Part shown: in pieces, positions 1 to 64,000 of the stretch
Numbering within the stretch: position 1 is the first letter of the stretch
How the letters are laid out: every line of letters starts with the position of its first letter
NCBI GenBank assembly: GCA_009839325.1
Contig: VXPW01000100.1
Span: 1-64,000, forward strand
DNA: 64,000 bases
Direction of reading: 5' to 3'
Origin: Rhodospirillales bacterium
GTDB lineage: Bacteria > Pseudomonadota > Alphaproteobacteria > TMED109
Made by a program: the position numbers and the translations under genes
The notes under the pieces: model-generated
Told to the model about the DNA's origin: nothing
Seen by the model: only the letters and a program-made list of their open reading frames with translations
Database searches by the model: none

Positions 1-60
<60 letters not shown>

Positions 61-486
61 TCGCAGTTCACGTGCCGCCGATGCACGTCTCGTGACCATG
101 CCGACCCTTGCTCACGGGTTCTTGTTGTTGGTCTTCGGGCACCGACGCCCTGGCGCGCGGGCGATTTCAGGTGGACCACACTCCCCGAAGACCGGGGCGC
201 GCTGCCGGCCGGTCACTCAGGCGGGTCCGAATGCGGGAGCTGCAATCCGCGCTTGCGACCGCAGGATGCCGGACGACATCGGGCGATGAGTCGCGGTCGG
301 CCCGACAAGGAAATCGCTCGGTGAGCGGCACGCTCCCGGCGGCGCGCACGCCGGAGCTTCGGTGGCGTGCCTTCGGCCATGTGGTGGAGCGTCATCCGGC
401 GATGTGCTAGACCCGTTCCGACGTCGGATCGGGCGCGCGGCTGCTTCCGGGCGCAGACGAACCGCGCAGATAGGGGAACACTGACC
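61..486. other. Non-coding or unresolved leader, no gene recognised
   Basis: Several overlapping short frames are open here in both directions, as expected in GC-rich DNA. None has a convincing Shine-Dalgarno sequence, hydrophobic pattern or recognisable motif. The only useful signal is AGGGGA at 472-477, which serves as ribosome binding site for the hydrolase starting at 487. No tRNA or strong hairpin was seen. Confidence 0.5.
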
Positions 487-1320
487 GTGGGCCATGCAAC
501 CGCGCGCGACGGGGTCAAGCTGTACTACGAAGAAACCGGTACCGGAGTGCCGATCCTCTTCATTCATGAGTTCGCAGGCGACCACCGCGCGTGGGAACCG
601 CAATTGGGGCATTTCGGTCGACGGCGACGATGTATCGTTTATTCGGCACGCGGCTACCCGAATTCCGACGTTCCACCGGACGTCGGAAGCTATTCACAGG
701 AACTGGCCCGCGATGACGCGCTGGCCGTCCTCGACCACTTGGAAGTCGAGCGCGCACATATCGTTGGGCTGTCGATGGGCGGGTTCGCCACGCTTCATTT
801 CGGTCTCGCCTATCCCGACCGCGCACTGTCACTCACGGTCTGTGGTTGTGGTTATGGCGCGGAGCCCGATACGCGCGACGAATTCCGGTCGCTCTCGCTG
901 GAAGTGGCGAGCAGCTTCGAGAATCGGGGAGCGGCCGGCTTCGCCGAGGAATACGGTTCGGGGTCCGGGAGGGAGAATTTCATGCGGAAGGACCCGCGAG
1001 GTTGGCGGGCCTTCGTTGCACGACTTGCCGAGCACTCGGACGCTGGGTCGGCGCTGACGCAGCGAGGCGTCCAGGCGGAGCGTCCAGGCCTCTGGGACCT
1101 CGAAGATCGCATTCGTGCCGTCGAGCTTCCGACGCTGATTGTTTCCGGGGATGACGACCAGCGATGCCTGGTCCCGGGTTTGTTTCTGAAGCGGTGTATC
1201 AGCAAGGCGCGACTCTTCGTGATGCCGGATACAGGTCATGTGCTCAATCTGGAAGATCCGGCATTGTTCAACATGGTGCTTGAAGGCTTCTTGGCAGACG
1301 TCGAGGCCGGGAAGACCTAG
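487..1320 (+). CDS. Alpha/beta-fold hydrolase
   Basis: 277-residue soluble alpha/beta hydrolase with no signal peptide. The nucleophile elbow GLSMGG puts the catalytic serine at about residue 96. The acid lies in SGDDD (residues 222-224) and the base is the histidine of GHVLNLEDP (about 251), giving the Ser-Asp-His order of the family. The oxyanion segment is FIHEFAGD. GTG at 487 is chosen because AGGGGA lies 9 bases upstream; an ATG 40 codons earlier would add an unlikely Arg-rich tail. Relatives include 3-oxoadipate enol-lactonases and esterases, and the substrate cannot be told. A strong hairpin follows the stop, so it is probably monocistronic. Confidence 0.88.
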   Translation: MGHATARDGVKLYYEETGTGVPILFIHEFAGDHRAWEPQLGHFGRRRRCIVYSARGYPNSDVPPDVGSYSQELARDDALAVLDHLEVERAHIVGLSMGGFATLHFGLAYPDRALSLTVCGCGYGAEPDTRDEFRSLSLEVASSFENRGAAGFAEEYGSGSGRENFMRKDPRGWRAFVARLAEHSDAGSALTQRGVQAERPGLWDLEDRIRAVELPTLIVSGDDDQRCLVPGLFLKRCISKARLFVMPDTGHVLNLEDPALFNMVLEGFLADVEAGKT

Positions 1321-1324
1321 CGAT

Positions 1325-1346
1325 CGCTGCCGGCGCGCCGGCAGCG
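1325..1346 (+). terminator. Perfect 22-base palindrome after hydrolase
   Basis: CGCTGCCGGCG is followed immediately by its exact reverse complement, beginning four bases after the hydrolase stop. In RNA this would be a very stable GC stem. There is no U-tract, so intrinsic termination is uncertain; RNA 3'-end protection or a protein-binding palindrome are alternatives. Confidence 0.4.
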
Positions 1347-1656
1347 CAAGTACTGCGGCTTGAAGCGTGAACGGCGCCGTGATCGTCGCCTGCAGCATCG
1401 CGGCCCCGGGGATGATGCCTGCGCCTGATGCCGAGGACGGGCCTGCTGGACGAGAAGCGGCCGAAGCTTGGTGTCCGGTCCCAGCCAAGGGGAAAACCGC
1501 TGTCAAGTGTCAGGGCGGATAGACCGGGACGGGATTTCCCAACTAGAGTAGGCCTCTCTGGGCGCTGATTCCGCTCACCGTCGTGACGTGTCGACGATGG
1601 TTGTGCTCTGGCCCGATTTTCCAGTTTGTCAAAAACTCTTTCCATCGGAGTATCGC
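1347..1656. other. Intergenic region before amt
   Basis: 310 bases without a supported gene. A frame in phase with amt is open back to 1588, but the signal peptide and Shine-Dalgarno place translation start at 1657. No convincing sigma54 (-24/-12) element was found, although ammonium transporter genes are often NtrC-controlled. Confidence 0.4.
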
Positions 1657-2961
1657 GTGAAAACATTTCGTGTGTCAGGAACGGCTGCTGCTGCCGTTCT
1701 GCTCGGGCCGACCGCGGCCCTCGCCGCACCCTCACCGGACGAGATGGCATTCATATTCAACACGATGTCGTTTCTGGTGAACGGGGCGTTGGTGTGTGCG
1801 ATGGCCATCGGCTTCTGCATGCTGGAAGTCGGCATGGTGCGCACCAAGTCAGCCGGCGCCATCTGCATGAAGAAGGTTGGGCTCTACTCGCTTGCGGCCG
1901 TTACCTACGCACTGCTGGGCTACAACCTGATGTACGACGGTGTCGACGGCGGGTACATCGGCTCATTGAGCCTGTTCGAGGTCGCGGATCCCGCGTCGGA
2001 GACGGCGGAAGCCTCCTATTCGGTCGCTTCTGACTGGTTCTTCCAGATGGTGTTTGTGGGCACCGTGGCATCGATCGTGTCCGGTGCGGTGGCAGAGCGC
2101 GTCAAAGTGTCCGGTTTCCTGTGGGTGGCGTTCGTGATCGTTGCGCTGATCTACCCGATTCAGGGTGCGTGGTCATGGGGCGGCGGCTGGTTGAGCGAAT
2201 TGGGCTTCTCCGATTTTGCCGGCTCCACCATCGTGCACTCCGTTGGCGGTTGGTGCGCGCTTTCGGGCGTGATCCTGCTGGGCGCACGGCGTGGCAAGTA
2301 CTCGCCGGACGGAACCGTGAATCCGATGCAGGCGTCGGCCGTGCCGTTGGTCGCACTCGGCACCTTCGTGCTCTGGCTCGGCTGGCTTGGCTTCAACGGC
2401 GGCTCGCAGCTGGCATTGGCGTCGGTTGAAGACGCCAGCGCGATGTCGCGCGTCTATGCGAACACCTACCTGGCCGGTTGCGGTGGGGCGCTGGCAGCGA
2501 CCGCGGTCTACTACGGGTTCTATCGTCGTCTTGACGTCACACTGATTCTGAATGGCGCGCTGGGTGGCCTGGTGAGCATTACGGCCGAGCCTCTGACGCC
2601 GACCTTCATTCAAGCGATTCTCATCGGCGGTGTCGGTGGAGTCATCGTCGCCGTTGGCGTTCCGTTCCTGGACCGGGTCAAGCTGGACGATGTCGTCGGC
2701 GCCATTCCCGTACATCTGTTCTGCGGGATCTGGGGCACGATCGCGGTTTGCATCACCAATCCCGACGCCAGTTTCGGCGCCCAGCTGACCGGGATCATTG
2801 CCGTCGGGCTATTCGCGTTCCTCGTGAGCATGCTGGCCTGGTACGTGGTGAAGCTCGCCATGGGAATTCGGCTCGATGACGAGGACGAGATGCAGGGTTC
2901 CGATGCGGTGGAAATCGGGCTCGTGTCTTACCCCGAGTTCGTGCCGGGTCGCGCCACGTAA
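1657..2961 (+). CDS. amt: Ammonium transporter (Amt/MEP/Rh family)
   Basis: 434-residue inner-membrane ammonium channel. The N-terminus (MKTFRV, hydrophobic stretch, ALA-APS) is a cleavable signal peptide, as usual for bacterial Amt proteins. About eleven transmembrane helices follow. The family signature around GSTIVHSVGGW carries the first pore histidine (about 194) and PVHLFCGIWGT the second (about 353), the twin-His pair of the conduction path. Start GTG 1657 is preceded by GGAG at 1647-1650. The usual partner glnK is not next to it, so the PII protein must be elsewhere. The C-terminal tail (about 40 residues, DDEDEMQGSD) is the cytoplasmic region contacted by PII in the family. Confidence 0.96.
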   Translation: MKTFRVSGTAAAAVLLGPTAALAAPSPDEMAFIFNTMSFLVNGALVCAMAIGFCMLEVGMVRTKSAGAICMKKVGLYSLAAVTYALLGYNLMYDGVDGGYIGSLSLFEVADPASETAEASYSVASDWFFQMVFVGTVASIVSGAVAERVKVSGFLWVAFVIVALIYPIQGAWSWGGGWLSELGFSDFAGSTIVHSVGGWCALSGVILLGARRGKYSPDGTVNPMQASAVPLVALGTFVLWLGWLGFNGGSQLALASVEDASAMSRVYANTYLAGCGGALAATAVYYGFYRRLDVTLILNGALGGLVSITAEPLTPTFIQAILIGGVGGVIVAVGVPFLDRVKLDDVVGAIPVHLFCGIWGTIAVCITNPDASFGAQLTGIIAVGLFAFLVSMLAWYVVKLAMGIRLDDEDEMQGSDAVEIGLVSYPEFVPGRAT

Positions 2962-3014
2962 TCGGCTAAGCCAGCCGGAACTGGTTATCCGAGTCACGGG
3001 CTGCGACAGCATCC

Positions 3015-3047
3015 CGACGCCTGCCGGGTCCTGCCCGGCGGGCGTCG
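3015..3047 (+). terminator. 14-bp stem-loop after amt
   Basis: CGACGCCTGCCGGG pairs with CCCGGCGGGCGTCG across a 5-base loop, with a single T-G wobble. It starts 53 bases past the amt stop and ends 52 bases before the aminotransferase. It lacks a U-tract but is the only strong structure between the two genes, so it is a candidate terminator or attenuator. Confidence 0.45.
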
Positions 3048-3099
3048 GTCCCGCGAGAACGCAGCCCGTTGACGAAGAGCCCTGCACGCAGCCCTCCTG

Positions 3100-4287
3100 A
3101 TGTCTGTACCCGTAAATCCCCGCCTGTCCCGGCTGGTCGACTATCCGTTTCGGCGGCTGGATCGGTTGCTGGAAGGACTGGAGCCTGCGGCCGATCGTCA
3201 GATCGTGATGTCGATCGGAGAGCCCCAGCACTCGCCGCCGCCTGTCCTTGTCGAGACATTGCAGCGGCACGCAGGCGACTGGGGCCGCTACCCTCCGACC
3301 CGCGGCACCGACGCACTTCGTGCAGCCTGCGCAAACTGGTTGACGCGGCGCTACCGGTTACCCGCGGGCATGGTTGACCCGGATCGGCATGTGCTGCCCG
3401 TGGGAGGAACGCGCGAGGGCTTGTTCGCGGTGGCCCTTGCCGCAATGCCGGAACACAAGAGTGGCCGAACGCCGCTGGTCTTGATGCCGGACCCCTTCTA
3501 TCAGGTGTACCGGGGCGCCGCGGTAGTCGCCGGCGCGGATCCCGTGTTCCTGCCGTGCAGCCGGTCGAGCGGGTTTCTGCCGGATCTTGACGCGATACCG
3601 CACCGCGTGTGGGAGCGCACGGCGCTCTTTTATCTGTGTTCGCCGGCCAATCCGCAGGGTGCCGTGGCTGACGGGCGGTATCTCAGGCGACTGATCGGGC
3701 TGGTGCGGTCGGCCGGCGCGCTTCTGGTCATGGACGAGTGTTACGCCGAAATCTACTGTGATACTCCGCCGTTCGGCGTGATGGAGGCGGCCCGGGAGCT
3801 TGGGGGCGACCTTGCGAACGTGGTCAGTTTTCACTCGCTGTCCAAGCGTTCCAACGTTCCTGGACTGCGCTCCGGATTTGTCGTCGGTGATGCAGCGTTC
3901 CTCGAGGCCTTTCTGCGGATGCGCACCTATGGCGGGGGTCAGCAGCCTCTCCCGGTGCAGGCGGCCGCCACCGAGCTTTGGAACGACGATTCCCACGTCG
4001 AGGACAACCGGGCGCTCTACCGGCAGAAGTTCCAGGCGGCTGGAACCATCCTGGAGGGCCGATTCGGGTTCTATCAACCTGAGGGAGGGTTCTTTCTCTG
4101 GCTTGATGTCGGGAATGGCGAGAAAGCCGCTCGGACTCTCTGGGGCTCGGCCGGCGTAAAGGTGATGCCTGGAGGCTTCCTCTCGAGTGAGGCCGGGGAA
4201 GCAGACCGGCGTATTCGCGTGGCGCTGGTGCCGCCTGCCGATGTTGTACGGAAGGGCCTGGAGCGTCTGTCTGAGGCGCTCGGGTGA
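3100..4287 (+). CDS. dapC: Class I/II aminotransferase, DapC-type (succinyl-DAP transaminase)
   Basis: 395-residue PLP fold type I aminotransferase. It matches the proteobacterial N-succinyldiaminopimelate transaminase pattern: MSIGEPQH near the N-terminus, YPPTRGTDALR, substrate-loop SPANPQG, and the Schiff-base lysine in SLSKRSN at about residue 249, followed by GLRSGF with the phosphate-binding arginine. Such enzymes convert N-succinyl-2-amino-6-ketopimelate to succinyl-DAP in lysine and cell-wall DAP synthesis. An alternative is another class I aminotransferase with broad specificity, since no dap genes are adjacent. Placement just upstream of ftsK is recalled from other alphaproteobacteria. 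Confidence 0.82.
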   Translation: MSVPVNPRLSRLVDYPFRRLDRLLEGLEPAADRQIVMSIGEPQHSPPPVLVETLQRHAGDWGRYPPTRGTDALRAACANWLTRRYRLPAGMVDPDRHVLPVGGTREGLFAVALAAMPEHKSGRTPLVLMPDPFYQVYRGAAVVAGADPVFLPCSRSSGFLPDLDAIPHRVWERTALFYLCSPANPQGAVADGRYLRRLIGLVRSAGALLVMDECYAEIYCDTPPFGVMEAARELGGDLANVVSFHSLSKRSNVPGLRSGFVVGDAAFLEAFLRMRTYGGGQQPLPVQAAATELWNDDSHVEDNRALYRQKFQAAGTILEGRFGFYQPEGGFFLWLDVGNGEKAARTLWGSAGVKVMPGGFLSSEAGEADRRIRVALVPPADVVRKGLERLSEALG

Positions 4288-4463
4288 AAGGAAATCGATG
4301 GCTTCGCGCCGCCCGTTGGGCGACCTTCACACTTGACGGAAGCGTTCGGCAGGCGCACCTTGCGACAAGGGAAATGAACGGGTTTCCAGCACACTGGTAC
4401 TACGGCTCGCTAGAGTTTTCGCCGGATACTCATTCGGCGAGCCGCGTTCGATTGTAGGTCGAG

Positions 4464-6758
4464 TTGACGGATACCGCGGCGAACAAGGCAGGCCGAAGCA
4501 GGTGGCGCCGTCAGTGGACCGACGCCGTATGGGGACTGATGCGGCGGTTCCTGGGAATCTGCCTGCTGGCGGTCGGCGGCGTCCTGCTGATCACGCTGCT
4601 CTCGTCGGATCCGAACGACCCGTCAAGGCTGGTCCATGTGGACCGGGCGCCTGTCAACTGGCTGGGCACACCGGGTGCGCTGGTGAGCGCCGAGCTCAGA
4701 ACGTGGATTGGCATGCCCGCCGCATTGGTGGCGACTTTGGCAGTGCTGGCTTGGGGCTGGCGGATGGTTCGTTCGCGATCGCTTGGCCGGTTCGGTTGGC
4801 GGTTGCTGGCACTTGCGCTTGCCTTGGTACTCGCGACCCTGACAGCTGCGTGGTTTCAGCCTGGTGAAGGGTCGAGTTCGGCGGTGTTGGGCGCCGCGGA
4901 ACTTGTGGGAGCATTCAAGGCGCAGGTTGGGACCGAACTGGCAGATACGTCATGGTTCCAGGCAATCATGGTCACGGTCTGCATGGCGCTGGCCACGATC
5001 GCCTGGCTATACGCTTCTGCCCTGCAGGCGTCGGACTGGGCAGGATTGGTCAGGGGAATCCGTGCGGGCTACGCGGCTGCCCGAAGAATGACCGCCGGTA
5101 TTTCCAGTGACGAGGCAAACGCCCCGGCGCAGCGGGTTGCTCCGACCCTGGGGCCCACGACGGAGGCCGCCAAGGAACGATCACCCAAGAAAAAACGCCG
5201 CCGGGTTCAGACCGCCGGCCCGACACGCGTCGGCCAGCGTGAGGATGAAGAGCGGCAGGCCACGCTGGGGATGGACGACGAAGGTTACCGGCTGCCACCG
5301 CTGGGATTGCTGCGGAAACCGCCGCGATCTGTTCGTGGCGGCGCCGAGGGCCAAGAGGCAAACGCGCGGATGCTGGAGACGGTACTTGCTGAATTCGGGA
5401 TTGCCGGCGTTATCGAGCGGATCCTGTCTGGGCCCGTTGTCACCCGCTACGACTTTGAGCCGGAGCCGGGGATACGATCGCGTCGGGTGATTTCGCTGGC
5501 GCCGGATATTGCGCGGTCGATGTCGGCGCAGGCGGCACGGGTGTCCGTGGTGACCGATCGCAACGCTATTGGCGTCGAACTCCCGAATGCAAAGCGAGAG
5601 ACTGTCTACCTTCGTGAGATTCTCGGCTCAGAGCTGTTCGAGAAACAGCGCGGCAGCCTGGTCATCGCGTTGGGCAAGGACATCAATGGCGAGCCCGTCA
5701 CTGCCGACCTGGCGGGAATGCCGCACCTGCTGATTGCCGGCACGACGGGATCGGGGAAATCCGTCGGTGTGAACGGAATGGTCCTGTCTCTGCTCTACAG
5801 GCTTGCCCCGGATCAGCTGCGACTGATCATGATTGACCCGAAGATGCTTGAGTTCTCCGTGTACGAGGGGATTCCGCATCTTCTGCACCCGGTGGTGACA
5901 GACCCGAAAAAATCGGTTGCCGCACTGCGCTGGGCGGTGCGCGAAATGAACTCGCGCTATCAGACCATGTCGCTGCTGCAGGTCCGCAACGTGGAAGCCT
6001 ATAACCGCAAGGTCGAGGGCGCTGTTGCGCGCGGACGAAAGCTGTCGCGCGAGGTACAGACCGGATTCGATGCCGAGACCGGTAAGCCTGTCTATGAGCT
6101 TCAGACCATCGAGCCCGAGCCGTTTCCATATCTCGTCATTGTCGTGGATGAGATGGCTGACCTGATGCTCAGCGCCGGCAAGGATTTTGAGCTTGCTATC
6201 CAGGCGCTGGCGCAGAAAGCACGCGCTGCCGGAATCCACCTGATCGTCGCCACCCAGCGACCGTCGGTGGACGTTGTGACCGGCACGATCAAGGCAAACC
6301 TTCCCTGCCGGATCAGCTTTCAGGTGTCGTCTGCCACCGACAGCAGAACCGTTCTCGGAGACCAGGGAGCCGAACAATTACTCGGGAAGGGAGACATGCT
6401 CTATCAGCGGGCCGGCGGGAAGATGCAGCGGGTGCACGGGCCTTTCGTCAGCGACGAAGAGGTTGAACGGGTAGCCGACTTCCTCCGGAACCTGGGAATA
6501 TCGACGGAATACAACCTCGACGTAACCGAAGAAGTCAGCGATGCCCAACCTCTGGACTCCTCCGAGGAAACCGGGCGCGATGCCCTCTACGATGACGCGG
6601 TCGCCCTGTTGCGGCACAAGGGCAAGGCCTCGACCAGCTTTCTGCAACGCCATCTCCAGATCGGGTACAACCGTGCGGCCCGTATGATCGATCAGCTTGA
6701 AAGCGACGGGATCGTGAGCCCAGCCGACCACACCGGTAAGCGTGAAGTGATTGGTTGA
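4464..6758 (+). CDS. ftsK: DNA translocase FtsK
   Basis: 764 residues. Four N-terminal membrane helices lie within residues ~26-187, followed by a short basic linker (KKKRRRV) much shorter than in E. coli. The alpha-beta motor has Walker A GTTGSGKS at 426-433, Walker B-type VVDEMADL, and an ATQRPS sensor region. A C-terminal winged-helix gamma domain spans about the last 65 residues (ALLRHKGKASTS to the end) and would read KOPS-type polarity sequences. The protein couples septation to clearing and resolving chromosome termini at XerCD/dif. The first in-frame start that keeps the membrane domain is TTG 4464, with only a weak AGGTCGAG upstream, so the exact start is uncertain. lolA follows 13 bases downstream. 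Confidence 0.95.
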   Translation: MTDTAANKAGRSRWRRQWTDAVWGLMRRFLGICLLAVGGVLLITLLSSDPNDPSRLVHVDRAPVNWLGTPGALVSAELRTWIGMPAALVATLAVLAWGWRMVRSRSLGRFGWRLLALALALVLATLTAAWFQPGEGSSSAVLGAAELVGAFKAQVGTELADTSWFQAIMVTVCMALATIAWLYASALQASDWAGLVRGIRAGYAAARRMTAGISSDEANAPAQRVAPTLGPTTEAAKERSPKKKRRRVQTAGPTRVGQREDEERQATLGMDDEGYRLPPLGLLRKPPRSVRGGAEGQEANARMLETVLAEFGIAGVIERILSGPVVTRYDFEPEPGIRSRRVISLAPDIARSMSAQAARVSVVTDRNAIGVELPNAKRETVYLREILGSELFEKQRGSLVIALGKDINGEPVTADLAGMPHLLIAGTTGSGKSVGVNGMVLSLLYRLAPDQLRLIMIDPKMLEFSVYEGIPHLLHPVVTDPKKSVAALRWAVREMNSRYQTMSLLQVRNVEAYNRKVEGAVARGRKLSREVQTGFDAETGKPVYELQTIEPEPFPYLVIVVDEMADLMLSAGKDFELAIQALAQKARAAGIHLIVATQRPSVDVVTGTIKANLPCRISFQVSSATDSRTVLGDQGAEQLLGKGDMLYQRAGGKMQRVHGPFVSDEEVERVADFLRNLGISTEYNLDVTEEVSDAQPLDSSEETGRDALYDDAVALLRHKGKASTSFLQRHLQIGYNRAARMIDQLESDGIVSPADHTGKREVIG

Positions 6759-6771
6759 CCGGGATGCGAAC

Positions 6772-7446
6772 GTGAGGCGGGTCCTCGGCGCACTGCTGCT
6801 GTGCGGGCTGCTGTGCGGCGGCCATGTCGAGGCCGCACAAGCCGACTCGCGCTTGGATCGAGTGTGGTCCTTCCTCGAGACGCTTCCGCCACTGACCGCT
6901 CGGTTTGTCCAGCAGGAACCGGACGGTACGCTCCGAAAGGGCTGGATCGCGGTCTCCCCGCCGGGGCGAGCCCGTATAGAGTACGAGCCGCCCGACAACA
7001 CCGTTCTGGTGGCCAACGGAACGTATCTGGTCTACCACAATCCAGATGCGGGTCAGACGGCACACTTCCTGTTGGACCAATTGCCGTTGCGGGTGCTGTT
7101 CGAGGGCCGACGTCCAACCGCTGACGACAACCTGCAGATCCTGCAGGTTGCCGAACGCAATGAATTTCTCGTCGTTCGGATCGCCGCGCTTGATGATGAT
7201 GGCGTCCAGATTCCTGGCTGGATTGAACTCGTGTTCTTGCAGGAACCCTTTGGGCTCGCCGGTTGGAAGCTGGTTGACGTGCAGCAGCGCTCGACGGTGG
7301 TGGTCCTGGAAGACTTGGCCGCTGCCGAATTCGCTGCGCACGACATGTTCAGCTTGTCGGACGACATGATTCAGCGCGGCGACCTCTGGCGCGGGCCATG
7401 GGCTCAGCGGAGGGTATTGCCGGGCAATCCTCGCGGCATCCGCTAG
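6772..7446 (+). CDS. lolA: Outer-membrane lipoprotein carrier LolA
   Basis: 224-residue periplasmic chaperone that ferries lipoproteins from LolCDE to the outer membrane. It has an N-terminal signal peptide (hydrophobic ALLLCGLLCGG, AQA-D). The LolA pattern follows: LPPLTARFVQQEPDGTLRKG, then PGRARIEYEPPDN, and late repeats of beta-strands ending before LSDDM. Start GTG 6772 has GGGA about seven bases upstream and gives a proper signal sequence; the TTG 21 bases earlier would overlap ftsK. The ftsK-lolA pairing is conserved in alphaproteobacteria. An xth gene that often follows is missing; the strand switches instead to the aap cluster. Confidence 0.92.
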   Translation: MRRVLGALLLCGLLCGGHVEAAQADSRLDRVWSFLETLPPLTARFVQQEPDGTLRKGWIAVSPPGRARIEYEPPDNTVLVANGTYLVYHNPDAGQTAHFLLDQLPLRVLFEGRRPTADDNLQILQVAERNEFLVVRIAALDDDGVQIPGWIELVFLQEPFGLAGWKLVDVQQRSTVVVLEDLAAAEFAAHDMFSLSDDMIQRGDLWRGPWAQRRVLPGNPRGIR

Positions 7447-7548
7447 ACGTCGGTCACAGCCCGCGAGCGGCTCCGGTCGCTGTCAGGGCAGCGTCGGACA
7501 GGAGTTCAGGAGCGCGCCAGCGACGGCGCCGGTGTCAGGCGCGGTGCC

Positions 7549-8322
7549 CTAGTGTCTGAGAATCTGGCTGAGGAACAATTTTGTCCGGTCGGACTGCGGA
7601 TTGTTGAAGAAGGCGTCCGGGGTGTTTTCCTCCACGATCTGCCCGTCATCCATGAAGATCATGCGATCGGCGACTTGCGCAGCAAACCCCATTTCGTGCG
7701 ACACGATGATCATCGTCATGCCGCTTTCGGCCAAGTCCGTCATGACATCAAGAACTTCCTTGATCATTTCGGGATCCAGCGCTGAAGTCGGTTCGTCGAA
7801 CAGCATCACGCGCGGTTCCATGCACAGAGCCCTGGCAATGGCCGCTCGTTGCTGCTGGCCTCCCGACAGCTGACCGGGATACTTGGTGGATTGGTCGAGA
7901 ATTTGCACCCGGTCAAGAAGTCTCTTGGCGATCTCTTCAGCCTCCTGACGCGGCATGTTCCGAACCCAAATCGGACCCAGAGTGCAGTTCTCGAGAACGG
8001 TCAAGTGCGGGAAGAGATTGAACTGTTGGAATACCATCCCGATATCGCGCCGAACCAGATCGATGTTCTTGAGGTTCCGCGTCAGTTGCGTGCCATCGAC
8101 GGTAATGGAGCCTTCTTGATGGTCTTCCAGCCGGTTGATGCACCGAATCAGCGTCGATTTTCCGGATCCCGACGGACCGCAGATGACGACACGTTCTTGG
8201 GATGCGATTGACAGGTTGATGTCGCGAAGGACGTGGAACGCTCCGAACCACTTGTTGAGGTTCGAGATCTGAATAAGCGGGGCGGCCGGCGCGTTGGAGG
8301 ACTCGGGGGTGGCGGTCGACAT
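7549..8322 (-). CDS. aapP: Amino-acid ABC transporter ATP-binding protein
   Basis: 257-residue polar amino-acid ABC ATPase. Walker A is GPSGSGKST, the Q-loop FQQFNLFPH, the signature LSGGQQQR, Walker B VMLFDEP and the switch histidine VSHEMGFA, all intact. It powers the AapQM permease. It is the last gene of aapJQMP, 12 bases after aapM, with AGGAG upstream of its ATG. Gene order J-Q-M-P and the permease types identify the general L-amino-acid (Aap/Bzt) system rather than a histidine or glutamine-only importer. Confidence 0.95.
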
Positions 8323-8334
8323 GGCGCGGCGCTC

Positions 8335-9447
8335 CTAGTGACGGTCCTGGCTCAGCTGCTTTTCCAGTGAGACCGAATAACGAGACATGAGGAAGCAAAT
8401 GACGAAGAACACCGCGGCCGAGAACAAGTAGGCCTCATGGTCGACGTCCCCGATCCAGTCCGGATTGGTCTGCAGCAAGCGGGCATGGCCCAGGAGATCA
8501 AACAGGCCGATGATGATAACCAGCGTGGTGTCTTTGAATAAGCCGATAAACGTGTTGACGATCCCCGGAATTGAGATCCGTAGCGCCTGCGGAAGAACGA
8601 TGAGACGCATCGTCTGCCAGTACCCCAGCCCCACGGCCTGCGCCCCCTCGATCTGCCCTTTTGGAATGGCCTGCAGGCCGCCGCGCACGACTTCCGCCAT
8701 GTAGGCCGAGGCAAACAGGGTCACCATGATGATCACCCGCAGCAACTGATCGAGCGATACCTCCGGCGGGAGGAACAGCTGCAAGAGCACGATGGCGACG
8801 AACAGGAGCGTAATCAGCGGGACGCCCCGAACGGCCTCGATGAAAGTGATCGAGAGAAGTCGGATGACCGGCAGGCGCGACTGGCGTCCCAGTGCCAGCA
8901 GAATTCCGACGGGAAGAGACAGCACGATGCCGGTGAGCCCAACGACCATGTTGAGCATGAAGCCGCCGAATTTGTCTGTCGAAATTACCTCGAGGCCAAA
9001 GCCGCCGACGAGGAGATAGGCTGCAAGTAACGGGTAGACATACGAGAACCAGCGCCCGAACTTGGCTCCGGGCAAGTTGTCGACCAGCACATACAGCAGT
9101 GCCGGAACGAGGAGCAATGCGGTGACGTTGACCCGCCAGTGCGCGTCAGCAGGGTAGAACCCGTAGAAGAACTGTCCCAGACGCTGATCGAGCCAGGCCC
9201 AGCACGCGCCAACTCCCGAACACACGGCCCCGGTGTCGCCGGAGAACTGCGCGTCGATCAATCCCCAGGCGACGAATGGCGGAACGATCAGCGCGAGCAG
9301 CGCCGCCGAAACCAGCGTCAATGCCGTGTTGCCGTAACTCGAGAACAAATTGATGCGGAGCCAGCCGACGATGCCGACCTCTGTGATCGGCGCCGGGCGC
9401 TCAGGCAGCATTTCGCCTTGGTCTCGGAAGAACATCCGGTCGTTCAC
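8335..9447 (-). CDS. aapM: Amino-acid ABC transporter permease AapM
   Basis: 370-residue HisM-type inner-membrane permease. The first ~130 residues hold extra hydrophobic segments and a periplasmic insert (FSGDTGAVCSG, GACWAW), typical of AapM/BztC. The C-terminal half is the conserved permease core with the EAA loop EGAQAVGLGYWQTMRLIVLPQA. It pairs with AapQ to form the heterodimeric channel. Its start overlaps the aapQ stop by four bases (ATGA), indicating translational coupling. Confidence 0.94.
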   Translation of the reverse strand: MNDRMFFRDQGEMLPERPAPITEVGIVGWLRINLFSSYGNTALTLVSAALLALIVPPFVAWGLIDAQFSGDTGAVCSGVGACWAWLDQRLGQFFYGFYPADAHWRVNVTALLLVPALLYVLVDNLPGAKFGRWFSYVYPLLAAYLLVGGFGLEVISTDKFGGFMLNMVVGLTGIVLSLPVGILLALGRQSRLPVIRLLSITFIEAVRGVPLITLLFVAIVLLQLFLPPEVSLDQLLRVIIMVTLFASAYMAEVVRGGLQAIPKGQIEGAQAVGLGYWQTMRLIVLPQALRISIPGIVNTFIGLFKDTTLVIIIGLFDLLGHARLLQTNPDWIGDVDHEAYLFSAAVFFVICFLMSRYSVSLEKQLSQDRH

Positions 9448-10628
9448 CGCTCGCGCACCAAGGCGGTGCGCTTGTTGTAGTAATTCATCATGAGCGAGGT
9501 TAAGAGACTGAGGGTCAGATAGAACGCCATGTAAATCGAAATGACTTCAAGGGCTTGGCCGCTTTGATTCAGGACGGTTTCGCCAATGGACACGATGTCC
9601 TGATAGCCGATTACCACCGCCAGCGAAGAATTCTTGGTCAGATTCAGGTACTGGTTCGTGAGGGGCGGAATGATGACGCGCAGGGCCTGCGGGAGAATGA
9701 TCTTGCGAGTTCTCAGGCCGGGCGGCAGTCCCACGGCTCGCGCCGCTTCAATTTGTCCCTTGTCGACCGCAAGTATGCCTGATCGAACGACTTCAGAAAT
9801 GAATGCGCCGGTGTAGAGGGACAGCGCCAGCCACAGCGCGATCAATTCCGGGGTGACATTGAACCCCCCCTCGAAGTTGAATCTTCCCAGAAGGGGGATG
9901 TCCAGATCGACCGGCAGTCCCACAAACAGGGTCGACAAGGCCGGGAGTCCGAAAATCAGACCGATCGCGCTCCAGCCGACCGGAAACGTCCGTCCCGTCA
10001 GCTCGTGCCGTTTTCGAGCCCATCGAGCGAGGACGAACGTGCCGATACATCCGGCCACGAAGAGCGCGAGGATCAACTGGAACGCGTCCTCGAATATCGG
10101 TTGCGGCATCCGGATACCGCGATTGTTGAGAAACACGACATCCGCGACGGAGATGCTGTCGCGCACCCTTGGCAGGGCCAGGATGACAACCCACCAGAAG
10201 ATGATCTGCAAGAGCAGCGGGACGTTGCGGGTCAGCTCGACGTAGACCGTGGCGATACGGCTTACCAGGAAATTGTTCGAAAGCCTCATCAGGCCGACGA
10301 CAAAACCGATAAATGTCGCCGCCGCGATTCCAAGCGATGCGACGAGAACCGTGTTGAGCCCGCCAACGAGAAACGCCCGCCCGTAGCTTGACGTCGACTC
10401 GTAGTCAATGAGCCGCTGGTTGATGTCAAACGACGCAGGGTCTAGGAGAAAGCCGTATCCGGACGCAAGACCGGCGTGTTTCAGATTGGCAGCGGTGTTC
10501 CAGATAATGAACGCGAAGAAGAGCGCGAGGCCAGCAACCGCGAGGACCTGAAAGGCGATCCCCCGAAGCCGTTCATCGGTCCAAAGATAGCCAAGCTGTT
10601 CAATTCGGGTGCTGGACGGGGCGGCCAT
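9444..10628 (-). CDS. aapQ: Amino-acid ABC transporter permease AapQ
   Basis: 394-residue HisM-type permease, longer than classical polar amino-acid permeases because of an insert of roughly 90 residues between the first and last permease helices, as in AapQ/BztB. The EAA loop EAARAVGLPPGLRTRKIILPQA sits near the C-terminus. It is the first of the three membrane/ATPase genes, separated from the binding-protein gene aapJ by 92 bases that contain two hairpins. This arrangement would allow more binding protein than permease to be made. Confidence 0.94.
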   Translation of the reverse strand: MAAPSSTRIEQLGYLWTDERLRGIAFQVLAVAGLALFFAFIIWNTAANLKHAGLASGYGFLLDPASFDINQRLIDYESTSSYGRAFLVGGLNTVLVASLGIAAATFIGFVVGLMRLSNNFLVSRIATVYVELTRNVPLLLQIIFWWVVILALPRVRDSISVADVVFLNNRGIRMPQPIFEDAFQLILALFVAGCIGTFVLARWARKRHELTGRTFPVGWSAIGLIFGLPALSTLFVGLPVDLDIPLLGRFNFEGGFNVTPELIALWLALSLYTGAFISEVVRSGILAVDKGQIEAARAVGLPPGLRTRKIILPQALRVIIPPLTNQYLNLTKNSSLAVVIGYQDIVSIGETVLNQSGQALEVISIYMAFYLTLSLLTSLMMNYYNKRTALVRER

Positions 10629-10660
10629 TACCTGCTTCGATCCGGCTCACATCACGTTGA

Positions 10661-10689
10661 CTGCCGAGAGTCGCCCGGACCCTCGGCAG
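10661..10689 (-). other. Stem-loop between aapJ and aapQ
   Basis: CTGCCGAG and CTCGGCAG form a perfect 8-bp stem; after one mismatch GTC/GAC extends it over a GCCCG loop. No U-run follows on the minus strand. Position after the binding-protein gene fits an mRNA-stabilising or transcription-attenuating hairpin, which is common in ABC importer operons. Confidence 0.5.
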
Positions 10690-10705
10690 CCACGACAATG
10701 TTAGG

Positions 10706-10727
10706 CCGTTGATCGTATCGTCAACGG
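10706..10727 (-). other. Inverted repeat spanning the aapJ stop codon
   Basis: CCGTTGA and TCAACGG are perfect 7-bp arms around an 8-base loop. The aapJ stop (10721-10723) lies in one arm. With the stem at 10661-10689 it makes a tandem hairpin block in the aapJ-aapQ gap. Confidence 0.4.
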
Positions 10728-11761
10728 AACGGAGGAGAGTACAGGATCCCGCCCGCGGAGTACAAGGCGTTCAAGCCACGCTCCAAACCGAGCCGAGTGT
10801 CGGGCCCGAGGTGGCGTGCGAAAATCTCGCTGTAGTTTCCAACCGCCATGATGGCTCTGGCCGCCCAGTCGGCATCAAGCCCCAACATGGCGCCCATGCT
10901 GCCTTCGCTACCGAGAAGGCGCTGGACTTCCGGATTGTCAGACCCGCCGTCTTGTGCCAGTGCCTCGACGTTCGCCTGGGTAACGCCCAATTCCTCTGCC
11001 GAGATGAGAGCGTTGAGCACCCAGCGAGTGATGTCTGCCCATTGGTCGTCGCCTTGGCGCACCACCGGGCCGAGCGGCTCTTTCGAGATGATTTCGGGAA
11101 GAACCATGTGATCGTCCGGATTGTCGAACGTCGCCTTCGTGGCGGCGAGCCCGGACGCGTCAGAGGTGTAGACGTCGCACCGGTCGGCCTCGTAGGCGGC
11201 ACGGGCTTCCGAATTGGTCTCGATGGGAACGGGCTCGTACGCCATATTGTGCGTTCGGAAAAAATCCGCCAGGTTCAGCTCGGTCGTCGTGCCGGTTTGA
11301 ATGCAGACCGATGCACCATCGAGTTCCGTTGCGCTGGAAACACCCAGGCTCTTCGGCCCGAGAAAGCCCTGACCGTCGTAGTAGTTGACCCCGACGAACG
11401 TCAACCCCAGGTCCACGTCACGCGAAAATGTCCAAGTGGTGTTCCGTGCCAGCACTTCGATCTCGCCTGCCTGCAATGCCGGGAAGCGGTTCTTCCCCGT
11501 GAGGCTGACGTACTGGATCTTGCTGGCATCACCCAGCACGGCGGCAGCCAGCGCCTTGCAGTAGTCGACGTCGAACCCTACCCAGTTTCCAGCGTCATCA
11601 GTGTTCGCGAAACCGGCGAGGCCGGTATTGATTCCGCATTTCAACTCATCGGCAGCGCGGACGTCGTCAAGCGTGGCCCCATGGGCTGTGCCCACGATTC
11701 CCGGCAACGCGAAGGCGGCCAACACTGCACAAGACAACACCCGTCGTGTCGTTGCGATCAT
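10721..11761 (-). CDS. aapJ: Amino-acid ABC transporter substrate-binding protein
   Basis: 346-residue periplasmic solute-binding protein (SBP_bac_3) with a clear signal peptide (MIATTRR, hydrophobic core, AHG-A). Family features are LKCGINTGLAGF, GFDVDYCKALAAAVLGD, LARNTTWTFSRD and the tail block SAEELGVTQAN. It captures L-amino acids for AapQMP. The frame is open another 33 codons upstream, but the ATG at 11761 has GGAGA upstream and the promoter -10 lies at 11860-11865, so the longer form would start inside the promoter. First gene of the operon. Confidence 0.95.
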   Translation of the reverse strand: MIATTRRVLSCAVLAAFALPGIVGTAHGATLDDVRAADELKCGINTGLAGFANTDDAGNWVGFDVDYCKALAAAVLGDASKIQYVSLTGKNRFPALQAGEIEVLARNTTWTFSRDVDLGLTFVGVNYYDGQGFLGPKSLGVSSATELDGASVCIQTGTTTELNLADFFRTHNMAYEPVPIETNSEARAAYEADRCDVYTSDASGLAATKATFDNPDDHMVLPEIISKEPLGPVVRQGDDQWADITRWVLNALISAEELGVTQANVEALAQDGGSDNPEVQRLLGSEGSMGAMLGLDADWAARAIMAVGNYSEIFARHLGPDTRLGLERGLNALYSAGGILYSPPFR

Positions 11762-11831
11762 TGTAAGTTCTCCATATCGCGCGAAGATTGCCTGCGGTTG
11801 ACGAGCTTCTGCTTCAAACGCGTCCATACCG

Positions 11832-11851
11832 CTTGACAGAAGCTGTCCAAG
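11832..11851 (-). other. Stem-loop at the 5' end of the aap transcript
   Basis: CTTGACAG and CTGTC(C)AAG pair with one bulged base over an AAG loop. The structure sits within about the first 20 nucleotides after the predicted start site and about 70 bases before the aapJ ATG. This position suits a 5' mRNA stabiliser; no riboswitch fold is recognised. Confidence 0.35.
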
Positions 11852-11859
11852 ACGAGTCA

Positions 11860-11888
11860 ACCATAGGGAAATTCGTACTTAATGTCAA
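11860..11888 (-). promoter_or_regulatory. Sigma70-type promoter for aapJQMP
   Basis: On the minus strand TTGACA (11888-11883) is followed by exactly 17 bases and TATGGT (11865-11860). The -35 is a perfect consensus match and the -10 matches 4 of 6. Surrounding DNA (11880-11990) is strikingly AT-rich for this genome. The predicted start is near 11853, giving a leader of about 90 nucleotides. Confidence 0.65.
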
Positions 11889-12070
11889 CATAGTTATATC
11901 TATTGTGACAATGCTGATATCGCCAGAACTGGTACAATTGGCAAAGTAAATGTTAATTTTCCTTTACTCCGTTGTCATACTAATTGAACAGGATTGACAA
12001 GTGTTCTATCTTCCGGACGGTGACGTCATTTGACAAAGCCGAAACCCGATACTTTGTGATAGAAGAAAAG

Positions 12071-12508
12071 ATGGTGCGACGACTAGACCAATGCCGCTTG
12101 CTGGCCGGAATCATCTTGATCGTGACAGTGGGGACCTCGCCTCATGCGCGCGCGGATGTTGGCGTCGAGGTCTGCCCGGAAGGAACTGAGCAGTTCACGG
12201 AGTATCGCCTGTATTTCGGCCGTAACTTGGGGAACGTCGAAGTCGTGAGCGATGCGGCCTGGAGCGCTTTCCTGTCGGATGAGATTACGCCGCGTTTTGG
12301 CGATGGCTTGACTGTCGTCGATGCTGCCGGGCAGTGGCGCGACGAGGCAGGCGTGATTGTCCGGGAAAAGTCCAAGCTTGTCGTGGTCCTTACCGGGACC
12401 GAAGACTCGGGATTGCAGCGTACCGACGAGATTGTGCGTGCGTACAAGGAAGCTTTTGCCCAAGAGGCCGTGCTGCGGACGATCAGCAGCGTTTGCGCGT
12501 CGTTCTGA
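12071..12508 (+). CDS. DUF3574-family exported protein
   Basis: 145 residues with a signal peptide (RRLDQCRLLAGIILIV to ARA-D) and a compact domain typical of DUF3574: YRLYFGRN, WSAFLSDEITPRFGDGLTVVDAAGQW, then EKSKLVVVL. The function of this family is unknown to me. It is divergent from aapJ across an AT-rich spacer. The frame is open back to a TTG at 11984, but the ATG at 12071 gives the better signal peptide, with a weak AGAAGAAAAG upstream. The family usually occurs as small periplasmic or lipoprotein-like proteins. Confidence 0.72.
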   Translation: MVRRLDQCRLLAGIILIVTVGTSPHARADVGVEVCPEGTEQFTEYRLYFGRNLGNVEVVSDAAWSAFLSDEITPRFGDGLTVVDAAGQWRDEAGVIVREKSKLVVVLTGTEDSGLQRTDEIVRAYKEAFAQEAVLRTISSVCASF

Positions 12509-12846
12509 CCGGGGGGTGAGCAACTTCGGGGGCCGGAGTCGAGATCGTGTGCGGGAGCACGATGGCGGGTGTTCGCATGCTTGTGTGCTAACACGGCTTG
12601 CTCGGGGAGACGGCTTCCGGCAGCACCCGCCAGAGTTGCCGCTCGGACGTCGCCGCGGTCTCGGATACATGAGCGCGGCGTGACCAAGCGGCCCACGGAT
12701 TCGTGTCGTCCAGTTGCACGAACGCGGCAGCAACGCTTGGCAGCTTGGACTGCAATCGGCCGAACCGGCGGTGGCGAGGGCTTCCGACGGTCTTCGTTGT
12801 CTCGGGCGACGTTGGCCGTACCTGCGAAGCGGCAGACCCCCTCGCG
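12509..12846. other. Intergenic region, no gene recognised
   Basis: 338 bases between two convergent genes. The only structure noticed is ATCGTG ... CACGAT (12544-12563), a short stem 36 bases after the DUF3574 stop that may act in termination. Open frames here have no start signal or motif. No tRNA T-loop consensus was found. Confidence 0.4.
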
Positions 12847-13254
12847 TCAGGCCGCTAGGTTCAGGGCGCGCCTGAGAGCCATTTGCTCGGGTTCGGCCAC
12901 GTCCTCTGCGCCAAACAGTGCCTGTGCCTCTACGAACCTGAGAGGAAGAAATTCAGGCGGTTGCGGGGCAGGCACGCCATTCGCCGCAACGGCGTAGTAC
13001 AGGGGCGTATACGGTGCGTCGGTCCACGGTGAGATGAGTGTCCCTGGCGCGTGGAGCAACTGAAGCACCTGCGCCTCGAGACCGGTTTCTTCGCGGAACT
13101 CCCGCACCAGGGCTGCTTCCGGCGTTTCGCCGTCCTCGACGCCGCCGCCCGGGAATTTCCGTGCCAGCACAGAGCCGACCATTTCCCGGGCGATCAAGAC
13201 TTGAACGTCGCGTACCAGCAGACCGTAGGAACGAAGATTGGCAGGTCCTCGCAT
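12847..13254 (-). CDS. NUDIX hydrolase
   Basis: 135-residue single-domain NUDIX pyrophosphohydrolase. The box is complete: G-x5-E-x7-REFREETGL, beginning in FPGGGVEDGE. These enzymes cleave nucleoside diphosphates linked to another moiety; the substrate (dNTP, ADP-ribose, CoA) cannot be read. It lies 5 bases after the stop of propionyl-CoA synthetase on the same strand, so the two are almost certainly co-transcribed. That could hint at a CoA- or adenylate-related clean-up role, but the inference is weak. Confidence 0.88.
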   Translation of the reverse strand: MRGPANLRSYGLLVRDVQVLIAREMVGSVLARKFPGGGVEDGETPEAALVREFREETGLEAQVLQLLHAPGTLISPWTDAPYTPLYYAVAANGVPAPQPPEFLPLRFVEAQALFGAEDVAEPEQMALRRALNLAA

Positions 13255-13259
13255 GGGCG

Positions 13260-15158
13260 CTATTCGTGAGGAAAGCCAACGGCTCCCAATGCGGACTTGA
13301 TGCCGTCAAGGACGGATGGATCCTCGATCGTCGGCGGGACCTTCGGGGTTCGCCCGTCCGCGATGGCCGCAATGACATTTCTCAGAATCTTGCCCGAGCG
13401 CGTCTTGGGCAACTGCTGCACGACAGCGGCCGTCCGGAAAGACGCAACTGCGCCGATTGCATCCCGCACCATTTGCACGGTCTCGGCGGCGATCGCTTCC
13501 GACTCTCGGGTCACGCCGGCATTAAGGACCAACAAGCCGATCGGAACTTGCCCCTTGAGGCGATCGTGCACCCCCACGACGGCGCATTCAGCGACGTCCG
13601 CATGCTGGGTCAGCACCTCTTCCATGGCACCCGTCGATAACCGGTGTCCGGCGCAATTGATGATGTCGTCGGTGCGCGCCATTACCCACACGTAACCGTC
13701 TTCATCGATCATTCCGGCGTCGGCGGTGCTGTAGTAGCCGGGGAACACGTCCAGATAGACCTTGCGAAAACGCTCCTGATTGCCCCATAGCGTCGGACTG
13801 AAGCCCGGAGGCATCGGCAATCTTGCGGCGAGGGCCCCGATTTCACCGGCTGGAACCGCCTGCCCGTCGTCATCCAGCACTTCCAGGGCGTACCCTGGCG
13901 CCGCCTTGCCGGCGGAGCCCGGTCGCACGGAAAAACCCTGAGTTCCCGCAAAGTAACCAGTGATCGACCAGCCAGTTTCCGTTTGCCACCAATGGTCGAA
14001 TACCGGAACCCCCAACACCTTTTCGGCCCAGCGGACGGTGTCGGGATCGGCCCGTTCCCCGGCCAGAAAAAGGGCGCGGAATCCGTCGAGGTCATACTCC
14101 TGCAGAAGCTTTGCTTCGGGGTCCGCCCGTCGGATTGCCCGGAACGCCGTTGGGGCCGTAAACAACACCGCGACATCGTGCTGGGAAATCACTCGCCAGA
14201 ACGCGCCCGCGTCAGGGGTACCAACGGGTTTGCCTTCATAGAGAATGCTGGCGCAGCCGTGGAGGAGCGGCGCATAGACGATGTAGGAGTGCCCTACCAC
14301 CCACCCGACGTCGGAAGCGGCCCAGAACACTTCGCCGGGACGGAGTCCGTAGGTCATCGCCATACTGTTGGCCAACGCCACAGCGTGCCCGCCGTGGTCC
14401 CGGACGATGCCCTTGGGGTCACCGGTCGTGCCTGACGTATAGAGGATGTACAGCGGGTCGACTGCAGAAACCGTCACACAGTCCGCTCGGTCGGCAACCG
14501 CGAGCGCCTGGTCCCAATCCAGATCACGGCCCTCGATCATGGTGGCCGGCGAAGCCTCCCGCTGTTTGATCAGGCAGTGGGCCGGAGCGTGGTCAGCGAG
14601 CTCGAGTGCCTGGTCCAGCATTGGCTTGTAGGCCACGACACGATTCGGCTCGATCCCGCAACTTCCCGCGACCACGAGCTTGGGGGTTGCGTCGTCGATC
14701 CGGGAAGCAAGCTCAGGCGCTGCGAACCCACCGAATACCACCGAGTGGACGGCGCCGATGCGGGCGCAGGCCAGCATTGCGATCACCGCTTCCGGGATCA
14801 TCGGCATGTAGATCAGGACGCGATCCCCTCGGCCAACACCGAGGTCACGGAACGCGCCGGCTGCGCGGGCTGCGCAGTCGAGCAGCTCGCCGAACGTGAA
14901 GGTTTGCTGGGTTCCGGTTACGGGACTGTCGTAGATCAGTGCCGGGCGGTCGCCGTGGCCTGCCTCGACGTGCCGGTCAAGGCAATTGTGACAAGTGTTC
15001 AGTTCACCGTCCGGGAACCAGCGATAGAACGGCGGCTCGTCGGCATCCAGCATGCGACTCGGGGCCCGGCTCCAGTCGAGCAGGGGGACCCGCTCGGCCC
15101 AGAACGCCTCCATGTCAGCCACCCAGGCCCGGTAGAGCGCCTCATACGAACCGGACAT
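13260..15158 (-). CDS. prpE: Propionyl-CoA synthetase (propionate-CoA ligase)
   Basis: 632-residue AMP-forming acyl-CoA synthetase. P-loop YTSGTTGDPKG, the PrpE-type VRDHGGHAVALANSM, hinge and motif YSTADAGMIDEDGYVWVMARTDD, and the catalytic lysine in PKTRSGKILRN (about residue 590). N-terminal ELNTCHNCLDRHV and GIEPNRVVAYKPMLDQAL favour PrpE over acetyl-CoA synthetase. It activates propionate to propionyl-CoA, feeding the methylmalonyl-CoA or methylcitrate route. GAGGAGAA precedes the ATG. It forms a two-gene operon with the NUDIX gene. Acetyl or other short acyl groups may also be used. Confidence 0.9.
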   Translation of the reverse strand: MSGSYEALYRAWVADMEAFWAERVPLLDWSRAPSRMLDADEPPFYRWFPDGELNTCHNCLDRHVEAGHGDRPALIYDSPVTGTQQTFTFGELLDCAARAAGAFRDLGVGRGDRVLIYMPMIPEAVIAMLACARIGAVHSVVFGGFAAPELASRIDDATPKLVVAGSCGIEPNRVVAYKPMLDQALELADHAPAHCLIKQREASPATMIEGRDLDWDQALAVADRADCVTVSAVDPLYILYTSGTTGDPKGIVRDHGGHAVALANSMAMTYGLRPGEVFWAASDVGWVVGHSYIVYAPLLHGCASILYEGKPVGTPDAGAFWRVISQHDVAVLFTAPTAFRAIRRADPEAKLLQEYDLDGFRALFLAGERADPDTVRWAEKVLGVPVFDHWWQTETGWSITGYFAGTQGFSVRPGSAGKAAPGYALEVLDDDGQAVPAGEIGALAARLPMPPGFSPTLWGNQERFRKVYLDVFPGYYSTADAGMIDEDGYVWVMARTDDIINCAGHRLSTGAMEEVLTQHADVAECAVVGVHDRLKGQVPIGLLVLNAGVTRESEAIAAETVQMVRDAIGAVASFRTAAVVQQLPKTRSGKILRNVIAAIADGRTPKVPPTIEDPSVLDGIKSALGAVGFPHE

Positions 15159-15292
15159 GCCAGTTCTCCTCGGAGCGAACTTGTCGACGATAGGCGGAAA
15201 GGATGCTCGGCAAGCCCCGGCCGACGGCGCTTCCCGACGGAAGCGCCGATTGGCCGAGCGTGCCCGCTAGCGGGTGTCTTGCTTCGCCCGAG

Positions 15293-16036
15293 CTATTCCC
15301 GGTTTCCGAGAAGCTGCAGCAGGAACACGAAGATCATCAGGAAGTCCAGGTAGAGACTCAGCGCACCCATGACCGCTTGCTTAACCGCCAATTCGCCTGA
15401 CTGTCCGGCGACGTACATTTCCTTGAGCTTCTGCGTGTCGTAGGCAGTAAGTCCCGCGAAGATCAGTACGCCAAGCACCGAGATCATGAACTGGAGCCCG
15501 CTGGATGCGAGGAACAGGTTCACCAGCATCGCGATGAAGATGCCGATCATCCCCATGAAGAGGAAGGACCCGAGACCGGAGAGCGACCGTTTGGTCGTGT
15601 AACCCCAAACCGACATCGCGAGGAACATGGATGCCGCGATGAAGAACACGCGAACGATGCTCTCGCCGGTGTAGACGAGGAAAATCGAGGACAGCGAAAC
15701 GCCGTAGCAGGCCGCGAGGACCCAGAACAGCATCTGCACCGTGGCGGCCTGCAGCCGGTGCACGCGGAAGCTCATCAACAGGACCACACCGAGAGGCGCA
15801 AACATCACGATCCATGCAAGCGGCGGCGTGTAGAGCGCGAGGCCAACCGATGTCAGCTGCCCGTCGCTGACGGCCAGGGACGAGATTGCCAGCGCGACGA
15901 CGCCGGTGATGCCGAGACCCGCTGTCATGTAGCCGTAGATCCGCAGCATGTAAGACCGCAGGCCCGCATCGACGGCAGACAGCTGGGACGCCTGCTGGCG
16001 AACGAAGGAATTGTTGGTGTAGTGGCCTAAGGCCAT
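15293..16036 (-). CDS. Bax inhibitor-1 / YccA-family membrane protein
   Basis: 247-residue polytopic protein with seven hydrophobic segments, starting YMLRIYGYMTAGLGITG and ending LYLDFLMIFVFLLQLLGNRE. The last part carries the conserved acidic residue in AYDTQKLKEMY and the LDF motif of the BI-1 (UPF0005) family, whose members act as pH-sensitive calcium leak channels or YccA-like modulators of FtsH. The ATG at 16036 (GGGAG eight bases upstream) is preferred over one 12 codons earlier. It is the next gene after aspS on the same strand, 119 bases away. Confidence 0.92.
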   Translation of the reverse strand: MALGHYTNNSFVRQQASQLSAVDAGLRSYMLRIYGYMTAGLGITGVVALAISSLAVSDGQLTSVGLALYTPPLAWIVMFAPLGVVLLMSFRVHRLQAATVQMLFWVLAACYGVSLSSIFLVYTGESIVRVFFIAASMFLAMSVWGYTTKRSLSGLGSFLFMGMIGIFIAMLVNLFLASSGLQFMISVLGVLIFAGLTAYDTQKLKEMYVAGQSGELAVKQAVMGALSLYLDFLMIFVFLLQLLGNRE

Positions 16037-16155
16037 GGGCACGCTCCCAGGAAATTTGACAGGGCTGCGCAAGCGCGCGACTCGGATCGCGACCGCAAGC
16101 GATTACGCTCCGAAGTATATGGTAGCGGCCTGCTGAACAGACAACGTGGCCGCAG

Positions 16156-17937
16156 TCACGCTGGTGGCGTGACGGCGCGGAGATGGACCTCGCGGAGCTG
16201 CTGGGCGGAGATGGGCCCCGGCGCGCCCATCAGCAGGTCTTCCGCCTGCTGGTTCAATGGAAACGGGATGACTTCCCGGATGTTCGGCTCGTCGGCCAGC
16301 AGCATCACGATCCGGTCAATGCCCGGAGCGATGCCGCCATGCGGCGGAGCGCCGTAGCGGAAAGCCTGAAGCAGGGCGGGGAAGCGCCTTTCAAGCTCGT
16401 CCAGGCTGTATCCCGCGATGGCGAACGCCTTGATCATGATATCCGGCCGGTGGTTTCGGATGGCTCCCGAGGAGAGCTCCACTCCGTTGCAGACGATGTC
16501 GTACTGCCAGGCCAGGATGTCTTCCGGGTCGGCCGCAGTTTCCAGCGCTTCGAGCCCCCCTTGCGGCATCGAGAACGGATTGTGGCTGAATTCGATCTTG
16601 CCCGTGTCCGCGTCACGCTCGTACATCGGGAAATCTACGGTCCAGCAGAAACGAAAGGCGCTGTCATCGATCAGACCGAGCTCCTCGCCGAGCTTGGTGC
16701 GGGCCACTCCCGCGAAGGCCGCCGCCCGGGCGGGCTGGTCACACACGAAGAAGACAGCGTCTCCCGGGCCGACCCCGGTCGCGTCGCGAATCGCAGCTTC
16801 GGCTTCGGGCACGAGAAACTTGGCAATCGGACCCTTGCCGCCCTCGTCGTCGAAGATCACGTAGCCAAGCCCGGCCGCGCCCTGCTCTCTGGCCCAGCGA
16901 TTGAGCCCGTCGAAAAAGCTCCTAGGACGCTGGGCTGCGTTCGGGGCGGGAAGGCCACGCACGACCGCGCCCTTTTCGATCTGGCTGCGGAACGCGCGGA
17001 ATGTGACCCCCTCGATCTCGAACGCCGCGGTAATGTCGGCAATTTCCAGCGGGTTGCGAAGGTCGGGCTTGTCGGTTCCGTAGCGCAGCATCGCGTCACG
17101 CCACGCGATCCTCGGAAAACTGCCGCTAGCAACGGGCCGGCTCCCGTATTCTGCGAACACGTCGCGCAGGAGCGGTTCCACGGCCTCGAACACGTCATCC
17201 TGCGTCGCGAACGCCAGCTCGACATCGAGCTGATAGAACTCTCCAGGACTTCGGTCGGCCCGGGCGTCTTCGTCCCGGAAGCAGGGAGCAATCTGGAAGT
17301 AGCGGTCGAAGCCGGAGGTCATCAGAAGCTGCTTGAACTGCTGTGGCGCCTGCGGCAGGGCATAGAACTGCCCCGGGTGCAAGCGGCTCGGGACCAGAAA
17401 GTCTCGAGCGCCTTCCGGCGAAGAGGCGGTGAGGATCGGTGTCTGGATTTCGAGGAAGCCCTGCTCCGTCATGCGCCGGCGGATCATTGCGATGACATCG
17501 GCTCGCAGGCGCAGGTTCCGCTGCATCTTCTCGCGGCGGAGGTCCAGGAAGCGGTACGCGAGGCGGATCGATTCACCGGCATCCTGCCCACCGGCCACCT
17601 GAAGCGGCAGCGTGGCGGCAGGCGATTCAACGTGGAACGTCAGGATCCGGACTTCCACGTCCCCCGTCGCCAGCGTCGGGTTCACCGTGTCCTCCGAACG
17701 GGCGACGACCGGCCCGGTGACGGTCACCACGCTTTCAACACGGACGGCTTCAATGGCGGCGAAGAATTCGGCGTCTGCCGCCACCACGATCTGGGTCAAA
17801 CCGTAATGGTCGCGAAGATCCAGGAACAGCAGCCCGCCGTGATCACGTTTCGAGTGCACCCATCCCGAAAGGCGCACGGTCGTGCCGACGTGTTCGGCGC
17901 GGAGTTCGCCGCAGTTGTGGGTCCGGTACGGATGCAT
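16156..17937 (-). CDS. aspS: Aspartyl-tRNA synthetase
   Basis: 593-residue class IIb synthetase of the bacterial type. The N-terminal OB fold ([21 protein letters not shown]) binds the anticodon. Motif 2 is [19 protein letters not shown], the bacterial GAD insertion lies around residues 290-420, and motif 3 is [13 protein letters not shown] near the C-terminus. It charges tRNA-Asp, and may charge tRNA-Asn too if the cell uses the GatCAB route, as many alphaproteobacteria do; this cannot be settled from sequence alone. GGGGAG lies upstream of the ATG. The opposite strand is also open over nearly the whole gene but shows no protein features. Confidence 0.97.
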
Positions 17938-18042
17938 GGCGAAGCTCCCCGTGGGCCGTCCGCTGCTAGGGCGCGCCGATGATAGGGCTGTCGGGCACTG
18001 CCGCCACCGGTGGCGGCTGCCGACCGGGAACCAGGCCCGGGC

Positions 18043-19242
18043 CTAGTTCGTCCAATGCCGGTCGGTGCTCGGCCGCGGCGGGTGCGCACGCACGGCCTCT
18101 TCATTCACTTCCGTGCCCCAGCCGGGTTCCTTCGGGAGCACCAGCTTGCCGTCCCGGATGGCGGGCACGGTGGTCACCAAATCATCCTTCCACGGAACCT
18201 CGTCGATGTCGATTTCCATCACCCGGAAGTTCGGGACGGTGGCCGAGAAGTGGGCGCTGTGCAGCGTCGAGAGATGTCCGTAGAAGTTGTGCGGCGCGAC
18301 GTTGATTTCGTACGCATCCGCCATGGTCGCGATCTTGAGGCTTTCAGCGAGGCCATTCCAGACCACGTCGATGATGCAGACGTCGACGGCGCGACGTTCG
18401 AAGAACGGCTTGAATTCGCGCCGGCGGTAGAGTGACTCACACGAGGCTATCGGCGTGCTCACGGCTTCGCGGATACCGGCTAATGCCGTCGCGTCGAAGA
18501 GGTCGATTTCGGCCCACATCAGGCCCAGGTCGTCAAGGGCCCGGACAATGCGCCGGTAGCCCTCCGGCCGGTAATTGAAGTTCAGGTCCACGAGGATTTC
18601 GACATCGGGACCGGCCCCCGCGCGAAAGGCCTCCACCTGGGCGCGGAGTGCGCGCTCCACGGAGAGGTCGGGAGAGAGTTGGGGGCTGCTTGCTCCCACC
18701 CCGAATCCGGGCATGTAGAGCTGCGGCCGCTCGCCGTCGAACAGGAATATGTTGGTCTTGAGTGCGGTGAAGCCCTCGGCACGGACGCGCGCGCCCAAGG
18801 TCTCGACGTCGGCGAGACTGGTCAAGGGAGGTTGCCCGATCAGATCTGCGTGCCCCAGCAGATACGTGCCGCAATGGGACCAGTACAGGCGTAGCTCCTC
18901 GCGCACCGGACCGCCGAAAAGCTCACAGACTCGGACGCCCAACGCGCGCGCCTTGATGTCGAGCAGGGCATTCTCGATGGCGGCGATTGCCTGCTGGTTG
19001 ACACCTCCGGGCGCCTGACGGGTGCGCGCGTACAGCATCGCGCTGTGCCGTTCGACCGGGCGTGGATCCTTGCCGACCAGGTGTTGCCCGAGCGCCATGA
19101 TGACGGCGCTGAGGCCGGCGCTTCCGTAACTCTCGTTGAACTCCGCCCAGCCAGTGATTCCTTCGTCGGTAGTGGCCTTCAGGAACGACAGTACGCGCCA
19201 CCCGCCGTCCGCGTGGAGAATCTCGAAACCAGTGAGCTTCAT
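18043..19242 (-). CDS. Mandelate racemase/muconate lactonizing enzyme family protein
   Basis: 399-residue enolase-superfamily enzyme with an N-terminal capping domain (residues ~1-125) and a TIM barrel. Metal ligands appear as D in ILVDLNFNY, E in WAEIDLFD and E in IASCESLY; a general base H is in VAPHNFYGH. The strand-2 catalytic pair, normally KxK, reads K-T-N here (ALKTNIF), so the second lysine is replaced by asparagine. An insert of about 25 residues (GERPQLYMPG to LSPDLS) follows it. Members dehydrate or racemise sugar acids and the substrate is unassigned. It lies 105 bases upstream of aspS on the same strand. Confidence 0.86.
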   Translation of the reverse strand: MKLTGFEILHADGGWRVLSFLKATTDEGITGWAEFNESYGSAGLSAVIMALGQHLVGKDPRPVERHSAMLYARTRQAPGGVNQQAIAAIENALLDIKARALGVRVCELFGGPVREELRLYWSHCGTYLLGHADLIGQPPLTSLADVETLGARVRAEGFTALKTNIFLFDGERPQLYMPGFGVGASSPQLSPDLSVERALRAQVEAFRAGAGPDVEILVDLNFNYRPEGYRRIVRALDDLGLMWAEIDLFDATALAGIREAVSTPIASCESLYRRREFKPFFERRAVDVCIIDVVWNGLAESLKIATMADAYEINVAPHNFYGHLSTLHSAHFSATVPNFRVMEIDIDEVPWKDDLVTTVPAIRDGKLVLPKEPGWGTEVNEEAVRAHPPRPSTDRHWTN

Positions 19243-19443
19243 GGCAATTCAGTCCGTTCAGATTGGAATGTTCGGTGTCCGACCGCGGGCATCCCGGCGG
19301 CGCACGTCCTCTCGGCCCATCCTACGTCATGGTTCGCGACCCGCCATGCGGAGATGTCGGCAATAACCGCTGGCCCCGGCCGGCCACACCAAGACCTAGT
19401 ACACCGGCGATCCGCGCTCCTGGCGCCGCCGCCGCGGTGCGGG

Positions 19444-19713
19444 TCAGAGACCCGGGATGATGCCGGCGTAGACAAGCATGGTGAGAATCACGCAGATGCC
19501 GCCCACGACGCCGATCACGTCTCCGGCCCGCAACAGGAACATTCCCCGCTCGAGAATCCGGTCTGCCTTCTCGAACCCGGCCGTATCGTCTTCACGATCG
19601 GGAATCTGCAGCCGTTGCAGCGTCATTCTTCCGCAAAAGATCAGGATGAGCCCGGTGGCGAGTATCGTGCCACTGACGATGGCGAGAATATGCGGCTGCA
19701 AAATAGCTGACAT
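19444..19713 (-). CDS. Small two-helix membrane protein, unrecognised
   Basis: 89-residue predicted inner-membrane protein. Helix 1 covers about residues 9-28 (ILAIVSGTILATGLILIF), a charged cytoplasmic or periplasmic loop (PDREDDTAGFEKADRILERG) follows, and helix 2 covers about 64-85. The ATG at 19713 has GGAAA eight bases upstream. I do not recognise the family. It is on the same strand as the enolase-superfamily gene, about 200 bases upstream, and divergent from the reductase at 19994. Compact size, a regular hydrophobic pattern and a charged loop support a real gene. Confidence 0.6.
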   Translation of the reverse strand: MSAILQPHILAIVSGTILATGLILIFCGRMTLQRLQIPDREDDTAGFEKADRILERGMFLLRAGDVIGVVGGICVILTMLVYAGIIPGL

Positions 19714-19993
19714 TGCGGGTTTCCGGACAGTCCGTCGCGCTCGGTGGCGCCCGGGCAATCTTACGGAGTTTTCGCTCCACTTTGTGTTCCGCGATTCGGT
19801 GTCCGGAAGCCTCGGGCCACTCGGCTTGTCGCCGACGGCCCGGCTGCCGCCCCGATGCTGGGGCGGTCGCAGCCATCCGCGTGCCGCCGCGGAGTAGCTA
19901 GCGGGCCGCGGCAATGCGGGCTGACCCCGACAGCGCCACGAGGCCCCATCGTCTACGCTGCGCCGCCCGGGATGTTGCCCAGGAGAAACATGC

Positions 19994-20908
19994 ATGGACC
20001 GGATCGGCTTCATTGGGCTGGGGCGGATGGGCCGCCCGATGGCCTCCAACCTGCAGCGGAAGGGATTTGGGCTTGTCGTGTTTGATATCGCGCGTTCGCC
20101 GTGCGATGCGCTTGCGGAGCTTGGGGCCTCGGTTGCGGATTCCGTGGCGGGGGTCGCAAGGGAGGCGCGCACCATCTTCACCTGCCTGCCCTCGCACGTC
20201 GAAGTGGAGGGCGTCATTCTGGGAGCGGACGGGCTGATTGCACACGCTGCGTCCGGCACCACCGTCGTGGAAATGAGCACCATTGATCCGGAGGTCACCG
20301 ATCGATGTGCCGCAGCCCTTGCCAGTGCGGGTATGCACTGCATCGATGCCCCGATCGGGCGCCTCGCGAGTCACGCGGATGCCGGTGAGAGCCTCTTCAT
20401 GGTCGGTGCCGAGGAAGGCGAGTTCAACGCCATCCGCCCGATGCTCGAAGCAATGGGGACGTCCATCCATCACTGCGGCCCGGTTGGCACCGGCATTCGC
20501 ACCAAGCTCGTCAACAATTATCTCGCCATCACGCTTTGCCAGATTAACGCCGAGGCGCTTGCACTTACGCGCCGCTTCGGGCTGGATCTGGAGCGTACGC
20601 TCGAGGTCCTTCACGGCACCACTGCAACCAACGGTCAATTGCGGATCAACTACGCCACCAAGGTCCTCAAGGGCGATATCACGCCGGGATTTCAGATCGA
20701 TCTGGCCCACAAGGACCTGTCCCTCGTGACGCAGGCGGCGAATGCCAACCGCGTGCCGATGCCGGTTGCGGCCGCGGCTCGCGAATGCCTCAGCCTCGCC
20801 CGGGCGCGCGGCTGGGGTGGTCAGGATTTTTCTGCCCTGCTGGACGCTCTCTGCGAGAGCGCTGGTATCGAGCCGGTACGCTTTTCCGACCGCGGCGGTG
20901 CTGACTGA
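19994..20908 (+). CDS. Beta-hydroxyacid dehydrogenase, sulfolactaldehyde reductase (YihU)-like
   Basis: 304 residues: N-terminal Rossmann domain (GFIGLGRMGRPMASNL) and C-terminal all-helical dimer domain. The sequence follows E. coli YihU closely from memory: MSTIDPEVTD, DAPIGRLASHADAGESL (YihU has DVPVGRTSAN), GIRTKLVNNY, and DLAHKDLSL containing the family catalytic lysine region (K171 and K240 here). The arginine after DAPIG (residue 123) corresponds to a residue I recall as contacting the sulfonate in YihU. It may therefore reduce sulfolactaldehyde to DHPS, or act on succinate semialdehyde or a related hydroxyacid. AGGAGA lies 7 bases before the ATG. No other sulfoquinovose genes are nearby. 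Confidence 0.8.
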   Translation: MDRIGFIGLGRMGRPMASNLQRKGFGLVVFDIARSPCDALAELGASVADSVAGVAREARTIFTCLPSHVEVEGVILGADGLIAHAASGTTVVEMSTIDPEVTDRCAAALASAGMHCIDAPIGRLASHADAGESLFMVGAEEGEFNAIRPMLEAMGTSIHHCGPVGTGIRTKLVNNYLAITLCQINAEALALTRRFGLDLERTLEVLHGTTATNGQLRINYATKVLKGDITPGFQIDLAHKDLSLVTQAANANRVPMPVAAAARECLSLARARGWGGQDFSALLDALCESAGIEPVRFSDRGGAD

Positions 20909-21169
20909 TCGGATGGCGGGTGCAGGCTGCCGGCGGCCCGGTCCGGACCGGCTGGCCGATGCGAGGTGTCCGAACCGCGACCATGGGTCTGGCTGGCTCT
21001 GACCCGGGGAGCCCCCTGACGGCACCGGATGACCGGGACCGGGTGTGCTCCGGCTGACGCAATCGACCGGGTGCGGTGGTCTGCGCGCGAACCGGGCCGC
21101 TCGGTGCCGGTTGCGCGGGGCGCCGGGCCTGACCGCGCGTGCCCGGCCGCGCCATGGGGAGGCTGATCG

Positions 21170-22228
21170 ATGTCGCAGATGAAACTGATGATCTACGGCG
21201 CTACGGGCTACACCGGCCAGTTGGTCGTGGCAGAGGCCGTCGCGGGCGGGTTGCGTCCCGTGCTGGCGGGACGTAGCGCGAAAAAACTCGCTGCGCTGAC
21301 CCGGTGGTCGGCGCTCGAGAAGCGGACCGTGGCAGTGGGCGACGCGGACGGTCTGACCGGGGCCCTGGAGGACATCACCGTGGTCGTGAACTGCGCGGGG
21401 CCTTTCTCGCGTACGGCCGAACCGGTGGTTGAAGCGTGCTGTGAGACAGGAACGCACTACTTGGACATTACGGGAGAGCTCGCCGTCTTCGAAGCATTGG
21501 CGGCCCGCGACGCTGCGGCCAGGCAGGCGAACATCATGGTCTTGCCGGGCGCCGGATGCGACGTATTGCCGAGCGATTGCCTGATCGCCCACTTGGCAGC
21601 GCGGCATCCCGGAGGTCAGTGCCTCCGGCTTGGCATGGCAGCCCGCAGCGGTTTTTCTCAGGGCACGCTGCGCACGATCCTTGACGGCCTCAATAATTTT
21701 CGCATTCGACGCGACGGTGCCATCGTGCGGGTCGAGGCCGGCAGCCTCCGTCACGACTTTGACTTCGGGGAGGGGCCGAACGCTGCTGTGGTCAGCGTGT
21801 TGGGCGACGTCGCGACCGCCTATCGGTCGACCGGAATTGCCAATATCGAAACCTACAGTCAGGCTTCCCGACCGGTCGAACTGCTGACCTGGACGGCGCG
21901 GCGTTTCGGAGGGTTGCTGACCATGCGGTTGCCGCGGCGCCTGCTTGACGCGGTGATCCAGCAGGGTCCAGCCGGTCCCGACGAAGGCGAACGACGGGGC
22001 AGTCATGCCACGTTCGTGGCCGAGATCGAGGGCGCCGACGGCGAGCGCGCGACGGCACGCCTGCGCGTGGCCGATCCGTACGGGTTCACGGCTCAGGCCG
22101 TGGTCGCCATTGCCGCGCGGGTCCTGCAGGGTGACGTCAGGCCCGGTTACCAGACGCCTTCCCTGGCCTACGGAGCTGACGTCGTTCGCCAATTCGTCGG
22201 CGTGGAATGGGATCGGCCGGATGGATAG
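21170..22228 (+). CDS. Saccharopine dehydrogenase-like NADP-binding oxidoreductase
   Basis: 352 residues. The N-terminal Rossmann fold begins LMIYGATGYTGQLVVAEAV, continues PVLAGRSAKKLAAL (NADP-preferring arginine after the second strand), VVNCAGPFSRTAEPVVEAC, then HYLDITGE. This is the pattern of the saccharopine dehydrogenase / trans-acting enoyl reductase group, which in bacteria is mostly of unknown substrate. There is no membrane segment. GGGGAGG lies before the ATG. It is 261 bases downstream of the YihU-like gene on the same strand; the spacer holds no gene or clear hairpin, so co-transcription is possible but unproven. Confidence 0.82.
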   Translation: MSQMKLMIYGATGYTGQLVVAEAVAGGLRPVLAGRSAKKLAALTRWSALEKRTVAVGDADGLTGALEDITVVVNCAGPFSRTAEPVVEACCETGTHYLDITGELAVFEALAARDAAARQANIMVLPGAGCDVLPSDCLIAHLAARHPGGQCLRLGMAARSGFSQGTLRTILDGLNNFRIRRDGAIVRVEAGSLRHDFDFGEGPNAAVVSVLGDVATAYRSTGIANIETYSQASRPVELLTWTARRFGGLLTMRLPRRLLDAVIQQGPAGPDEGERRGSHATFVAEIEGADGERATARLRVADPYGFTAQAVVAIAARVLQGDVRPGYQTPSLAYGADVVRQFVGVEWDRPDG

Positions 22229-22384
22229 CACGGCGACACCGGAGACCCGGCTGGCCGGGCCTTGGGAACGGCCGCAGCCGCCCGGTTCGGTGCTCCCGAT
22301 GATGAAATGGGCCCGGCCCCAACGTGCACGCGCGGACGGGAATCCAAGCTTGCAACGGTCCTTGGCAACGGCCTATGTTGAGTC

Positions 22385-22744
22385 GTGCGGCTTGTCCAGA
22401 TCAGTGACCGCTCCGAACGGTGCCGGGTGTTGGTCGCGCCGGAGGATGGAGACGGGCTCCTACTTCGGAGGGCAGCGGAATTCACACGCACGCGGATCCT
22501 GACCGCGCTGCGGTTGATGGGCAACGAGGCGGTGGAGCCCGCTGCGCCCGGGACCGAAGACTGCGATCAGCTCCTGACCGATGCGCGGATGCGTCTGCCA
22601 CGGCCCAATCCGGGGATGGTGTCGTGCCCGGGCACTGAACACCGAACCGTCGCGAATTCGAGCCGGCCCCCGGCGCACCTCGCTCGTCGGGAAGCCGGCG
22701 CCCGGGCCCGGGAGGACGCGGGAAGGTGGATGGTTCCGTCATGA
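22385..22744 (+). pseudogene. Possible decayed FAH/AraD1-type N-terminal fragment
   Basis: The 634-base stretch 22229-22862 has no intact gene. A frame from GTG 22385 begins RLVQISDRSERCRVLV and later reads RMRLPRPNPGMVSCPGTEH, loosely like the N-terminal domain and PLDHPDPxxxxVxGTGLTH junction of fumarylacetoacetate-hydrolase-like AraD1 proteins. After the stop at 22744 the same frame continues with a short GAEEIAAG stretch, also faintly family-like, before another stop. The resemblance is weak and comes from memory. An alternative is non-coding DNA with chance similarity. Confidence 0.2.
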
Positions 22745-22862
22745 CACACGCCGGTGGGCGCCGAGGAAATTGCGGCCGGGCAGACGTCCCTCATCACGTG
22801 CGTACGGTTCAGGACCCATTGACCGCAGCATCGGATCAAGCACTGGCTGTGGTGCGCTCGCC

Positions 22863-24050
22863 TTGAATTCACGGAACGGTCGGCGGCCCCCTCCTGCCCG
22901 AAACCTGCTGATCAGCGAGACGGCCGAACTCGAACGGCTTTGCGAACATCTCTCCGATGAGCCGTTCATCTGCGTCGACACCGAGTTCCTGAGCGGCCAG
23001 ACGTTCTGGCCGAAACTGTGCCTGGTACAGCTCGCCGGCCCGGACGGCGAGGGACACGCGGTCGACGCTCTGGCCGAGTTGGACCTTGAACCACTTTACC
23101 GCCTGCTGAACGAGGCACCGCCGATCAAGGTGTTCCACGCCTGCCGCCAGGACGTCGGCATCTTCTTTCTGGCCACTGGCCGCGTACCCACGCCTTTGTT
23201 CGATACGCAGGTGGCGGCGATGGCGTGCGGCTACGGGGAAGCGGCCAGCTACGCAAACCTTGCGCAGGCCATTGCAGGTGTGACGATCAGCAAGGCCGAT
23301 CGCTACACCGACTGGTCGCGCCGGCCTCTGTCGACGGCTCAATTGGCATATGCGCTCGCCGACGTGACCCACTTGCCGGCCATCTATCGGAAGCTTGCCG
23401 ACCGGCTTGACGAGGCAGACCGCTGGGAGTGGCTAGACGAGGAGATGGAGACGCTGACGGATCCCGACTCGTACCAGCTGCGGGCGGACGAGGCGTGGCG
23501 ACGCGCCAAGCTTCCGCCGTTGCCGCCTCGACAGCAGCTGGTCGCGCAGTTCCTGGCTGCCGCACGGGAAGAAATGGCCAAGAAGGCGGATCGCCCACGG
23601 CGTTGGATCTTGTCGGACGAGGCCCTGGTTCAGATCGCACGAACAGGCCCAACCAGCGCGGGAGAGCTCGCGGAGATCAGGGGGGTTTCCGAGACGGTCG
23701 CCCGGGGCCGGACCGGTAGCAGGCTCCTGGAAGCCGTGCGAGAAGGTCGCGAGGCAACGCTTCCCAAGGCCGAAGGCCGCCCGAAATCAAGACACAAGTC
23801 GCCCGCGGCCGCCGTATTGCTCCGGGCGCTCATTCGCCAGGTGGCGGCCGAGCACGGTATCGCGCCGAAGCTGCTGGCAAGCACGGAGGAGCTTGATCGC
23901 ATTGCGGCCGGTGACCGGGACATGGCCGCATTTCGGGGGTGGCGAAACCGGGTGTTCGGGGAGCGGGCTGCGGCGCTTTGCGAAGGGCGAATCGCCCTGG
24001 GAGTGGATGGCGGCAGGTTGCGGGAGATCCCGCTCGACGAGCAAGGCTGA
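22863..24050 (+). CDS. rnd: Ribonuclease D
   Basis: About 395 residues. The DEDDy 3'-5' exonuclease domain has D and E in CVDTEF (residues 39 and 41), D in FHACRQDVGIF, and Tyr/Asp in YALADVTHL. One HRDC domain (around LPPRQQLVAQFLAAAREEMAKKADRP) is followed by a second, weaker one. It trims tRNA and other stable RNA 3' ends. The start is uncertain: TTG 22863 gives a sensible N-terminus before the first conserved strand but has no clear Shine-Dalgarno; the frame is open far upstream. It converges on ppx, with only two bases between stop codons. rnd beside ppk/ppx is a recurrent alphaproteobacterial neighbourhood. Confidence 0.92.
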   Translation: MNSRNGRRPPPARNLLISETAELERLCEHLSDEPFICVDTEFLSGQTFWPKLCLVQLAGPDGEGHAVDALAELDLEPLYRLLNEAPPIKVFHACRQDVGIFFLATGRVPTPLFDTQVAAMACGYGEAASYANLAQAIAGVTISKADRYTDWSRRPLSTAQLAYALADVTHLPAIYRKLADRLDEADRWEWLDEEMETLTDPDSYQLRADEAWRRAKLPPLPPRQQLVAQFLAAAREEMAKKADRPRRWILSDEALVQIARTGPTSAGELAEIRGVSETVARGRTGSRLLEAVREGREATLPKAEGRPKSRHKSPAAAVLLRALIRQVAAEHGIAPKLLASTEELDRIAAGDRDMAAFRGWRNRVFGERAAALCEGRIALGVDGGRLREIPLDEQG

Positions 24051-24052
24051 CT

Positions 24053-25549
24053 TCAGGCGTAGATGATGTGATGCTTTCGCCCGAGCGCCTGGGCGAGGGT
24101 CTTGAGACGAGCACGCACGACCAGGGCGTCGAGACACTGCGGCAGGGTGAGGGTCAGGACGCCGCCGCGCAGCTCGAGTTGGCACGTTTCCAGCGTGCGC
24201 GTTGCTCCCCCGCCGATCGTCATGGCAAGGCGCAAGGCCAGGCCCACGATCCGTGACCAGCGCGCGTGCGAGTCCGGAATCAGCTGGGCGATCGACCGCA
24301 TCCGTCCGGTGACCGCCGCGCCCGTGTAGCGGGCGTGCAGCGCCAGCGCCAGGCGGATGCGAATCGCCTGGCTGACCGGCAAGAGCGGGCGCAGTGCCAC
24401 GCGATCGAAGGCATACCGGGCCCTGTGCTCCGGGTGTTCGTTCCAGGCAAGATCGACGAGGCGGGCGCAGGCAGCCAGAAACTCACCGTTCTTGTTGACG
24501 AAGCCCGCGTCCCGCAAGATGGGCCGAATCCAGCTGGCAATGGTGTCGGGGTTGCCGACGAAGGGCCGGTTTGCAGGTTCAAGCGAAGCGGTGGCCTCCA
24601 GAAGCGGCGTTACCTCTTGGTCCGCTGGCTCCTCCAGCAGTTCGAGGAGAATCCCTTCCCGCAGGCCGAAGCCGGAGAAGACGACTCTCGACGGCCGGAC
24701 CGCCTTCATCACCGCAAGCATGGCCGCGGCGGCAAACGGCAACCCCGCCCGGCGGTGGCTCGGGATGGAATGTGGAAGCTTCCGGGCAGGCAGATGCACG
24801 AGTTCCGTCAGGTGGTCGACCAGCTCGCGTCGGTCGAGCCGGTACCCGTGAATGATTGGGAGCGGATGCTTGGTGCGGCTTTGCAGCGCGCGCGCCAGGG
24901 CCCGCCACGATCCACCTATTGCGAAGAAGGGCCGGCCGCGACCGTCCTTGAGCCAGTCGAGCGGCCTTAGTTCTTGTGTCAGCATGCGCCCGGCCTCGGC
25001 GGCGACGCGATGACTCATCTCCATGAGGCGAAGCATTCCCGCCGGCAGCGAACCGTCCGCCAGTACGTTCCCCTCGCAGACGCGCGCGAACTCGATGCTG
25101 CCGCCTCCCATGTCCCCAAGAATCCCGTTGGCACCGGGAATTCCGGCCATCAGCCCGCTGGCGGCCAGCCGTGCCTCCTCGCGGGCATCCATCACCTCGA
25201 CATCGATACCAGTGCGCGTGCGAATCGAATCGATGAGTGGCCTGCTGTCGGCCGCGTCCCGGATGGCTGCGGTGGCCACCGTGCGGATGTGCCGGGCGCC
25301 CATGGCTTCGGCCAGGCGGTGGAACCGCAGGACGGTCGCCAGCGCGACGTTGCGTCCACGGCGCTGCAGTTTTCCGGAGCTGTCCAGTGTCCGGGCAAGT
25401 CCCACGATCACGCGCTCGTTGTAGAGAACCACCGGTGCGCGGGCAGGCGGGCGGTAGACCACCAGGCGAAACGAATTGGAGCCCAGGTCAGCCACGGCCA
25501 CCGGGCGGTCGAGCCCGTCTCCGGACCCGAACGTCCGCCGCTTGGTCAT
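24053..25549 (-). CDS. ppx: Exopolyphosphatase / GppA family phosphatase
   Basis: 498 residues of the ASKHA-fold Ppx/GppA family. The first phosphate-binding motif is VADLGSNSFRLVVY; the second is GILGDMGGGSIEFARV. The C-terminal HD-like helical domain carries MKAVRPSRVVFSGFGLREGIL. It hydrolyses polyphosphate and possibly pppGpp. The ATG at 25549 places the start just before the first motif; the frame is open 60 codons further into ppk. The start lies 17 bases after the ppk stop, so synthesis and breakdown of polyphosphate are co-transcribed. Confidence 0.93.
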   Translation of the reverse strand: MTKRRTFGSGDGLDRPVAVADLGSNSFRLVVYRPPARAPVVLYNERVIVGLARTLDSSGKLQRRGRNVALATVLRFHRLAEAMGARHIRTVATAAIRDAADSRPLIDSIRTRTGIDVEVMDAREEARLAASGLMAGIPGANGILGDMGGGSIEFARVCEGNVLADGSLPAGMLRLMEMSHRVAAEAGRMLTQELRPLDWLKDGRGRPFFAIGGSWRALARALQSRTKHPLPIIHGYRLDRRELVDHLTELVHLPARKLPHSIPSHRRAGLPFAAAAMLAVMKAVRPSRVVFSGFGLREGILLELLEEPADQEVTPLLEATASLEPANRPFVGNPDTIASWIRPILRDAGFVNKNGEFLAACARLVDLAWNEHPEHRARYAFDRVALRPLLPVSQAIRIRLALALHARYTGAAVTGRMRSIAQLIPDSHARWSRIVGLALRLAMTIGGGATRTLETCQLELRGGVLTLTLPQCLDALVVRARLKTLAQALGRKHHIIYA

Positions 25550-25566
25550 TGCGAGTGCGACCTGGC

Positions 25567-27771
25567 CTAGTTGGCGGACTTGCCGAGCGGCACCGAGCGG
25601 GGTGCCCCGGTGCGCAGCGCCTTGCCGCGTCCGGAGAGCGAGGGATTGTCCATGAAGTACTGGTGCGCCGACTCCGACTTGGCGTCGCCTTGCATCGGCC
25701 GGTAGGTCCCGTCGCCCTGCATTTCCCAACTCTGCGTTCGATCGTTCAGGTTGGCCACCATGATCTGGTCAAGGACCTGCTGGTGCACGGTGGGATTCAG
25801 GATCGGCACCATGGTCTCGCAGCGGCGATCGAGGTTGCGCGGCATCAGGTCGGCAGAGGAGATGAAGACCTTGGCCCGGCGCGACGGCAGTTTCCGACCG
25901 TTGCCGAAACAATAGATCCGGGCATGCTCGAGGAAACGTCCGACGATGCTCTTTGCGCGAATGTTGTCGGACAGGCCGGGGACCCCGGGGCGCAGGCAGC
26001 ACACGCCGCGAACCACGAGCTCAATGGCGACGCCGGCCTGCCCGGCGCCGTACAGCGCATCGATCACCTCCGGATCCACCAGGGCGTTGGCCTTGATCCA
26101 GATCGATGCCGGGCGGTCGGCGCGAGCATGCGCGACTTCCTGTTCGATCAGCCCTAGCAGCGTTCTTCGAAGGTGAGCCGGCGCCACCTTGATGGCTTGC
26201 CAGGTTCCGGGTTCGGCGTAGCCGGTGAGCAGGTTGAACAGGGCGCCGGCATCGCGTCCGATGACCGGATCGCAGGTGAAGAGTGACAAGTCGGTGTAGA
26301 TCTTCGCGGTCGCAGGATGATAGTTCCCGGTCCCGAAGTGGACGTAGCTGATGGGACCGCTGGGCTCCTGACGGATCACGAGAGACGCCTTCGCATGCGT
26401 CTTCAGCCCCATGAAGCCGTACACGACATGGACCCCGGCACGCTCCATGTCGCGCGACAGCTTGATGTTCGCCTCTTCGTTGAACCGGGCCTTGAGTTCC
26501 ACCAGGGCCGTCACCGACTTTCCGGCCTCGGCGGCCTCGATCAGGGCGTCCACCACGGGGGAGTCCTCGCGCGGCGTTCGATAGAGCGTCTGCTTGATCG
26601 CCAACACCTCCGGATCACGCGCCGCCTGACGCAGGAACTGGACGACCACGTCGAAACTCTCGTACGGGTGGTGGACGATCAGGTCCTTCTTCCGAATGGC
26701 GGCAAAGCAGTCATCGCCCGTGCTCCGGATCCGCTCGGGGAAACGCGGCTCGAACGATTCGAAACGCAGGTCATCTCGGCCGCACTCCACGATCTCGGCA
26801 AGCGCGGCGACGCCGATGATGCCGTCAGCCTCGACGACGTTGGCCGGATCGACGCGCAACTCCTGGAGCACCGTTTCCCGGAGATCCGGCGGCATCTGCG
26901 CATTGATCTTGAGACGCACGACATTGCCGCGCCGCCGTTTTCGCAACAGCGTCTGGAATGACCGAACGAGGTCTTCTGCTTCCTCGTGCAGCTCGATCTC
27001 GCTGTCACGGATGATCCGGAACGTGCCGTAGCCCAGCAGTTCGCAATTGTTGTAGATCCGGTCCACAAAGGTCCGGATCACGTCCTCCAGCATCACGAAC
27101 CGCAACGGCGAGCCGGGCAGCCGGATGAAGCGCGGGAGCACGGCAGGAATCGGGATGAGCGCGTGCAGGTTGCGGGCGCCGGCAAGGCGAGGCCGCAGGC
27201 TCATCACCAGCGCGAATCCGAGATTGGCAATGAACGGGAACGGATGGGCGGGATCGATCGCGAGCGGCGTTAGCATCGGAAAGATCTCGCGCCCGAAGTG
27301 GTCGGACAGCCAGCCATGCTCGCTCGCCGTGAGCTCATCGGGGTCGATCACGTGCACGTCGGCCGCTGCCAGTTCGGCGCGCAGCTGTCGCCAGCAAGCC
27401 TGCTGCTCGGCCATGAGCTGGGCGGCCGCCGCATTGACTTCCACCAGGGTTTCGGCCGGCGTCCGCCCATCCGGTGACCGCCGATTCACGCCGGCGGAAA
27501 TCTGGCCCATCAGCGCCGCCACCCGGACCATGTAGAACTCGTCGAGATTCGTGCCCGAGATCGAGAGGAAGTTCACCCGTTCCAGCAACGGGTGATGAGA
27601 CTTGCTGGCTTCGCCGAGGACACGCCGGTTGAACGCAATCCAGGACAGTTCCCGGTTCACGAACCGGTCCGGGCCGAGCCCGATTGAAGGAAGCGGGCTC
27701 TGCTCCGTCTTCGGTCGCCGTGTCCGTGACACGACAACGGGTTGCACGGCTACTGCAGTCTCAGCCGGCAT
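25567..27771 (-). CDS. ppk: Polyphosphate kinase 1
   Basis: 734-residue PPK1. The N domain begins FVNRELSWIAFNRRVLGEA; the head domain contains FPMLTPLAIDPAHPFP. The phosphorylated histidine is in GLKTHAKASLV (about residue 459); the second catalytic histidine is in RFLEHARIYCFGNG. LMPRNLDRRCE precedes the C-terminal domain. It reversibly transfers ATP gamma-phosphate to polyphosphate. Start ATG 27771 is preceded by AGGGG. Although the frame extends 64 codons upstream, that extension overlaps the SDR gene in another frame. Located in the run hdaA-SDR-ppk-ppx. Confidence 0.96.
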   Translation of the reverse strand: MPAETAVAVQPVVVSRTRRPKTEQSPLPSIGLGPDRFVNRELSWIAFNRRVLGEASKSHHPLLERVNFLSISGTNLDEFYMVRVAALMGQISAGVNRRSPDGRTPAETLVEVNAAAAQLMAEQQACWRQLRAELAAADVHVIDPDELTASEHGWLSDHFGREIFPMLTPLAIDPAHPFPFIANLGFALVMSLRPRLAGARNLHALIPIPAVLPRFIRLPGSPLRFVMLEDVIRTFVDRIYNNCELLGYGTFRIIRDSEIELHEEAEDLVRSFQTLLRKRRRGNVVRLKINAQMPPDLRETVLQELRVDPANVVEADGIIGVAALAEIVECGRDDLRFESFEPRFPERIRSTGDDCFAAIRKKDLIVHHPYESFDVVVQFLRQAARDPEVLAIKQTLYRTPREDSPVVDALIEAAEAGKSVTALVELKARFNEEANIKLSRDMERAGVHVVYGFMGLKTHAKASLVIRQEPSGPISYVHFGTGNYHPATAKIYTDLSLFTCDPVIGRDAGALFNLLTGYAEPGTWQAIKVAPAHLRRTLLGLIEQEVAHARADRPASIWIKANALVDPEVIDALYGAGQAGVAIELVVRGVCCLRPGVPGLSDNIRAKSIVGRFLEHARIYCFGNGRKLPSRRAKVFISSADLMPRNLDRRCETMVPILNPTVHQQVLDQIMVANLNDRTQSWEMQGDGTYRPMQGDAKSESAHQYFMDNPSLSGRGKALRTGAPRSVPLGKSAN

Positions 27772-27802
27772 GGGCACCCCTAACCCGGACAACCCCGAAC
27801 CG

Positions 27803-28588
27803 TTAGAACGTACCCGGGTAGCCGCCGCCGTCCAGCAGGAGATTCTGCCCAGTGATGTAGCCTGCGTGGGCGCTGCACAGGAACGCACAGGCGGCACCGA
27901 ATTCTTCGGGGGTCCCGAAGCGGCCGGACGGATTGCTCCCGGCGCGTTCGGCAGCCACCACATCGACGTCGGTCTTCCGCTTCTCGGCTTCGAACTCGAT
28001 CGTCCCGCGCAGCCGGTCGGTGTCGAACGGCCCCGGGAGCAGATTGTTGATGGTCACGTTGTAGGCAACGGTCTTGCGGGCGATGCCGGCGACGAAACCG
28101 GTCAGGCCGCTGCGCGCTCCGTTCGACAGTCCGAGAATGTCAATCGGCGCCTTCACGGCGCTTGAGGTGATGTTGACGATGCGCCCGAAGCGCCGCGCCG
28201 TCATGCCGTCGACGGTGGCCTTGATCAGCTCGATCGGCGTGAACATGTTGGCGGCGCAAGCAGCGGTCCAGTCCTTGCGTGTCCAGTCACGAAAGTCGCC
28301 GGGCGGCGGTCCACCGGCGTTGTTAACCAGGATGTCGGGGTCGGGGCAGGTCTCGAGCAAGGCGGTCTGGCCCTCGGGAGTCGTGACGTCGGCGGCCACC
28401 ATCTTGACCGTGGCGCCCTGCGTGGCGACCTTGGCCACGTCGGCTGCCGTCCGTTCGAGGGTCTCCGGGTCGCGGCCGTTCAGGACGACGTGCACGCCTT
28501 CTTCGGCGAGAGCTAGCGCACAGCCACGCCCCAATCCGCGGCTGGAGGCGCACACGATCGCAGTGCGCCCGGCAATATGAAGATCCAT
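27803..28588 (-). CDS. Atypical short-chain dehydrogenase/reductase (BKR-like, no YxxxK)
   Basis: 261-residue Rossmann protein. The glycine motif reads CASSRGLGRG instead of TGxxxGxG; NNAGGPPPG and the catalytic serine region NITSSAVKAP are present. At the place of Tyr-x3-Lys it has LSNGARSGLTG, so both Tyr and Lys are absent. This combination is characteristic of a known BKR-like SDR subgroup that lacks the standard tetrad. Reductase activity therefore cannot be assumed. GGGAG precedes the ATG. It lies between hdaA (29 bases) and ppk (31 bases), an unusual position; those two are normally close neighbours in alphaproteobacteria. Confidence 0.88.
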   Translation of the reverse strand: MDLHIAGRTAIVCASSRGLGRGCALALAEEGVHVVLNGRDPETLERTAADVAKVATQGATVKMVAADVTTPEGQTALLETCPDPDILVNNAGGPPPGDFRDWTRKDWTAACAANMFTPIELIKATVDGMTARRFGRIVNITSSAVKAPIDILGLSNGARSGLTGFVAGIARKTVAYNVTINNLLPGPFDTDRLRGTIEFEAEKRKTDVDVVAAERAGSNPSGRFGTPEEFGAACAFLCSAHAGYITGQNLLLDGGGYPGTF

Positions 28589-28617
28589 GCGTGTCTCCCA
28601 GCAGTCTGACGGTCGTG

Positions 28618-29298
28618 TCAGGCGTGTCGGTTCACGGTGTCGGCGAACCATGCCCGCACGAACGGGATCGTGAGTTTGCGACGACGCGCAAGGGCGGCAG
28701 CATCGAGTTCTGCGACCAGCCGCCGGGCCGCAACGAAGGACCGCTGCATGCGCCGCAGTAGGAAGAGTATCACTTCGTTGTCGACGCGTACCCCGCGGTC
28801 ACCGAACTGTTTCTTGATCACACGGCCGAGCAGCTCATCGTCCGGTTGGCCCAGAAAGACCGATTGCATGGCGCGAAGCCGAGACAGGAGGTCGGGCACG
28901 CGCAAGCCCAGTTGCGCCGGGGGACGTTGACAGGTCACGAGCAGGTGGCCGCGCGCCTCGATCATCGCGTTCACAAGGCGAAACAGGTTGTCCTCGTCTG
29001 TGGCGCCATCGACATCCTCGATCAGAAGAGCCCGGGAGCCTTCCCGCGCGGCCTCGATTGCCGAGTTCAACCGCGCTGCCGGGTGCCGGGCCGCGCCCGA
29101 GCGATGGCACCACACGGCACCGAGATGCGATTTCCCGGCGGCCGGCGGGCCGATCAGGACGAGGCCGGGCGGATGCCAGTCGGGCCACCGGTCAATCCAG
29201 GCGACGGCGGCCGCATTTGCCGGGCCGACGACCAGATCGTCACGGTCCTGCGCCTCGCGCACGTCGAAGGCGAACGTGTATTGGAACTCCGGGGTCAT
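28618..29298 (-). CDS. hdaA: HdaA, DnaA-related replication inhibitor
   Basis: 226-residue short AAA+ protein without the DnaA DNA-binding domain. Start MTPEFQYTFAF, a Walker A-like GPPAAGKSHLG, Walker B LLIEDVDG, sensor 1 LLVTCQRPP, a box VII-type region and sensor 2 RSFVAARRLVAELD. In Caulobacter and relatives HdaA, with the beta clamp, stimulates DnaA-ATP hydrolysis and blocks re-initiation. Many members carry an N-terminal clamp-binding QL-F type peptide; here EFQYTFAF may serve that purpose. Its ATG overlaps the preceding permease stop (ATGA). Confidence 0.88.
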   Translation of the reverse strand: MTPEFQYTFAFDVREAQDRDDLVVGPANAAAVAWIDRWPDWHPPGLVLIGPPAAGKSHLGAVWCHRSGAARHPAARLNSAIEAAREGSRALLIEDVDGATDEDNLFRLVNAMIEARGHLLVTCQRPPAQLGLRVPDLLSRLRAMQSVFLGQPDDELLGRVIKKQFGDRGVRVDNEVILFLLRRMQRSFVAARRLVAELDAAALARRRKLTIPFVRAWFADTVNRHA

Positions 29299-30362
29299 GT
29301 CTCCCGGTAGAACCCGCTCTCGCGGTACCACGCCAGCGCGGATCGAAGCAGCACCACGATGACGGCTGCGGCCGGCACGGCAACGAGGATTCCGACAAAT
29401 CCCAGGAGAGCGCCGCCTGCGAAGAGGGCAAAGATGGTGCCGACGGGGTGCAGGCCCAGGCGTTCGCCCACCAGCCGGGGGCGCAGCACGTAGTCGTCGA
29501 CCAGCTGACCGGCGGCAAAGACGATGCCGGCGACGACGGTCTGCCATGCGGCGCCGAACTCGAGGGCGGCCAGGCCTACCGAGAGCAGCAGACCAAGGAT
29601 CGTCCCGACGTAGGGCACGAAAGAAATGAGGCCCGCGAACAGGCCGATTAGCACGCCGTTCGGAATGCCGATCAAGCCGAGGGCAAGGGCATAGAAACCT
29701 GCAAGGAGGGCGCAGCTCGTCGATTGTCCGCGGACGAACCCGGCCAGGACCTGATCGATTTCGACGAAGCGGGCGCGCGCGGCCACCAGGTTGCGGCGCG
29801 GCAGCAGCGCGTCGATGCGTGCCACCAGGTCGTCCCAATCCCGAAGCAGATACCAGGCCACCAACGGGGTTACCAGCAACAGTCCGCTGACGTTGATGAT
29901 GGCCGCGCCGGACCGAAACAGGTTTTGCAACGTCGTGAGCGCCCAGAGGCCGATCTCCCCGCTGAGGAGCGGCAGCAGGTCCTGCGCGCTGCTGCCAAGC
30001 TCCCAGCCGAAGCGTTCCGTCAGGAGGTGTCGGATCTGGTCCAGCCAGGCGAGGATCCGTCCGATCCGGTCGGGTGCCTTGGCGGCGAACGACTGCGCCT
30101 GGTCGACAACGACCGGGAGGAGCAGACCGGTGACGGCGAACGCCGCCAGGGTGGCAACGATCAGGACCAGCGTGGTGGCGAGGCTGCGCCCCAGCCCCAG
30201 GTCCTCGCACCGGTCGACGACAGGATCGAGCAGATAGGCGATGGCAGCGCCGAGGATGAACGGCAGAAGAATGGAGGAGAACAGCCAGAGGACTGCGGAG
30301 ACCGCCACGAAAAACGCCAGCCAAATCGCGATCACGCCACGAGGGCCGGACACAAGGGACAT
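29295..30362 (-). CDS. AI-2E/PerM family membrane transporter
   Basis: 355-residue protein with about eight transmembrane helices. Pattern of the AI-2E (PerM/TqsA/YdiK) family: LPFILGAAIAYLLDPVVDRCEDLG near the N-terminus and SFVPYVGTILG, GQLVDDYVLRPRLVGERLGLHP in the C-terminal half. The substrate is not predictable; family members export AI-2, ions or other small molecules. It overlaps hdaA by four bases and starts five bases after the DUF2066 gene, so the three are translationally linked. This permease directly before hdaA is common in alphaproteobacteria. Confidence 0.9.
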   Translation of the reverse strand: MSLVSGPRGVIAIWLAFFVAVSAVLWLFSSILLPFILGAAIAYLLDPVVDRCEDLGLGRSLATTLVLIVATLAAFAVTGLLLPVVVDQAQSFAAKAPDRIGRILAWLDQIRHLLTERFGWELGSSAQDLLPLLSGEIGLWALTTLQNLFRSGAAIINVSGLLLVTPLVAWYLLRDWDDLVARIDALLPRRNLVAARARFVEIDQVLAGFVRGQSTSCALLAGFYALALGLIGIPNGVLIGLFAGLISFVPYVGTILGLLLSVGLAALEFGAAWQTVVAGIVFAAGQLVDDYVLRPRLVGERLGLHPVGTIFALFAGGALLGFVGILVAVPAAAVIVVLLRSALAWYRESGFYRET

Positions 30363-30367
30363 GGGTC

Positions 30368-31555
30368 TCAATCGACGACGGGTGGCGCCGGTGCCTCAGG
30401 CTCAACCGGCGCGTCGGGAACGGGTGCTGCGGCGGGCGGGGGGTCCTCCACGGTCGCGAACCGCAGCAGCCACGGGTCACCGGCGGTTTCGACGTCCAGT
30501 CCGATGGCCGTCAGAGCTTCGCGCACGGCATCGACGGTGCCGCTGTAATGGAGCAAGAGGTCCGAGTGCCGCGTGGTCAGACGGCGAATCGTGACGTGAG
30601 CAAGGCGGCTGGAGCGCTGGACCTCGGTCAGCAGACGGCGCCACTCGCGGAAATCACCGAACTCCGCTCGTACGGCGAGGATCCCGTCGGCGGCGCGCCG
30701 GTCACGAACCGATTGGATCCAGAGATCCGCTGCCGCCCGGGCGGTGGTCATGGCCGTGCGCCCAAGAAAGTCTGCGCCCGATTCATCGACGGCGCGGCGC
30801 AACTGAAACCGCAACGGGTCCCCGATCGGCTGCCCCCGATCGGTGAGGACTACGGACACGGTTACCTGCCTCCCTTCGGCGGCCTGGTCGGCCCGGACCA
30901 GCAGGGCGTGGGTTACACCGTAGCGTCGAGCCAAGCCCGCGATCCGATCCGCCTGCCCGCCGGCAGCTTCGAAAACCGAGAGCGCGGAGACATCGCCGAG
31001 TTCGCCGTGCGGCACCAGCAACGGAATGAAGTCACCTGCACTCGGTCGGTTTGCCCAGATGTCGAGCCACGGGTTGTTGTCCCACAGGGTCAGCTGGCCG
31101 CCTTGGCCGAGGAGCGGGATCAGCAGGTGGGTGGGAGGACGGTATTCCTCGAAGACGAGACCCAGCTCGCCCATCAGGTTGCGCACCCCATCGCGATCGA
31201 ACTGCACTTCAATCGTTGCGCGGTAACGATTGGCCGCAATCCGCTCGTCCTGCACCGAATAGCCGGTGACGAACCGGGACGGGTTTGCGCGGACGTCGTC
31301 AGGGATCCGGGCCACATCTTCCTTCAGGAGCAGCCACTGCAGCAGTCGGTCGAACGCCACACGCTCACCCGAGCGGAGTGCGGCGGCTCGCGCCGTACTG
31401 CCGTCAGTTCCGGTCTCGTCGACCGGGATGCCCCCGACCGTGTAGATGTCGGCGGTTCCCTGGGCCGCAGCGGGACCGCAGAGACTTCCCGTCATCCAGA
31501 TCAGCCAGACGCCGGCAAGTGTCGGAAGCGCACGACTTCGCGTCAACTTTTGCAT
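30368..31555 (-). CDS. DUF2066-family exported protein
   Basis: 395 residues with a signal peptide (MQKLTRSRALPTL, hydrophobic core, AAAQG). The body begins YTVGGIPVDETGTDGSTARAAAL, the DUF2066 hallmark, followed by a Val-rich beta domain and a C-terminal Pro/Ala-rich tail (PPPAAAPVPDAPVEPEAPAPP) likely unstructured. The function is unknown. It heads the run to the permease and hdaA, and is divergent from purM with about 100 bases between. DUF2066 next to purM and the permease is a recurring alphaproteobacterial arrangement, which supports the call. Confidence 0.85.
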   Translation of the reverse strand: MQKLTRSRALPTLAGVWLIWMTGSLCGPAAAQGTADIYTVGGIPVDETGTDGSTARAAALRSGERVAFDRLLQWLLLKEDVARIPDDVRANPSRFVTGYSVQDERIAANRYRATIEVQFDRDGVRNLMGELGLVFEEYRPPTHLLIPLLGQGGQLTLWDNNPWLDIWANRPSAGDFIPLLVPHGELGDVSALSVFEAAGGQADRIAGLARRYGVTHALLVRADQAAEGRQVTVSVVLTDRGQPIGDPLRFQLRRAVDESGADFLGRTAMTTARAAADLWIQSVRDRRAADGILAVRAEFGDFREWRRLLTEVQRSSRLAHVTIRRLTTRHSDLLLHYSGTVDAVREALTAIGLDVETAGDPWLLRFATVEDPPPAAAPVPDAPVEPEAPAPPVVD

Positions 31556-31655
31556 GGCAGGCAATATAGATGCATGGTGATTTGCCGGTGGCCGCGCCGA
31601 CGGCCGACGCCAGCCTAGCCCTTAGGGGATCTCGACGGAGTGACCAGGTGCGTCG

Positions 31656-32723
31656 ATGACCGGTTCCAAGCAGTACACCTACGCAGGGGCGGGCGTCGAC
31701 ACCAGCGCCGCTGAGCGGCTGGTGGCCCGGTTGGCACCGCTGGTCCGCACGACCGCCCGGGCCGGGACGACCGGCGACCTCGGCGGCTTCGGCGCGGTCT
31801 ACGATCTCCAGCGCGAGGGGTTCCGGGACCCGTTGCTCGTGGCCGCGACCGACGGGGTTGGGACCAAGCTGCTCCTGGCGGAATCGGTCGGCAACCACAA
31901 CGGGATCGGGATCGACCTCGTCGCGATGTCCGTCAATGATCTCCTGGTGCAGGGCGCGCAGCCGCTCTTCTTTCTCGACTACTTCGCGACCGGCCGCCTC
32001 GACCCCGAGCACGCCTTCCAGGTGCTGCAGGGGGTGGTCGAGGGTTGCCGGCAGGCAGGATGTGCGCTGGCGGGCGGCGAAACGGCGGAACTGCCCGGCC
32101 TCTACTCGGGCCGCGCCTACGATCTTGCAGGTTTTGCGGTGGGGGCGGTGGAACGGGACCGCGTGCTCCCCCGCCGTGATCTCGAGCCAGGGGATATCGT
32201 GCTGGCGCTGGAGAGCGGCGGACTGCATGCCAACGGGTTCTCGCTGGTGCGGGCGATCGTCACCGGGGAACAGCTCGACCTGGCCGGCCCCGCCCCCTTC
32301 GCGCCGGACCGGTCCCTGGGCGAAGCGCTCCTCCATCCGACCAGGATCTACGTGCGCGAGCTCCTGCCGGTGCTGGCCACCGGCACCGTCAAGGCGCTGG
32401 CCCACATCACCGGCGGCGGCATCGCCGCCAATCTGGCGCGCGTGCTCCCGTCCGGCACGCAGGTCACGCTCGACGGCGCCGCCCTGCGCCTGCCGCCGCT
32501 GTTCGACTGGCTCCGCGTGGCGGGCGGGTTGAGCGCCGACACCCTGTTCGGCACGTTCAATTGCGGCGCCGGGATGCTGCTCGTCGCGCCCGCCGCCGCG
32601 GCCGAGCGGATCCGGCAGGACCTCGGCGGGAAAGGGGTGCGTACCTGGCCAGTGGGAACGGTGAACGCGGCCGGCGGGCCGGCAGTGGTGATCGAGCACC
32701 CGGAGTCCGCGTGGCGGTACTGA
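31656..32723 (+). CDS. purM: Phosphoribosylformylglycinamidine cyclo-ligase
   Basis: 355-residue AIR synthetase, fifth step of purine biosynthesis (FGAM + ATP to AIR). The N-terminus YTYAGAGVDTSAAERLV, the FGGF-type GGFGAVYDL, AATDGVGTKLLLA, IGIDLVAMSVNDLLVQGAQPLFFLDYFA and GGETAELPG are all present, as in the family. Length is standard. The gene is divergent from the DUF2066 gene and overlaps purN by 13 bases. Confidence 0.96.
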   Translation: MTGSKQYTYAGAGVDTSAAERLVARLAPLVRTTARAGTTGDLGGFGAVYDLQREGFRDPLLVAATDGVGTKLLLAESVGNHNGIGIDLVAMSVNDLLVQGAQPLFFLDYFATGRLDPEHAFQVLQGVVEGCRQAGCALAGGETAELPGLYSGRAYDLAGFAVGAVERDRVLPRRDLEPGDIVLALESGGLHANGFSLVRAIVTGEQLDLAGPAPFAPDRSLGEALLHPTRIYVRELLPVLATGTVKALAHITGGGIAANLARVLPSGTQVTLDGAALRLPPLFDWLRVAGGLSADTLFGTFNCGAGMLLVAPAAAAERIRQDLGGKGVRTWPVGTVNAAGGPAVVIEHPESAWRY

Positions 32724-33358
32724 ACGTGGCCGTGCTCGTCTCCGGGCGCGGCTCCAACCTGCAGGCACTGCTTGACCGGGCCGCCGTCGCGGCGGGTGCC
32801 GGTTTTCGGATTGCTCTCGTGGTGTCGGATCAGCCGGGGGCAGCGGCGCTTGAGCGCGCCGCGACGGCAGGTGTTTCCGCGGTGGCCATCGAGCCCGAGG
32901 CAGGGGAGCGGCGGGCGGCCTTCGACGCCCGGCTTTCCCTCGTCCTTGAACGCGCGGGCGTGGAGCTGATTTGCCTGGCGGGCTTCATGCGGATTCTCGG
33001 ACCGGGCTTCGTCGATCGCTGGCGCGGCCGGCTGATCAACATCCATCCATCACTATTGCCGGCGTATCCCGGGCTGGACACGCACGCGCGCGTGCTTCGT
33101 GACGGCGTTCGACGTCACGGGTGCACGGTGCACTGGGTCCGCTCGGAAGTGGATGCCGGTCCCGTCATCGCCCAGGCGGCAGTACCGGTTCGGCCAGACG
33201 ATGACCCGGCGAGTCTGGCCGCCCGCGTCCTGGCCGCCGAGCACGGGCTCTATCCGGAGGTGGTGGCCGCCATCGCGGCCGGCCGGCTCAGCGATCCTGA
33301 AGGAGTTGGGCCGGGCGTCCCGGCTCAGCCGACGATGTCGAGCGCGGAGAAGAAGTAG
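32711..33358 (+). CDS. purN: Phosphoribosylglycinamide formyltransferase
   Basis: 215-residue GAR transformylase (folate-dependent, third purine step). N-terminal [15 protein letters not shown] binds GAR phosphate. The catalytic Asn and His appear in [17 protein letters not shown], and the Asp in [14 protein letters not shown] 32711 is the most upstream start, overlapping purM by 13 bases; GTG 32726 is also possible. The C-terminal tail (about 20 residues, [12 protein letters not shown]) is slightly longer than usual. Its last 34 bases overlap the 3' end of the convergent HolC-Ndk gene. Confidence 0.95.
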
Positions 33359-34314
33359 GCGATCTCGCGGGCGGCCGACGCCGGCGAATCCGACCCGTGG
33401 ATCGCGTTCTGCTCGATCGAGGATCCGAAGTCCTTCCGAAGTGTCCCGGGGTCGGCGTCTCCGGGATCGGTGGCACCCATCACCTGCCGGTTGCGCATGA
33501 TCGCGTCCTCGCCTTCCAGGACCTGCACCACTACCGGTCCGGAGGTCATGAAGTCGCAAAGCGACTGGAAGAACGGGCGCTCCTGGTGCTCGGCATAGAA
33601 GCCTTCGGCGGCGGCCCGCGTGAGACGGAGCCGGCGCTGCGCGACGACCCGCAGACCGGACTCCTCCAGCCGGGCAACGATGCTGCCGGTCACGTTGGCC
33701 TGCGTGGCGTCGGGCTTGATGATCGACAGGGTGCGTTCGACGGATGCCGGCTCTCGGCGGGGCGGCCCGTCGTCGCCGGACTGGCTGACCGCGGCATCAT
33801 CCGTGGCGGGCTCGTCAGCCTCGGGCACCTCCGTCGCGGCCGCGGCCGGCGGGGCACCCTCGGCGGACGACGGCGCGCGCTCCCACCGGCCCTCCTCGGT
33901 CTGGACCGACCACTGCAGGCCGCCGGCATCCGAGCGGGCCCGTCCGAACGCCTCGGCGGACCGCGTGGCGTCCGGGTCGGTCGCGTCGTAGAGCATGCAG
34001 ACCCGCTGGAACGCGTCGGCATCCGAATCGTCCGCGCCGTCCAGCAGGACCAACAGCTGCGCATCGTTTGGCACGGCCGTGGTCGTGGTGAGAAAGACGG
34101 GCAGCTCCTCGGGACGGTCGTCGCCGTCCGCACCGTGCGGCAGGAACGCGGTTCCCCCCTCCCAGAGGCTGGTGTTGAGGGCCTCGATCCGCCCGGCATC
34201 GGGCGAGCGGACCACGGCTCGCATGTCCTGCCGCAACGCCGCGTGCAGCAGCTTCGGGACCACTGATCCGACGGGCTGCGTGCAGCCGTAGAGGTGGATC
34301 TGCGGTCCACTCAT
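33325..34314 (-). CDS. Fusion: DNA polymerase III chi subunit (HolC) + nucleoside diphosphate kinase (Ndk)
   Basis: 329 residues in one uninterrupted frame. Residues 1-146 are a HolC (chi) domain: [39 protein letters not shown] and [11 protein letters not shown]. Residues 147-191 are a low-complexity Ala/Pro/Asp/Glu linker. Residues 192-329 are a full Ndk: [11 protein letters not shown] (Lys 200), [34 protein letters not shown] and the phosphohistidine in NAIHGSDSP (His 306). Chi links the clamp loader to SSB; Ndk makes (d)NTPs. No stop lies in the linker; the only internal GTG (residue 163) lacks a spaced Shine-Dalgarno. The start overlaps pepA by four bases. In related bacteria pepA, holC and ndk are recalled as separate neighbours. 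Confidence 0.9.
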
Positions 34315-35807
34315 TCAAGGTTGTCCGCGACGTAGCGATCCAGCAGGCGCACGCCGAAGGCGGTCCCTCCCGGCGGAACCAGGGGCCGGCCGCGGGTCCG
34401 CCACGTGACACCGGCGATATCCAGATGGGCCCACGGGATGCCGTCGATGAAGCGCTCCAGGAGCTTGGCGCCGGCAATGCTGCCGGCGTAGCGGCCGGCG
34501 CCCACGTTCTTCATGTCGGCGATGCGCGACTCGATGTGACGGTCATATTCGCTGTCGAGCGGGAAACGCCAGATCTTTTCGTTCACCGCATCGCCGGCAG
34601 CACCGAGGCGCTCGGCCAGCTGGTCATCGTTGCAGAACAGCCCGGCCCGCTCCTGACCCAGCGCCACGAGGATGGCGCCGGTCAGCGTCGCGAGGTCGAT
34701 CACCGCTTTCGGCTTGAATTTCTGTTGGGCGAACCAAAGGGCGTCGGCGAGCACAAGCCGGCCTTCCGCGTCCGTATTGATCACCTCAATCGTCTGGCCG
34801 TTCATGGTGGTGACGACATCGCCGGGACGCTGTGCCGTGCCCGAGGGCATGTTCTCGACCAGTCCGACCACGCCCACGACATGCGCCTTCGCCTTCCGGC
34901 CCGCGATCGCCTTCATGGTGCCGAGCACCACGCCGGCGCCCCCCATGTCCCATTTCATGTCTTCCATCGACGCCGACGGCTTGATCGAGATCCCGCCCGT
35001 GTCGAACGTCACACCCTTGCCGACCAGCGCGAGATCGGGCCGCGTGGTCCGGCGCCCGCGCCAGCGGAGAGTCACCACCCTCGGCTCGTTGGCGCTGCCC
35101 TGGGCGACCCCGAGCAAGGCGCCCATGCCCAGCGCCTTCAACCGGGCCGGCGCCAGCACGTCCACCTCGACTCCGAGCGGGCGCAGGCTGCGGGCAGCCG
35201 CGGCGAGTTGCACCGGGGTCAGGATGTTGGCCGGTTCGGAGACCAGGTCGCGCGTGAAGAAGACCCCGTCAGCGATCCGGTCGAGGGCCGCAAAACATTT
35301 TTTGGCCGCGCCGACCGGGTCAGCCGTCACGGCGACGGCGCTGGTGACGGGTTTCTGCTCGTCCTTGAGCCGGGTGTGGTACCGGTCGAAACGGTAGCTC
35401 TGCAGGCGGATGCCGTAGGCGATCTGGGCGGCGGCCTCGGGCGCGGCCACCGTCACCCCGGCCGGCAGGTCCGAGAACACCGTCGCGCGCGCCACCCGGT
35501 TCCGGTCAAGCGCCTGCGCGATCGCGGCGCCGATCCGGGCCACGGCTTCAGTATCGACTTTCGCGACATCGTCCAGCCCGACCAGCATGACACTGTCCGC
35601 CGCGATTCCGGCTGGCGCCGGAAACAGCATGGTCTTGCCGAAGCTTGCCTGGAAGCGGTGGGCCTTGGCCCCCTTCAGCAGCGCTCCCTTGAGGCGCCGG
35701 TCAAGGTCTCGACCGCTGGCGGAAAGCTTGCCGCCTTTGCCGACGGCGACGACAACCGCCCCGCTCCGGGGCAGCGACGGCTTGATGAAACTTAAGTCAA
35801 TGGACAT
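34311..35807 (-). CDS. pepA: Leucyl aminopeptidase (M17)
   Basis: 498-residue M17 zinc aminopeptidase. Metal-site motifs [15 protein letters not shown] and the family signature [12 protein letters not shown] are intact; the N-terminal macro-like domain precedes them. It cleaves N-terminal residues from peptides in the cytosol; some homologues also bind DNA at cer/dif-type sites. The start is ATG 35807, since the frame opens 13 codons earlier without a better signal. The last base pairs overlap the HolC-Ndk start (ATGA), so the two are translationally coupled. A 35-residue membrane peptide gene lies 48 bases upstream. Confidence 0.96.
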
Positions 35808-35855
35808 GGGCGGGGTTCCGATGGTGGGCCGGGAAGTGTCCGGCACGTTCCGGGA

Positions 35856-35963
35856 TCAGTAATTGAGGACCTGTACCAGCACGTAGATGGCCGCTGCGGC
35901 GAACACGATCGTGCCGATTGTGACCCAAACCAGGCTCCGGTCGTTGGAAGGTGAATTAGCCAT
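35856..35963 (-). CDS. 35-residue single-helix membrane peptide
   Basis: Small frame starting ATG 35963 with AGGGA seven bases upstream. The first ten residues are polar (ANSPSNDRS), then a continuous hydrophobic helix (WVTIGTIVFAAAAIYVLVQVL) reaches almost to the C-terminus. Charge pattern and length fit a tail-type single-span inner-membrane microprotein. It lies upstream of pepA on the same strand and may be co-transcribed. I do not recognise it; tiny proteins of this form are common in alphaproteobacteria and poorly annotated. Confidence 0.6.
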   Translation of the reverse strand: MANSPSNDRSLVWVTIGTIVFAAAAIYVLVQVLNY

Positions 35964-36367
35964 GAGAGGTTCCCTGTCATCGGCGTTGCTGCAAGGTACG
36001 GCTCGCCCGGGAGACGGGGGCCAGCGGTTCGCAGGATGGAAGCCGGGGCGGCAACTTTCAAGGCACGTTGCCGCGCCACTAGACCGGCGTGCCCCGGATC
36101 GCGACGCACACGTTCGTGTCGAGCGCCGTCGCCCGGCGACACGCAGGAAGGGCACAGTAGCCGAACCGGCGCCGGTCGGCAGGGGAGCGGAGATTTCGCT
36201 ACGATGTTAGGTGCAATGAGGCGCTTGGGCCGGATTCGGTTGCCTGCCTGCTCTGAAGGCGGATGTGCGACCCTTTTCCGCGCGTTGTACCCGGGCACCC
36301 AGGATTCTCCGAAGACAGGACAGGGCACGGGTGCGGCCAGCTTGGCCCGATGCACCCGGAATCGCAC
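35964..36367. other. Intergenic region between divergent genes
   Basis: 404 bases separating the membrane-peptide/pepA run from maeB. Frames open here look like chance. The maeB frame is open back to 36263, but its homology begins near 36368. No convincing -35/-10 pair, tRNA or strong hairpin was identified. Confidence 0.4.
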
Positions 36368-38641
36368 ATGACTGACCAGACGCCGCTTCACAGCTACACC
36401 ACCGAGGAGGCGCTCGAGTTTCATCGTCGCGGCAAGCCGGGCAAGTTGGAAATCGCTCCCACCAAGCCGCTGGTGACGGCCCGGGATCTCTCGCTTGCCT
36501 ACTCGCCCGGCGTCGCCATTCCCTGCCTGGAAATCGAGCGTGATCCCAGCGCGGCCTTTGACCTGACGTCCAAGGGCAACACCGTGGCCGTGATCTCCAA
36601 CGGCAGCGCGGTGCTCGGTCTCGGCAACCTCGGAGCCCTGGCCTCGAAGCCCGTCATGGAGGGCAAGGCCGTCCTGTTCAAGCGCTTCGCGGACATCGAC
36701 GCGATCGATATCGAGGTGGATACCGAAGACGTGGACGAGTTTGTCCAGACCATTCGGACGGTGGGCCGCAGCTGGGGCGGCATCAACCTCGAGGACGTCA
36801 AGGCGCCGGAGTGCTTCATCATCGAGCAGCAGCTGTCCGCCGCGCTCGACATTCCGGTCTTTCACGATGACCAGCACGGCACGGCGATTATTGCGGTTGC
36901 AGGGCTGCTGAACGCGCTCGATTTGACCGGTCGGAGCCTCGAGAACACGCGCATCGTCATCAACGGCGCCGGTGCAGCGGGGATCGCGTGTGCCGAATTG
37001 CTCCAGGCCATGGGGTGCCAGCCGGGCAGCACCATTCTTTGCGACCGCTCCGGTGTCATCTACCAGGGTCGTGACGGGGTCAACCAGTGGAAGTCCGCCC
37101 ATGCCGTCCGCACCAGCGCCCGCACGCTTGCGGATGCCCTGACAGGGGCAGACGTGGCGTTCGGGTTGTCGGCCAAGGGAGCGTTCACCGCGGACATGAT
37201 GCGGTCGATGGCAGCAAAACCGGTCGTATTTGCGATGGCCAACCCGGACCCGGAGATTCGGCCGGAGGACCTGGCCGAGGTGCGGGAAGACGCGATCGTT
37301 GCGACCGGCCGTTCCGATTACCCGAACCAGGTCAACAACGTTCTGGGGTTCCCGTACATCTTCCGAGGCGCGCTCGATGTGCGGGCCTCCACGATCAACA
37401 TGGAGATGAAGATTGCCGCCACCGAGGCCCTTGCGGCGCTCGCGCGCGAGGATGTCCCTGACGAGGTGGCGGCGGCCTATGCCGGCCGAACGCTGCGCTA
37501 CGGTCCGGAACACATCATTCCCAAGCCGTTCGATCCGAGGCTGATCACGCAGATTCCGCCGGCGGTGGCCGAGGCGGCCATTGCCTCTGGCGTCGCCAAG
37601 CGCCCGATTCGCGATGCGGTCGAGTACCAGCGCACCCTGGCCACGCGGCTCGACAGGACGGCGTCTTTCATGCAGGTACTGGGTGACCGGGTGCGCGCCA
37701 CGCCGCGGCGCATGGTGTTCGCCGAGGGGGACGAGAGCCGGATGATCCGCGCGGCCGCACGCTGGCGGGACGAGGGTTACGGCACCCCGGTTCTCGTGGG
37801 CAACGAAGAGCGCGTGCTGGCGAGCATGGACCGGCTGGGCATCAGGTCGGCCGCCGGCCTGGAAATCCTCAATGCCGCCGTCAGCACGCGCACCGACGCC
37901 TACACGGACTTCCTGTACGGGCGCCTCGCCCGCAAGGGCTACCTGAGGCGCGATTGCCAGCGTCTCGTCAACCGCAATCGCAACGTGTTCTCCGCCTGTG
38001 CGGTCGCGCTCGGTGATGCGGATGCGCTGGTCACCGGCACCACGCGGAATCAATATTCGGCGCTGGCCGACATCCGTCGGGTCATCGACCCGCCGGCCAA
38101 CGGCGAGATCTTCGGTCTTTCGATCGCGGTGACCGGGGGGCGGACCCTGTTCATCGCCGACAGCACGATCCACGAGACGCCAACGCCGACCCAGCTCGCC
38201 GAGATCGCGATTGGCGCGGCGTCAACCGCGCGCCGCTTCGGTCATGAACCAAAGGTAGCTCTGCTGTCGTTCGCCAACTTCGGCCAGCCGATGAGCCCGG
38301 AAACCGAACGGGTGCGACGGGCGGTCGAGATCCTCGACGAGCGAGAGGCCGATTTCGCCTACGACGGCGAGATGGCGCCGGATATCGCGTTGCGGACCGA
38401 CCTGCAGGAGCATTACCCGATCTGCCGGCTGGACGGGCCGGCCAACGTGCTGGTGATGCCGGGGCTGCACGCAGCCAGCATTGCCGTTCACCTGCTGTGC
38501 GAGACGGGCGGGTGCCAGATCCTCGGTCCGATGTTGACCGGCTTGACGCATTCGGCGCAGATCACGCGGATGGGCGCACGCGTGTCGGAGATTGTCACGG
38601 CTGCCATCCTGGCAGCGCACGGGGTCGTGGACGGAGACTGA
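36368..38641 (+). CDS. maeB: NADP-type malic enzyme with C-terminal phosphotransacetylase-like domain
   Basis: 757 residues. Residues ~1-425 are a malic enzyme: LAYSPGVAIPCLEI, GNTVAVISNGSAVLGLGNLG (cofactor region), and FHDDQHGTAIIAVAGLLNAL. Residues ~430-757 resemble phosphate acetyltransferase (RRMVFAEGDESRMIRAAARW to LTHSAQITRMGA), a domain that in MaeB proteins is thought to be regulatory (acetyl-CoA sensing) rather than catalytic. It decarboxylates malate to pyruvate with NADP+. ATG 36368 is chosen because similarity starts there and GGAA lies upstream; the open frame extends 35 codons further. Confidence 0.95.
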   Translation: MTDQTPLHSYTTEEALEFHRRGKPGKLEIAPTKPLVTARDLSLAYSPGVAIPCLEIERDPSAAFDLTSKGNTVAVISNGSAVLGLGNLGALASKPVMEGKAVLFKRFADIDAIDIEVDTEDVDEFVQTIRTVGRSWGGINLEDVKAPECFIIEQQLSAALDIPVFHDDQHGTAIIAVAGLLNALDLTGRSLENTRIVINGAGAAGIACAELLQAMGCQPGSTILCDRSGVIYQGRDGVNQWKSAHAVRTSARTLADALTGADVAFGLSAKGAFTADMMRSMAAKPVVFAMANPDPEIRPEDLAEVREDAIVATGRSDYPNQVNNVLGFPYIFRGALDVRASTINMEMKIAATEALAALAREDVPDEVAAAYAGRTLRYGPEHIIPKPFDPRLITQIPPAVAEAAIASGVAKRPIRDAVEYQRTLATRLDRTASFMQVLGDRVRATPRRMVFAEGDESRMIRAAARWRDEGYGTPVLVGNEERVLASMDRLGIRSAAGLEILNAAVSTRTDAYTDFLYGRLARKGYLRRDCQRLVNRNRNVFSACAVALGDADALVTGTTRNQYSALADIRRVIDPPANGEIFGLSIAVTGGRTLFIADSTIHETPTPTQLAEIAIGAASTARRFGHEPKVALLSFANFGQPMSPETERVRRAVEILDEREADFAYDGEMAPDIALRTDLQEHYPICRLDGPANVLVMPGLHAASIAVHLLCETGGCQILGPMLTGLTHSAQITRMGARVSEIVTAAILAAHGVVDGD

Positions 38642-38659
38642 TTCGGGAGCCGCAGCTCC

Positions 38660-40018
38660 GTGCCGATGGCCGAGGTTTTCCGAGCGGTACTGCGCACCGC
38701 CTCGCCGCCGGGCGTGGTGCTGCTGGGGGCGGTCGCCACGGCGCAGCTGGACTGGCAGGTCGCTTTCGCAGTTTGGGGCGCCACGCTCGTGCTCGGTGCC
38801 GGCGTTGCCCTTCTGGAGGTCCGCGATTCCCGTCGGCTGGTCCGGTGGGTCCGGGCCATGCGCGACGGGGATTCAGGAGCGCAGGCGGAGGTCTTCGGCG
38901 GAAGTCTTCGCGAGCTTTCCCGGCACCTCGGTCAACTGGAATCCGAGGTGGGCCGCATCCGGTCCGGTGTCGCCGACCGTGACCGGTTCCTCGACGGACT
39001 CCTGCTCGCGCTGCCGATGGCGGTGCTGACGCTGAATCCCGACGGCAGGGTGACCTTCGCCAATGCCGCCGCAGCGAAACTGTTCCAGAAGGTACCGCCT
39101 GGCCATGCGCTCCCCGAGCTCACCCGGGTGCCGATCTGCCTGCAGGCGTTCGATGCGGCCGGGCGAGAGCGTACGGTGCAAACGGTGCAGTGCCGCCTTC
39201 CGGCCCAGGATGGCAGTCTGTACCAGGTGTCCGTGCATCCGTTCGAGGCGGATGCCGGGCAAGTGCCGCGCCGCGTCATGGTGTGCCTGGAGCTTGCCGA
39301 TTCCACGCCCCGCGAGACAGCCCGGACGACGTTCCTCGCCAACGCCAGCCACGAGTTCCGGACGCCGCTGACGGCGATTCTCGGCATGGTGGAGACGTTG
39401 CAGGGGCCAGGGCGCGACGACCCTGAAGTGCAGACCCTCTACCTGGACCGGCTCGGCAACCAGGCGAGCCGGATGGTGAAGCTGGTCGACGACATGATTC
39501 ACCTGTCGGCGGTCGAGATGAGCGAGGCATTACCGCCCGACGGCAGGGTGGATCTGGTTCCGCTTGCCCGCGAGGTGACGGAGGACCTGACGTGGCAGGC
39601 CGCGGTCCGGTCGATGCGGGTCAGGGTGGAGGTGCCGACCGATCCGGTTGAAGTCACCGGCGATGTCGACCAACTGCGCCAGCTGCTGACCAACTTGCTC
39701 AGCAACGCGATCAAGCACGGCAGGGAGGGCGGGAGCGTTCGCGTCAAGGTGGGCCCGAAACCGGCCCGGATCACGGTGACCGATGACGGCGAAGGCATTC
39801 CGCCGGGCGAAACGGACCGCGTGTTCGAGCGGTTCTACCGATCCGCCCAGGCGCGCAACCGGCGCATCCCCGGCCACGGGCTCGGGCTCGCCATCGTGAA
39901 GCACGTTGCCCGCCGACATGGGGCCACCCTTGATGTGCAGAGTGAGCCGGGCGTCGGTTGTGCGATCAGCGTGACATTCGAAGGCATGCCGCCGCCGCCC
40001 GACCCGACTGTCACATAA
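38660..40018 (+). CDS. phoR: Phosphate-regulon sensor histidine kinase PhoR
   Basis: 452-residue membrane histidine kinase. Two N-terminal hydrophobic segments (~residues 14-50) anchor it; a PAS-like domain starts at VLTLNPDGRVTFANAAA. The H-box is NASHEFRTPLTAI (His 231), followed by N-box NLLSNAIKHG, G1 DDGEGIP and G2 GHGLGLAIVKH. It phosphorylates PhoB and is held inactive by Pst/PhoU when phosphate is plentiful. GTG 38660 has GGGAG ten bases upstream; ATG 38666 is equally possible. It is the first gene of phoR-pstSCAB-phoU-phoB, 18 bases after maeB. Confidence 0.92.
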   Translation: MPMAEVFRAVLRTASPPGVVLLGAVATAQLDWQVAFAVWGATLVLGAGVALLEVRDSRRLVRWVRAMRDGDSGAQAEVFGGSLRELSRHLGQLESEVGRIRSGVADRDRFLDGLLLALPMAVLTLNPDGRVTFANAAAAKLFQKVPPGHALPELTRVPICLQAFDAAGRERTVQTVQCRLPAQDGSLYQVSVHPFEADAGQVPRRVMVCLELADSTPRETARTTFLANASHEFRTPLTAILGMVETLQGPGRDDPEVQTLYLDRLGNQASRMVKLVDDMIHLSAVEMSEALPPDGRVDLVPLAREVTEDLTWQAAVRSMRVRVEVPTDPVEVTGDVDQLRQLLTNLLSNAIKHGREGGSVRVKVGPKPARITVTDDGEGIPPGETDRVFERFYRSAQARNRRIPGHGLGLAIVKHVARRHGATLDVQSEPGVGCAISVTFEGMPPPPDPTVT

Positions 40019-40041
40019 TCTTCGTACTCCATACACAATTG
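40008..40041 (+). promoter_or_regulatory. Possible partial Pho box before pstS
   Basis: CTGTCAC (40008-40014) matches a PhoB half-site, followed by AT-rich ATAA and a poorly matching second half-site. A loose -10 (TACACA) lies downstream near 40034. It sits at the phoR end, about 100 bases before pstS, where a second promoter would be useful. Only one half-site is convincing. Confidence 0.28.
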
Positions 40042-40119
40042 GTGACGACGGTATCTCGTACCAATGGCGGAAACGGAGCCGGCTCCGGCCCAGCATCCTC
40101 TTCGGGAGCATTCCGCACC

Positions 40120-41160
40120 ATGCACACTCGTCTCGTCGCCGCAGTTATCGTCGCGGGCGCCGTAGCCGGTCCCGCTCAGGCACGCGACCAGATCAACATC
40201 GTCGGATCCTCGACCGTCTATCCCTTCGCGACCGTGGTCGCGGAAAACTTCGGCCGGGGTTCGGACTTCAAGACCCCCAAGATCGAAGCCACCGGATCCG
40301 GGGGCGGCATGAAGCTCTTTTGCGCCGGCCTTGGAACCGACTATCCCGACATCGCCAACGCCTCTCGCCGCATGAAGAGCAGCGAGCTTGAGCAATGCCG
40401 CGCGAACGGAGTCCAGGACGTCGTCGAGATCAAGATCGGCTACGACGGCATCGTCATCGCCAACGCCAGGACCGCACCGGAGGCGCACTTCACGTTGCGC
40501 CACCTTTTCCTTGCCCTGGCGAAGCAGGTACCGGAAGGCAATCAGGAAGGCGGCAAGCTGGTCAACAATCCGAACGAGACGTGGGCGGACGTCGACCCAG
40601 CCCTTCCCGACGTTGCCATCGAGGTCCTTGGCCCGCCGCCGACCTCCGGCACGCGCGACGCCTTCAACGAGCTTGCCGTCGAGGGCGGATGCAAGACGTT
40701 CCCGGGGCTGACGGCCATCAAGCAGGAAGACAAGAACCGCTACAAGGCGATTTGCCGGGGTATTCGAGAAGACGGGGCCTACATCGAGGCGGGCGAGAAC
40801 GACAATCTGATTGTGCAGAAGCTGGCCGAGAACCCCAACGCCTTAGGCGTCTTCGGCTTTTCGTTCCTCGACCAGAACCGTGACGCCGTGAAGGGCGCAT
40901 CCATCGACGGGGTGACCCCCGAGTTCGACGACATCGCGACGCGGGCCTATCCGGTGTCCCGGCCGCTCTACTTCTACGTGAAGAAAGCGCACGTCGACGT
41001 GATCCCCGGAATTCGCGAGTACATTTCCGCCTTCACCAGCGATGACGCCTGGGGCGACGAGGGTTACCTGACGGACCGGGGCCTGATCCCTCTCCCGACC
41101 GACGAGCGGACGAAGTTTGTCGACGATGCCGCTAATCTAACCCCGCTTGAGAGCCTCTGA
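40120..41160 (+). CDS. pstS: Phosphate ABC transporter substrate-binding protein
   Basis: 346 residues with a signal peptide (MHTRLVAAVIVAGAVAG, AQA-R). DQINIVGSSTVYPFA holds the first phosphate-binding serine/threonine loop. TGSGGGMKLFCAGLG, IANASRRMKSSE and GPPPTSGTRDAF follow as in PstS; the mature form is the DUF-style variant common in alphaproteobacteria, somewhat longer than E. coli. It is soluble in the periplasm and delivers phosphate to PstCA. ATG 40120 is preceded by GGGAG. The gene is followed 53 bases later by pstC. Confidence 0.94.
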   Translation: MHTRLVAAVIVAGAVAGPAQARDQINIVGSSTVYPFATVVAENFGRGSDFKTPKIEATGSGGGMKLFCAGLGTDYPDIANASRRMKSSELEQCRANGVQDVVEIKIGYDGIVIANARTAPEAHFTLRHLFLALAKQVPEGNQEGGKLVNNPNETWADVDPALPDVAIEVLGPPPTSGTRDAFNELAVEGGCKTFPGLTAIKQEDKNRYKAICRGIREDGAYIEAGENDNLIVQKLAENPNALGVFGFSFLDQNRDAVKGASIDGVTPEFDDIATRAYPVSRPLYFYVKKAHVDVIPGIREYISAFTSDDAWGDEGYLTDRGLIPLPTDERTKFVDDAANLTPLESL

Positions 41161-41213
41161 TCGCAACCTGGACGGGGGCGGCCCAGGCTTTCGCGCCGCC
41201 CCTTTCGCTTCCC

Positions 41214-42566
41214 ATGTTGTTGTCGTACCTCCCTCTCCTGATCATCGCGCTGTTCGGTGCCGGCGCGTTCTACGCCTCGCGCGCACGAATCAGCGCGGCG
41301 CCGCAGCGGTCGTTGCCGGGACTTCCGGGGCATTACGGTTGGTACGGGACGCTCTGGACGGTGGTGCCGGCAACCCTCGTCTACGCGGCATGGACCATCA
41401 TCGATGACCGGGTCATCCGTAATGTCGTCCTCTCCGACTTTCCGGACCTGTCGGGTGCGGCGGCGACGCTGCTCTACGTTTCGATCGAGAATGCCGCTGC
41501 GGGCGTGATGACCGACGACGTTCCGATGGCGTCGGTGGAACTGCTGCTACACCTTGAGAATCTCAGCGCAGCGGCGCGCTTCGCCCTGGTAACGGCGGTT
41601 TCCGTCCTCGGTTTTTTCTGGGGCTGGCGGCGGATTCGCCCGGAGCTGACGGCCCGCGATCGGGTCGAGACCGCGCTGCTCGTGGCGCTGTTCATTGCAT
41701 CGATCATCGCGATTCTGACGACCGTCGGGATCGTGCTGTCCCTGGTGGTCGAGACCTTCCGGTTCTTCCAGCTGGTCTCGCCGTTCGAGTTCTTCTTCGG
41801 CCTGGAATGGTCTCCGCAGATCGCGCTGCGTGAAGACCAGGTCGCCGCATCCGGTGCCTTCGGGGCTGTGCCGGTGTTCGCCGGCACCCTGCTGATCACG
41901 GTCATCGCGATGCTGGTGGCCGGCCCGATCGGCCTGATGTCGGCAATCTATCTCGCGGAGTACGCCCACCCTCGCGTCCGAGCCGTGATCAAGCCGCTGC
42001 TCGAAATCCTCGCCGGGATCCCGACCGTCGTCTACGGGTTCTTCGCGGCGCTCGTCCTGGCGCCGAGCATGCGCAATCTGGGTGTGGACCTGGGGCTCAC
42101 CATCTCCTCGGAGAGCGCGCTGGCTGCAGGACTGATCATGGGCATCATGATCATCCCGTTTGTGTCATCCCTATCCGACGACATCATGACTGCCGTGCCG
42201 ATGTCCCTCCGCGAGGGCTCTTACGGTCTCGGGGCCACGGCCTCGGAAACGATCAAACGCGTGATTCTGCCGGCGGCCACCCCGGGAATCGTCGGCGGCT
42301 TCATGCTCGCGATCTCGCGCGCGATCGGCGAAACGATGATCGTGGTGATGGCGGCCGGTCTGGCGGCCAACCTGACGGCGAATCCGTTTGAGGCCGTAAC
42401 GACGGTAACGGTCCAGATTGCCACCCTGCTGGTCGGCGACCATGAGTTTGATTCGGAAAAGACCATGGCGGCGTTTGCACTGGGACTCACGCTGTTCATC
42501 GTGACTCTGGCCCTCAACGTGGTCGCACTTCGGGTCGTCCAGAAATACAGCGAACGGTATGAGTAG
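41214..42566 (+). CDS. pstC: Phosphate ABC transporter permease PstC
   Basis: 450-residue inner-membrane permease. Extra N-terminal helices and a periplasmic stretch precede the binding-protein-dependent permease core, whose loop is SYGLGATASETIKRVILPAATPGIVGG. About eight hydrophobic segments are visible. It is longer than E. coli PstC (~320), as is usual in alphaproteobacteria. No strong Shine-Dalgarno was seen for ATG 41214. It overlaps pstA by eight bases. Confidence 0.94.
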   Translation: MLLSYLPLLIIALFGAGAFYASRARISAAPQRSLPGLPGHYGWYGTLWTVVPATLVYAAWTIIDDRVIRNVVLSDFPDLSGAAATLLYVSIENAAAGVMTDDVPMASVELLLHLENLSAAARFALVTAVSVLGFFWGWRRIRPELTARDRVETALLVALFIASIIAILTTVGIVLSLVVETFRFFQLVSPFEFFFGLEWSPQIALREDQVAASGAFGAVPVFAGTLLITVIAMLVAGPIGLMSAIYLAEYAHPRVRAVIKPLLEILAGIPTVVYGFFAALVLAPSMRNLGVDLGLTISSESALAAGLIMGIMIIPFVSSLSDDIMTAVPMSLREGSYGLGATASETIKRVILPAATPGIVGGFMLAISRAIGETMIVVMAAGLAANLTANPFEAVTTVTVQIATLLVGDHEFDSEKTMAAFALGLTLFIVTLALNVVALRVVQKYSERYE

Positions 42567-43827
42567 CTACGCCGCCACGACGATCAGCTCCCAGGCAGCG
42601 GCCAACCGGTTGCTGCTACGGCGCAAGCGGGCCGAACGGCGGTTCCAGCTGTACGGGATTCTCGCGATCTCGGCGGCTTTGGGTTTCCTGGTCGTATTTC
42701 TCGCGAGCATCGTCAGCCGCGGCTACATGGGCTTCGTGCAGACCGAAGTGCGGCTGACGGTCGATTTCGACCAGGAGCTCATCGAAGCCGGAAGCTACCG
42801 GAAGATGCTGCGCACGAGTCTGTCGGAGTTGTTCCCCAACGCTGGCAGTTCGCGTGCGGAGCGCCGAACGCTGGCCCGATTGGTGAGCGCGGGCACGGTG
42901 TTTGTCTTGCGGGAGACGGTTGAGGCGGATCCCGCCATCATCGGGACTGTGGAGGACGTGTGGGTCCTGGCGTCGGACCCAGTCGACCAGTTCTACAAGG
43001 GGCGGATCGACGCCGCCCTGCCGGAAGAGGAGCGCCCCATCTCGGACGCCTCCCTGGCCCGCATCGCCGCGCTCGAGGCAGCCGGTCGCATCGACCTGCG
43101 TTTCAACCGCAGCTTCTTCACGCGGGGCGACAGCCGCAACCCGGAAGAAGCGGGAATCCTTGCCGCCATCGTCGGTTCTGCACTGGCGCTCTTGGTGACC
43201 GTAGTGCTCTCGTTCCCGGTTGGCGTGATGACGGCCGTATATCTGGAAGCGTTCGCTCCGAAGAACCGGATTACCCGGCTGATCGAAATCAACATCAACA
43301 ATCTTGCTGCGGTACCTTCGATCGTCTTTGGGCTGCTAGGCCTCGCGGTGTTCCTGAACGTATTTGGACTGCCGAGGTCCGCCCCGATATCCGGCGGTCT
43401 CGTGCTGAGCCTGATGACGCTCCCCACCATCATCATCTCCTCGCGGGCAGCCATCCGGGCGGTGCCGCCGTCATTTGCCGAGGCGGCGATCGGGCTGGGC
43501 GCGAGCCGGGTGCAGGCCATCTTCCATCACGTGCTGCCGGCCGCGGCACCGGGCACGCTGACGGGAGCCATTATCGGTATGGCCCGGGCATTGGGAGAGA
43601 CGGCCCCACTACTGATGATGGGGATGGTCGCCTTTGTCGTGGAAGTTCCGGGTGGATTCACTGACCCATCCACGGTGCTTCCGGCCCAGGTCTATCTCTG
43701 GGCTGACAGTCCGGAGCGCGGCTTCGCCGAAAAGACAGCTGCTGCGACTATTGTGCTTCTGGGTTTCCTGCTGGTGATGAACGGACTCGCGGTCTATCTC
43801 CGCCGAAAGTTCGAGAAGCAATGGTGA
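42559..43827 (+). CDS. pstA: Phosphate ABC transporter permease PstA
   Basis: 422-residue permease. One helix (about 30-58) is followed by a periplasmic domain of roughly 120 residues (DUF3333-like: [32 protein letters not shown]-type stretch) before the permease core with [25 protein letters not shown]. It pairs with PstC. The start overlaps pstC by 8 bases and the stop overlaps pstB by 7, so all three are translationally coupled. Confidence 0.94.
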
Positions 43828-44606
43828 ACGTAAGCGCTCTCTCCGACCCGCAGCCAAAGCTGGTAGCGCGCGCGGTGTCGGTCTACTACGGCGGGAAGCA
43901 GGCACTCTTCGATATCGACCTGGACATCATGTCACGCGAGGTCACCGCGTTTATCGGACCGTCCGGATGCGGCAAGTCAACCTTCCTCCGATGCTTTAAC
44001 CGCATGAATGATCTGATCGACGACTGCCGAAGCACCGGGAGCATGTTGCTCGACGGCAGCGACATCGCGGGCCCGGATGTCGATGTCGTCCAGTTGCGAA
44101 TGCGCATCGGCATGGTGTTCCAGAAACCGAACCCGTTCCCCAAGTCCGTCTACGACAATGTGGCCTACGGTCCTCGTCTCCATGGCATGGCGCCGACGCG
44201 GGGCGACCTCGATGAAATCGTCGAAACCAGCCTGCGGCGAGCCGGGATCTGGGATGAGGTAAAAGACCGGGTCGACCAGCCGGGAACCAGCCTGTCGGGC
44301 GGTCAGCAGCAACGCCTCTGCATTGCTCGCGCAATCGCCGTGCGCCCGGATGTGCTGCTGATGGACGAGCCGTGTTCGGCGCTTGATCCGATCGCCACGG
44401 CGACGATCGAGGAACTGATCGACGAGCTCAAGTCCGAGTACACGATCATCATCGTGACCCACAACATGCAACAGGCAGCCCGCGTCTCGCAAAAGACCGC
44501 CTTCCTGAATCTGGGCCGGTTGATCGAGTTCGACGAGACTCAAAAGATCTTCACCAATCCTTCCGAACCGTCGACCCAGGACTACATCACGGGTCGCTTC
44601 GGATAG
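43821..44606 (+). CDS. pstB: Phosphate ABC transporter ATP-binding protein PstB
   Basis: 261 residues. Walker [10 protein letters not shown], PstB-typical [11 protein letters not shown]-loop [23 protein letters not shown], signature LSGGQQQR, Walker [17 protein letters not shown], switch [10 protein letters not shown]. All ATPase motifs are intact. It energises PstCA uptake. ATG 43821 lies inside the pstA 3' end; an alternative is the next GTG in frame (43824). Confidence 0.97.
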
Positions 44607-44621
44607 CTGCAGGAGCCGCGC

Positions 44622-45344
44622 ATGCCCGCCGAACATACGGTCAAAGCTTTCACCGAGGATCTCGACAAGATCGAGCGCAGCTTGCTCGAGATGGGCGGCT
44701 TGGTGGAGGCCCAGATTGCGCGCGCCGTCACGGCGGTCGCGCAACGCGACAGCGAGTCGGCCGCGCGGATCATCGAGCAGGATTCAGAGATCGACCGCTA
44801 TGAGCAGGACGTCCAGGAGCAGGTCGAGCGGCTGTTTGCGCTCCGCCAGCCGGTCGCACAGGATCTGCGCATGACGATCTCCGCGATCCAGATCGCGGGC
44901 TATCTGGAACGAGCCGGCGACCTCGCGGCCAGCATGGCGCGACGATCCATTGTCCTCTGCGAGACGAGGGAGGTGCCCGGGCTCTATGCGCTACCGAAAC
45001 TGGGAGACGCCTCGCACACGATGCTCAAGGATGCGCTCGATGCATACCGCGACCGTAACATCGACCAGGCGAAGTCGATCCGGCATCGCGATCGGGAGCT
45101 GGACGACATGTACGTCGCCCTGTGCCGGGAGCTCCTGACCCACATGCTCGAGGACCCGCACCGCATCACGCCGGGCGTCCACCTGCTGTTCGTGGCCAAG
45201 AATCTCGAACGCATCGCCGATCACGCGACCAACATTGCCGAACTCGTGGACTACGTGACGACCGGGACTCGGGCGTCCGAGGACCGCCCCCGGGGGCGGG
45301 GCTTCCTCATGGAGGGCGCGCCGTCACCCGACGATCCGACATGA
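44622..45344 (+). CDS. phoU: Phosphate signalling protein PhoU
   Basis: 240 residues, two tandem three-helix PhoU repeats: the first around LLEMGGLVEAQIARAV, the second around TMLKDALDAYRDRNIDQAKSI, each with an E/DxxxD-type metal-binding helix (DSEIDRYEQDV, DRELDDMY). LERIADHATNIAE ends the second repeat. It relays Pst transport status to PhoR and suppresses PhoB phosphorylation at high phosphate. It starts 15 bases after pstB and its stop overlaps phoB (ATGA). The last 20 or so codons include a perfect GC palindrome. Confidence 0.95.
   Translation: MPAEHTVKAFTEDLDKIERSLLEMGGLVEAQIARAVTAVAQRDSESAARIIEQDSEIDRYEQDVQEQVERLFALRQPVAQDLRMTISAIQIAGYLERAGDLAASMARRSIVLCETREVPGLYALPKLGDASHTMLKDALDAYRDRNIDQAKSIRHRDRELDDMYVALCRELLTHMLEDPHRITPGVHLLFVAKNLERIADHATNIAELVDYVTTGTRASEDRPRGRGFLMEGAPSPDDPT
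45284..45299 (+). other. Perfect 16-base GC palindrome near the 3' end of phoU
   Basis: CCGCCCCC is joined directly to GGGGGCGG about 40 bases before the phoB ATG. As RNA it could only form a strained hairpin by opening the centre, so it may be a DNA or transcription-pausing element, or a mere result of codon use (Arg-Pro-Arg-Gly). It could tune phoB expression. Confidence 0.3.
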
Positions 45345-46039
45345 CCCACCGCGTTCTGGTCGTCGAGGACGACGACGAGATTCGTGACCTGATCCGTTAC
45401 AACCTGGTGGCCGGCGGCCTGGAAGTCGACGAAGCGGCCGACGGCGCCCAGGCGCTCGACATGCTTCGCAGGAACCTGCCGGATCTGGCAGTGATCGACT
45501 GGATGCTGCCCACCGTTTCGGGCGTGGACATCTGCCGCGCGGTTCGGCGCGAGCCGTCAACCAGCAAGCTCCCGATCCTGATCCTCACCGCCCGCAAGAC
45601 GGAAAAGGACATGTTGCAGGGGTTCTCCGGCGGCGCGGACGACTACATGGTTAAGCCGTTTTCGACGGCGGAGCTGCTGGCGCGTGTGCGCGCACTCCTG
45701 CGGCGCAACCGCCATGCTTCCGACGAGCACAAGGAATCGTACTTCTACCACGATCTCGAATTAAGCCCGGTGACCCATCGGGTCAGCCGGGCAGGACGGC
45801 GGGTGCATCTGGGGCCGACCGAATTCCGGCTGCTGCGCAAACTGATGGAGGCTCCGGAGCGCGTGTTTACGCGCCAGCAGCTGCTCGACTCGGTGTGGGG
45901 CGAAAATATCTATGTCGAGGAACGCACCGTCGACGTGCATATTCGACGCCTGCGAAAGGCCCTCAACGAAGGCGGGGGCCCCGACCTCATTCGGACCGTG
46001 TGGGCGACGGGGTACGCGCTGGACGTCGATAGCGCGTAG
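45341..46039 (+). CDS. phoB: Phosphate-regulon response regulator PhoB
   Basis: 232 residues: receiver domain with acidic pocket EDDDE, phosphoacceptor Asp53 in VIDWMLP, switch Thr in LTARK, and Lys in MVKPFS; then an OmpR/PhoB winged helix ending VDVHIRRLRKALNE and TVWATGYAL. It activates pst and other phosphate-starvation genes. ATG 45341 overlaps the phoU stop by four bases. It closes the operon, so the regulator would be autoregulated if the operon is PhoB-dependent. Confidence 0.95.
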   Translation: MTHRVLVVEDDDEIRDLIRYNLVAGGLEVDEAADGAQALDMLRRNLPDLAVIDWMLPTVSGVDICRAVRREPSTSKLPILILTARKTEKDMLQGFSGGADDYMVKPFSTAELLARVRALLRRNRHASDEHKESYFYHDLELSPVTHRVSRAGRRVHLGPTEFRLLRKLMEAPERVFTRQQLLDSVWGENIYVEERTVDVHIRRLRKALNEGGGPDLIRTVWATGYALDVDSA

Positions 46040-46280
46040 CGAGGCTCCGCCGGAATTTCCGGGTCCCGGGGGAAAGGCGCTGCCACCGGCGCCTGTCTAC
46101 GCGCGCCGCCGCCGTCAGGCCGCGATGCCGCCCGCCGGCGGAACCTGCCCCCCCGGCGCCTCCGCCGTTGCGGCGGGCTGCCCCGCAGCCGTTGCAATTC
46201 CGGCGACAAATTGGAATGGTGCGGTCCGCCTTTGACTTCGGTACGGCGTCTCCCAGCGTGTTGTTTCAGGAGGTCCGCAC

Positions 46281-47372
46281 ATGCGGAATGCAATCCTATT
46301 TGGCCTGGCGGGGATCGCCGTCGGCGTATTGATCACGTACTTCGCGGGTCGCGACGGCGAACCGGCCTCCCAGACGGAGGAAGCCGCGCCGCCGCCGGCG
46401 GTCGAGGACACCGTGCGCTGGAAGATGGCGAGCACGTTCGCCGGGTCACTCACGCAGCTCGGATCACTCGGCATTCGGGTCCAGGATCAGGTCGAAGCCG
46501 TCTCGGACGGCGCCGTCCAGATCAAGTTCTTCGACCCCGGCGCGCTGGTGCCGGCCCTCGAGATCTTCGATGCCGTGTCCAGCGGCGGGCTCGATGCCGG
46601 CTGGTCGACGCCGGGTTACTGGGCCGGGAAGGTGCCGGCGCTTCAGCTCTTCGCGGCGGTTCCGTTCGGTCCGCCCGCCAACGAGTACATGGCCTGGTTC
46701 TACTTCGGCGGCGGCAAGGAGCTGTTCGAGGAGATCTATGCCCGGCACAACATCCGCGGCATCCTGTGCGGCGTGATTCCGCCGGAGGCGTCCGGCTGGT
46801 TCCGGCAGCCGATCGAGAGCGTCGATGACCTGCAGGGCCTGAAGATGCGCTTCTTCGGGCTGGGCGCCAAGGTGATGGACCGGGTCGGCGCCTCCACGCA
46901 GCTGCTGGCCGGCGGTGACATCTTTCCGGCTCTTGAACTGGGAACCATCGACGCAACCGAGTTCTCGATGCCGGCGATCGACCTGAACCTCGGCTTCTAT
47001 CAGGTGGCCAAGCACTACTACTTCCCCGGCTGGCACCAGCAGTCCACGAACTTCGAGCTGATGATCAACATGGATCGCTGGAACGGTATTTCACCGCTCC
47101 GGCAGACGCAGATCGAAACGGTCTGCGGGGACAATTTCCGGCACTCGATCGCGGAAGGCGAGACCATCCAGATCGCGGCGCTCGAGGAACTGCAGCGCAA
47201 GGGCGTGACGATCCACACGTGGCCGGAAGCCATGCTGGCGACGTTCCGCTCCGCCTGGGAGGAAGTCGTGGCGGAGGAGGTCGCGGCGGATGCGGACTTC
47301 GCGCGCGTCTGGGAGTCGCTGACGACGTTCCGGGAGCGGTACAAGCTCTGGCGGGATCTCGGCTACCTCTAG
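46281..47372 (+). CDS. TRAP transporter substrate-binding protein (DctP-type), orphan
   Basis: 363 residues. N-terminal hydrophobic segment (residues ~4-22), then a Glu/Ala/Pro-rich spacer that could be a membrane anchor instead of a cleaved signal. The DctP fold begins VRWKMASTFAGS; YWAGKVPALQLFAAVPFGPPANEYMAWFYFGGG and LKMRFFGLGAKVMDRVGAS (with the ligand-carboxylate arginine in this stretch) resemble the mannitol/chloroaromatic or alpha-keto-acid (TakP) subgroup. AGGAGGT at 46268-46274 is a near-perfect ribosome site. No DctQ/DctM permease is adjacent, so partners must lie elsewhere. Confidence 0.88.
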   Translation: MRNAILFGLAGIAVGVLITYFAGRDGEPASQTEEAAPPPAVEDTVRWKMASTFAGSLTQLGSLGIRVQDQVEAVSDGAVQIKFFDPGALVPALEIFDAVSSGGLDAGWSTPGYWAGKVPALQLFAAVPFGPPANEYMAWFYFGGGKELFEEIYARHNIRGILCGVIPPEASGWFRQPIESVDDLQGLKMRFFGLGAKVMDRVGASTQLLAGGDIFPALELGTIDATEFSMPAIDLNLGFYQVAKHYYFPGWHQQSTNFELMINMDRWNGISPLRQTQIETVCGDNFRHSIAEGETIQIAALEELQRKGVTIHTWPEAMLATFRSAWEEVVAEEVAADADFARVWESLTTFRERYKLWRDLGYL

Positions 47373-47378
47373 CCCGTA

Positions 47379-48176
47379 TCAGCGATCGGTCACGACGGTG
47401 TTCTGCCCGGAAACGTCGCGGCCGCGCACCAGGTACAGGTCCCGCTTCGCGAACTCGACGGTGCCGGATCGCTCTTCCAGGGCCTTGCCCAGCCGGCGGT
47501 CCCACACCGACGTCGTCGGCATGTAGCGACAGACGAAGCCGGCCCGCCGCCGGCCCGACCGGTTCGGCGCGCTGCCGTGCGCCAGGAAGACGTCGTGAAA
47601 GGAGATCTGGCCGGCTTCGAGGACGATGTCGCGCGCGGTCGTGTAGTCGACCGACGGATCGCACAGTTCCTCGTTCAGGGTGATGTCCTCGCCCTCGCGC
47701 CGGTGATGCAGGAGGATGTGACGGTTGCGATGGGTGCCGGGGAGCACACGCAGGCAGCCGTTCTCCGGAGAGGCGTCGTCGATTGCGATCCAGGCCGAAC
47801 AGCTGGCGAGCGGGCGAATGGGCCAGTACTCCCCGTCCTGGTGCCACGGCGTTTCCTTGCCCACGTTCGCGGGTTTTCCAAACACCGTGGAGCCCCAGAG
47901 CAGAAAATCAGGCCCAATCAGCTGCTCCACCATGTCAAGCACCTCGGGGATGCGGGCGAATTCCAGCCAGGCGTCGTCGCCTTCGAGCCCCTGCGTGCCG
48001 GCCTTCCGGAGGTGCGGGCAGAACATGTTGTCAGTGGTCATGTGGCCGTTGGCGTCGACAAGCTTGTCGAGCGCGCTGCGCATCGCTTCGATGGTCTCGG
48101 CAGGCAAGCGCCAATCGGCGGTGACGTGGCCGTCGCGCCCGTAGGCTTCCACCTGCGCATCTGAAAGTCGTGCCAT
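47379..48176 (-). CDS. Phytanoyl-CoA dioxygenase (PhyH) family protein
   Basis: 265-residue Fe(II)/2-oxoglutarate oxygenase. The iron-binding His-x-Asp is in TPWHQDGEYWP and the distal His in FLAHGSAPNRSGRRRAG, where the following arginine would bind 2-oxoglutarate. LRVLPGTHR is the usual PhyH strand. The substrate is unknown; bacterial members hydroxylate small molecules, phosphonates or lipids. AGGAGGGGG lies before the ATG. It converges on the TRAP protein gene with six bases between stops. Confidence 0.88.
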   Translation of the reverse strand: MARLSDAQVEAYGRDGHVTADWRLPAETIEAMRSALDKLVDANGHMTTDNMFCPHLRKAGTQGLEGDDAWLEFARIPEVLDMVEQLIGPDFLLWGSTVFGKPANVGKETPWHQDGEYWPIRPLASCSAWIAIDDASPENGCLRVLPGTHRNRHILLHHRREGEDITLNEELCDPSVDYTTARDIVLEAGQISFHDVFLAHGSAPNRSGRRRAGFVCRYMPTTSVWDRRLGKALEERSGTVEFAKRDLYLVRGRDVSGQNTVVTDR

Positions 48177-48356
48177 GGCCCCCTCCTGCTGGCGCCAGCA
48201 CCGATTTCGCCGCCACCTGTGCTGCCAGGGCGTGTTGGCGGGGGAAGGTAGGTCAGATGCGCCGACGGGCGCAAGCTCGGAAGCCCCGGGGGCGGTGCGG
48301 CCCGCCTGCAGGACGGTAATCGGCGTCTGGAACTTCTGGTACGGGCGCGGCCGGCG

Positions 48357-50603
48357 TCAGTCCTTGACGGCCGCCACCGCCGGCGTGGCGCCGGCCGTCA
48401 TGTCCGGCGCAACCTGTCGACGCCGTGCCCGGACCAGTGGCGGGCACACGTGCTCGTCGTGGTAGATCACCTGGCAGTCGAGGCAGTAGAAGCACTCGTC
48501 CATGCGGATCGAGCCGTTGGGTGCGATCGCGTTGATCGGGCACCGACGCGCGCACAGCTGGCACGGGGAGCCGCATTCTTCGCGGCGCTTCAGGGGATTC
48601 CGGATCCGCAACTTGCCGCCGATGGCCAGTGCCGCGCCGAGCGGGCAAAGAAACCGGCAGAAGAATCGCTCGACGAACACCCCGGCCGCCAGCAGGCCGC
48701 CGGCATAGAGGACGAACGGCCATGCCCGGTCGAACCGCAGTGAAATGGCGGTCTTGAAGGGTTCGACTTCCGAGGCGGTACCCGCGAGGTCCATGTCGTG
48801 GAACGACAGTGCGACCAAGACGGCCAGGATCACGTATTTCACGGGCCAAAGCCACTGATGCGCCCGGTAGCTCGGAACGAACTGCCGAACTCGCAGCGCC
48901 TGTGCCGCCTTGCCGAGCAGTTCCTGGAGTGCGCCGAAGGGACACAGCCAGCCGCAGTAGATTCCGCGGCCAAACAGAAAGAACGTGACCACGACGAACA
49001 CTGCGAGGAGCACGATCAGCGGGTCCGACAGCAGGACGGCGAGCCCGCTCTGGGAGACCGCTGACTGCAGCCAAGTCAGGATGTTCAGAATGGTGACCTG
49101 GGCACCCGCGTACCAGCCCATCCAGACCAGCACGAAGCCGAGGAATCCGAGCCGGACCCACTGCAGCAGGACCGGCCTCCGGGACAACCTGCCGTGCACT
49201 GCCAGGATGCCGCTCAGGACCACCAGGGAGGTCACGAGAATGGCAATGTTGACGCGCTGGGCGTCCCATGCGGCTACCCAGACCGGCACGTCGTGATCGG
49301 CTGCGAGCACCGCCGTGTTGGTTGGCAGCAGCACAAACTGGTCGTCCAGCGCGTAGTCCAGCCCGAACCAGGCCCCGTTGGTTCCCTCCTGATCCTCCAC
49401 CAGCACTTCCAGCGTCCAGGGTTTGACCGGGTCAATTCCGGTCTCGGCCGGAATCCAGAAGAGACCGATCTCGCCGAAGTCCGGCTTGTCTGTTCCGTGG
49501 AGGAACCCGAGGTAGCGATAGCGGTCCTTGCTGAGCTCGAAGGTCTGGCCCTCCTGCAGCAGACGCAGACGCCGGAACGGTCCGCTCGACAGATGCTTTT
49601 CGCCGTCGATGGAGTACGGACCGATCGTCATGATGCAGAGCATGAGATCGTTCGGGTTACGTCCGCTGACGAACAGGTCGTGCCAAGTGTTCCCGAGGAG
49701 ATTGCGGCCGACGGTCGGCGTCATCGCCGGGCCGGCGTAAATGTCGAGCAGCAGGTCTTCTTCGAACGGCGGTCGCGCCGCGCGGCTGGCGCGTTCGTTG
49801 GCGTAGACGTACAGGTCGGCCGCGCCCATTCCGCTGGCGGACAGGTCGGGCTCCGTGACGCCGACCGCCGCAGCCGCGTCCTTCGAAATCCGCAGCCGAC
49901 CGATGGCGTTGTGCTCGACCAGTGCGTCAAAACCGCGGGGGTGGAATGTCACGATGTCCAGCACCGGCTGATCGTGCAGCCGGATGCCCTTTGCCCGCGC
50001 GACGATCCGGGCCGCCCGCAGAATCGCCTCATTGAAGAGCACGGCGCTGATCGTGGCCGACGAGATACCGTCGATGGAGCCCGGTTCGCTGGACTGGGTG
50101 AGCTGCACCCGCAGCGGCGCTCGGATGTCGACGCCCACGTACTGGCGGGCAAACCGGGGCACCAGGTCCTGCAGCATGATGAGATCAATGATGGGTTCGC
50201 GATGCGCGACCACCCGGGCCCCGGCCAGCGTCCCGTCCAGCCGCAGTCCGACGGCGATCAGGAATTCGAGCGACGAGAATCCCAGCGATTCCGTGACGTC
50301 GCGGGTGACAAACACGTACCCTTGCAAGACGCCGCCGGTAAAGACCGGGGCGGCCGGGGGGTCCGCTTCCATCGGCTCGACGGCGTCTGCGTCCGCGAAG
50401 AGCTCCTGCACCAACTCGAACGACAGCCAGTCAGCGCCCAGGCCCGGGTTGGTCCAGGTGGCGAGTGGCACGGGGTACGCTTCTTCCTCGCCGTAGCCTT
50501 GGAGTTTTGTCGGCGTGGCTTCGTCGGCCTGCGCCACCGCGCGGGGCGGGTGCGGGGGCAGTCCGGCCACCAGCAGCGCGCAGACGATCAGCAATGCCCG
50601 CAT
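48357..50603 (-). CDS. NosR/NirI-family FMN-binding iron-sulfur membrane protein, orphan
   Basis: 748 residues. Signal peptide (MRALLIVCALLVAG, AVAQA); a periplasmic FMN-binding domain (about residues 75-195) whose DGISSATIS resembles the covalent flavinylation motif [ST]GATx[ST] (second residue Ser instead of Gly). Several membrane helices begin around residue 445. Cytoplasmic-side CxxxCP motifs are present (YCGWLCPFG about residue 548, RFLCPLG about 650), then ferredoxin-type cysteine clusters (CQLCARRCP and CFYCLDC). NosR feeds electrons to nitrous oxide reductase, but no nosZ/D/F/Y/L or apbE is in the window. It is divergent from the isomerase operon. Confidence 0.85.
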   Translation of the reverse strand: MRALLIVCALLVAGLPPHPPRAVAQADEATPTKLQGYGEEEAYPVPLATWTNPGLGADWLSFELVQELFADADAVEPMEADPPAAPVFTGGVLQGYVFVTRDVTESLGFSSLEFLIAVGLRLDGTLAGARVVAHREPIIDLIMLQDLVPRFARQYVGVDIRAPLRVQLTQSSEPGSIDGISSATISAVLFNEAILRAARIVARAKGIRLHDQPVLDIVTFHPRGFDALVEHNAIGRLRISKDAAAAVGVTEPDLSASGMGAADLYVYANERASRAARPPFEEDLLLDIYAGPAMTPTVGRNLLGNTWHDLFVSGRNPNDLMLCIMTIGPYSIDGEKHLSSGPFRRLRLLQEGQTFELSKDRYRYLGFLHGTDKPDFGEIGLFWIPAETGIDPVKPWTLEVLVEDQEGTNGAWFGLDYALDDQFVLLPTNTAVLAADHDVPVWVAAWDAQRVNIAILVTSLVVLSGILAVHGRLSRRPVLLQWVRLGFLGFVLVWMGWYAGAQVTILNILTWLQSAVSQSGLAVLLSDPLIVLLAVFVVVTFFLFGRGIYCGWLCPFGALQELLGKAAQALRVRQFVPSYRAHQWLWPVKYVILAVLVALSFHDMDLAGTASEVEPFKTAISLRFDRAWPFVLYAGGLLAAGVFVERFFCRFLCPLGAALAIGGKLRIRNPLKRREECGSPCQLCARRCPINAIAPNGSIRMDECFYCLDCQVIYHDEHVCPPLVRARRRQVAPDMTAGATPAVAAVKD

Positions 50604-50877
50604 GGGTCTCACTCCCAGTGCAGCCAGGGACACCGGTCCAAACCCCGCGATTGTCCAGCGCGGTCGAGAACGGTCAACGGCCCGGTGCCGGTCAGAACCA
50701 TAGACATTTGTCGCCCGGGAAGGGATGCCGGCAACCGGCGGGCGATGCCGCACCGCGACACCGGCCCCGGCCGCCGCCTGGTGCCAGTATGCTTGCGGAC
50801 CAGCGCTGCCCGGCATCCACTGCCCGTACCCCTGCCCCACGACGGACGCTTGGGTGGCGAATGGGGAGGGCCAAGCC

Positions 50878-51873
50878 ATGGCAACGGACCTGCTGTTTGG
50901 CATCCAGACCAACGGAATCAAGCACACGCACGCCGATCCGATGCCGGAGATCGATACCCGGTTCCGGATGGTCCGGGACGCCGGCGTGTTCGACTACGTT
51001 GACAAGACCCCGGCGCCGGGCGAGGTGAGGGAGTTCCTGGCGGCGAGAGACCGGTACGGGATTCCGGTGCGGGCCGGCGGTTGGTTCTACACGTTGGGCC
51101 GCGACGAGGATCTGCTCGTCCACAATCTGGAGGTCGGCCGGGAATTGGGCTCGCTGGTGCACAACGTGCAGTTCCTGGCGAATCATGCCGATGGCCACGA
51201 GGTGACCGACGATGAAGTGGTCAGCGCGTGCCTGCGGGCTGCCGAGGCGGGAGACCGGATTGGCGTCACTCCCTGTTTCGAGGTTCACGTCAACATGTGG
51301 TCGGAGGACTTCCGTCGCGTGGATTCCGTGGGTCGGTCGGTCGAGTCGCACGGCGTGCCGTTCAACATGACGCTCGACCACAGCCACGTGATCTTCAAGA
51401 TCGACAACCCCGAGGAACAGGATATCGGCGGGATTCGCGAGGCAGTGGCCGCCGGTGAAGTTGTGCTGGATCCGTACGCGCCGGGAAACGTTTGCCAGCG
51501 CTGGATCGATTTCGGCTGGGTGCGTCACTGCCATGCCCGTGCGGCGGTTCCCAACAATCCGAAGAATGTCGCAGCGGTCGATGAGGACGGCAATCCGGGC
51601 CGGGGCATCCAGTATCCGTTCAAGCAGCCGGCACCCGGCGAATATCACGCGGAATGGCGGGAAGCCGCCCTGGAGCCGTGGAAGGAAGTCATCCGGGCCC
51701 TGTTGCGGCACCACGCCGCTGATGACGCGGCGACGCTTGGCCAGATTTCGACCGAATTCATTCCCAACCTGGACTACGGCGAGGGATGTCAGTACTCGCT
51801 GTTCGAGCAGGCCATCGCCTGCGTGGAATGGATGCGCGCCACCTGGGCAGAACTGCGCCCCACCACCCACTGA
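50878..51873 (+). CDS. Xylose isomerase-like TIM barrel protein
   Basis: 331-residue sugar phosphate isomerase/epimerase superfamily member (AP endonuclease 2 fold). The Glu of FEVHVNMWSED and the Asp/His of TLDHSHVIFK are likely metal ligands, with further acidic residues downstream (FIPNLDYGEG). Substrate unknown; members isomerise keto-sugars or process inositol and sugar-acid intermediates. GGGGAGG lies eight bases before ATG 50878. It is the first of three same-strand genes with about 30-base gaps (isomerase, enolase-superfamily enzyme, iron-type dehydrogenase). Confidence 0.8.
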   Translation: MATDLLFGIQTNGIKHTHADPMPEIDTRFRMVRDAGVFDYVDKTPAPGEVREFLAARDRYGIPVRAGGWFYTLGRDEDLLVHNLEVGRELGSLVHNVQFLANHADGHEVTDDEVVSACLRAAEAGDRIGVTPCFEVHVNMWSEDFRRVDSVGRSVESHGVPFNMTLDHSHVIFKIDNPEEQDIGGIREAVAAGEVVLDPYAPGNVCQRWIDFGWVRHCHARAAVPNNPKNVAAVDEDGNPGRGIQYPFKQPAPGEYHAEWREAALEPWKEVIRALLRHHAADDAATLGQISTEFIPNLDYGEGCQYSLFEQAIACVEWMRATWAELRPTTH

Positions 51874-51902
51874 GCGACCGTTCCGGCCCGGCTGGAGGAC
51901 CC

Positions 51903-53012
51903 ATGAAGATCACCGACGTCACCGTCACGCTGTTTCAGTGGGACGACATTCCCGCCACGTCCTACAACCGACACACCGGGATATTTGGTGGCTCGAGCGA
52001 GATGGGGTTGGTGACGATCCATACCGACGAAGGCCTCGAGGGGCACGCGTTCCTGGGGTCGGCGCTCGACGGCGCGCACGCCGACGGCCCCGATTTCATC
52101 CGCCACTTGAAGCCGCTCCTGATGGATCGAAATCCGCTCGACCGCGAACGGCTGTACGACGACCTCTGCCACCGGAACCGCGCCGTGGCCTGGCGTGCCA
52201 TCGGCGCCGCGGACATCGCGCTGTGGGACCTCGCGGGGAAGGCGGCCGGGCTGCCGGTGCACCAGTTGATCGGCACGTATCGGCACAGCGTGCCGGCGTA
52301 CGCGTCGTCAGCGCTGCTGCCATCGAAGGAGGCGTACGCCGAGGAAGCGGTGCGGATCAAGGAGGCCGGGTGGGCGGCCTACAAGATTCACCCGCCCACG
52401 CGCTGGGCGGAGGACATCGAGGTGTGCCGGGCCGTGCGGCAGGCCGTCGGGGACGACTACCGCGTCATGCTGGATTCGACCTGGAGCTACTCCTTCCAGC
52501 ACGCGATCCGCGTCGGACGCGCCATCGAGGAACTCGGGTTCTACTGGTACGAGGATCCGCTTGCCGACGACGACATCTACAACTGCGTCAAGCTTCGGGA
52601 AAAGCTGAACATTCCCCTCATGGCGACCGAGTACTCGCCCGGCGGCTTCACGGCCTACGTCCCGTGGATCATGATGCGGGCGACCGACTATCTGCGCGGC
52701 GACGTGGCGGTCAAGGGCGGAATTACCGGCATTCTGAAGACCGCGCATCTTGCCGAGGCGTTCGGGATGAACTACGAGGTTCATCACGGCGGCAACTCGC
52801 ACAACAACTGGGCCAACCTGCACGTGATTGCCGCCATTCCCAACACGGAGTTCTTCGAGGTGCTGCTGCCGGCGGATGCCCAGAAGTACGGCCTCGTCGA
52901 GGACTTGAGCCCGGACTCCGAAGGTCTCGTCTATCCGCCGAGCCGACCTGGAATCGGCGCTGAGATCGACTTCGATCTGATCGAACGCAAGCAGACCGCC
53001 ATCCTCAGCTGA
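51903..53012 (+). CDS. Enolase-superfamily (MR/MLE) acid-sugar dehydratase-like protein
   Basis: 369 residues. N-terminal cap (MKITDVTVTLF, GLEGHAFLGSALDG) and barrel: strand-2 K-I-H in YKIHPP, metal ligands D (VMLDSTWSYS), E (WYEDPL) and E (MATEYSPGG), then GDVAVKGGITG, with the His base in YEVHHGGNSHNN. This fits the mandelate-racemase subgroup of acid-sugar dehydratases rather than muconate cycloisomerases, although K-x-H at strand 2 is not the canonical K-x-K. GGAGGA lies three bases before the ATG. Second gene of the operon; substrate unassigned. Confidence 0.88.
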   Translation: MKITDVTVTLFQWDDIPATSYNRHTGIFGGSSEMGLVTIHTDEGLEGHAFLGSALDGAHADGPDFIRHLKPLLMDRNPLDRERLYDDLCHRNRAVAWRAIGAADIALWDLAGKAAGLPVHQLIGTYRHSVPAYASSALLPSKEAYAEEAVRIKEAGWAAYKIHPPTRWAEDIEVCRAVRQAVGDDYRVMLDSTWSYSFQHAIRVGRAIEELGFYWYEDPLADDDIYNCVKLREKLNIPLMATEYSPGGFTAYVPWIMMRATDYLRGDVAVKGGITGILKTAHLAEAFGMNYEVHHGGNSHNNWANLHVIAAIPNTEFFEVLLPADAQKYGLVEDLSPDSEGLVYPPSRPGIGAEIDFDLIERKQTAILS

Positions 53013-53042
53013 GCCGCGGACCGGTTGCGGGAGCCACACGCA

Positions 53043-54113
53043 GTGGAAAGGTTCGTCCACATCGGTCTTCCCGGCCGGGTTGTGTATGGCCCCGGCGCGA
53101 TCAGCACCCTGCGGGAAGAGATCGGCCGGCTCGGAGTCGCCCGGGTCATGATCTGCTGCACGCCCGGCCGACGCGTGGTGGCGGAAGAGCTGGCCGGGCG
53201 ATCCCGCGGGCAGATCGCCGCCGTCTGCGCCGAGGCCCGCCCGCACGTTCCCGTCGAGGTCGTTGCCGTCGCTCGAGAAGCGGCCCGGCAAGCCGCGGCG
53301 GACGGATTGGTGGCCTACGGGGGCGGATCCGCCATCGGGCTCGCGAAGATGATCGCCCACTCGGCGGACATCCCGATCATCGCCGTCCCGACGACGTTCT
53401 CCGGCTCCGAGTCGACCAACCTGGAAGGCATGCTGGAAGACGGCGTGAAGCGGCTGCATCAGTCGGAGCGGATGCTGCCGGCGACCATCATCTACGATCC
53501 GGAACTCGTACGCGGCCTGCCGCGTGAAGTTGCCATTCCAAGTGGCTTCAATGCGATCGCGCATGCCGTTGAGGCGTTCTACAGCTCCGGCGCCAATCCC
53601 TTTGCTTCGCTGCTGGCCGAGGAGGGGCTGGGCATGATGGCGCGGGCGCTCGAGCACTTGGTGGCCGATCCGCGCAGCCTGGACGCATGGGGGCTCGGCC
53701 TTCGCGCGGCTTGGCTATGCGGACAACCGATCGTCTCTGCCGGAATTGCGCTCCATCACAAGGCGGCCCACGTGGTCGGCGGGAGCTGGGGGCTGTCGCA
53801 CGCTGATACGCACACGGCCCTCCTGCCGCACGCCATCGCGTACAACGCGGACGCCGCCCCGGACGCGATGACCCGCATCAGCCGGGCGCTCGGCACCGCC
53901 GACACGCATCCGGCGAAAAGCATGTTCGACCTGATGGAGCGAGTGGGCGCTCCCGTTGCCCTGCGGGACCTGGGCTTTCCCGAAGCGGGAATCGAACAGG
54001 CGGTCGCCATGATCCTCGCCGCTCCGTGCGAGAATCCGCGGCCGCTCGCCGCTCAGCCGCTGCGGACCATGCTCGAAAACGCCTGGCGAGGGACGGCGCC
54101 CGCGTCCGCGTGA
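53043..54113 (+). CDS. Iron-containing alcohol dehydrogenase, maleylacetate reductase-type
   Basis: 356 residues. NAD-binding GGGSAIGLAK and AVPTTFSGSE; metal-site histidines in AIAHAVEAFYS and HHKAAHVVGGSWGLSHADTHTALLPH. The last stretch closely follows the GLHHKxxHVLGGxxGLPHAxxH pattern of maleylacetate reductases, which reduce maleylacetate to 3-oxoadipate in aromatic-ring degradation. A sugar-acid-related ketoacid is an alternative given the neighbours. GTG 53043 has GGGAG nine bases before it; TTG 53025 is less likely. Last gene of the operon, convergent with the VOC gene. Confidence 0.87.
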   Translation: MERFVHIGLPGRVVYGPGAISTLREEIGRLGVARVMICCTPGRRVVAEELAGRSRGQIAAVCAEARPHVPVEVVAVAREAARQAAADGLVAYGGGSAIGLAKMIAHSADIPIIAVPTTFSGSESTNLEGMLEDGVKRLHQSERMLPATIIYDPELVRGLPREVAIPSGFNAIAHAVEAFYSSGANPFASLLAEEGLGMMARALEHLVADPRSLDAWGLGLRAAWLCGQPIVSAGIALHHKAAHVVGGSWGLSHADTHTALLPHAIAYNADAAPDAMTRISRALGTADTHPAKSMFDLMERVGAPVALRDLGFPEAGIEQAVAMILAAPCENPRPLAAQPLRTMLENAWRGTAPASA

Positions 54114-54137
54114 ACGGGGCCGGGCGGTGACAGGCGT

Positions 54138-54542
54138 TCAGGCGGTAGCGGTTCCGGCGACCGGGCGCGTCTGATCGAACACGATTTCGATCTTCACGCC
54201 GTCAGGGTCCACGATGAACAGCTGACGAAATCGTCCGTCGGGGGTAACGCGCTCGTCGAACGCGACGTTCTTCGCAGTCAGTTCGGCTTTCGCGGCTTCC
54301 GGCGAGCCAGCGCCGGCAATCGCAAAATGATCGACGGCCCCGATGGGGTTCTCCGTGGGCCGACCGGTCACCAGATGCACAACAGCGTGTCCGGCAAGCG
54401 CCAGCCAGGCCCCGTCGAACTTGAACGGGGGCCGCCAGTCCGCGAGCTCCAATCCGAGCACACCGCGATAGAACGCCAGCGAAGCGTCGAGGTCACGGGT
54501 GCAAACGGTCACATGGTCGAGAGAGCGTAGCTCAACTGCCAT
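54138..54542 (-). CDS. VOC/glyoxalase-fold protein
   Basis: 134 residues with two beta-alpha-beta-beta-beta repeats typical of vicinal oxygen chelate proteins: LDHVTVCTRDLDASLAFYRGVLGLEL, then VDHFAIAG and KIEIVFDQT with the closing Glu. Metal-site His/Glu positions look retained. Possible roles are glyoxalase I, dioxygenase or drug-binding protein. ATG 54542 has GGGAGG upstream. It converges with the dehydrogenase (24 bases apart) and is divergent from nhaD. Confidence 0.82.
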   Translation of the reverse strand: MAVELRSLDHVTVCTRDLDASLAFYRGVLGLELADWRPPFKFDGAWLALAGHAVVHLVTGRPTENPIGAVDHFAIAGAGSPEAAKAELTAKNVAFDERVTPDGRFRQLFIVDPDGVKIEIVFDQTRPVAGTATA

Positions 54543-54671
54543 ACCGGCCTCCCAATCACAGGTCGGGGTCAGGCAAGCATAGTGCAAGCAGCAGCCGGCA
54601 GTGGCGGCGGACGGAGTGCTCGGCTATACGGGTCCCTGTCGCTACCGGCAGTTCCCTTCCGAGTGAGTTCT

Positions 54672-56072
54672 ATGCGCTTCATCGCCGCCTTGTTGCTGCT
54701 CGCCCCGACCCCGGCTCTCGCCGCCGAGGCGACCGGCGGAATGAATCTTGGTCTCACGACAGCCCCAATCGGGTTGTTTGCATTGGTGATTTTCGTCATC
54801 GCCTACCTGGTCGTGATGACGGAGGAATTTACCCACATCCGGAAATCCAAGCCGGTGCTGATCGGCGGTGCCGCGATCTGGGTCCTGCTGGCGATCGCAG
54901 CCCGGGATACCGGTGCCGAGCAGCATGCGCTGCCGGACGCCTTTCGGCACACGTTCCTGGAATTCGCCGAGCTGTTCTTCTTCCTCCTGGTCGCGATCAC
55001 GTACATCAATGCGATGACGGAGCGGAACGTCTTCGAGTGGTTGCGCGCCTGGCTCGTTTCCCGGGGGTTCGGTCTTCGGAAGGTGTTCTGGATCACCGGC
55101 ATCATCGCCTTCTTCCTGTCACCGATCGCCGACAACCTGACCACCGCACTCGTGATGTGCGCAGTGGTGATGGCCGTGGGCAAGGGACAGCCTCGTTTTG
55201 TCGCGATCGCGGCTGCAAACATTGTGGTGGCGGCCAACGCAGGTGGCGCGTTCAGCCCGTTCGGCGACATCACCACGCTGATGGTCTGGCAGAAGGGCGT
55301 GCTGTCCTTCTGGGATTTCTTCGCGATCTTCGTTCCGTCAGCGGTCAGCTTCCTGATCCCGGCGGCGGTCATGCATTTCGCGGTTCCGGACGGGCATCCC
55401 ACGGTCGAGTCGGACACGGTGCGACTCCGCACCGGAGCCCTGGTGATCGTCGCCCTGTTCCTGGGGACGATCTGCTTCACGGTGTCGTCCCACCAGCTGT
55501 TCCACGTTCCGCCGGCCTTCGGGATGCTGACGGGCCTCGGCGTGCTCTGCTGGTTCAGCTTGCTCCTCCGGCGCCAGGATCTCCGCCAGGCGCGCGACGA
55601 CGATGACGTCTTCGACATTTTCAAGACAGTCGGCCGCGGCGAATGGGACACGCTGTTCTTCTTTTACGGGGTCCTCATGTGCGTGGGCGGATTGGCCAAC
55701 TTCGGCTATCTCGCCCTGTCCACCGAAGTGGTCTACGGCGGGCTGGGCAACACATGGGCCAACTCGCTGGTCGGAGTCCTGTCCGCCATTGTCGACAACA
55801 TTCCGGTGATGTTCGCGGTGCTGACGGCCTTCCCGGCCATGGATGAGGGACAATGGCTGCTGGTGACCTACGCCGCGGGCGTCGGCGGCAGCATGATTTC
55901 AATCGGCTCGGCCGCGGGTGTCGCCCTGATGGGACAGGCCCGCGGGATCTACACCTTCTTCTCGCACCTCCGGTGGACGCCCGTGATCGCAGTGGGTTAC
56001 GCGGTCGGGATCTGGGTGCACTTGCTGTGGAACGAATCGCTGTTCGACCTCGTTCCGATTCCCTTGCCGTAA
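54672..56072 (+). CDS. nhaD: NhaD-type sodium/proton antiporter
   Basis: 466 residues, about 12 membrane segments, starting with a signal-like hydrophobic stretch (MRFIAALLLLAPTPALAAEA). Diagnostic NhaD motifs: TFLEFAELFFFLLVAITYINAM, SPIADNLTTALV, NAGGAFSPFGDITTLMVW and VDNIPVMFAVL. It exports Na+ or Li+ for protons at alkaline pH; NhaD is frequent in marine and haloalkaline bacteria, a weak hint of habitat. A separate C-terminal tail lacks regulatory domains. Followed by a ~500-base non-coding region. Confidence 0.9.
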   Translation: MRFIAALLLLAPTPALAAEATGGMNLGLTTAPIGLFALVIFVIAYLVVMTEEFTHIRKSKPVLIGGAAIWVLLAIAARDTGAEQHALPDAFRHTFLEFAELFFFLLVAITYINAMTERNVFEWLRAWLVSRGFGLRKVFWITGIIAFFLSPIADNLTTALVMCAVVMAVGKGQPRFVAIAAANIVVAANAGGAFSPFGDITTLMVWQKGVLSFWDFFAIFVPSAVSFLIPAAVMHFAVPDGHPTVESDTVRLRTGALVIVALFLGTICFTVSSHQLFHVPPAFGMLTGLGVLCWFSLLLRRQDLRQARDDDDVFDIFKTVGRGEWDTLFFFYGVLMCVGGLANFGYLALSTEVVYGGLGNTWANSLVGVLSAIVDNIPVMFAVLTAFPAMDEGQWLLVTYAAGVGGSMISIGSAAGVALMGQARGIYTFFSHLRWTPVIAVGYAVGIWVHLLWNESLFDLVPIPLP

Positions 56073-56549
56073 TCTCCGGAAACCCGGGGTTGCGACACGG
56101 CACTCGGTTGCTGCGCCGCGGTTGCCCGAATCCGAGCGTCAAGGCACGCGGGGTCAAGCTCAGTTCATGCAGGGCCAGGCATGAATGGGGCCGGCTGTGT
56201 AGCCAACCGTCCTGCCGCCGCAAGAACGGCAGCGAAACAGTGCTTTAGGGCATGGCGGCGGACGATACCGAGGTGCCGGCCGCCGGGCTGAACCTCAAGC
56301 ACCTCTTCTGGCCAGGAATCGCATCGGTCGGGGGCCCGTTCACGGGGGCGCGGTTCGACACCGCTCCGGCGCACCGCAGTGGCGTCGGTCCGCCAGCCCG
56401 GTACGGCGCTCAGTGGCGCTCGGCGTCGAACGCGGGATCATGCGCCGGAGCAGAGTCAGCAGGTAGCGGCGTGTCGGCGCGCCTGCCTGCGGCTATCTGC
56501 TCCGTCGTTTCCCGGCCGGACCGCGCGCGGCGGCGATCCGACAATCATG
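56073..56549. other. Intergenic region before qmcA
   Basis: 477 bases. No frame has supporting features. Composition shifts from GC-rich to AT-richer near 56540. The most notable element is the repeat set that follows at 56550. No tRNA or terminator structure was recognised. Confidence 0.4.
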
Positions 56550-56575
56550 TGTATTTGCTTGTATTCGCGTGTATT
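56550..56575 (+). repeat. Three TGTATT hexamers with exact 10-bp period
   Basis: TGTATT occurs at 56550, 56560 and 56570, i.e. phased to about one DNA helical turn, in an AT-rich pocket 72-97 bases upstream of the qmcA start. Such phasing puts the same face outward and would suit a cooperative protein-binding site or bent DNA in a promoter. Confidence 0.45.
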
Positions 56576-56646
56576 TTGCTCAAGTCGCACGAATTATGCG
56601 AAATTCAGCTGTTGGCGCTGCATTCGATCAACGGGAGCCCATTGGC

Positions 56647-57687
56647 ATGGAGGCATACAGTCTGAGTCCGTTCCTTGTGTTCGTCATCGCCGTGGTGGCC
56701 GTGATGGCCGTCATCGTGCTGTCCGGCGTCAAGCAGGTGCCGCAGGCCGAGCAGTGGACGGTTGAACGCTTCGGCCGTTACGTGCGCACCCTGACGCCGG
56801 GATTGCGCCTGATCGTGCCGATCATCGATCGAATCGGGCAGCGGCTGTCGATGCGAGAAACCGTACTCGACATTCCCTCACAGGACGTAATCTCACAGGA
56901 CAACGCCACCATCACTGCCGACGGCGTTGCCTTCTTCCAGGTTGTGGACGCCCCCCGCGCCGCTTACGAGGTGCAGAACCTGAAGGGCGCCATGATCAAC
57001 CTCGCGTTGACCAATATCCGAAGCGTCCTAGGCGCGATGTCGCTGGACGACATCCTGTCCAAGCGGGACGACATCAATGCCCGCCTCCTGCAGGTCATCG
57101 ACACGGCCACCAACCCCTGGGGGGTCAAGGTGACGCGAGTGGAGATCAAGGATCTCCGGCCGCCGGCGGACCTGGTGGAGGCGATGGGGCGACAGATGAA
57201 GGCCGAGCGCGACAAGCGCGCTGAGGTGCTGCAGGCGGAAGGGGACAAGCAATCGGCGATCCTGCGTGCGGAGGGCCTCAAGCAGGCGGCCATCCTGGAG
57301 GCCGAGGGCCGGCGGGAGGCGGCGTTCCGCGACGCCGAGGCGCGAGAGCGCGAAGCGCAGGCTGAGGCTCACGCCACGGCATCCGTGTCGGCCGCCATCG
57401 CGTCCGGCAACATCAATGCGATCAACTACTTCGTAGCCCAGAAGTACGTGAACGCGATCGGTGACCTTGCCGCGGCACCCAACCAGCGGGTCGTGCTGTT
57501 CCCGGTCGAAGCTTCCAGCCTGATCGGCAGCCTTGGCGGGATTGCCGAGATCGCGAAGTCGGTGTTCGGCAAGGACGGAGGCAAGCCGTCGATGCCGACG
57601 GAGACAGTGCCCGTGGCCAGTTCTACCGACGACTTGACGGAACCCGCGGCGCCGGCGCGGGCATCGGTGCCGAAGGCGGGCGATTAG
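56647..57687 (+). CDS. qmcA: SPFH/stomatin-family protein (QmcA-like)
   Basis: 346 residues. One N-terminal membrane helix (~residues 8-28), then the SPFH domain (PQAEQWTVERFGRY, LIVPIIDRIGQRLSMRE, LDIPSQDVISQDNATI) and a long charged coiled-coil rich in AEG(K/R) repeats (~185-270), ending in a Pro/Ala tail. It oligomerises into membrane rings around proteases such as FtsH/HflKC-type complexes. ATG 56647 has GGGAG nine bases before. It forms a two-gene unit with the NfeD gene, 12 bases later, as ybbK-ybbJ do in E. coli. Confidence 0.93.
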   Translation: MEAYSLSPFLVFVIAVVAVMAVIVLSGVKQVPQAEQWTVERFGRYVRTLTPGLRLIVPIIDRIGQRLSMRETVLDIPSQDVISQDNATITADGVAFFQVVDAPRAAYEVQNLKGAMINLALTNIRSVLGAMSLDDILSKRDDINARLLQVIDTATNPWGVKVTRVEIKDLRPPADLVEAMGRQMKAERDKRAEVLQAEGDKQSAILRAEGLKQAAILEAEGRREAAFRDAEAREREAQAEAHATASVSAAIASGNINAINYFVAQKYVNAIGDLAAAPNQRVVLFPVEASSLIGSLGGIAEIAKSVFGKDGGKPSMPTETVPVASSTDDLTEPAAPARASVPKAGD

Positions 57688-57699
57688 GGACGGAACACG

Positions 57700-58173
57700 G
57701 TGGATGTTCTGATCGGATGGCTATGGGCCATCGAGTTCTGGCACTGGTGGGCGTTCGGTCTCGCGCTCCTGGTGGTGGAAGCGTTCATCACTTCGATGGT
57801 GCTGGTCTGGCCTGCCGCGGGGAGCTTCGTGGTGGGTCTCATCGTCGCGTTCGTGCCCGACCTCGACTGGCGCTACCAGGTCCTGATCCTGGCCCTGACT
57901 TCGGGCGCCGCGGCCTTTGCATGGGAGTACGCGATCGGCCGGCGGCGGGCCCCGGCCAGCGACCGTCCCGACCTGAACGTTCGCACTGCGCAGTATCTCG
58001 GCCGGCGAGCGGTGCTCACCGACGCGCTTAACGGTGGCCGGGGCCGCGTGGCATTTGACGACAGTGTTTGGCAGGTCCGCACCGAGACGGGCGAGACGCT
58101 CCAGGCAGGCACGGAAATCGAGGTGGTCGGGGCGGAAGGCCTGACCCTGCTGGTTCGTCCAGTTCACAAGTGA
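57700..58173 (+). CDS. NfeD-family membrane protein (short form)
   Basis: 157 residues. Two to three N-terminal hydrophobic helices (residues ~5-85), the charged turn YAIGRRR, then a small OB-like C-terminal domain (YLGRRAVLTDALNGGRGRVAFDD, WQVRTETGETLQAGTEIEVVGAEG). This is the short NfeD that partners stomatin/QmcA proteins. GTG 57700 is used; TAGGGACGG lies upstream. The 60-base gap to the next gene holds no strong signal. Confidence 0.9.
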   Translation: MDVLIGWLWAIEFWHWWAFGLALLVVEAFITSMVLVWPAAGSFVVGLIVAFVPDLDWRYQVLILALTSGAAAFAWEYAIGRRRAPASDRPDLNVRTAQYLGRRAVLTDALNGGRGRVAFDDSVWQVRTETGETLQAGTEIEVVGAEGLTLLVRPVHK

Positions 58174-58272
58174 CGGTGAGCGCGCGGTACCCCGTGGTCA
58201 TCGCGGCAGGTCCCGGCCAACAGTTCACTTCCCGTGTCGGCTACCATGCTTCGGGCGGTTTGCAGCCGGCGG

Positions 58273-59691
58273 ATGAGAGACACCAGTGTGCGCCGGAAGC
58301 GGTTTCTGATCCTGAACTGGCTGTGGGCGAGAGGAGATCAGCGAGCGCGTAAGGCGATCCTGACCGTACTGGCCGCAATCGCTGCAACCATTCCGTCGGC
58401 GCGCGGTCTTTCCCTGGAAGAGGCATTCGTCCTGGCCGCCTCGGCAAATCCCACCGTGCGGGCGGCCCGCGAAGCCGCCAATGCCGACTACGCCGCGGTC
58501 TCGGTGGCGCGCTCCGCGTGGTTTCCCACGGTCTACGGGTTTGCCAGCGCCGACGCCGCCTACAACTGGCTGGATACCACCGCCATCCAGGAAGGTGACA
58601 ATGCGGGGTACTCGACCACGGGGCGGTTCACGCTCGGGCTTGTATACAACCACAGCCTGTACCGCGGTGGCAGCGATACTGAGATGCTACGCCACGCGCG
58701 CCGCACCGCACGCCAGAGTATTGCGGCGGCACAGGGTGTCCAGCAGAGCGTACTTCTGCGCGTAGCCGTCGCGTATCTGGACGCCCTCTTGGCCGGGCAT
58801 ACGGTCGCGTTGCGAGAGGAGGCGTTGGCCGCATTCGAGGAGCGCGCCAGGGAGGCACGTGTCCTGTTTGAGGTCGGCGAGCGCACGCGGAGCGACGTCG
58901 CCCAGGCCGAAGCCGAACAGGCAGTTGCGGCTACCGCGATTCTGTCCGCCCGCGCTCAACTGGCGATCGAGCGATCCTTGCTGGAGAAGCTGGTTGGCGC
59001 ACCGCCGGGTCGGCTCGAACCCGCCGCCGAGCCGGATCCGATGCTGCTGCCGCCGACGCTCGACGATGCCCGCCGGGCAGCCGAGCACTTGGGACCGGCC
59101 GTGCGGGTAGCCCAACACGCCCTGCATGCGGCCGAGCACGCGATGCGTGCCATCCACGGCGAGGCCGGACCTACGGTGGATCTCGTGGGATCGATGTCGG
59201 TGACGAACAAGCACGATCAGGGACAACGCTTCTTCCTGCCAGGGGCTCCCCTGACGAGTGCGGATTCCGCGGCCAGGGAACGCAGGGCGGACATCAGCGC
59301 CGGCATTCGGCTGCGGATACCGATTTACCAGGCCGGCGCAGTCAAGGGCCGCCTGAACCAGGCCAAGCGGATCTACCTGCAACGCCGGGAAGAATGGATG
59401 GCGGCGCGGCTGGAAGCCGTGCAGAAGGCAGAGAGCGCTTGGCACAACCTGCAGACCGCACGGGAGCGCAGCGCGGCGATTCTGACTGCGGTGATGGCAT
59501 CGGCAACCGCGCTGGAGCATATCCGGCATGAGGCGGATGTCGGCGAACGGTCGCTCCGGGAAGTGCTGGATGCCCAGCGTGTTTTGGTCGAGCAGGAGAT
59601 CGAAGCCCTGACGGCGGAGCGGGACCGGATCGTGGAGAGCTACCGCCTGCTGGAGGCCGTGGGTGGCCTCAGGATTGGTGAACTGCGGTAG
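58273..59691 (+). CDS. TolC-family outer-membrane channel protein
   Basis: About 472 residues. A signal sequence (KAILTVLAAIAATIPSARG) precedes LSLEEAFVLAASANPTVRAAREAANAD. The two outer-membrane efflux (OEP) repeats follow: the first ending LEKLVGAPPGRLEP, the second with IRLRIPIYQAGAVKGRLNQAKR and LLEAVGGLRIGEL. It would form the exit duct of a tripartite pump or type I secretion system. No inner-membrane partner is adjacent. The start is unclear: ATG 58273, ATG 58246 or GTG 58234; none has a clear Shine-Dalgarno. Confidence 0.85.
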   Translation: MRDTSVRRKRFLILNWLWARGDQRARKAILTVLAAIAATIPSARGLSLEEAFVLAASANPTVRAAREAANADYAAVSVARSAWFPTVYGFASADAAYNWLDTTAIQEGDNAGYSTTGRFTLGLVYNHSLYRGGSDTEMLRHARRTARQSIAAAQGVQQSVLLRVAVAYLDALLAGHTVALREEALAAFEERAREARVLFEVGERTRSDVAQAEAEQAVAATAILSARAQLAIERSLLEKLVGAPPGRLEPAAEPDPMLLPPTLDDARRAAEHLGPAVRVAQHALHAAEHAMRAIHGEAGPTVDLVGSMSVTNKHDQGQRFFLPGAPLTSADSAARERRADISAGIRLRIPIYQAGAVKGRLNQAKRIYLQRREEWMAARLEAVQKAESAWHNLQTARERSAAILTAVMASATALEHIRHEADVGERSLREVLDAQRVLVEQEIEALTAERDRIVESYRLLEAVGGLRIGELR

Positions 59692-59832
59692 CGGGGAAAC
59701 GGGTGACGTGCCGGCCGAGCGTGCCTTCGGTGGCGGCGCGGGCGGCCAAGCCCGTGACGTCCGGCCGACCCGGTTGGACCATGCTCCGGCCTGCCCTGAA
59801 TGAATACCGGAGCCCCTCCAGTTGTTCGGTGC

Positions 59833-59849
59833 GGGCGGTTCAGCCGCCC
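59833..59849 (+). terminator. Short GC stem-loop after the TolC-like gene
   Basis: GGGCGG and CCGCCC pair over a 5-base loop (TTCAG), 142 bases after the tolC stop and 115 before the next start. No U-run follows. A factor-independent terminator is possible. The surrounding 272-base gap also contains a short direct repeat (GTGACGT...CCGGCCGA, at about 59703 and 59755). Confidence 0.3.
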
Positions 59850-59963
59850 AAGATGATCGAGGCGACGGTTCACACGTGAGCGCGTCGGCGGGTATGTATT
59901 CGCCGTGTGGGGCCGGACTGGTGGCCGGCGGTACCGTGCCAGGGTGCCCCGGAGGAATGGAAC

Positions 59964-60389
59964 GTGGTTGACGCGAGGCTGACCGAAACGGAACGTGCTG
60001 CCGCCCGTCACATGCGGGCGGCAGCCGAGTTGGTGGCGCACTACGTGGACGCAGCCGTGCGCGCCGGCACTAGCGCCGACGACATCAACGCAGTCTTGTC
60101 TCGCGTCGTGGCGGGGACGGTACTGGCGGAAATTTGGGTGACGGACGAAACCGGGAAGACCCAGTACAGCAGCACGCCGGACACCGCCTTTACCTTTCCT
60201 TCCAATCCTGCAGCGCCGGGTCAGGCGGCACCGTTTGCGATGCTGCTGACCGGCCAGGCGGACCACGTCGAACAGGGCGTGCAACCCCGAGAGCTGGACG
60301 GGAAACGCATGATGTATGTCGGTGTCGCTGGCGTTGACCGCACGCGCATCGTTCAGGTCGGTTTGTCAGAAGCGGCCCTCGCCACGTAA
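59964..60389 (+). CDS. Stand-alone Cache-like sensor domain protein, soluble
   Basis: 141 residues without signal peptide or membrane helix. An N-terminal helix (RLTETERAAARHMRAAAELVAHYVDA) is followed by VLAEIWVTDETGKTQYSSTPD, then PFAMLLTGQADHVEQGVQPRELDGKRMMYVGVAGVDRTRIVQVGLS. This pattern resembles the ligand-binding part of (double) Cache chemoreceptors, but here with no transmembrane or output domain. GGAGGAA at 59951-59957 gives a very good start for GTG 59964. Alternatively a truncated chemoreceptor or a small-molecule binding accessory protein. Confidence 0.6.
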   Translation: MVDARLTETERAAARHMRAAAELVAHYVDAAVRAGTSADDINAVLSRVVAGTVLAEIWVTDETGKTQYSSTPDTAFTFPSNPAAPGQAAPFAMLLTGQADHVEQGVQPRELDGKRMMYVGVAGVDRTRIVQVGLSEAALAT

Positions 60390-60480
60390 CGACCTGTCTT
60401 CCGCGGCCCCCGGCGGCGCGTCCGTCAGCAGGTACGGAACGGGCGGGCGGCCGTCCGGTTCTGGCGGCAGGCGGATTGCA

Positions 60481-61335
60481 TCAAAGCGCGGAACCCCTAA
60501 GCCCCCGTGCGAGGCCCGAGTAGCCGGGTTCCCGGTCCGGGTCCATCAGGCCGTGCCGCAACAGGAAGTCGATCAGCACCGGTCCGCAGTTGAACTTGAA
60601 GGAAGCGCCGTTCCGCAGCAGTTCAAGGACCTGCCGCCATGGCATCAGCGAGAAGTCCTCTACCTCGCCGTCCAGATTGCACGGTCGGACGTCTCGATGC
60701 ATCGGCAGGTCGTAAAGGAACAGCGTGTCATCCCGGAGGAACTCGCCCTCCTGGTGACAGTACGCGAGCCCTCCGGTGGGTTGCGCGGCGTCCACGACAG
60801 GAGGCGGCAGCCCCGCTTCTTCCTGCGCCTCTTTCCTTAGCGTTTCGATCACGGTCATTCCGGATGCGATGCCGCCGGCGATGGTGTTGTCGAGCTGACC
60901 GGGCGCGATTTCCCGGTCGTGTGAGCGCCTGGGAATCCAGATCAAGGGTCCGCCTGCGTCGGCGACGTAACCGACCACGTGGACCCCGTAACCGGGGAAT
61001 CCGAACGTGGGGAGCAGGGCGCGGTCACACCTTGCCAACGGGATACCGCCGAACGGCCGCACCACGTCGAACAGTTCTCCGGTAGGCGCGCGGGCCAGCC
61101 CGGCCTCAGCCAGTACAGGCAGCGCCTCGGCCAGCCTCCTCGTGCGCCCGGCGGGATCGTCACCGTTCCACAAAAGCACGTCGGCACCTTGCTGCAACCA
61201 GGGAAGGCACTTCAGCAGGTACGGCGCGCGACGGTGGTGAACGCGGCCGGCCATCGTTCCGTCGATGTGCAGCGGGACGAAATCCCTGAGGTTTGCATTG
61301 GCGCAGGCGCTGATGATTGCTGGCAGCCCTCGCAT
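60481..61335 (-). CDS. DUF4743/NUDIX hydrolase (thiamine pyrophosphokinase-like Nudix)
   Basis: 284 residues. An N-terminal DUF4743 segment (ANANLRDFVPLHIDGTMAGRVHH) precedes a NUDIX domain. The box is variant: DNTIAGGIASGMTVIETLRKEAQEEAGL keeps the KE-x2-EE metal ligands but lacks the first Glu of G-x5-E, as in this TPK-associated group (fungal/bacterial Nudix hydrolase 3). Likely substrates are pyrophosphate-linked cofactors. ATG 61335 starts one base after the MFS gene stop; the two are an operon. A longer open frame upstream overlaps that gene. Confidence 0.86.
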   Translation of the reverse strand: MRGLPAIISACANANLRDFVPLHIDGTMAGRVHHRRAPYLLKCLPWLQQGADVLLWNGDDPAGRTRRLAEALPVLAEAGLARAPTGELFDVVRPFGGIPLARCDRALLPTFGFPGYGVHVVGYVADAGGPLIWIPRRSHDREIAPGQLDNTIAGGIASGMTVIETLRKEAQEEAGLPPPVVDAAQPTGGLAYCHQEGEFLRDDTLFLYDLPMHRDVRPCNLDGEVEDFSLMPWRQVLELLRNGASFKFNCGPVLIDFLLRHGLMDPDREPGYSGLARGLRGSAL

Positions 61336-61336
61336 G

Positions 61337-62500
61337 TCAGTCTCCCGGCGCGTACCTGTTGAACAGCCACAGCGCTCCGGCCGCCATTGCAACTGCAAAC
61401 ACGGCCCCCGCCATGTAGGGCCAACTCGGGCCGACATGATGAAAACCGGCTCCTGCTACTGCCGGGCCGACGATCCGGGCAAACGACGCCGCCGACTGTG
61501 CAAGGCCGAACGCCGCACCGGCGGTGTTGTTTCGGATGGTTCCGGCGATCAGCGCGGCCAGCGCCGGATTGGCAAATCCCAATCCGAACACTAGTGCGAC
61601 GACGGACGGCACCAGGGCGATCAGGTCGGCGCTGGCCGCAATGCCGGCCATGCCGATCGCCAACATCACGATCCCTATTCCGGTTGTCGCCGGGTTGCCG
61701 ATCCGACTGGCCACCCGTCCCACCAGCACACCCTGAACCAGGACGCCGAGCACGCTGGCACCGGCAAAGAGGTAGCCGTTCTGGAGCGGCCCCCAGTGGA
61801 GCATCCGCTCAGACCACAGGGCGAACGTGGACTCCATCCCTGCAAACACGAGGGTCACGCCGAAATAGAGGGCCACGAGGCCGCCGCAGAAGCCGCCGGC
61901 AAAGGCGGGCAGGAGCCTGCGAACGGGGTTGCGGCCTGTCTGGGGGGCTTGCCGTCGCTGCGGCTCGCGCATGAAGAAGGCGCCCAACACCACCGCCACG
62001 CCGGAAACCCCTATTGCTGCGAGCAGCGGTGCCGCGAAGTCTGCCGTCGCGGGATCCATTCCGGCCAGCAGGCCACCGATGGCGGGCCCGGCCACAAAGC
62101 CGACCGACAGGGCGGCGCCGAACAGCCCCATGCCGCGTGTGCGGTCCTCGGGGGCCGTCACGTCGGCGATATACGCCTGGGCGACCGCAAGATTCCCGGC
62201 CATCGCGCCTGCGGCGGCGCGCGCGATGACCAGGTCGGTAAGCGACTGGGCATGCAGAAGCAGGAGATAGGCACCGATACCGCATGCCAGCGTCGTGAGC
62301 AGTACTGGCTTGCGGCCCCATCGATCGGACAGCCCGCCCCAAAGCGGCGAGGTCACCAGCTGTGCCGCTGAGAACGTCGTCATCAGCAGGGCTATCTCTT
62401 GGGGATTGGCGCCGTGGCTCTCGGCGTAGAACGGGAGCATCGGGATGATGATCCCGAACCCCATCATGTCGATCGCGACGATTAGCAGGACAACCGGCAT
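61337..62500 (-). CDS. MFS transporter, TetA/DHA1-type drug:H+ antiporter
   Basis: 387 residues, 12 predicted helices. Motif A in GGLSDRWGRKPVLL, the second half repeat, motif C-like GFVAGPAIGGLLAG after helix 5 (antiporter signature), and the charged loop between halves (MREPQRRQAP). Resembles tetracycline-type exporters, but specificity is unknown. ATG 62500 has GGGGG upstream; TTG 62524 would add eight residues. The gene is preceded by accA (30 bases) and followed by the NUDIX gene. Confidence 0.88.
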   Translation of the reverse strand: MPVVLLIVAIDMMGFGIIIPMLPFYAESHGANPQEIALLMTTFSAAQLVTSPLWGGLSDRWGRKPVLLTTLACGIGAYLLLLHAQSLTDLVIARAAAGAMAGNLAVAQAYIADVTAPEDRTRGMGLFGAALSVGFVAGPAIGGLLAGMDPATADFAAPLLAAIGVSGVAVVLGAFFMREPQRRQAPQTGRNPVRRLLPAFAGGFCGGLVALYFGVTLVFAGMESTFALWSERMLHWGPLQNGYLFAGASVLGVLVQGVLVGRVASRIGNPATTGIGIVMLAIGMAGIAASADLIALVPSVVALVFGLGFANPALAALIAGTIRNNTAGAAFGLAQSAASFARIVGPAVAGAGFHHVGPSWPYMAGAVFAVAMAAGALWLFNRYAPGD

Positions 62501-62530
62501 GGGACGGCCCCCAGGCCGGAACAAACGCAG

Positions 62531-63478
62531 CTAAATGCGGCGAAAGTCGATGTACTTCTTGCGCCGCGCAGCAACCAGCGCGCGCGGATCCTTGCCTTCC
62601 AGCGCTGTCACGGCCTTTTCCAGGTGTTGCCCCACCGACTTGAGAACGGAATCCGGCTTCCGGTGTGCTCCGCCCACGGGCTCGGGAATGACGGTATCGA
62701 CAACGCCGAAGGATTTCATGTCAGCCGCGGTCAGGCGGAGCGCCTCGGCCGCGGCGTCGGCCTCGTCGTTGGTGCGCCATAGGATCGACGCGCATCCTTC
62801 CGGAGAGATCACCGAGTACACGCTGTTCTCGAGCATCAGGACCCGGTCGGCGGACGCAATGGCCACAGCGCCGCCGGAGCCGCCCTCGCCCACGATGACG
62901 CTGACGATGGGCACCCCGACGGACAGGCAGGTCCGGATCGCCTGCGCGATGGCTTCTGCCTGGCCGCGTTGCTCGGCGCCGACTCCGGGGTACGCTCCGG
63001 CGGTGTCAACGAAGCTGATGATCGGCAGCTGGAAACGGTCGGCGAGCCGCATCAGGCGCACGGCCTTGCGGTAGCCTTCCGGCCTAGCCATACCGAAGTT
63101 GCGGCGCACCCGCTCGGCGGTCTCCCGTCCCTTCTCGTGCCCGAGCACCACAACGGAGCGCGATCGGAACCGTCCGAGACCACCGACCATCGCGGGGTCC
63201 TCGCCGAAGCAGCGGTCGCCGGCCAACGGCTGAAACTCTTCGATCAACGCCCCGACGTAGTCGAGCATGTGCGGTCGGTCCGGATGCCGGGCGACCTGTG
63301 TCAGCTGCCAGGGCGTGAGCTTGGCATAAGTCTGCTGGAGGAGGAGCTGCGCCTTGGATTGCAGGCGTCCCACTTCCTCGACGATGTTGAGGTCGCTTTC
63401 ACCGCTCAGATGGCGAAGCTCACGAATCTTGCCTTCGAGTTCGGCGATCGGCCCTTCAAAGTCGAGGAAGTGCTGCAT
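62531..63478 (-). CDS. accA: Acetyl-CoA carboxylase carboxyltransferase alpha subunit
   Basis: 315 residues. N-terminal FLDFEGPIAELEGKIRELR, then ARHPDRPHMLDYV and the core GHEKGRETAERVRRNFGMARPEGYRKAVRLMRLADRF, FVDTAGAYPGVGAEQRGQAEAIA and SPEGCASILWRT. With AccD it transfers CO2 from biotin to acetyl-CoA, the first step of fatty acid synthesis. It begins 11 bases after the lyase gene stop. Full length for the family. Confidence 0.96.
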   Translation of the reverse strand: MQHFLDFEGPIAELEGKIRELRHLSGESDLNIVEEVGRLQSKAQLLLQQTYAKLTPWQLTQVARHPDRPHMLDYVGALIEEFQPLAGDRCFGEDPAMVGGLGRFRSRSVVVLGHEKGRETAERVRRNFGMARPEGYRKAVRLMRLADRFQLPIISFVDTAGAYPGVGAEQRGQAEAIAQAIRTCLSVGVPIVSVIVGEGGSGGAVAIASADRVLMLENSVYSVISPEGCASILWRTNDEADAAAEALRLTAADMKSFGVVDTVIPEPVGGAHRKPDSVLKSVGQHLEKAVTALEGKDPRALVAARRKKYIDFRRI

Positions 63479-63489
63479 CGGAGTTGCCG

Positions 63490-64000
63490 TCAGCCCACCG
63501 ATCCACGGATCTGGTCGGCCTTCCTGACCAGATTCTCGGCCTGCTTGATCGAAGCGATGTCGATCATTCGGCCGTCAAGTGCCACCGCCCCTGCCCCTTC
63601 GCACTGCGCCTTGTTCATGGCCTCGAGAATCCGCCGCCCCTGGGCGACGTCCTGCTCGGACGGGCTGAACAACTCGTTGGCCAGCGGCACCTGGGAAGGA
63701 TGGATGGCCCACTTTCCTTCGCAGCCGAGTACCCCTGACCGGTTCCCCTGGGCACGGTAGCCGTGCGGATCCGAGAAATCGCCGAATGGCCCGTCGATCG
63801 GGCGAAGTCCTGCAGCTCTGGCCGCCACCACCAGCCGTGATATCGCGTAGTGCCACATGTCCCCCCAATGGTAGGCGCGTTCCTCGCCCTCCAGCAAATC
63901 GGTGAGCACGCCGTAATCCGGGTGCGGGCCGCCGATGCTGGTCGTGCGGGCGCGGGTCGAGGCCGCATAGTCGGCGACACCGAAGTGCAGCGACTCGTTT
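63490..64000 (-). CDS. HpcH/HpaI aldolase / CitE family, malyl-CoA lyase-like (partial, 5' end outside window)
   Basis: The 3' 170 codons of a longer gene; the frame runs open to the window edge. Residues visible: ESLHFGVADYAASTRAR, DMWHYAISRLVVAARAAG, DGPFGDFSDPHGYR, GKWAIHPSQVPLANELFSPS, and ALDGRMIDIASIKQAENLV. These are the C-terminal half of L-malyl-CoA/beta-methylmalyl-CoA lyases, which in related bacteria cleave malyl-CoA or methylmalyl-CoA to glyoxylate plus acetyl- or propionyl-CoA. Another CitE-like lyase is possible. Start and full motif set lie beyond position 64000. Confidence 0.8.
   Translation of the reverse strand, partial: NESLHFGVADYAASTRARTTSIGGPHPDYGVLTDLLEGEERAYHWGDMWHYAISRLVVAARAAGLRPIDGPFGDFSDPHGYRAQGNRSGVLGCEGKWAIHPSQVPLANELFSPSEQDVAQGRRILEAMNKAQCEGAGAVALDGRMIDIASIKQAENLVRKADQIRGSVG

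Follow-up and report, generated by a model that had tools for sequence, protein, structure and literature searches.

Non-phosphorylative sugar-acid catabolism has been proposed for the enolase paralogues of marine SAR202 bacteria, in the part of PMC10444878 available to us. According to the same part of that article, such pathways combine enolase-superfamily enzymes with NAD(P)-dependent dehydrogenases, as does the locus analysed here, except that its dehydrogenase is of the maleylacetate-reductase type, that an extra, uncharacterised TIM barrel is present, and that KdgD remains below cut-off. In maleylacetate reductases, the metal-ligand Asp of the iron-ADH fold is replaced by Asn or Arg, and the structure 3jzd is HxqD of Cupriavidus necator JMP134 (both from the accessible part of PMC5125639). 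Compared to maleylacetate reductase systems, the genus carrying our locus is devoid of the hydroxyquinol/catechol 1,2-dioxygenase domain, and the reductase-type gene has as partners a TIM barrel and a probable acid dehydratase. No description of this three-enzyme combination was found in an open-access library.

The locus lies in a window of 64,000 nucleotides, by which we mean the whole stretch of DNA analysed. Its features are the following, in plain words:

Gene 1 (P0001), 50878..51873, plus strand: 331-aa protein of an uncharacterised family with a xylose-isomerase-like TIM barrel.
Gene 2 (P0002), 51903..53012, plus strand: 369-aa member of the enolase superfamily (mandelate-racemase type), probably an acid-sugar dehydratase.
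Gene 3 (P0003), 53043..54113, plus strand: maleylacetate-reductase-type NAD(P)-dependent oxidoreductase of the iron-ADH fold, 356 aa from GTG.
P0006, 46281..47372, plus strand: TRAP DctP solute-binding protein of the ketoacid-binding type, which may take part in uptake, though the link is weak.
P0004, 47379..48176, minus strand: Fe(II)/2-oxoglutarate dioxygenase of the PhyH family that may act together with gene 1.
P0007, 48357..50603 (start estimated), minus strand: NosR/NirI-like FMN/4Fe-4S membrane protein; boundary feature outside the operon.
P0005, 54138..54542, minus strand: protein of the VOC/glyoxalase fold, transcribed towards gene 3 and marking the downstream boundary.

Genes 1, 2 and 3, all on the same strand and 331, 369 and 356 codons long, start with ATG, ATG and GTG, respectively, and are separated by 29 bp (gene 1 to gene 2) and 30 bp (gene 2 to gene 3). 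Shine-Dalgarno sites (GGGAGGG, GGAGG and GGGAG) precede genes 1, 2 and 3, so that the sizes, the gaps of about 30 bases and the good ribosome-binding sites announced in the original prediction were all borne out. An alternative start for gene 3, TTG at 53025, would give a protein of 362 aa. Compared with six congeners, all three genes are under purifying selection (dN/dS of 0.02-0.10 for gene 1, 0.02-0.06 for gene 2 and 0.17-0.24 for gene 3), and since they are kept in these genomes with such low ratios, they are not chance ORFs. The operon is bordered on the minus strand by the NosR-like gene upstream and the VOC gene downstream. The listed ORF of P0007 extends to 50927, while homology with the congeners starts only at residue 48 to 92; a start near 50603 is our estimate. 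A consensus scan at the operon ends revealed neither a plus-strand sigma-70 promoter nor a terminator, and it is the spacing that leads us to predict co-transcription of genes 1 to 3.

Gene 2 matched both Pfam MR_MLE domains, with 168.9 bits for the C-domain (cut-off 29.4) and 43.9 for the N-domain (cut-off 22). Its active-site residues, K161-x-H163, D191, E217, E243, D267, H294 and E319, did not vary in any of the 13 aligned relatives, the most distant of which share 40% identity. We take D191, E217 and E243 to be the metal ligands, K161 to be the residue ending the second strand, and D267 and H294 to form the Asp-His dyad. By these residues the protein is of the mandelate-racemase type, and probably an acid-sugar dehydratase. 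None of the NCBIfam equivalogs was reached, the best being arabinonate dehydratase (129.5 bits for a cut-off of 650). The best sequence matches in the PDB were 1rvk, 4hcd and 4mmw, an Agrobacterium enzyme that is titled D-glucarate dehydratase in entry 4hch; it is 38% identical to gene 2 over the full length and shares the K-x-H motif and the three metal ligands, but 1rvk has a Gly where gene 2 carries D267 of the presumed dyad. The top structural match was solved with m-xylarate and L-lyxarate. On a Polaromonas plasmid, a 67% identical relative has as neighbours binding proteins for carboxylate transport, dehydrogenases of hydroxyacids and semialdehydes, and another enolase-type enzyme.

Chloromuconate cycloisomerase also figured in the fold list of gene 2, lower down (Z 42.8, 24% identity). 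We set aside a chloroaromatic reading, coupling such a cycloisomerase to a maleylacetate reductase, since the Asp-His dyad of gene 2 is that of the mandelate-racemase type.

Gene 3 resembles the maleylacetate reductase subfamily (cd08177), scoring 321 bits with HxqD (3jzd, its closest PDB match) and 252 bits with the GraC-like 3w5s. N170 replaces the metal-ligand Asp, an Asn found at this position in 27 of 27 scored loci, and H174, H239, H243 and H253 are also present; the Asp-to-Asn substitution and the catalytic His are common to gene 3 and the maleylacetate reductases. By its fold and this substitution gene 3 fits the maleylacetate reductase type, and it may reduce maleylacetate itself with NAD(P)H.

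Gene 1 scored 22 bits with Pfam PF01261 (E 1.5e-4), below the gathering score of 31.1, no NCBIfam model covers its family, and PDB searches with the single sequence and with a profile returned no match. Its AlphaFold model, with a mean pLDDT of 95.1, aligned best with xylose-isomerase-like TIM barrels, among many tied rows in the list (isomerase Art22: Z 22.5, rmsd 3.3, 255 aligned residues). The fold is shared with IolE, L-ribulose 3-epimerase and xylose isomerase (Z about 20 to 22.5), and a proposed E/D/H/E metal site may be as well, but identity with these enzymes is only 9-17%. The predicted structure thus assigns gene 1 to the TIM-barrel fold of sugar isomerases and epimerases; with genes 2 and 3 placed by Pfam and NCBIfam, the three family assignments made beforehand stand. 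Residues E135, D167, H219 and E293 are conserved among relatives, H219 being a Gln in 2 of 23 aligned rows, and we propose that they form a divalent-metal site.

Relatives of gene 1 were found in marine Alphaproteobacteria, SAR116, Gammaproteobacteria and SAR324. Some of their surroundings are of the sugar-acid type: a 45% identical relative from the same family adjoins an enolase-type enzyme (35%), and the genes around it, named by eye, include an SDR, an ABC transporter of the sugar type and lactonase-like proteins. On a Burkholderia plasmid, a 48% identical relative shares its cluster with iolG, an MR/MLE gene and a hydrolase of the UxaA family. Plasmid-borne relatives (34-35%) lie beside N-demethylase-like Rieske genes, and the caffeine-gene literature, in the parts of PMC4408171 and PMC8055839 available, gives no function for the gene 1 relative of those clusters.

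With moderate confidence, we propose that the three genes form a self-contained catabolic operon, made of separately circulating parts in one genus of uncultured Alphaproteobacteria, and probably directed at a sugar-acid-like (di)carboxylate. Gene 2 would take the alpha-proton from a hydroxylated carboxylate held on Mg2+ and eliminate water, giving a 2-keto-3-deoxy acid; its substrate would most likely be a sugar monoacid or an aldarate. The gene 1 product, as a metal-dependent enzyme of the sugar-isomerase/epimerase type, may supply or rearrange the hydroxy- or keto-acid, and gene 3, presumably an NAD(P)H enzyme needing no metal, would then reduce (or reversibly oxidise) the keto or ene-keto acid so formed, leading it into central metabolism. 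The PhyH dioxygenase nearby may first hydroxylate the substrate, and the TRAP ketoacid-type binding protein may take it up. Co-transcription, the substrate and the order of steps are what we infer. The standard aldarate-pathway enzyme KdgD, 5-dehydro-4-deoxyglucarate dehydratase (TIGR03249), passed its cut-off in none of the seven genomes of the genus, and sub-threshold relatives were present in all seven. The original prediction had called the operon catabolic, which is upheld, and had hesitated between a sugar acid and an aromatic-derived acid: the former is favoured because of the nearest structures of gene 2 and the sugar-acid-type clusters around relatives, while the hydroxyquinol-type form of the latter lost ground (PF04444 in 0/7 genomes).

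The trio was present in the window and in the 6 congeners found, i.e. in 7 of 7 genomes of the genus, and there its flanks are syntenic too; as the whole surroundings are conserved, conservation alone is no proof of a joint pathway. Of 259 confirmed gene 1 loci, 80 were retained, and neighbourhoods were tallied at 76 loci, from 39 lineages, outside the genus. None of these 76 had a gene 3 relative, and enolase-type genes were rarer near gene 1 (1) than farther away (10). In 18 other genomes, a close relative of gene 2 stood with neither a gene 1 nor a gene 3 relative alongside. Among 381 genomes, gene 1 and a close gene 2 relative occurred together in 6, against 1.0 expected (hypergeometric P 2e-4), a statistic that ignores kinship, 4 of the 6 belonging to one family and 2 to another. 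We conclude that the combination, whose parts are known enzyme types, was not seen outside one genus.

The neighbours had also been suspected of sharing this metabolism. PhyH genes occurred within 4 kb of gene 1 relatives at 26 of the 76 loci (18 of 39 lineages), a density 5.8 times higher near gene 1 (37 genes in 524 kb) than far from it (5 in 410 kb), and of 90 adjacent ORFs on the same strand 12 were PhyH, more than for any other Pfam family, 2 of 92 ORFs having been omitted because they exceeded 900 aa. TauD, as well as PhyH, lies near gene 1 relatives in many chromosomal loci. The suspicion is thereby strengthened for PhyH; it is weakly supported for the TRAP protein (DctP near gene 1 relatives in 2 of 39 lineages, plus locus L125) and goes unsupported for the VOC protein (relatives of P0005 at 0 of 76 loci). 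Comparison families were not clearly enriched, with density ratios of 1.1 for ABC, 0.68 for SDR and 0.78 for DctP. These tallies come from a simple ORF caller that takes the longest ORFs and uses codon-position bias, which makes the gene borders approximate beyond the window. An apparent enrichment of Zn-ADH (ratio 16) was discarded because the seed overlapped a gene 1 relative and many hits were spurious frames lying over gene 1, at negative distances.

Gene 1 might accordingly belong with PhyH as a broader conserved pair, genes 2 and 3 being unrelated passengers on the transcript. PhyH is next to gene 1 on the same strand at 11 loci from 5 lineages, but in the window it lies 2.7 kb away on the opposite strand, with the NosR-like gene in between, there is no PhyH gene inside 4 kb in 21 of 39 lineages (contig ends shorten some flanks), and an enolase-type gene adjoins gene 1 in genome G008 as well. 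We regard this pairing as rather unlikely to be the whole story, though it fares best among the alternatives.

Somewhat less probable is an aromatic-acid route, in which gene 3 would be a true maleylacetate reductase, serving a pathway of the hydroxyquinol, resorcinol or hydroquinone type, while a ring-derived acid would be processed by genes 1 and 2. Gene 3 bears the hallmark of these reductases and is closest to HxqD (available part of PMC5125639); 47% identical relatives lie, as named by eye, beside ring-hydroxylating and LigB-like dioxygenases in two genomes (L212, L213); on a Rhodococcus plasmid, a dioxygenase and a maleylacetate reductase are encoded within a few kb of a 44% relative of gene 2; and congeners possess a protocatechuate-dioxygenase-type gene pair. 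However, the catechol/hydroxyquinol dioxygenase N-domain PF04444 was absent from all 7 congeners, which weakens the hydroxyquinol reading, whereas it was found in 18 of 25 other genomes of the class with a maleylacetate-reductase-type gene and in the positive control, Corynebacterium glutamicum. Gene 2 is moreover of the mandelate-racemase, not the muconate-cycloisomerase type, and no ring-cleavage gene was recognised on reading 44000-60500 by eye. In the search for the hydroquinone dioxygenase PnpD, no control genome matched.

We find it about equally doubtful that the gene 1 family, which is widespread in marine-type Proteobacteria, handles the products of mononuclear-iron oxygenases and has been wired here into a dehydratase-reductase operon to make a new catabolic route. 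Least probable is the absence of any pathway, a neutral rearrangement in the ancestor of the genus having juxtaposed unrelated housekeeping or detoxification enzymes: the trio is limited to one genus with flanks just as syntenic, genes closely related to 1 and 2 are found separately in other genomes, and gene 3 evolves faster than the other two, but the tight spacing, the three Shine-Dalgarno sites and the excess of genomes sharing gene 1 and a close gene 2 relative argue against it.

Our best reading remains that of an ordinary catabolic operon in a previously unseen combination. Should the operon prove to be a pathway, uncultured bacteria would have a further route for sugar-acid-like compounds, and a maleylacetate-reductase-type enzyme would gain a role beyond the degradation of aromatics. 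Of wider interest is the gene 1 family, which is conserved, has a recurrent oxygenase neighbour, and has neither a structure nor a curated NCBIfam model.

The three genes and the features that flank them are laid out as follows:

43821-46039, just upstream of the TRAP protein, PstB-, PhoU- and PhoB-like phosphate-regulation genes (named by eye)
48357-50603, - strand, NosR/NirI-like FMN- and 4Fe-4S-binding membrane protein (NosR 561.5 bits, below the 1000-bit cut-off)
50878-51873, + strand, gene 1, TIM barrel, 331 codons
51903-53012, + strand, gene 2, enolase-superfamily enzyme, 369 codons
53043-54113, + strand, gene 3, maleylacetate-reductase-type oxidoreductase, 356 codons
54669-59691, downstream of the VOC gene, NhaD-like antiporter, SPFH/NfeD-like pair and TolC-like outer-membrane protein (named by eye)

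The original prediction of three genes about 30 bases apart was confirmed, with gaps of 29 bp (genes 1 and 2) and 30 bp (genes 2 and 3), and purine-rich ribosome-binding sites precede all three. Since the NosR-like gene upstream is divergent and the VOC gene downstream convergent, the three genes form a unit. A consensus scan detected no plus-strand promoter or terminator at the operon ends, so it is from the spacing that we infer co-transcription. The window comes from an alphaproteobacterial MAG, and its congeners in GTDB include the isolates jk18x25bins.17, jk18x34bins.19, jk18x7bins.108 and 277c_14. Against six congeners, dN/dS was 0.02-0.10 for gene 1, 0.02-0.06 for gene 2 and, higher in the same genomes, 0.17-0.24 for gene 3. 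These low values indicate that selection maintains each of the three proteins.

Gene 1 scored below threshold against the Pfam xylose-isomerase-like TIM barrel (22 bits, cut-off 31.1), and matched nothing in NCBIfam. Searching the PDB with the sequence or with a 23-sequence profile gave no hit at E 1 or lower. Its AlphaFold model (56 sequences, mean pLDDT 95.1, pTM 0.93) resembles sugar isomerases and epimerases by structure alignment, in agreement with Foldseek, and is consistent with the isomerase type first proposed. The fold is like that of Art22 (Z 22.5, rmsd 3.3, 255 aligned), IolE (Z 21-22) and L-ribulose 3-epimerase (Z 20-21), at identities of 9-17%. Residues E135, D167, H219 and E293, at least 90% conserved across the rows of both alignments (Gln replaces H219 in 2 of 23 sequences), are a putative metal site, proposed on the model of the same superfamily.

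In gene 2, both MR_MLE domains were above the Pfam cut-off, and no NCBIfam equivalog reached its own. The best PDB sequence matches were 1rvk, 4hcd and 4mmw (about 204 bits). The fold list for the predicted structure (pLDDT 84.2), whose first rows are tied, was headed by an enolase-superfamily protein whose structure contains m-xylarate and L-lyxarate (Z 45.0, rmsd 2.1, 361 aligned); it also contains 4hch from Agrobacterium tumefaciens, titled D-glucarate dehydratase and 38% identical to gene 2. All 13 aligned sequences, the most divergent at 40% identity, share K161, H163, D191, E217, E243, D267, H294 and E319, which we take to be the mandelate-racemase-type residues. The protein is probably the dehydratase-like enzyme predicted.

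The nearest PDB match of gene 3 was 3jzd (321 bits), and the maleylacetate reductases 3hl0 and 3w5s gave 252-255 bits; class relatives outside the genus reach at most 49% identity. According to PMC5125639, enzymes of the maleylacetate-reductase subfamily need no metal, probably since Asn or Arg takes the place of the ligand Asp, and in GraC the residue His243 may act on the substrate. Gene 3 likewise has Asn (N170) and a counterpart of the GraC histidine (H243), as do 27 of 27 loci scored, which, with the PDB matches, points to the type predicted.

We infer the chemistry of the trio, for which a sugar acid or an aromatic-derived acid had been proposed. A sugar-acid route is favoured by the relatives of gene 2 and by the Polaromonas cluster surrounding a 67% gene-2 relative, but KdgD was above cut-off in 0 of 7 genomes, and the SDR-type sugar dehydrogenase found beside several gene-2 relatives is missing from the operon. 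As to the aromatic half, the hydroxyquinol route requires a dioxygenase with a PF04444 domain. This domain was found in none of the 7 genomes of the genus (the Corynebacterium glutamicum control was positive) and in 18 of 25 other class genomes with a maleylacetate-reductase-type gene. Because 2 of the 7 genomes among these 25 that lack the domain have the reductase-type gene beside ring-hydroxylating and LigB-like genes (L212 and L213, by eye), an aromatic role is made less probable rather than rejected. The congeners have PF00775 matches that look, by eye, like a protocatechuate dioxygenase pair. The window's genome additionally encodes two PF00775 proteins, probably exported, whose leaders appear by eye to be twin-arginine:

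L206:6055-6774, - strand, intradiol-dioxygenase-like protein
L207:5572-6588, - strand, intradiol-dioxygenase-like protein

The gene-1 family is broad. It occurs in 26 of 385 class genomes (one with fragments only) and at 259 confirmed loci of the GTDB collection, the best 80 of which were kept and lie in Alphaproteobacteria (including Thalassobaculum and SAR116), Gammaproteobacteria and SAR324. In addition, 53 plasmid records carry more divergent relatives (30.5-48% identity among 20 listed). Three such plasmid relatives (31-35%) lie near N-demethylase-like Rieske oxygenase genes and 2-oxoglutarate oxygenases, two of them also near a nucleobase symporter:

L055:6840-12369, Klebsiella plasmid
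L056:4082-10050, Paraburkholderia caffeinilytica plasmid
L057:5552-9044, Acinetobacter plasmid

The neighbouring dioxygenase, TRAP and VOC proteins had been suggested to share the metabolism of the trio. For the dioxygenase the suggestion is strengthened: among same-strand ORFs adjoining gene-1 relatives (n=90), PhyH was the commonest Pfam family (12), followed by TauD (5). Of 76 loci, 26 had a PhyH gene within 4 kb of gene 1. Counted by lineage (clusters of gene 1 at 80% identity) it was 18 of 39, and the other 21 had none, the flanks of some being cut short. Near gene 1 we counted 37 PhyH genes in 524 kb, versus 5 in 410 kb far from it, a density ratio of 5.8, compared with 0.78 for DctP, 0.68 for SDR and 1.1 for ABC. 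PhyH directly adjoins gene 1 on the same strand in 11 loci (5 lineages), and in SAR116-type loci proteins like that of the window (39-43%) directly follow gene 1. The PhyH gene of the window fits this pattern; it lies on the opposite strand, 2.7 kb upstream of the trio. The TRAP protein is a weaker candidate: in L124, the nearest relative outside the genus, gene 1 is accompanied by PhyH, DctP and DctM, and in L125 by PhyH and a pair of DctP-type genes. None of the 76 loci contained a relative of the VOC protein, and its inclusion is not supported. In five SAR116-type loci (L173:7127-11842, L161, L165, L174 and L180), the gene-1 relative shares its strand with PhyH and a gene of TauD type, a recurrent oxygenase-rich cluster; L173 continues with a thiolase-like gene and another PhyH.

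The trio was complete in all 6 congeners found, but the flanking PhyH, TRAP, NosR-like, VOC and antiporter genes were equally kept, so that synteny within the genus is no special argument for it. Elsewhere in the class, neither a gene-2 nor a gene-3 relative was found at any of 20 gene-1 loci, and 18 gene-2 loci outside the genus likewise showed neither a gene-1 nor a gene-3 relative; close relatives of gene 2 (62-71% identical) were found in 18 of the 381 class genomes outside the genus. At the 76 named gene-1 loci no relative of gene 3 was found, and the enolase-type genes there were all distant, and rarer close to gene 1 than farther out (1 versus 10). There are two exceptions: in G008, a genome of the same family, a gene-1 relative (45%) stands next to an enolase-type gene (35%) in what we read as a sugar-acid cluster, and on a Burkholderia cenocepacia plasmid genes of both kinds are about 4 kb apart. 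Outside the genus, 6 of the 381 genomes contain both gene 1 and a close gene 2, where 1.0 would be expected (P 2e-4, uncorrected); of these genomes, four come from one family and two from another. No description of the enzyme combination was found in an open-access library of papers. We conclude that the trio is real and best read as a mostly ordinary catabolic operon, which combines known enzyme families in a way not seen before, and it is fair to call it a genus-specific arrangement whose parts otherwise travel separately.
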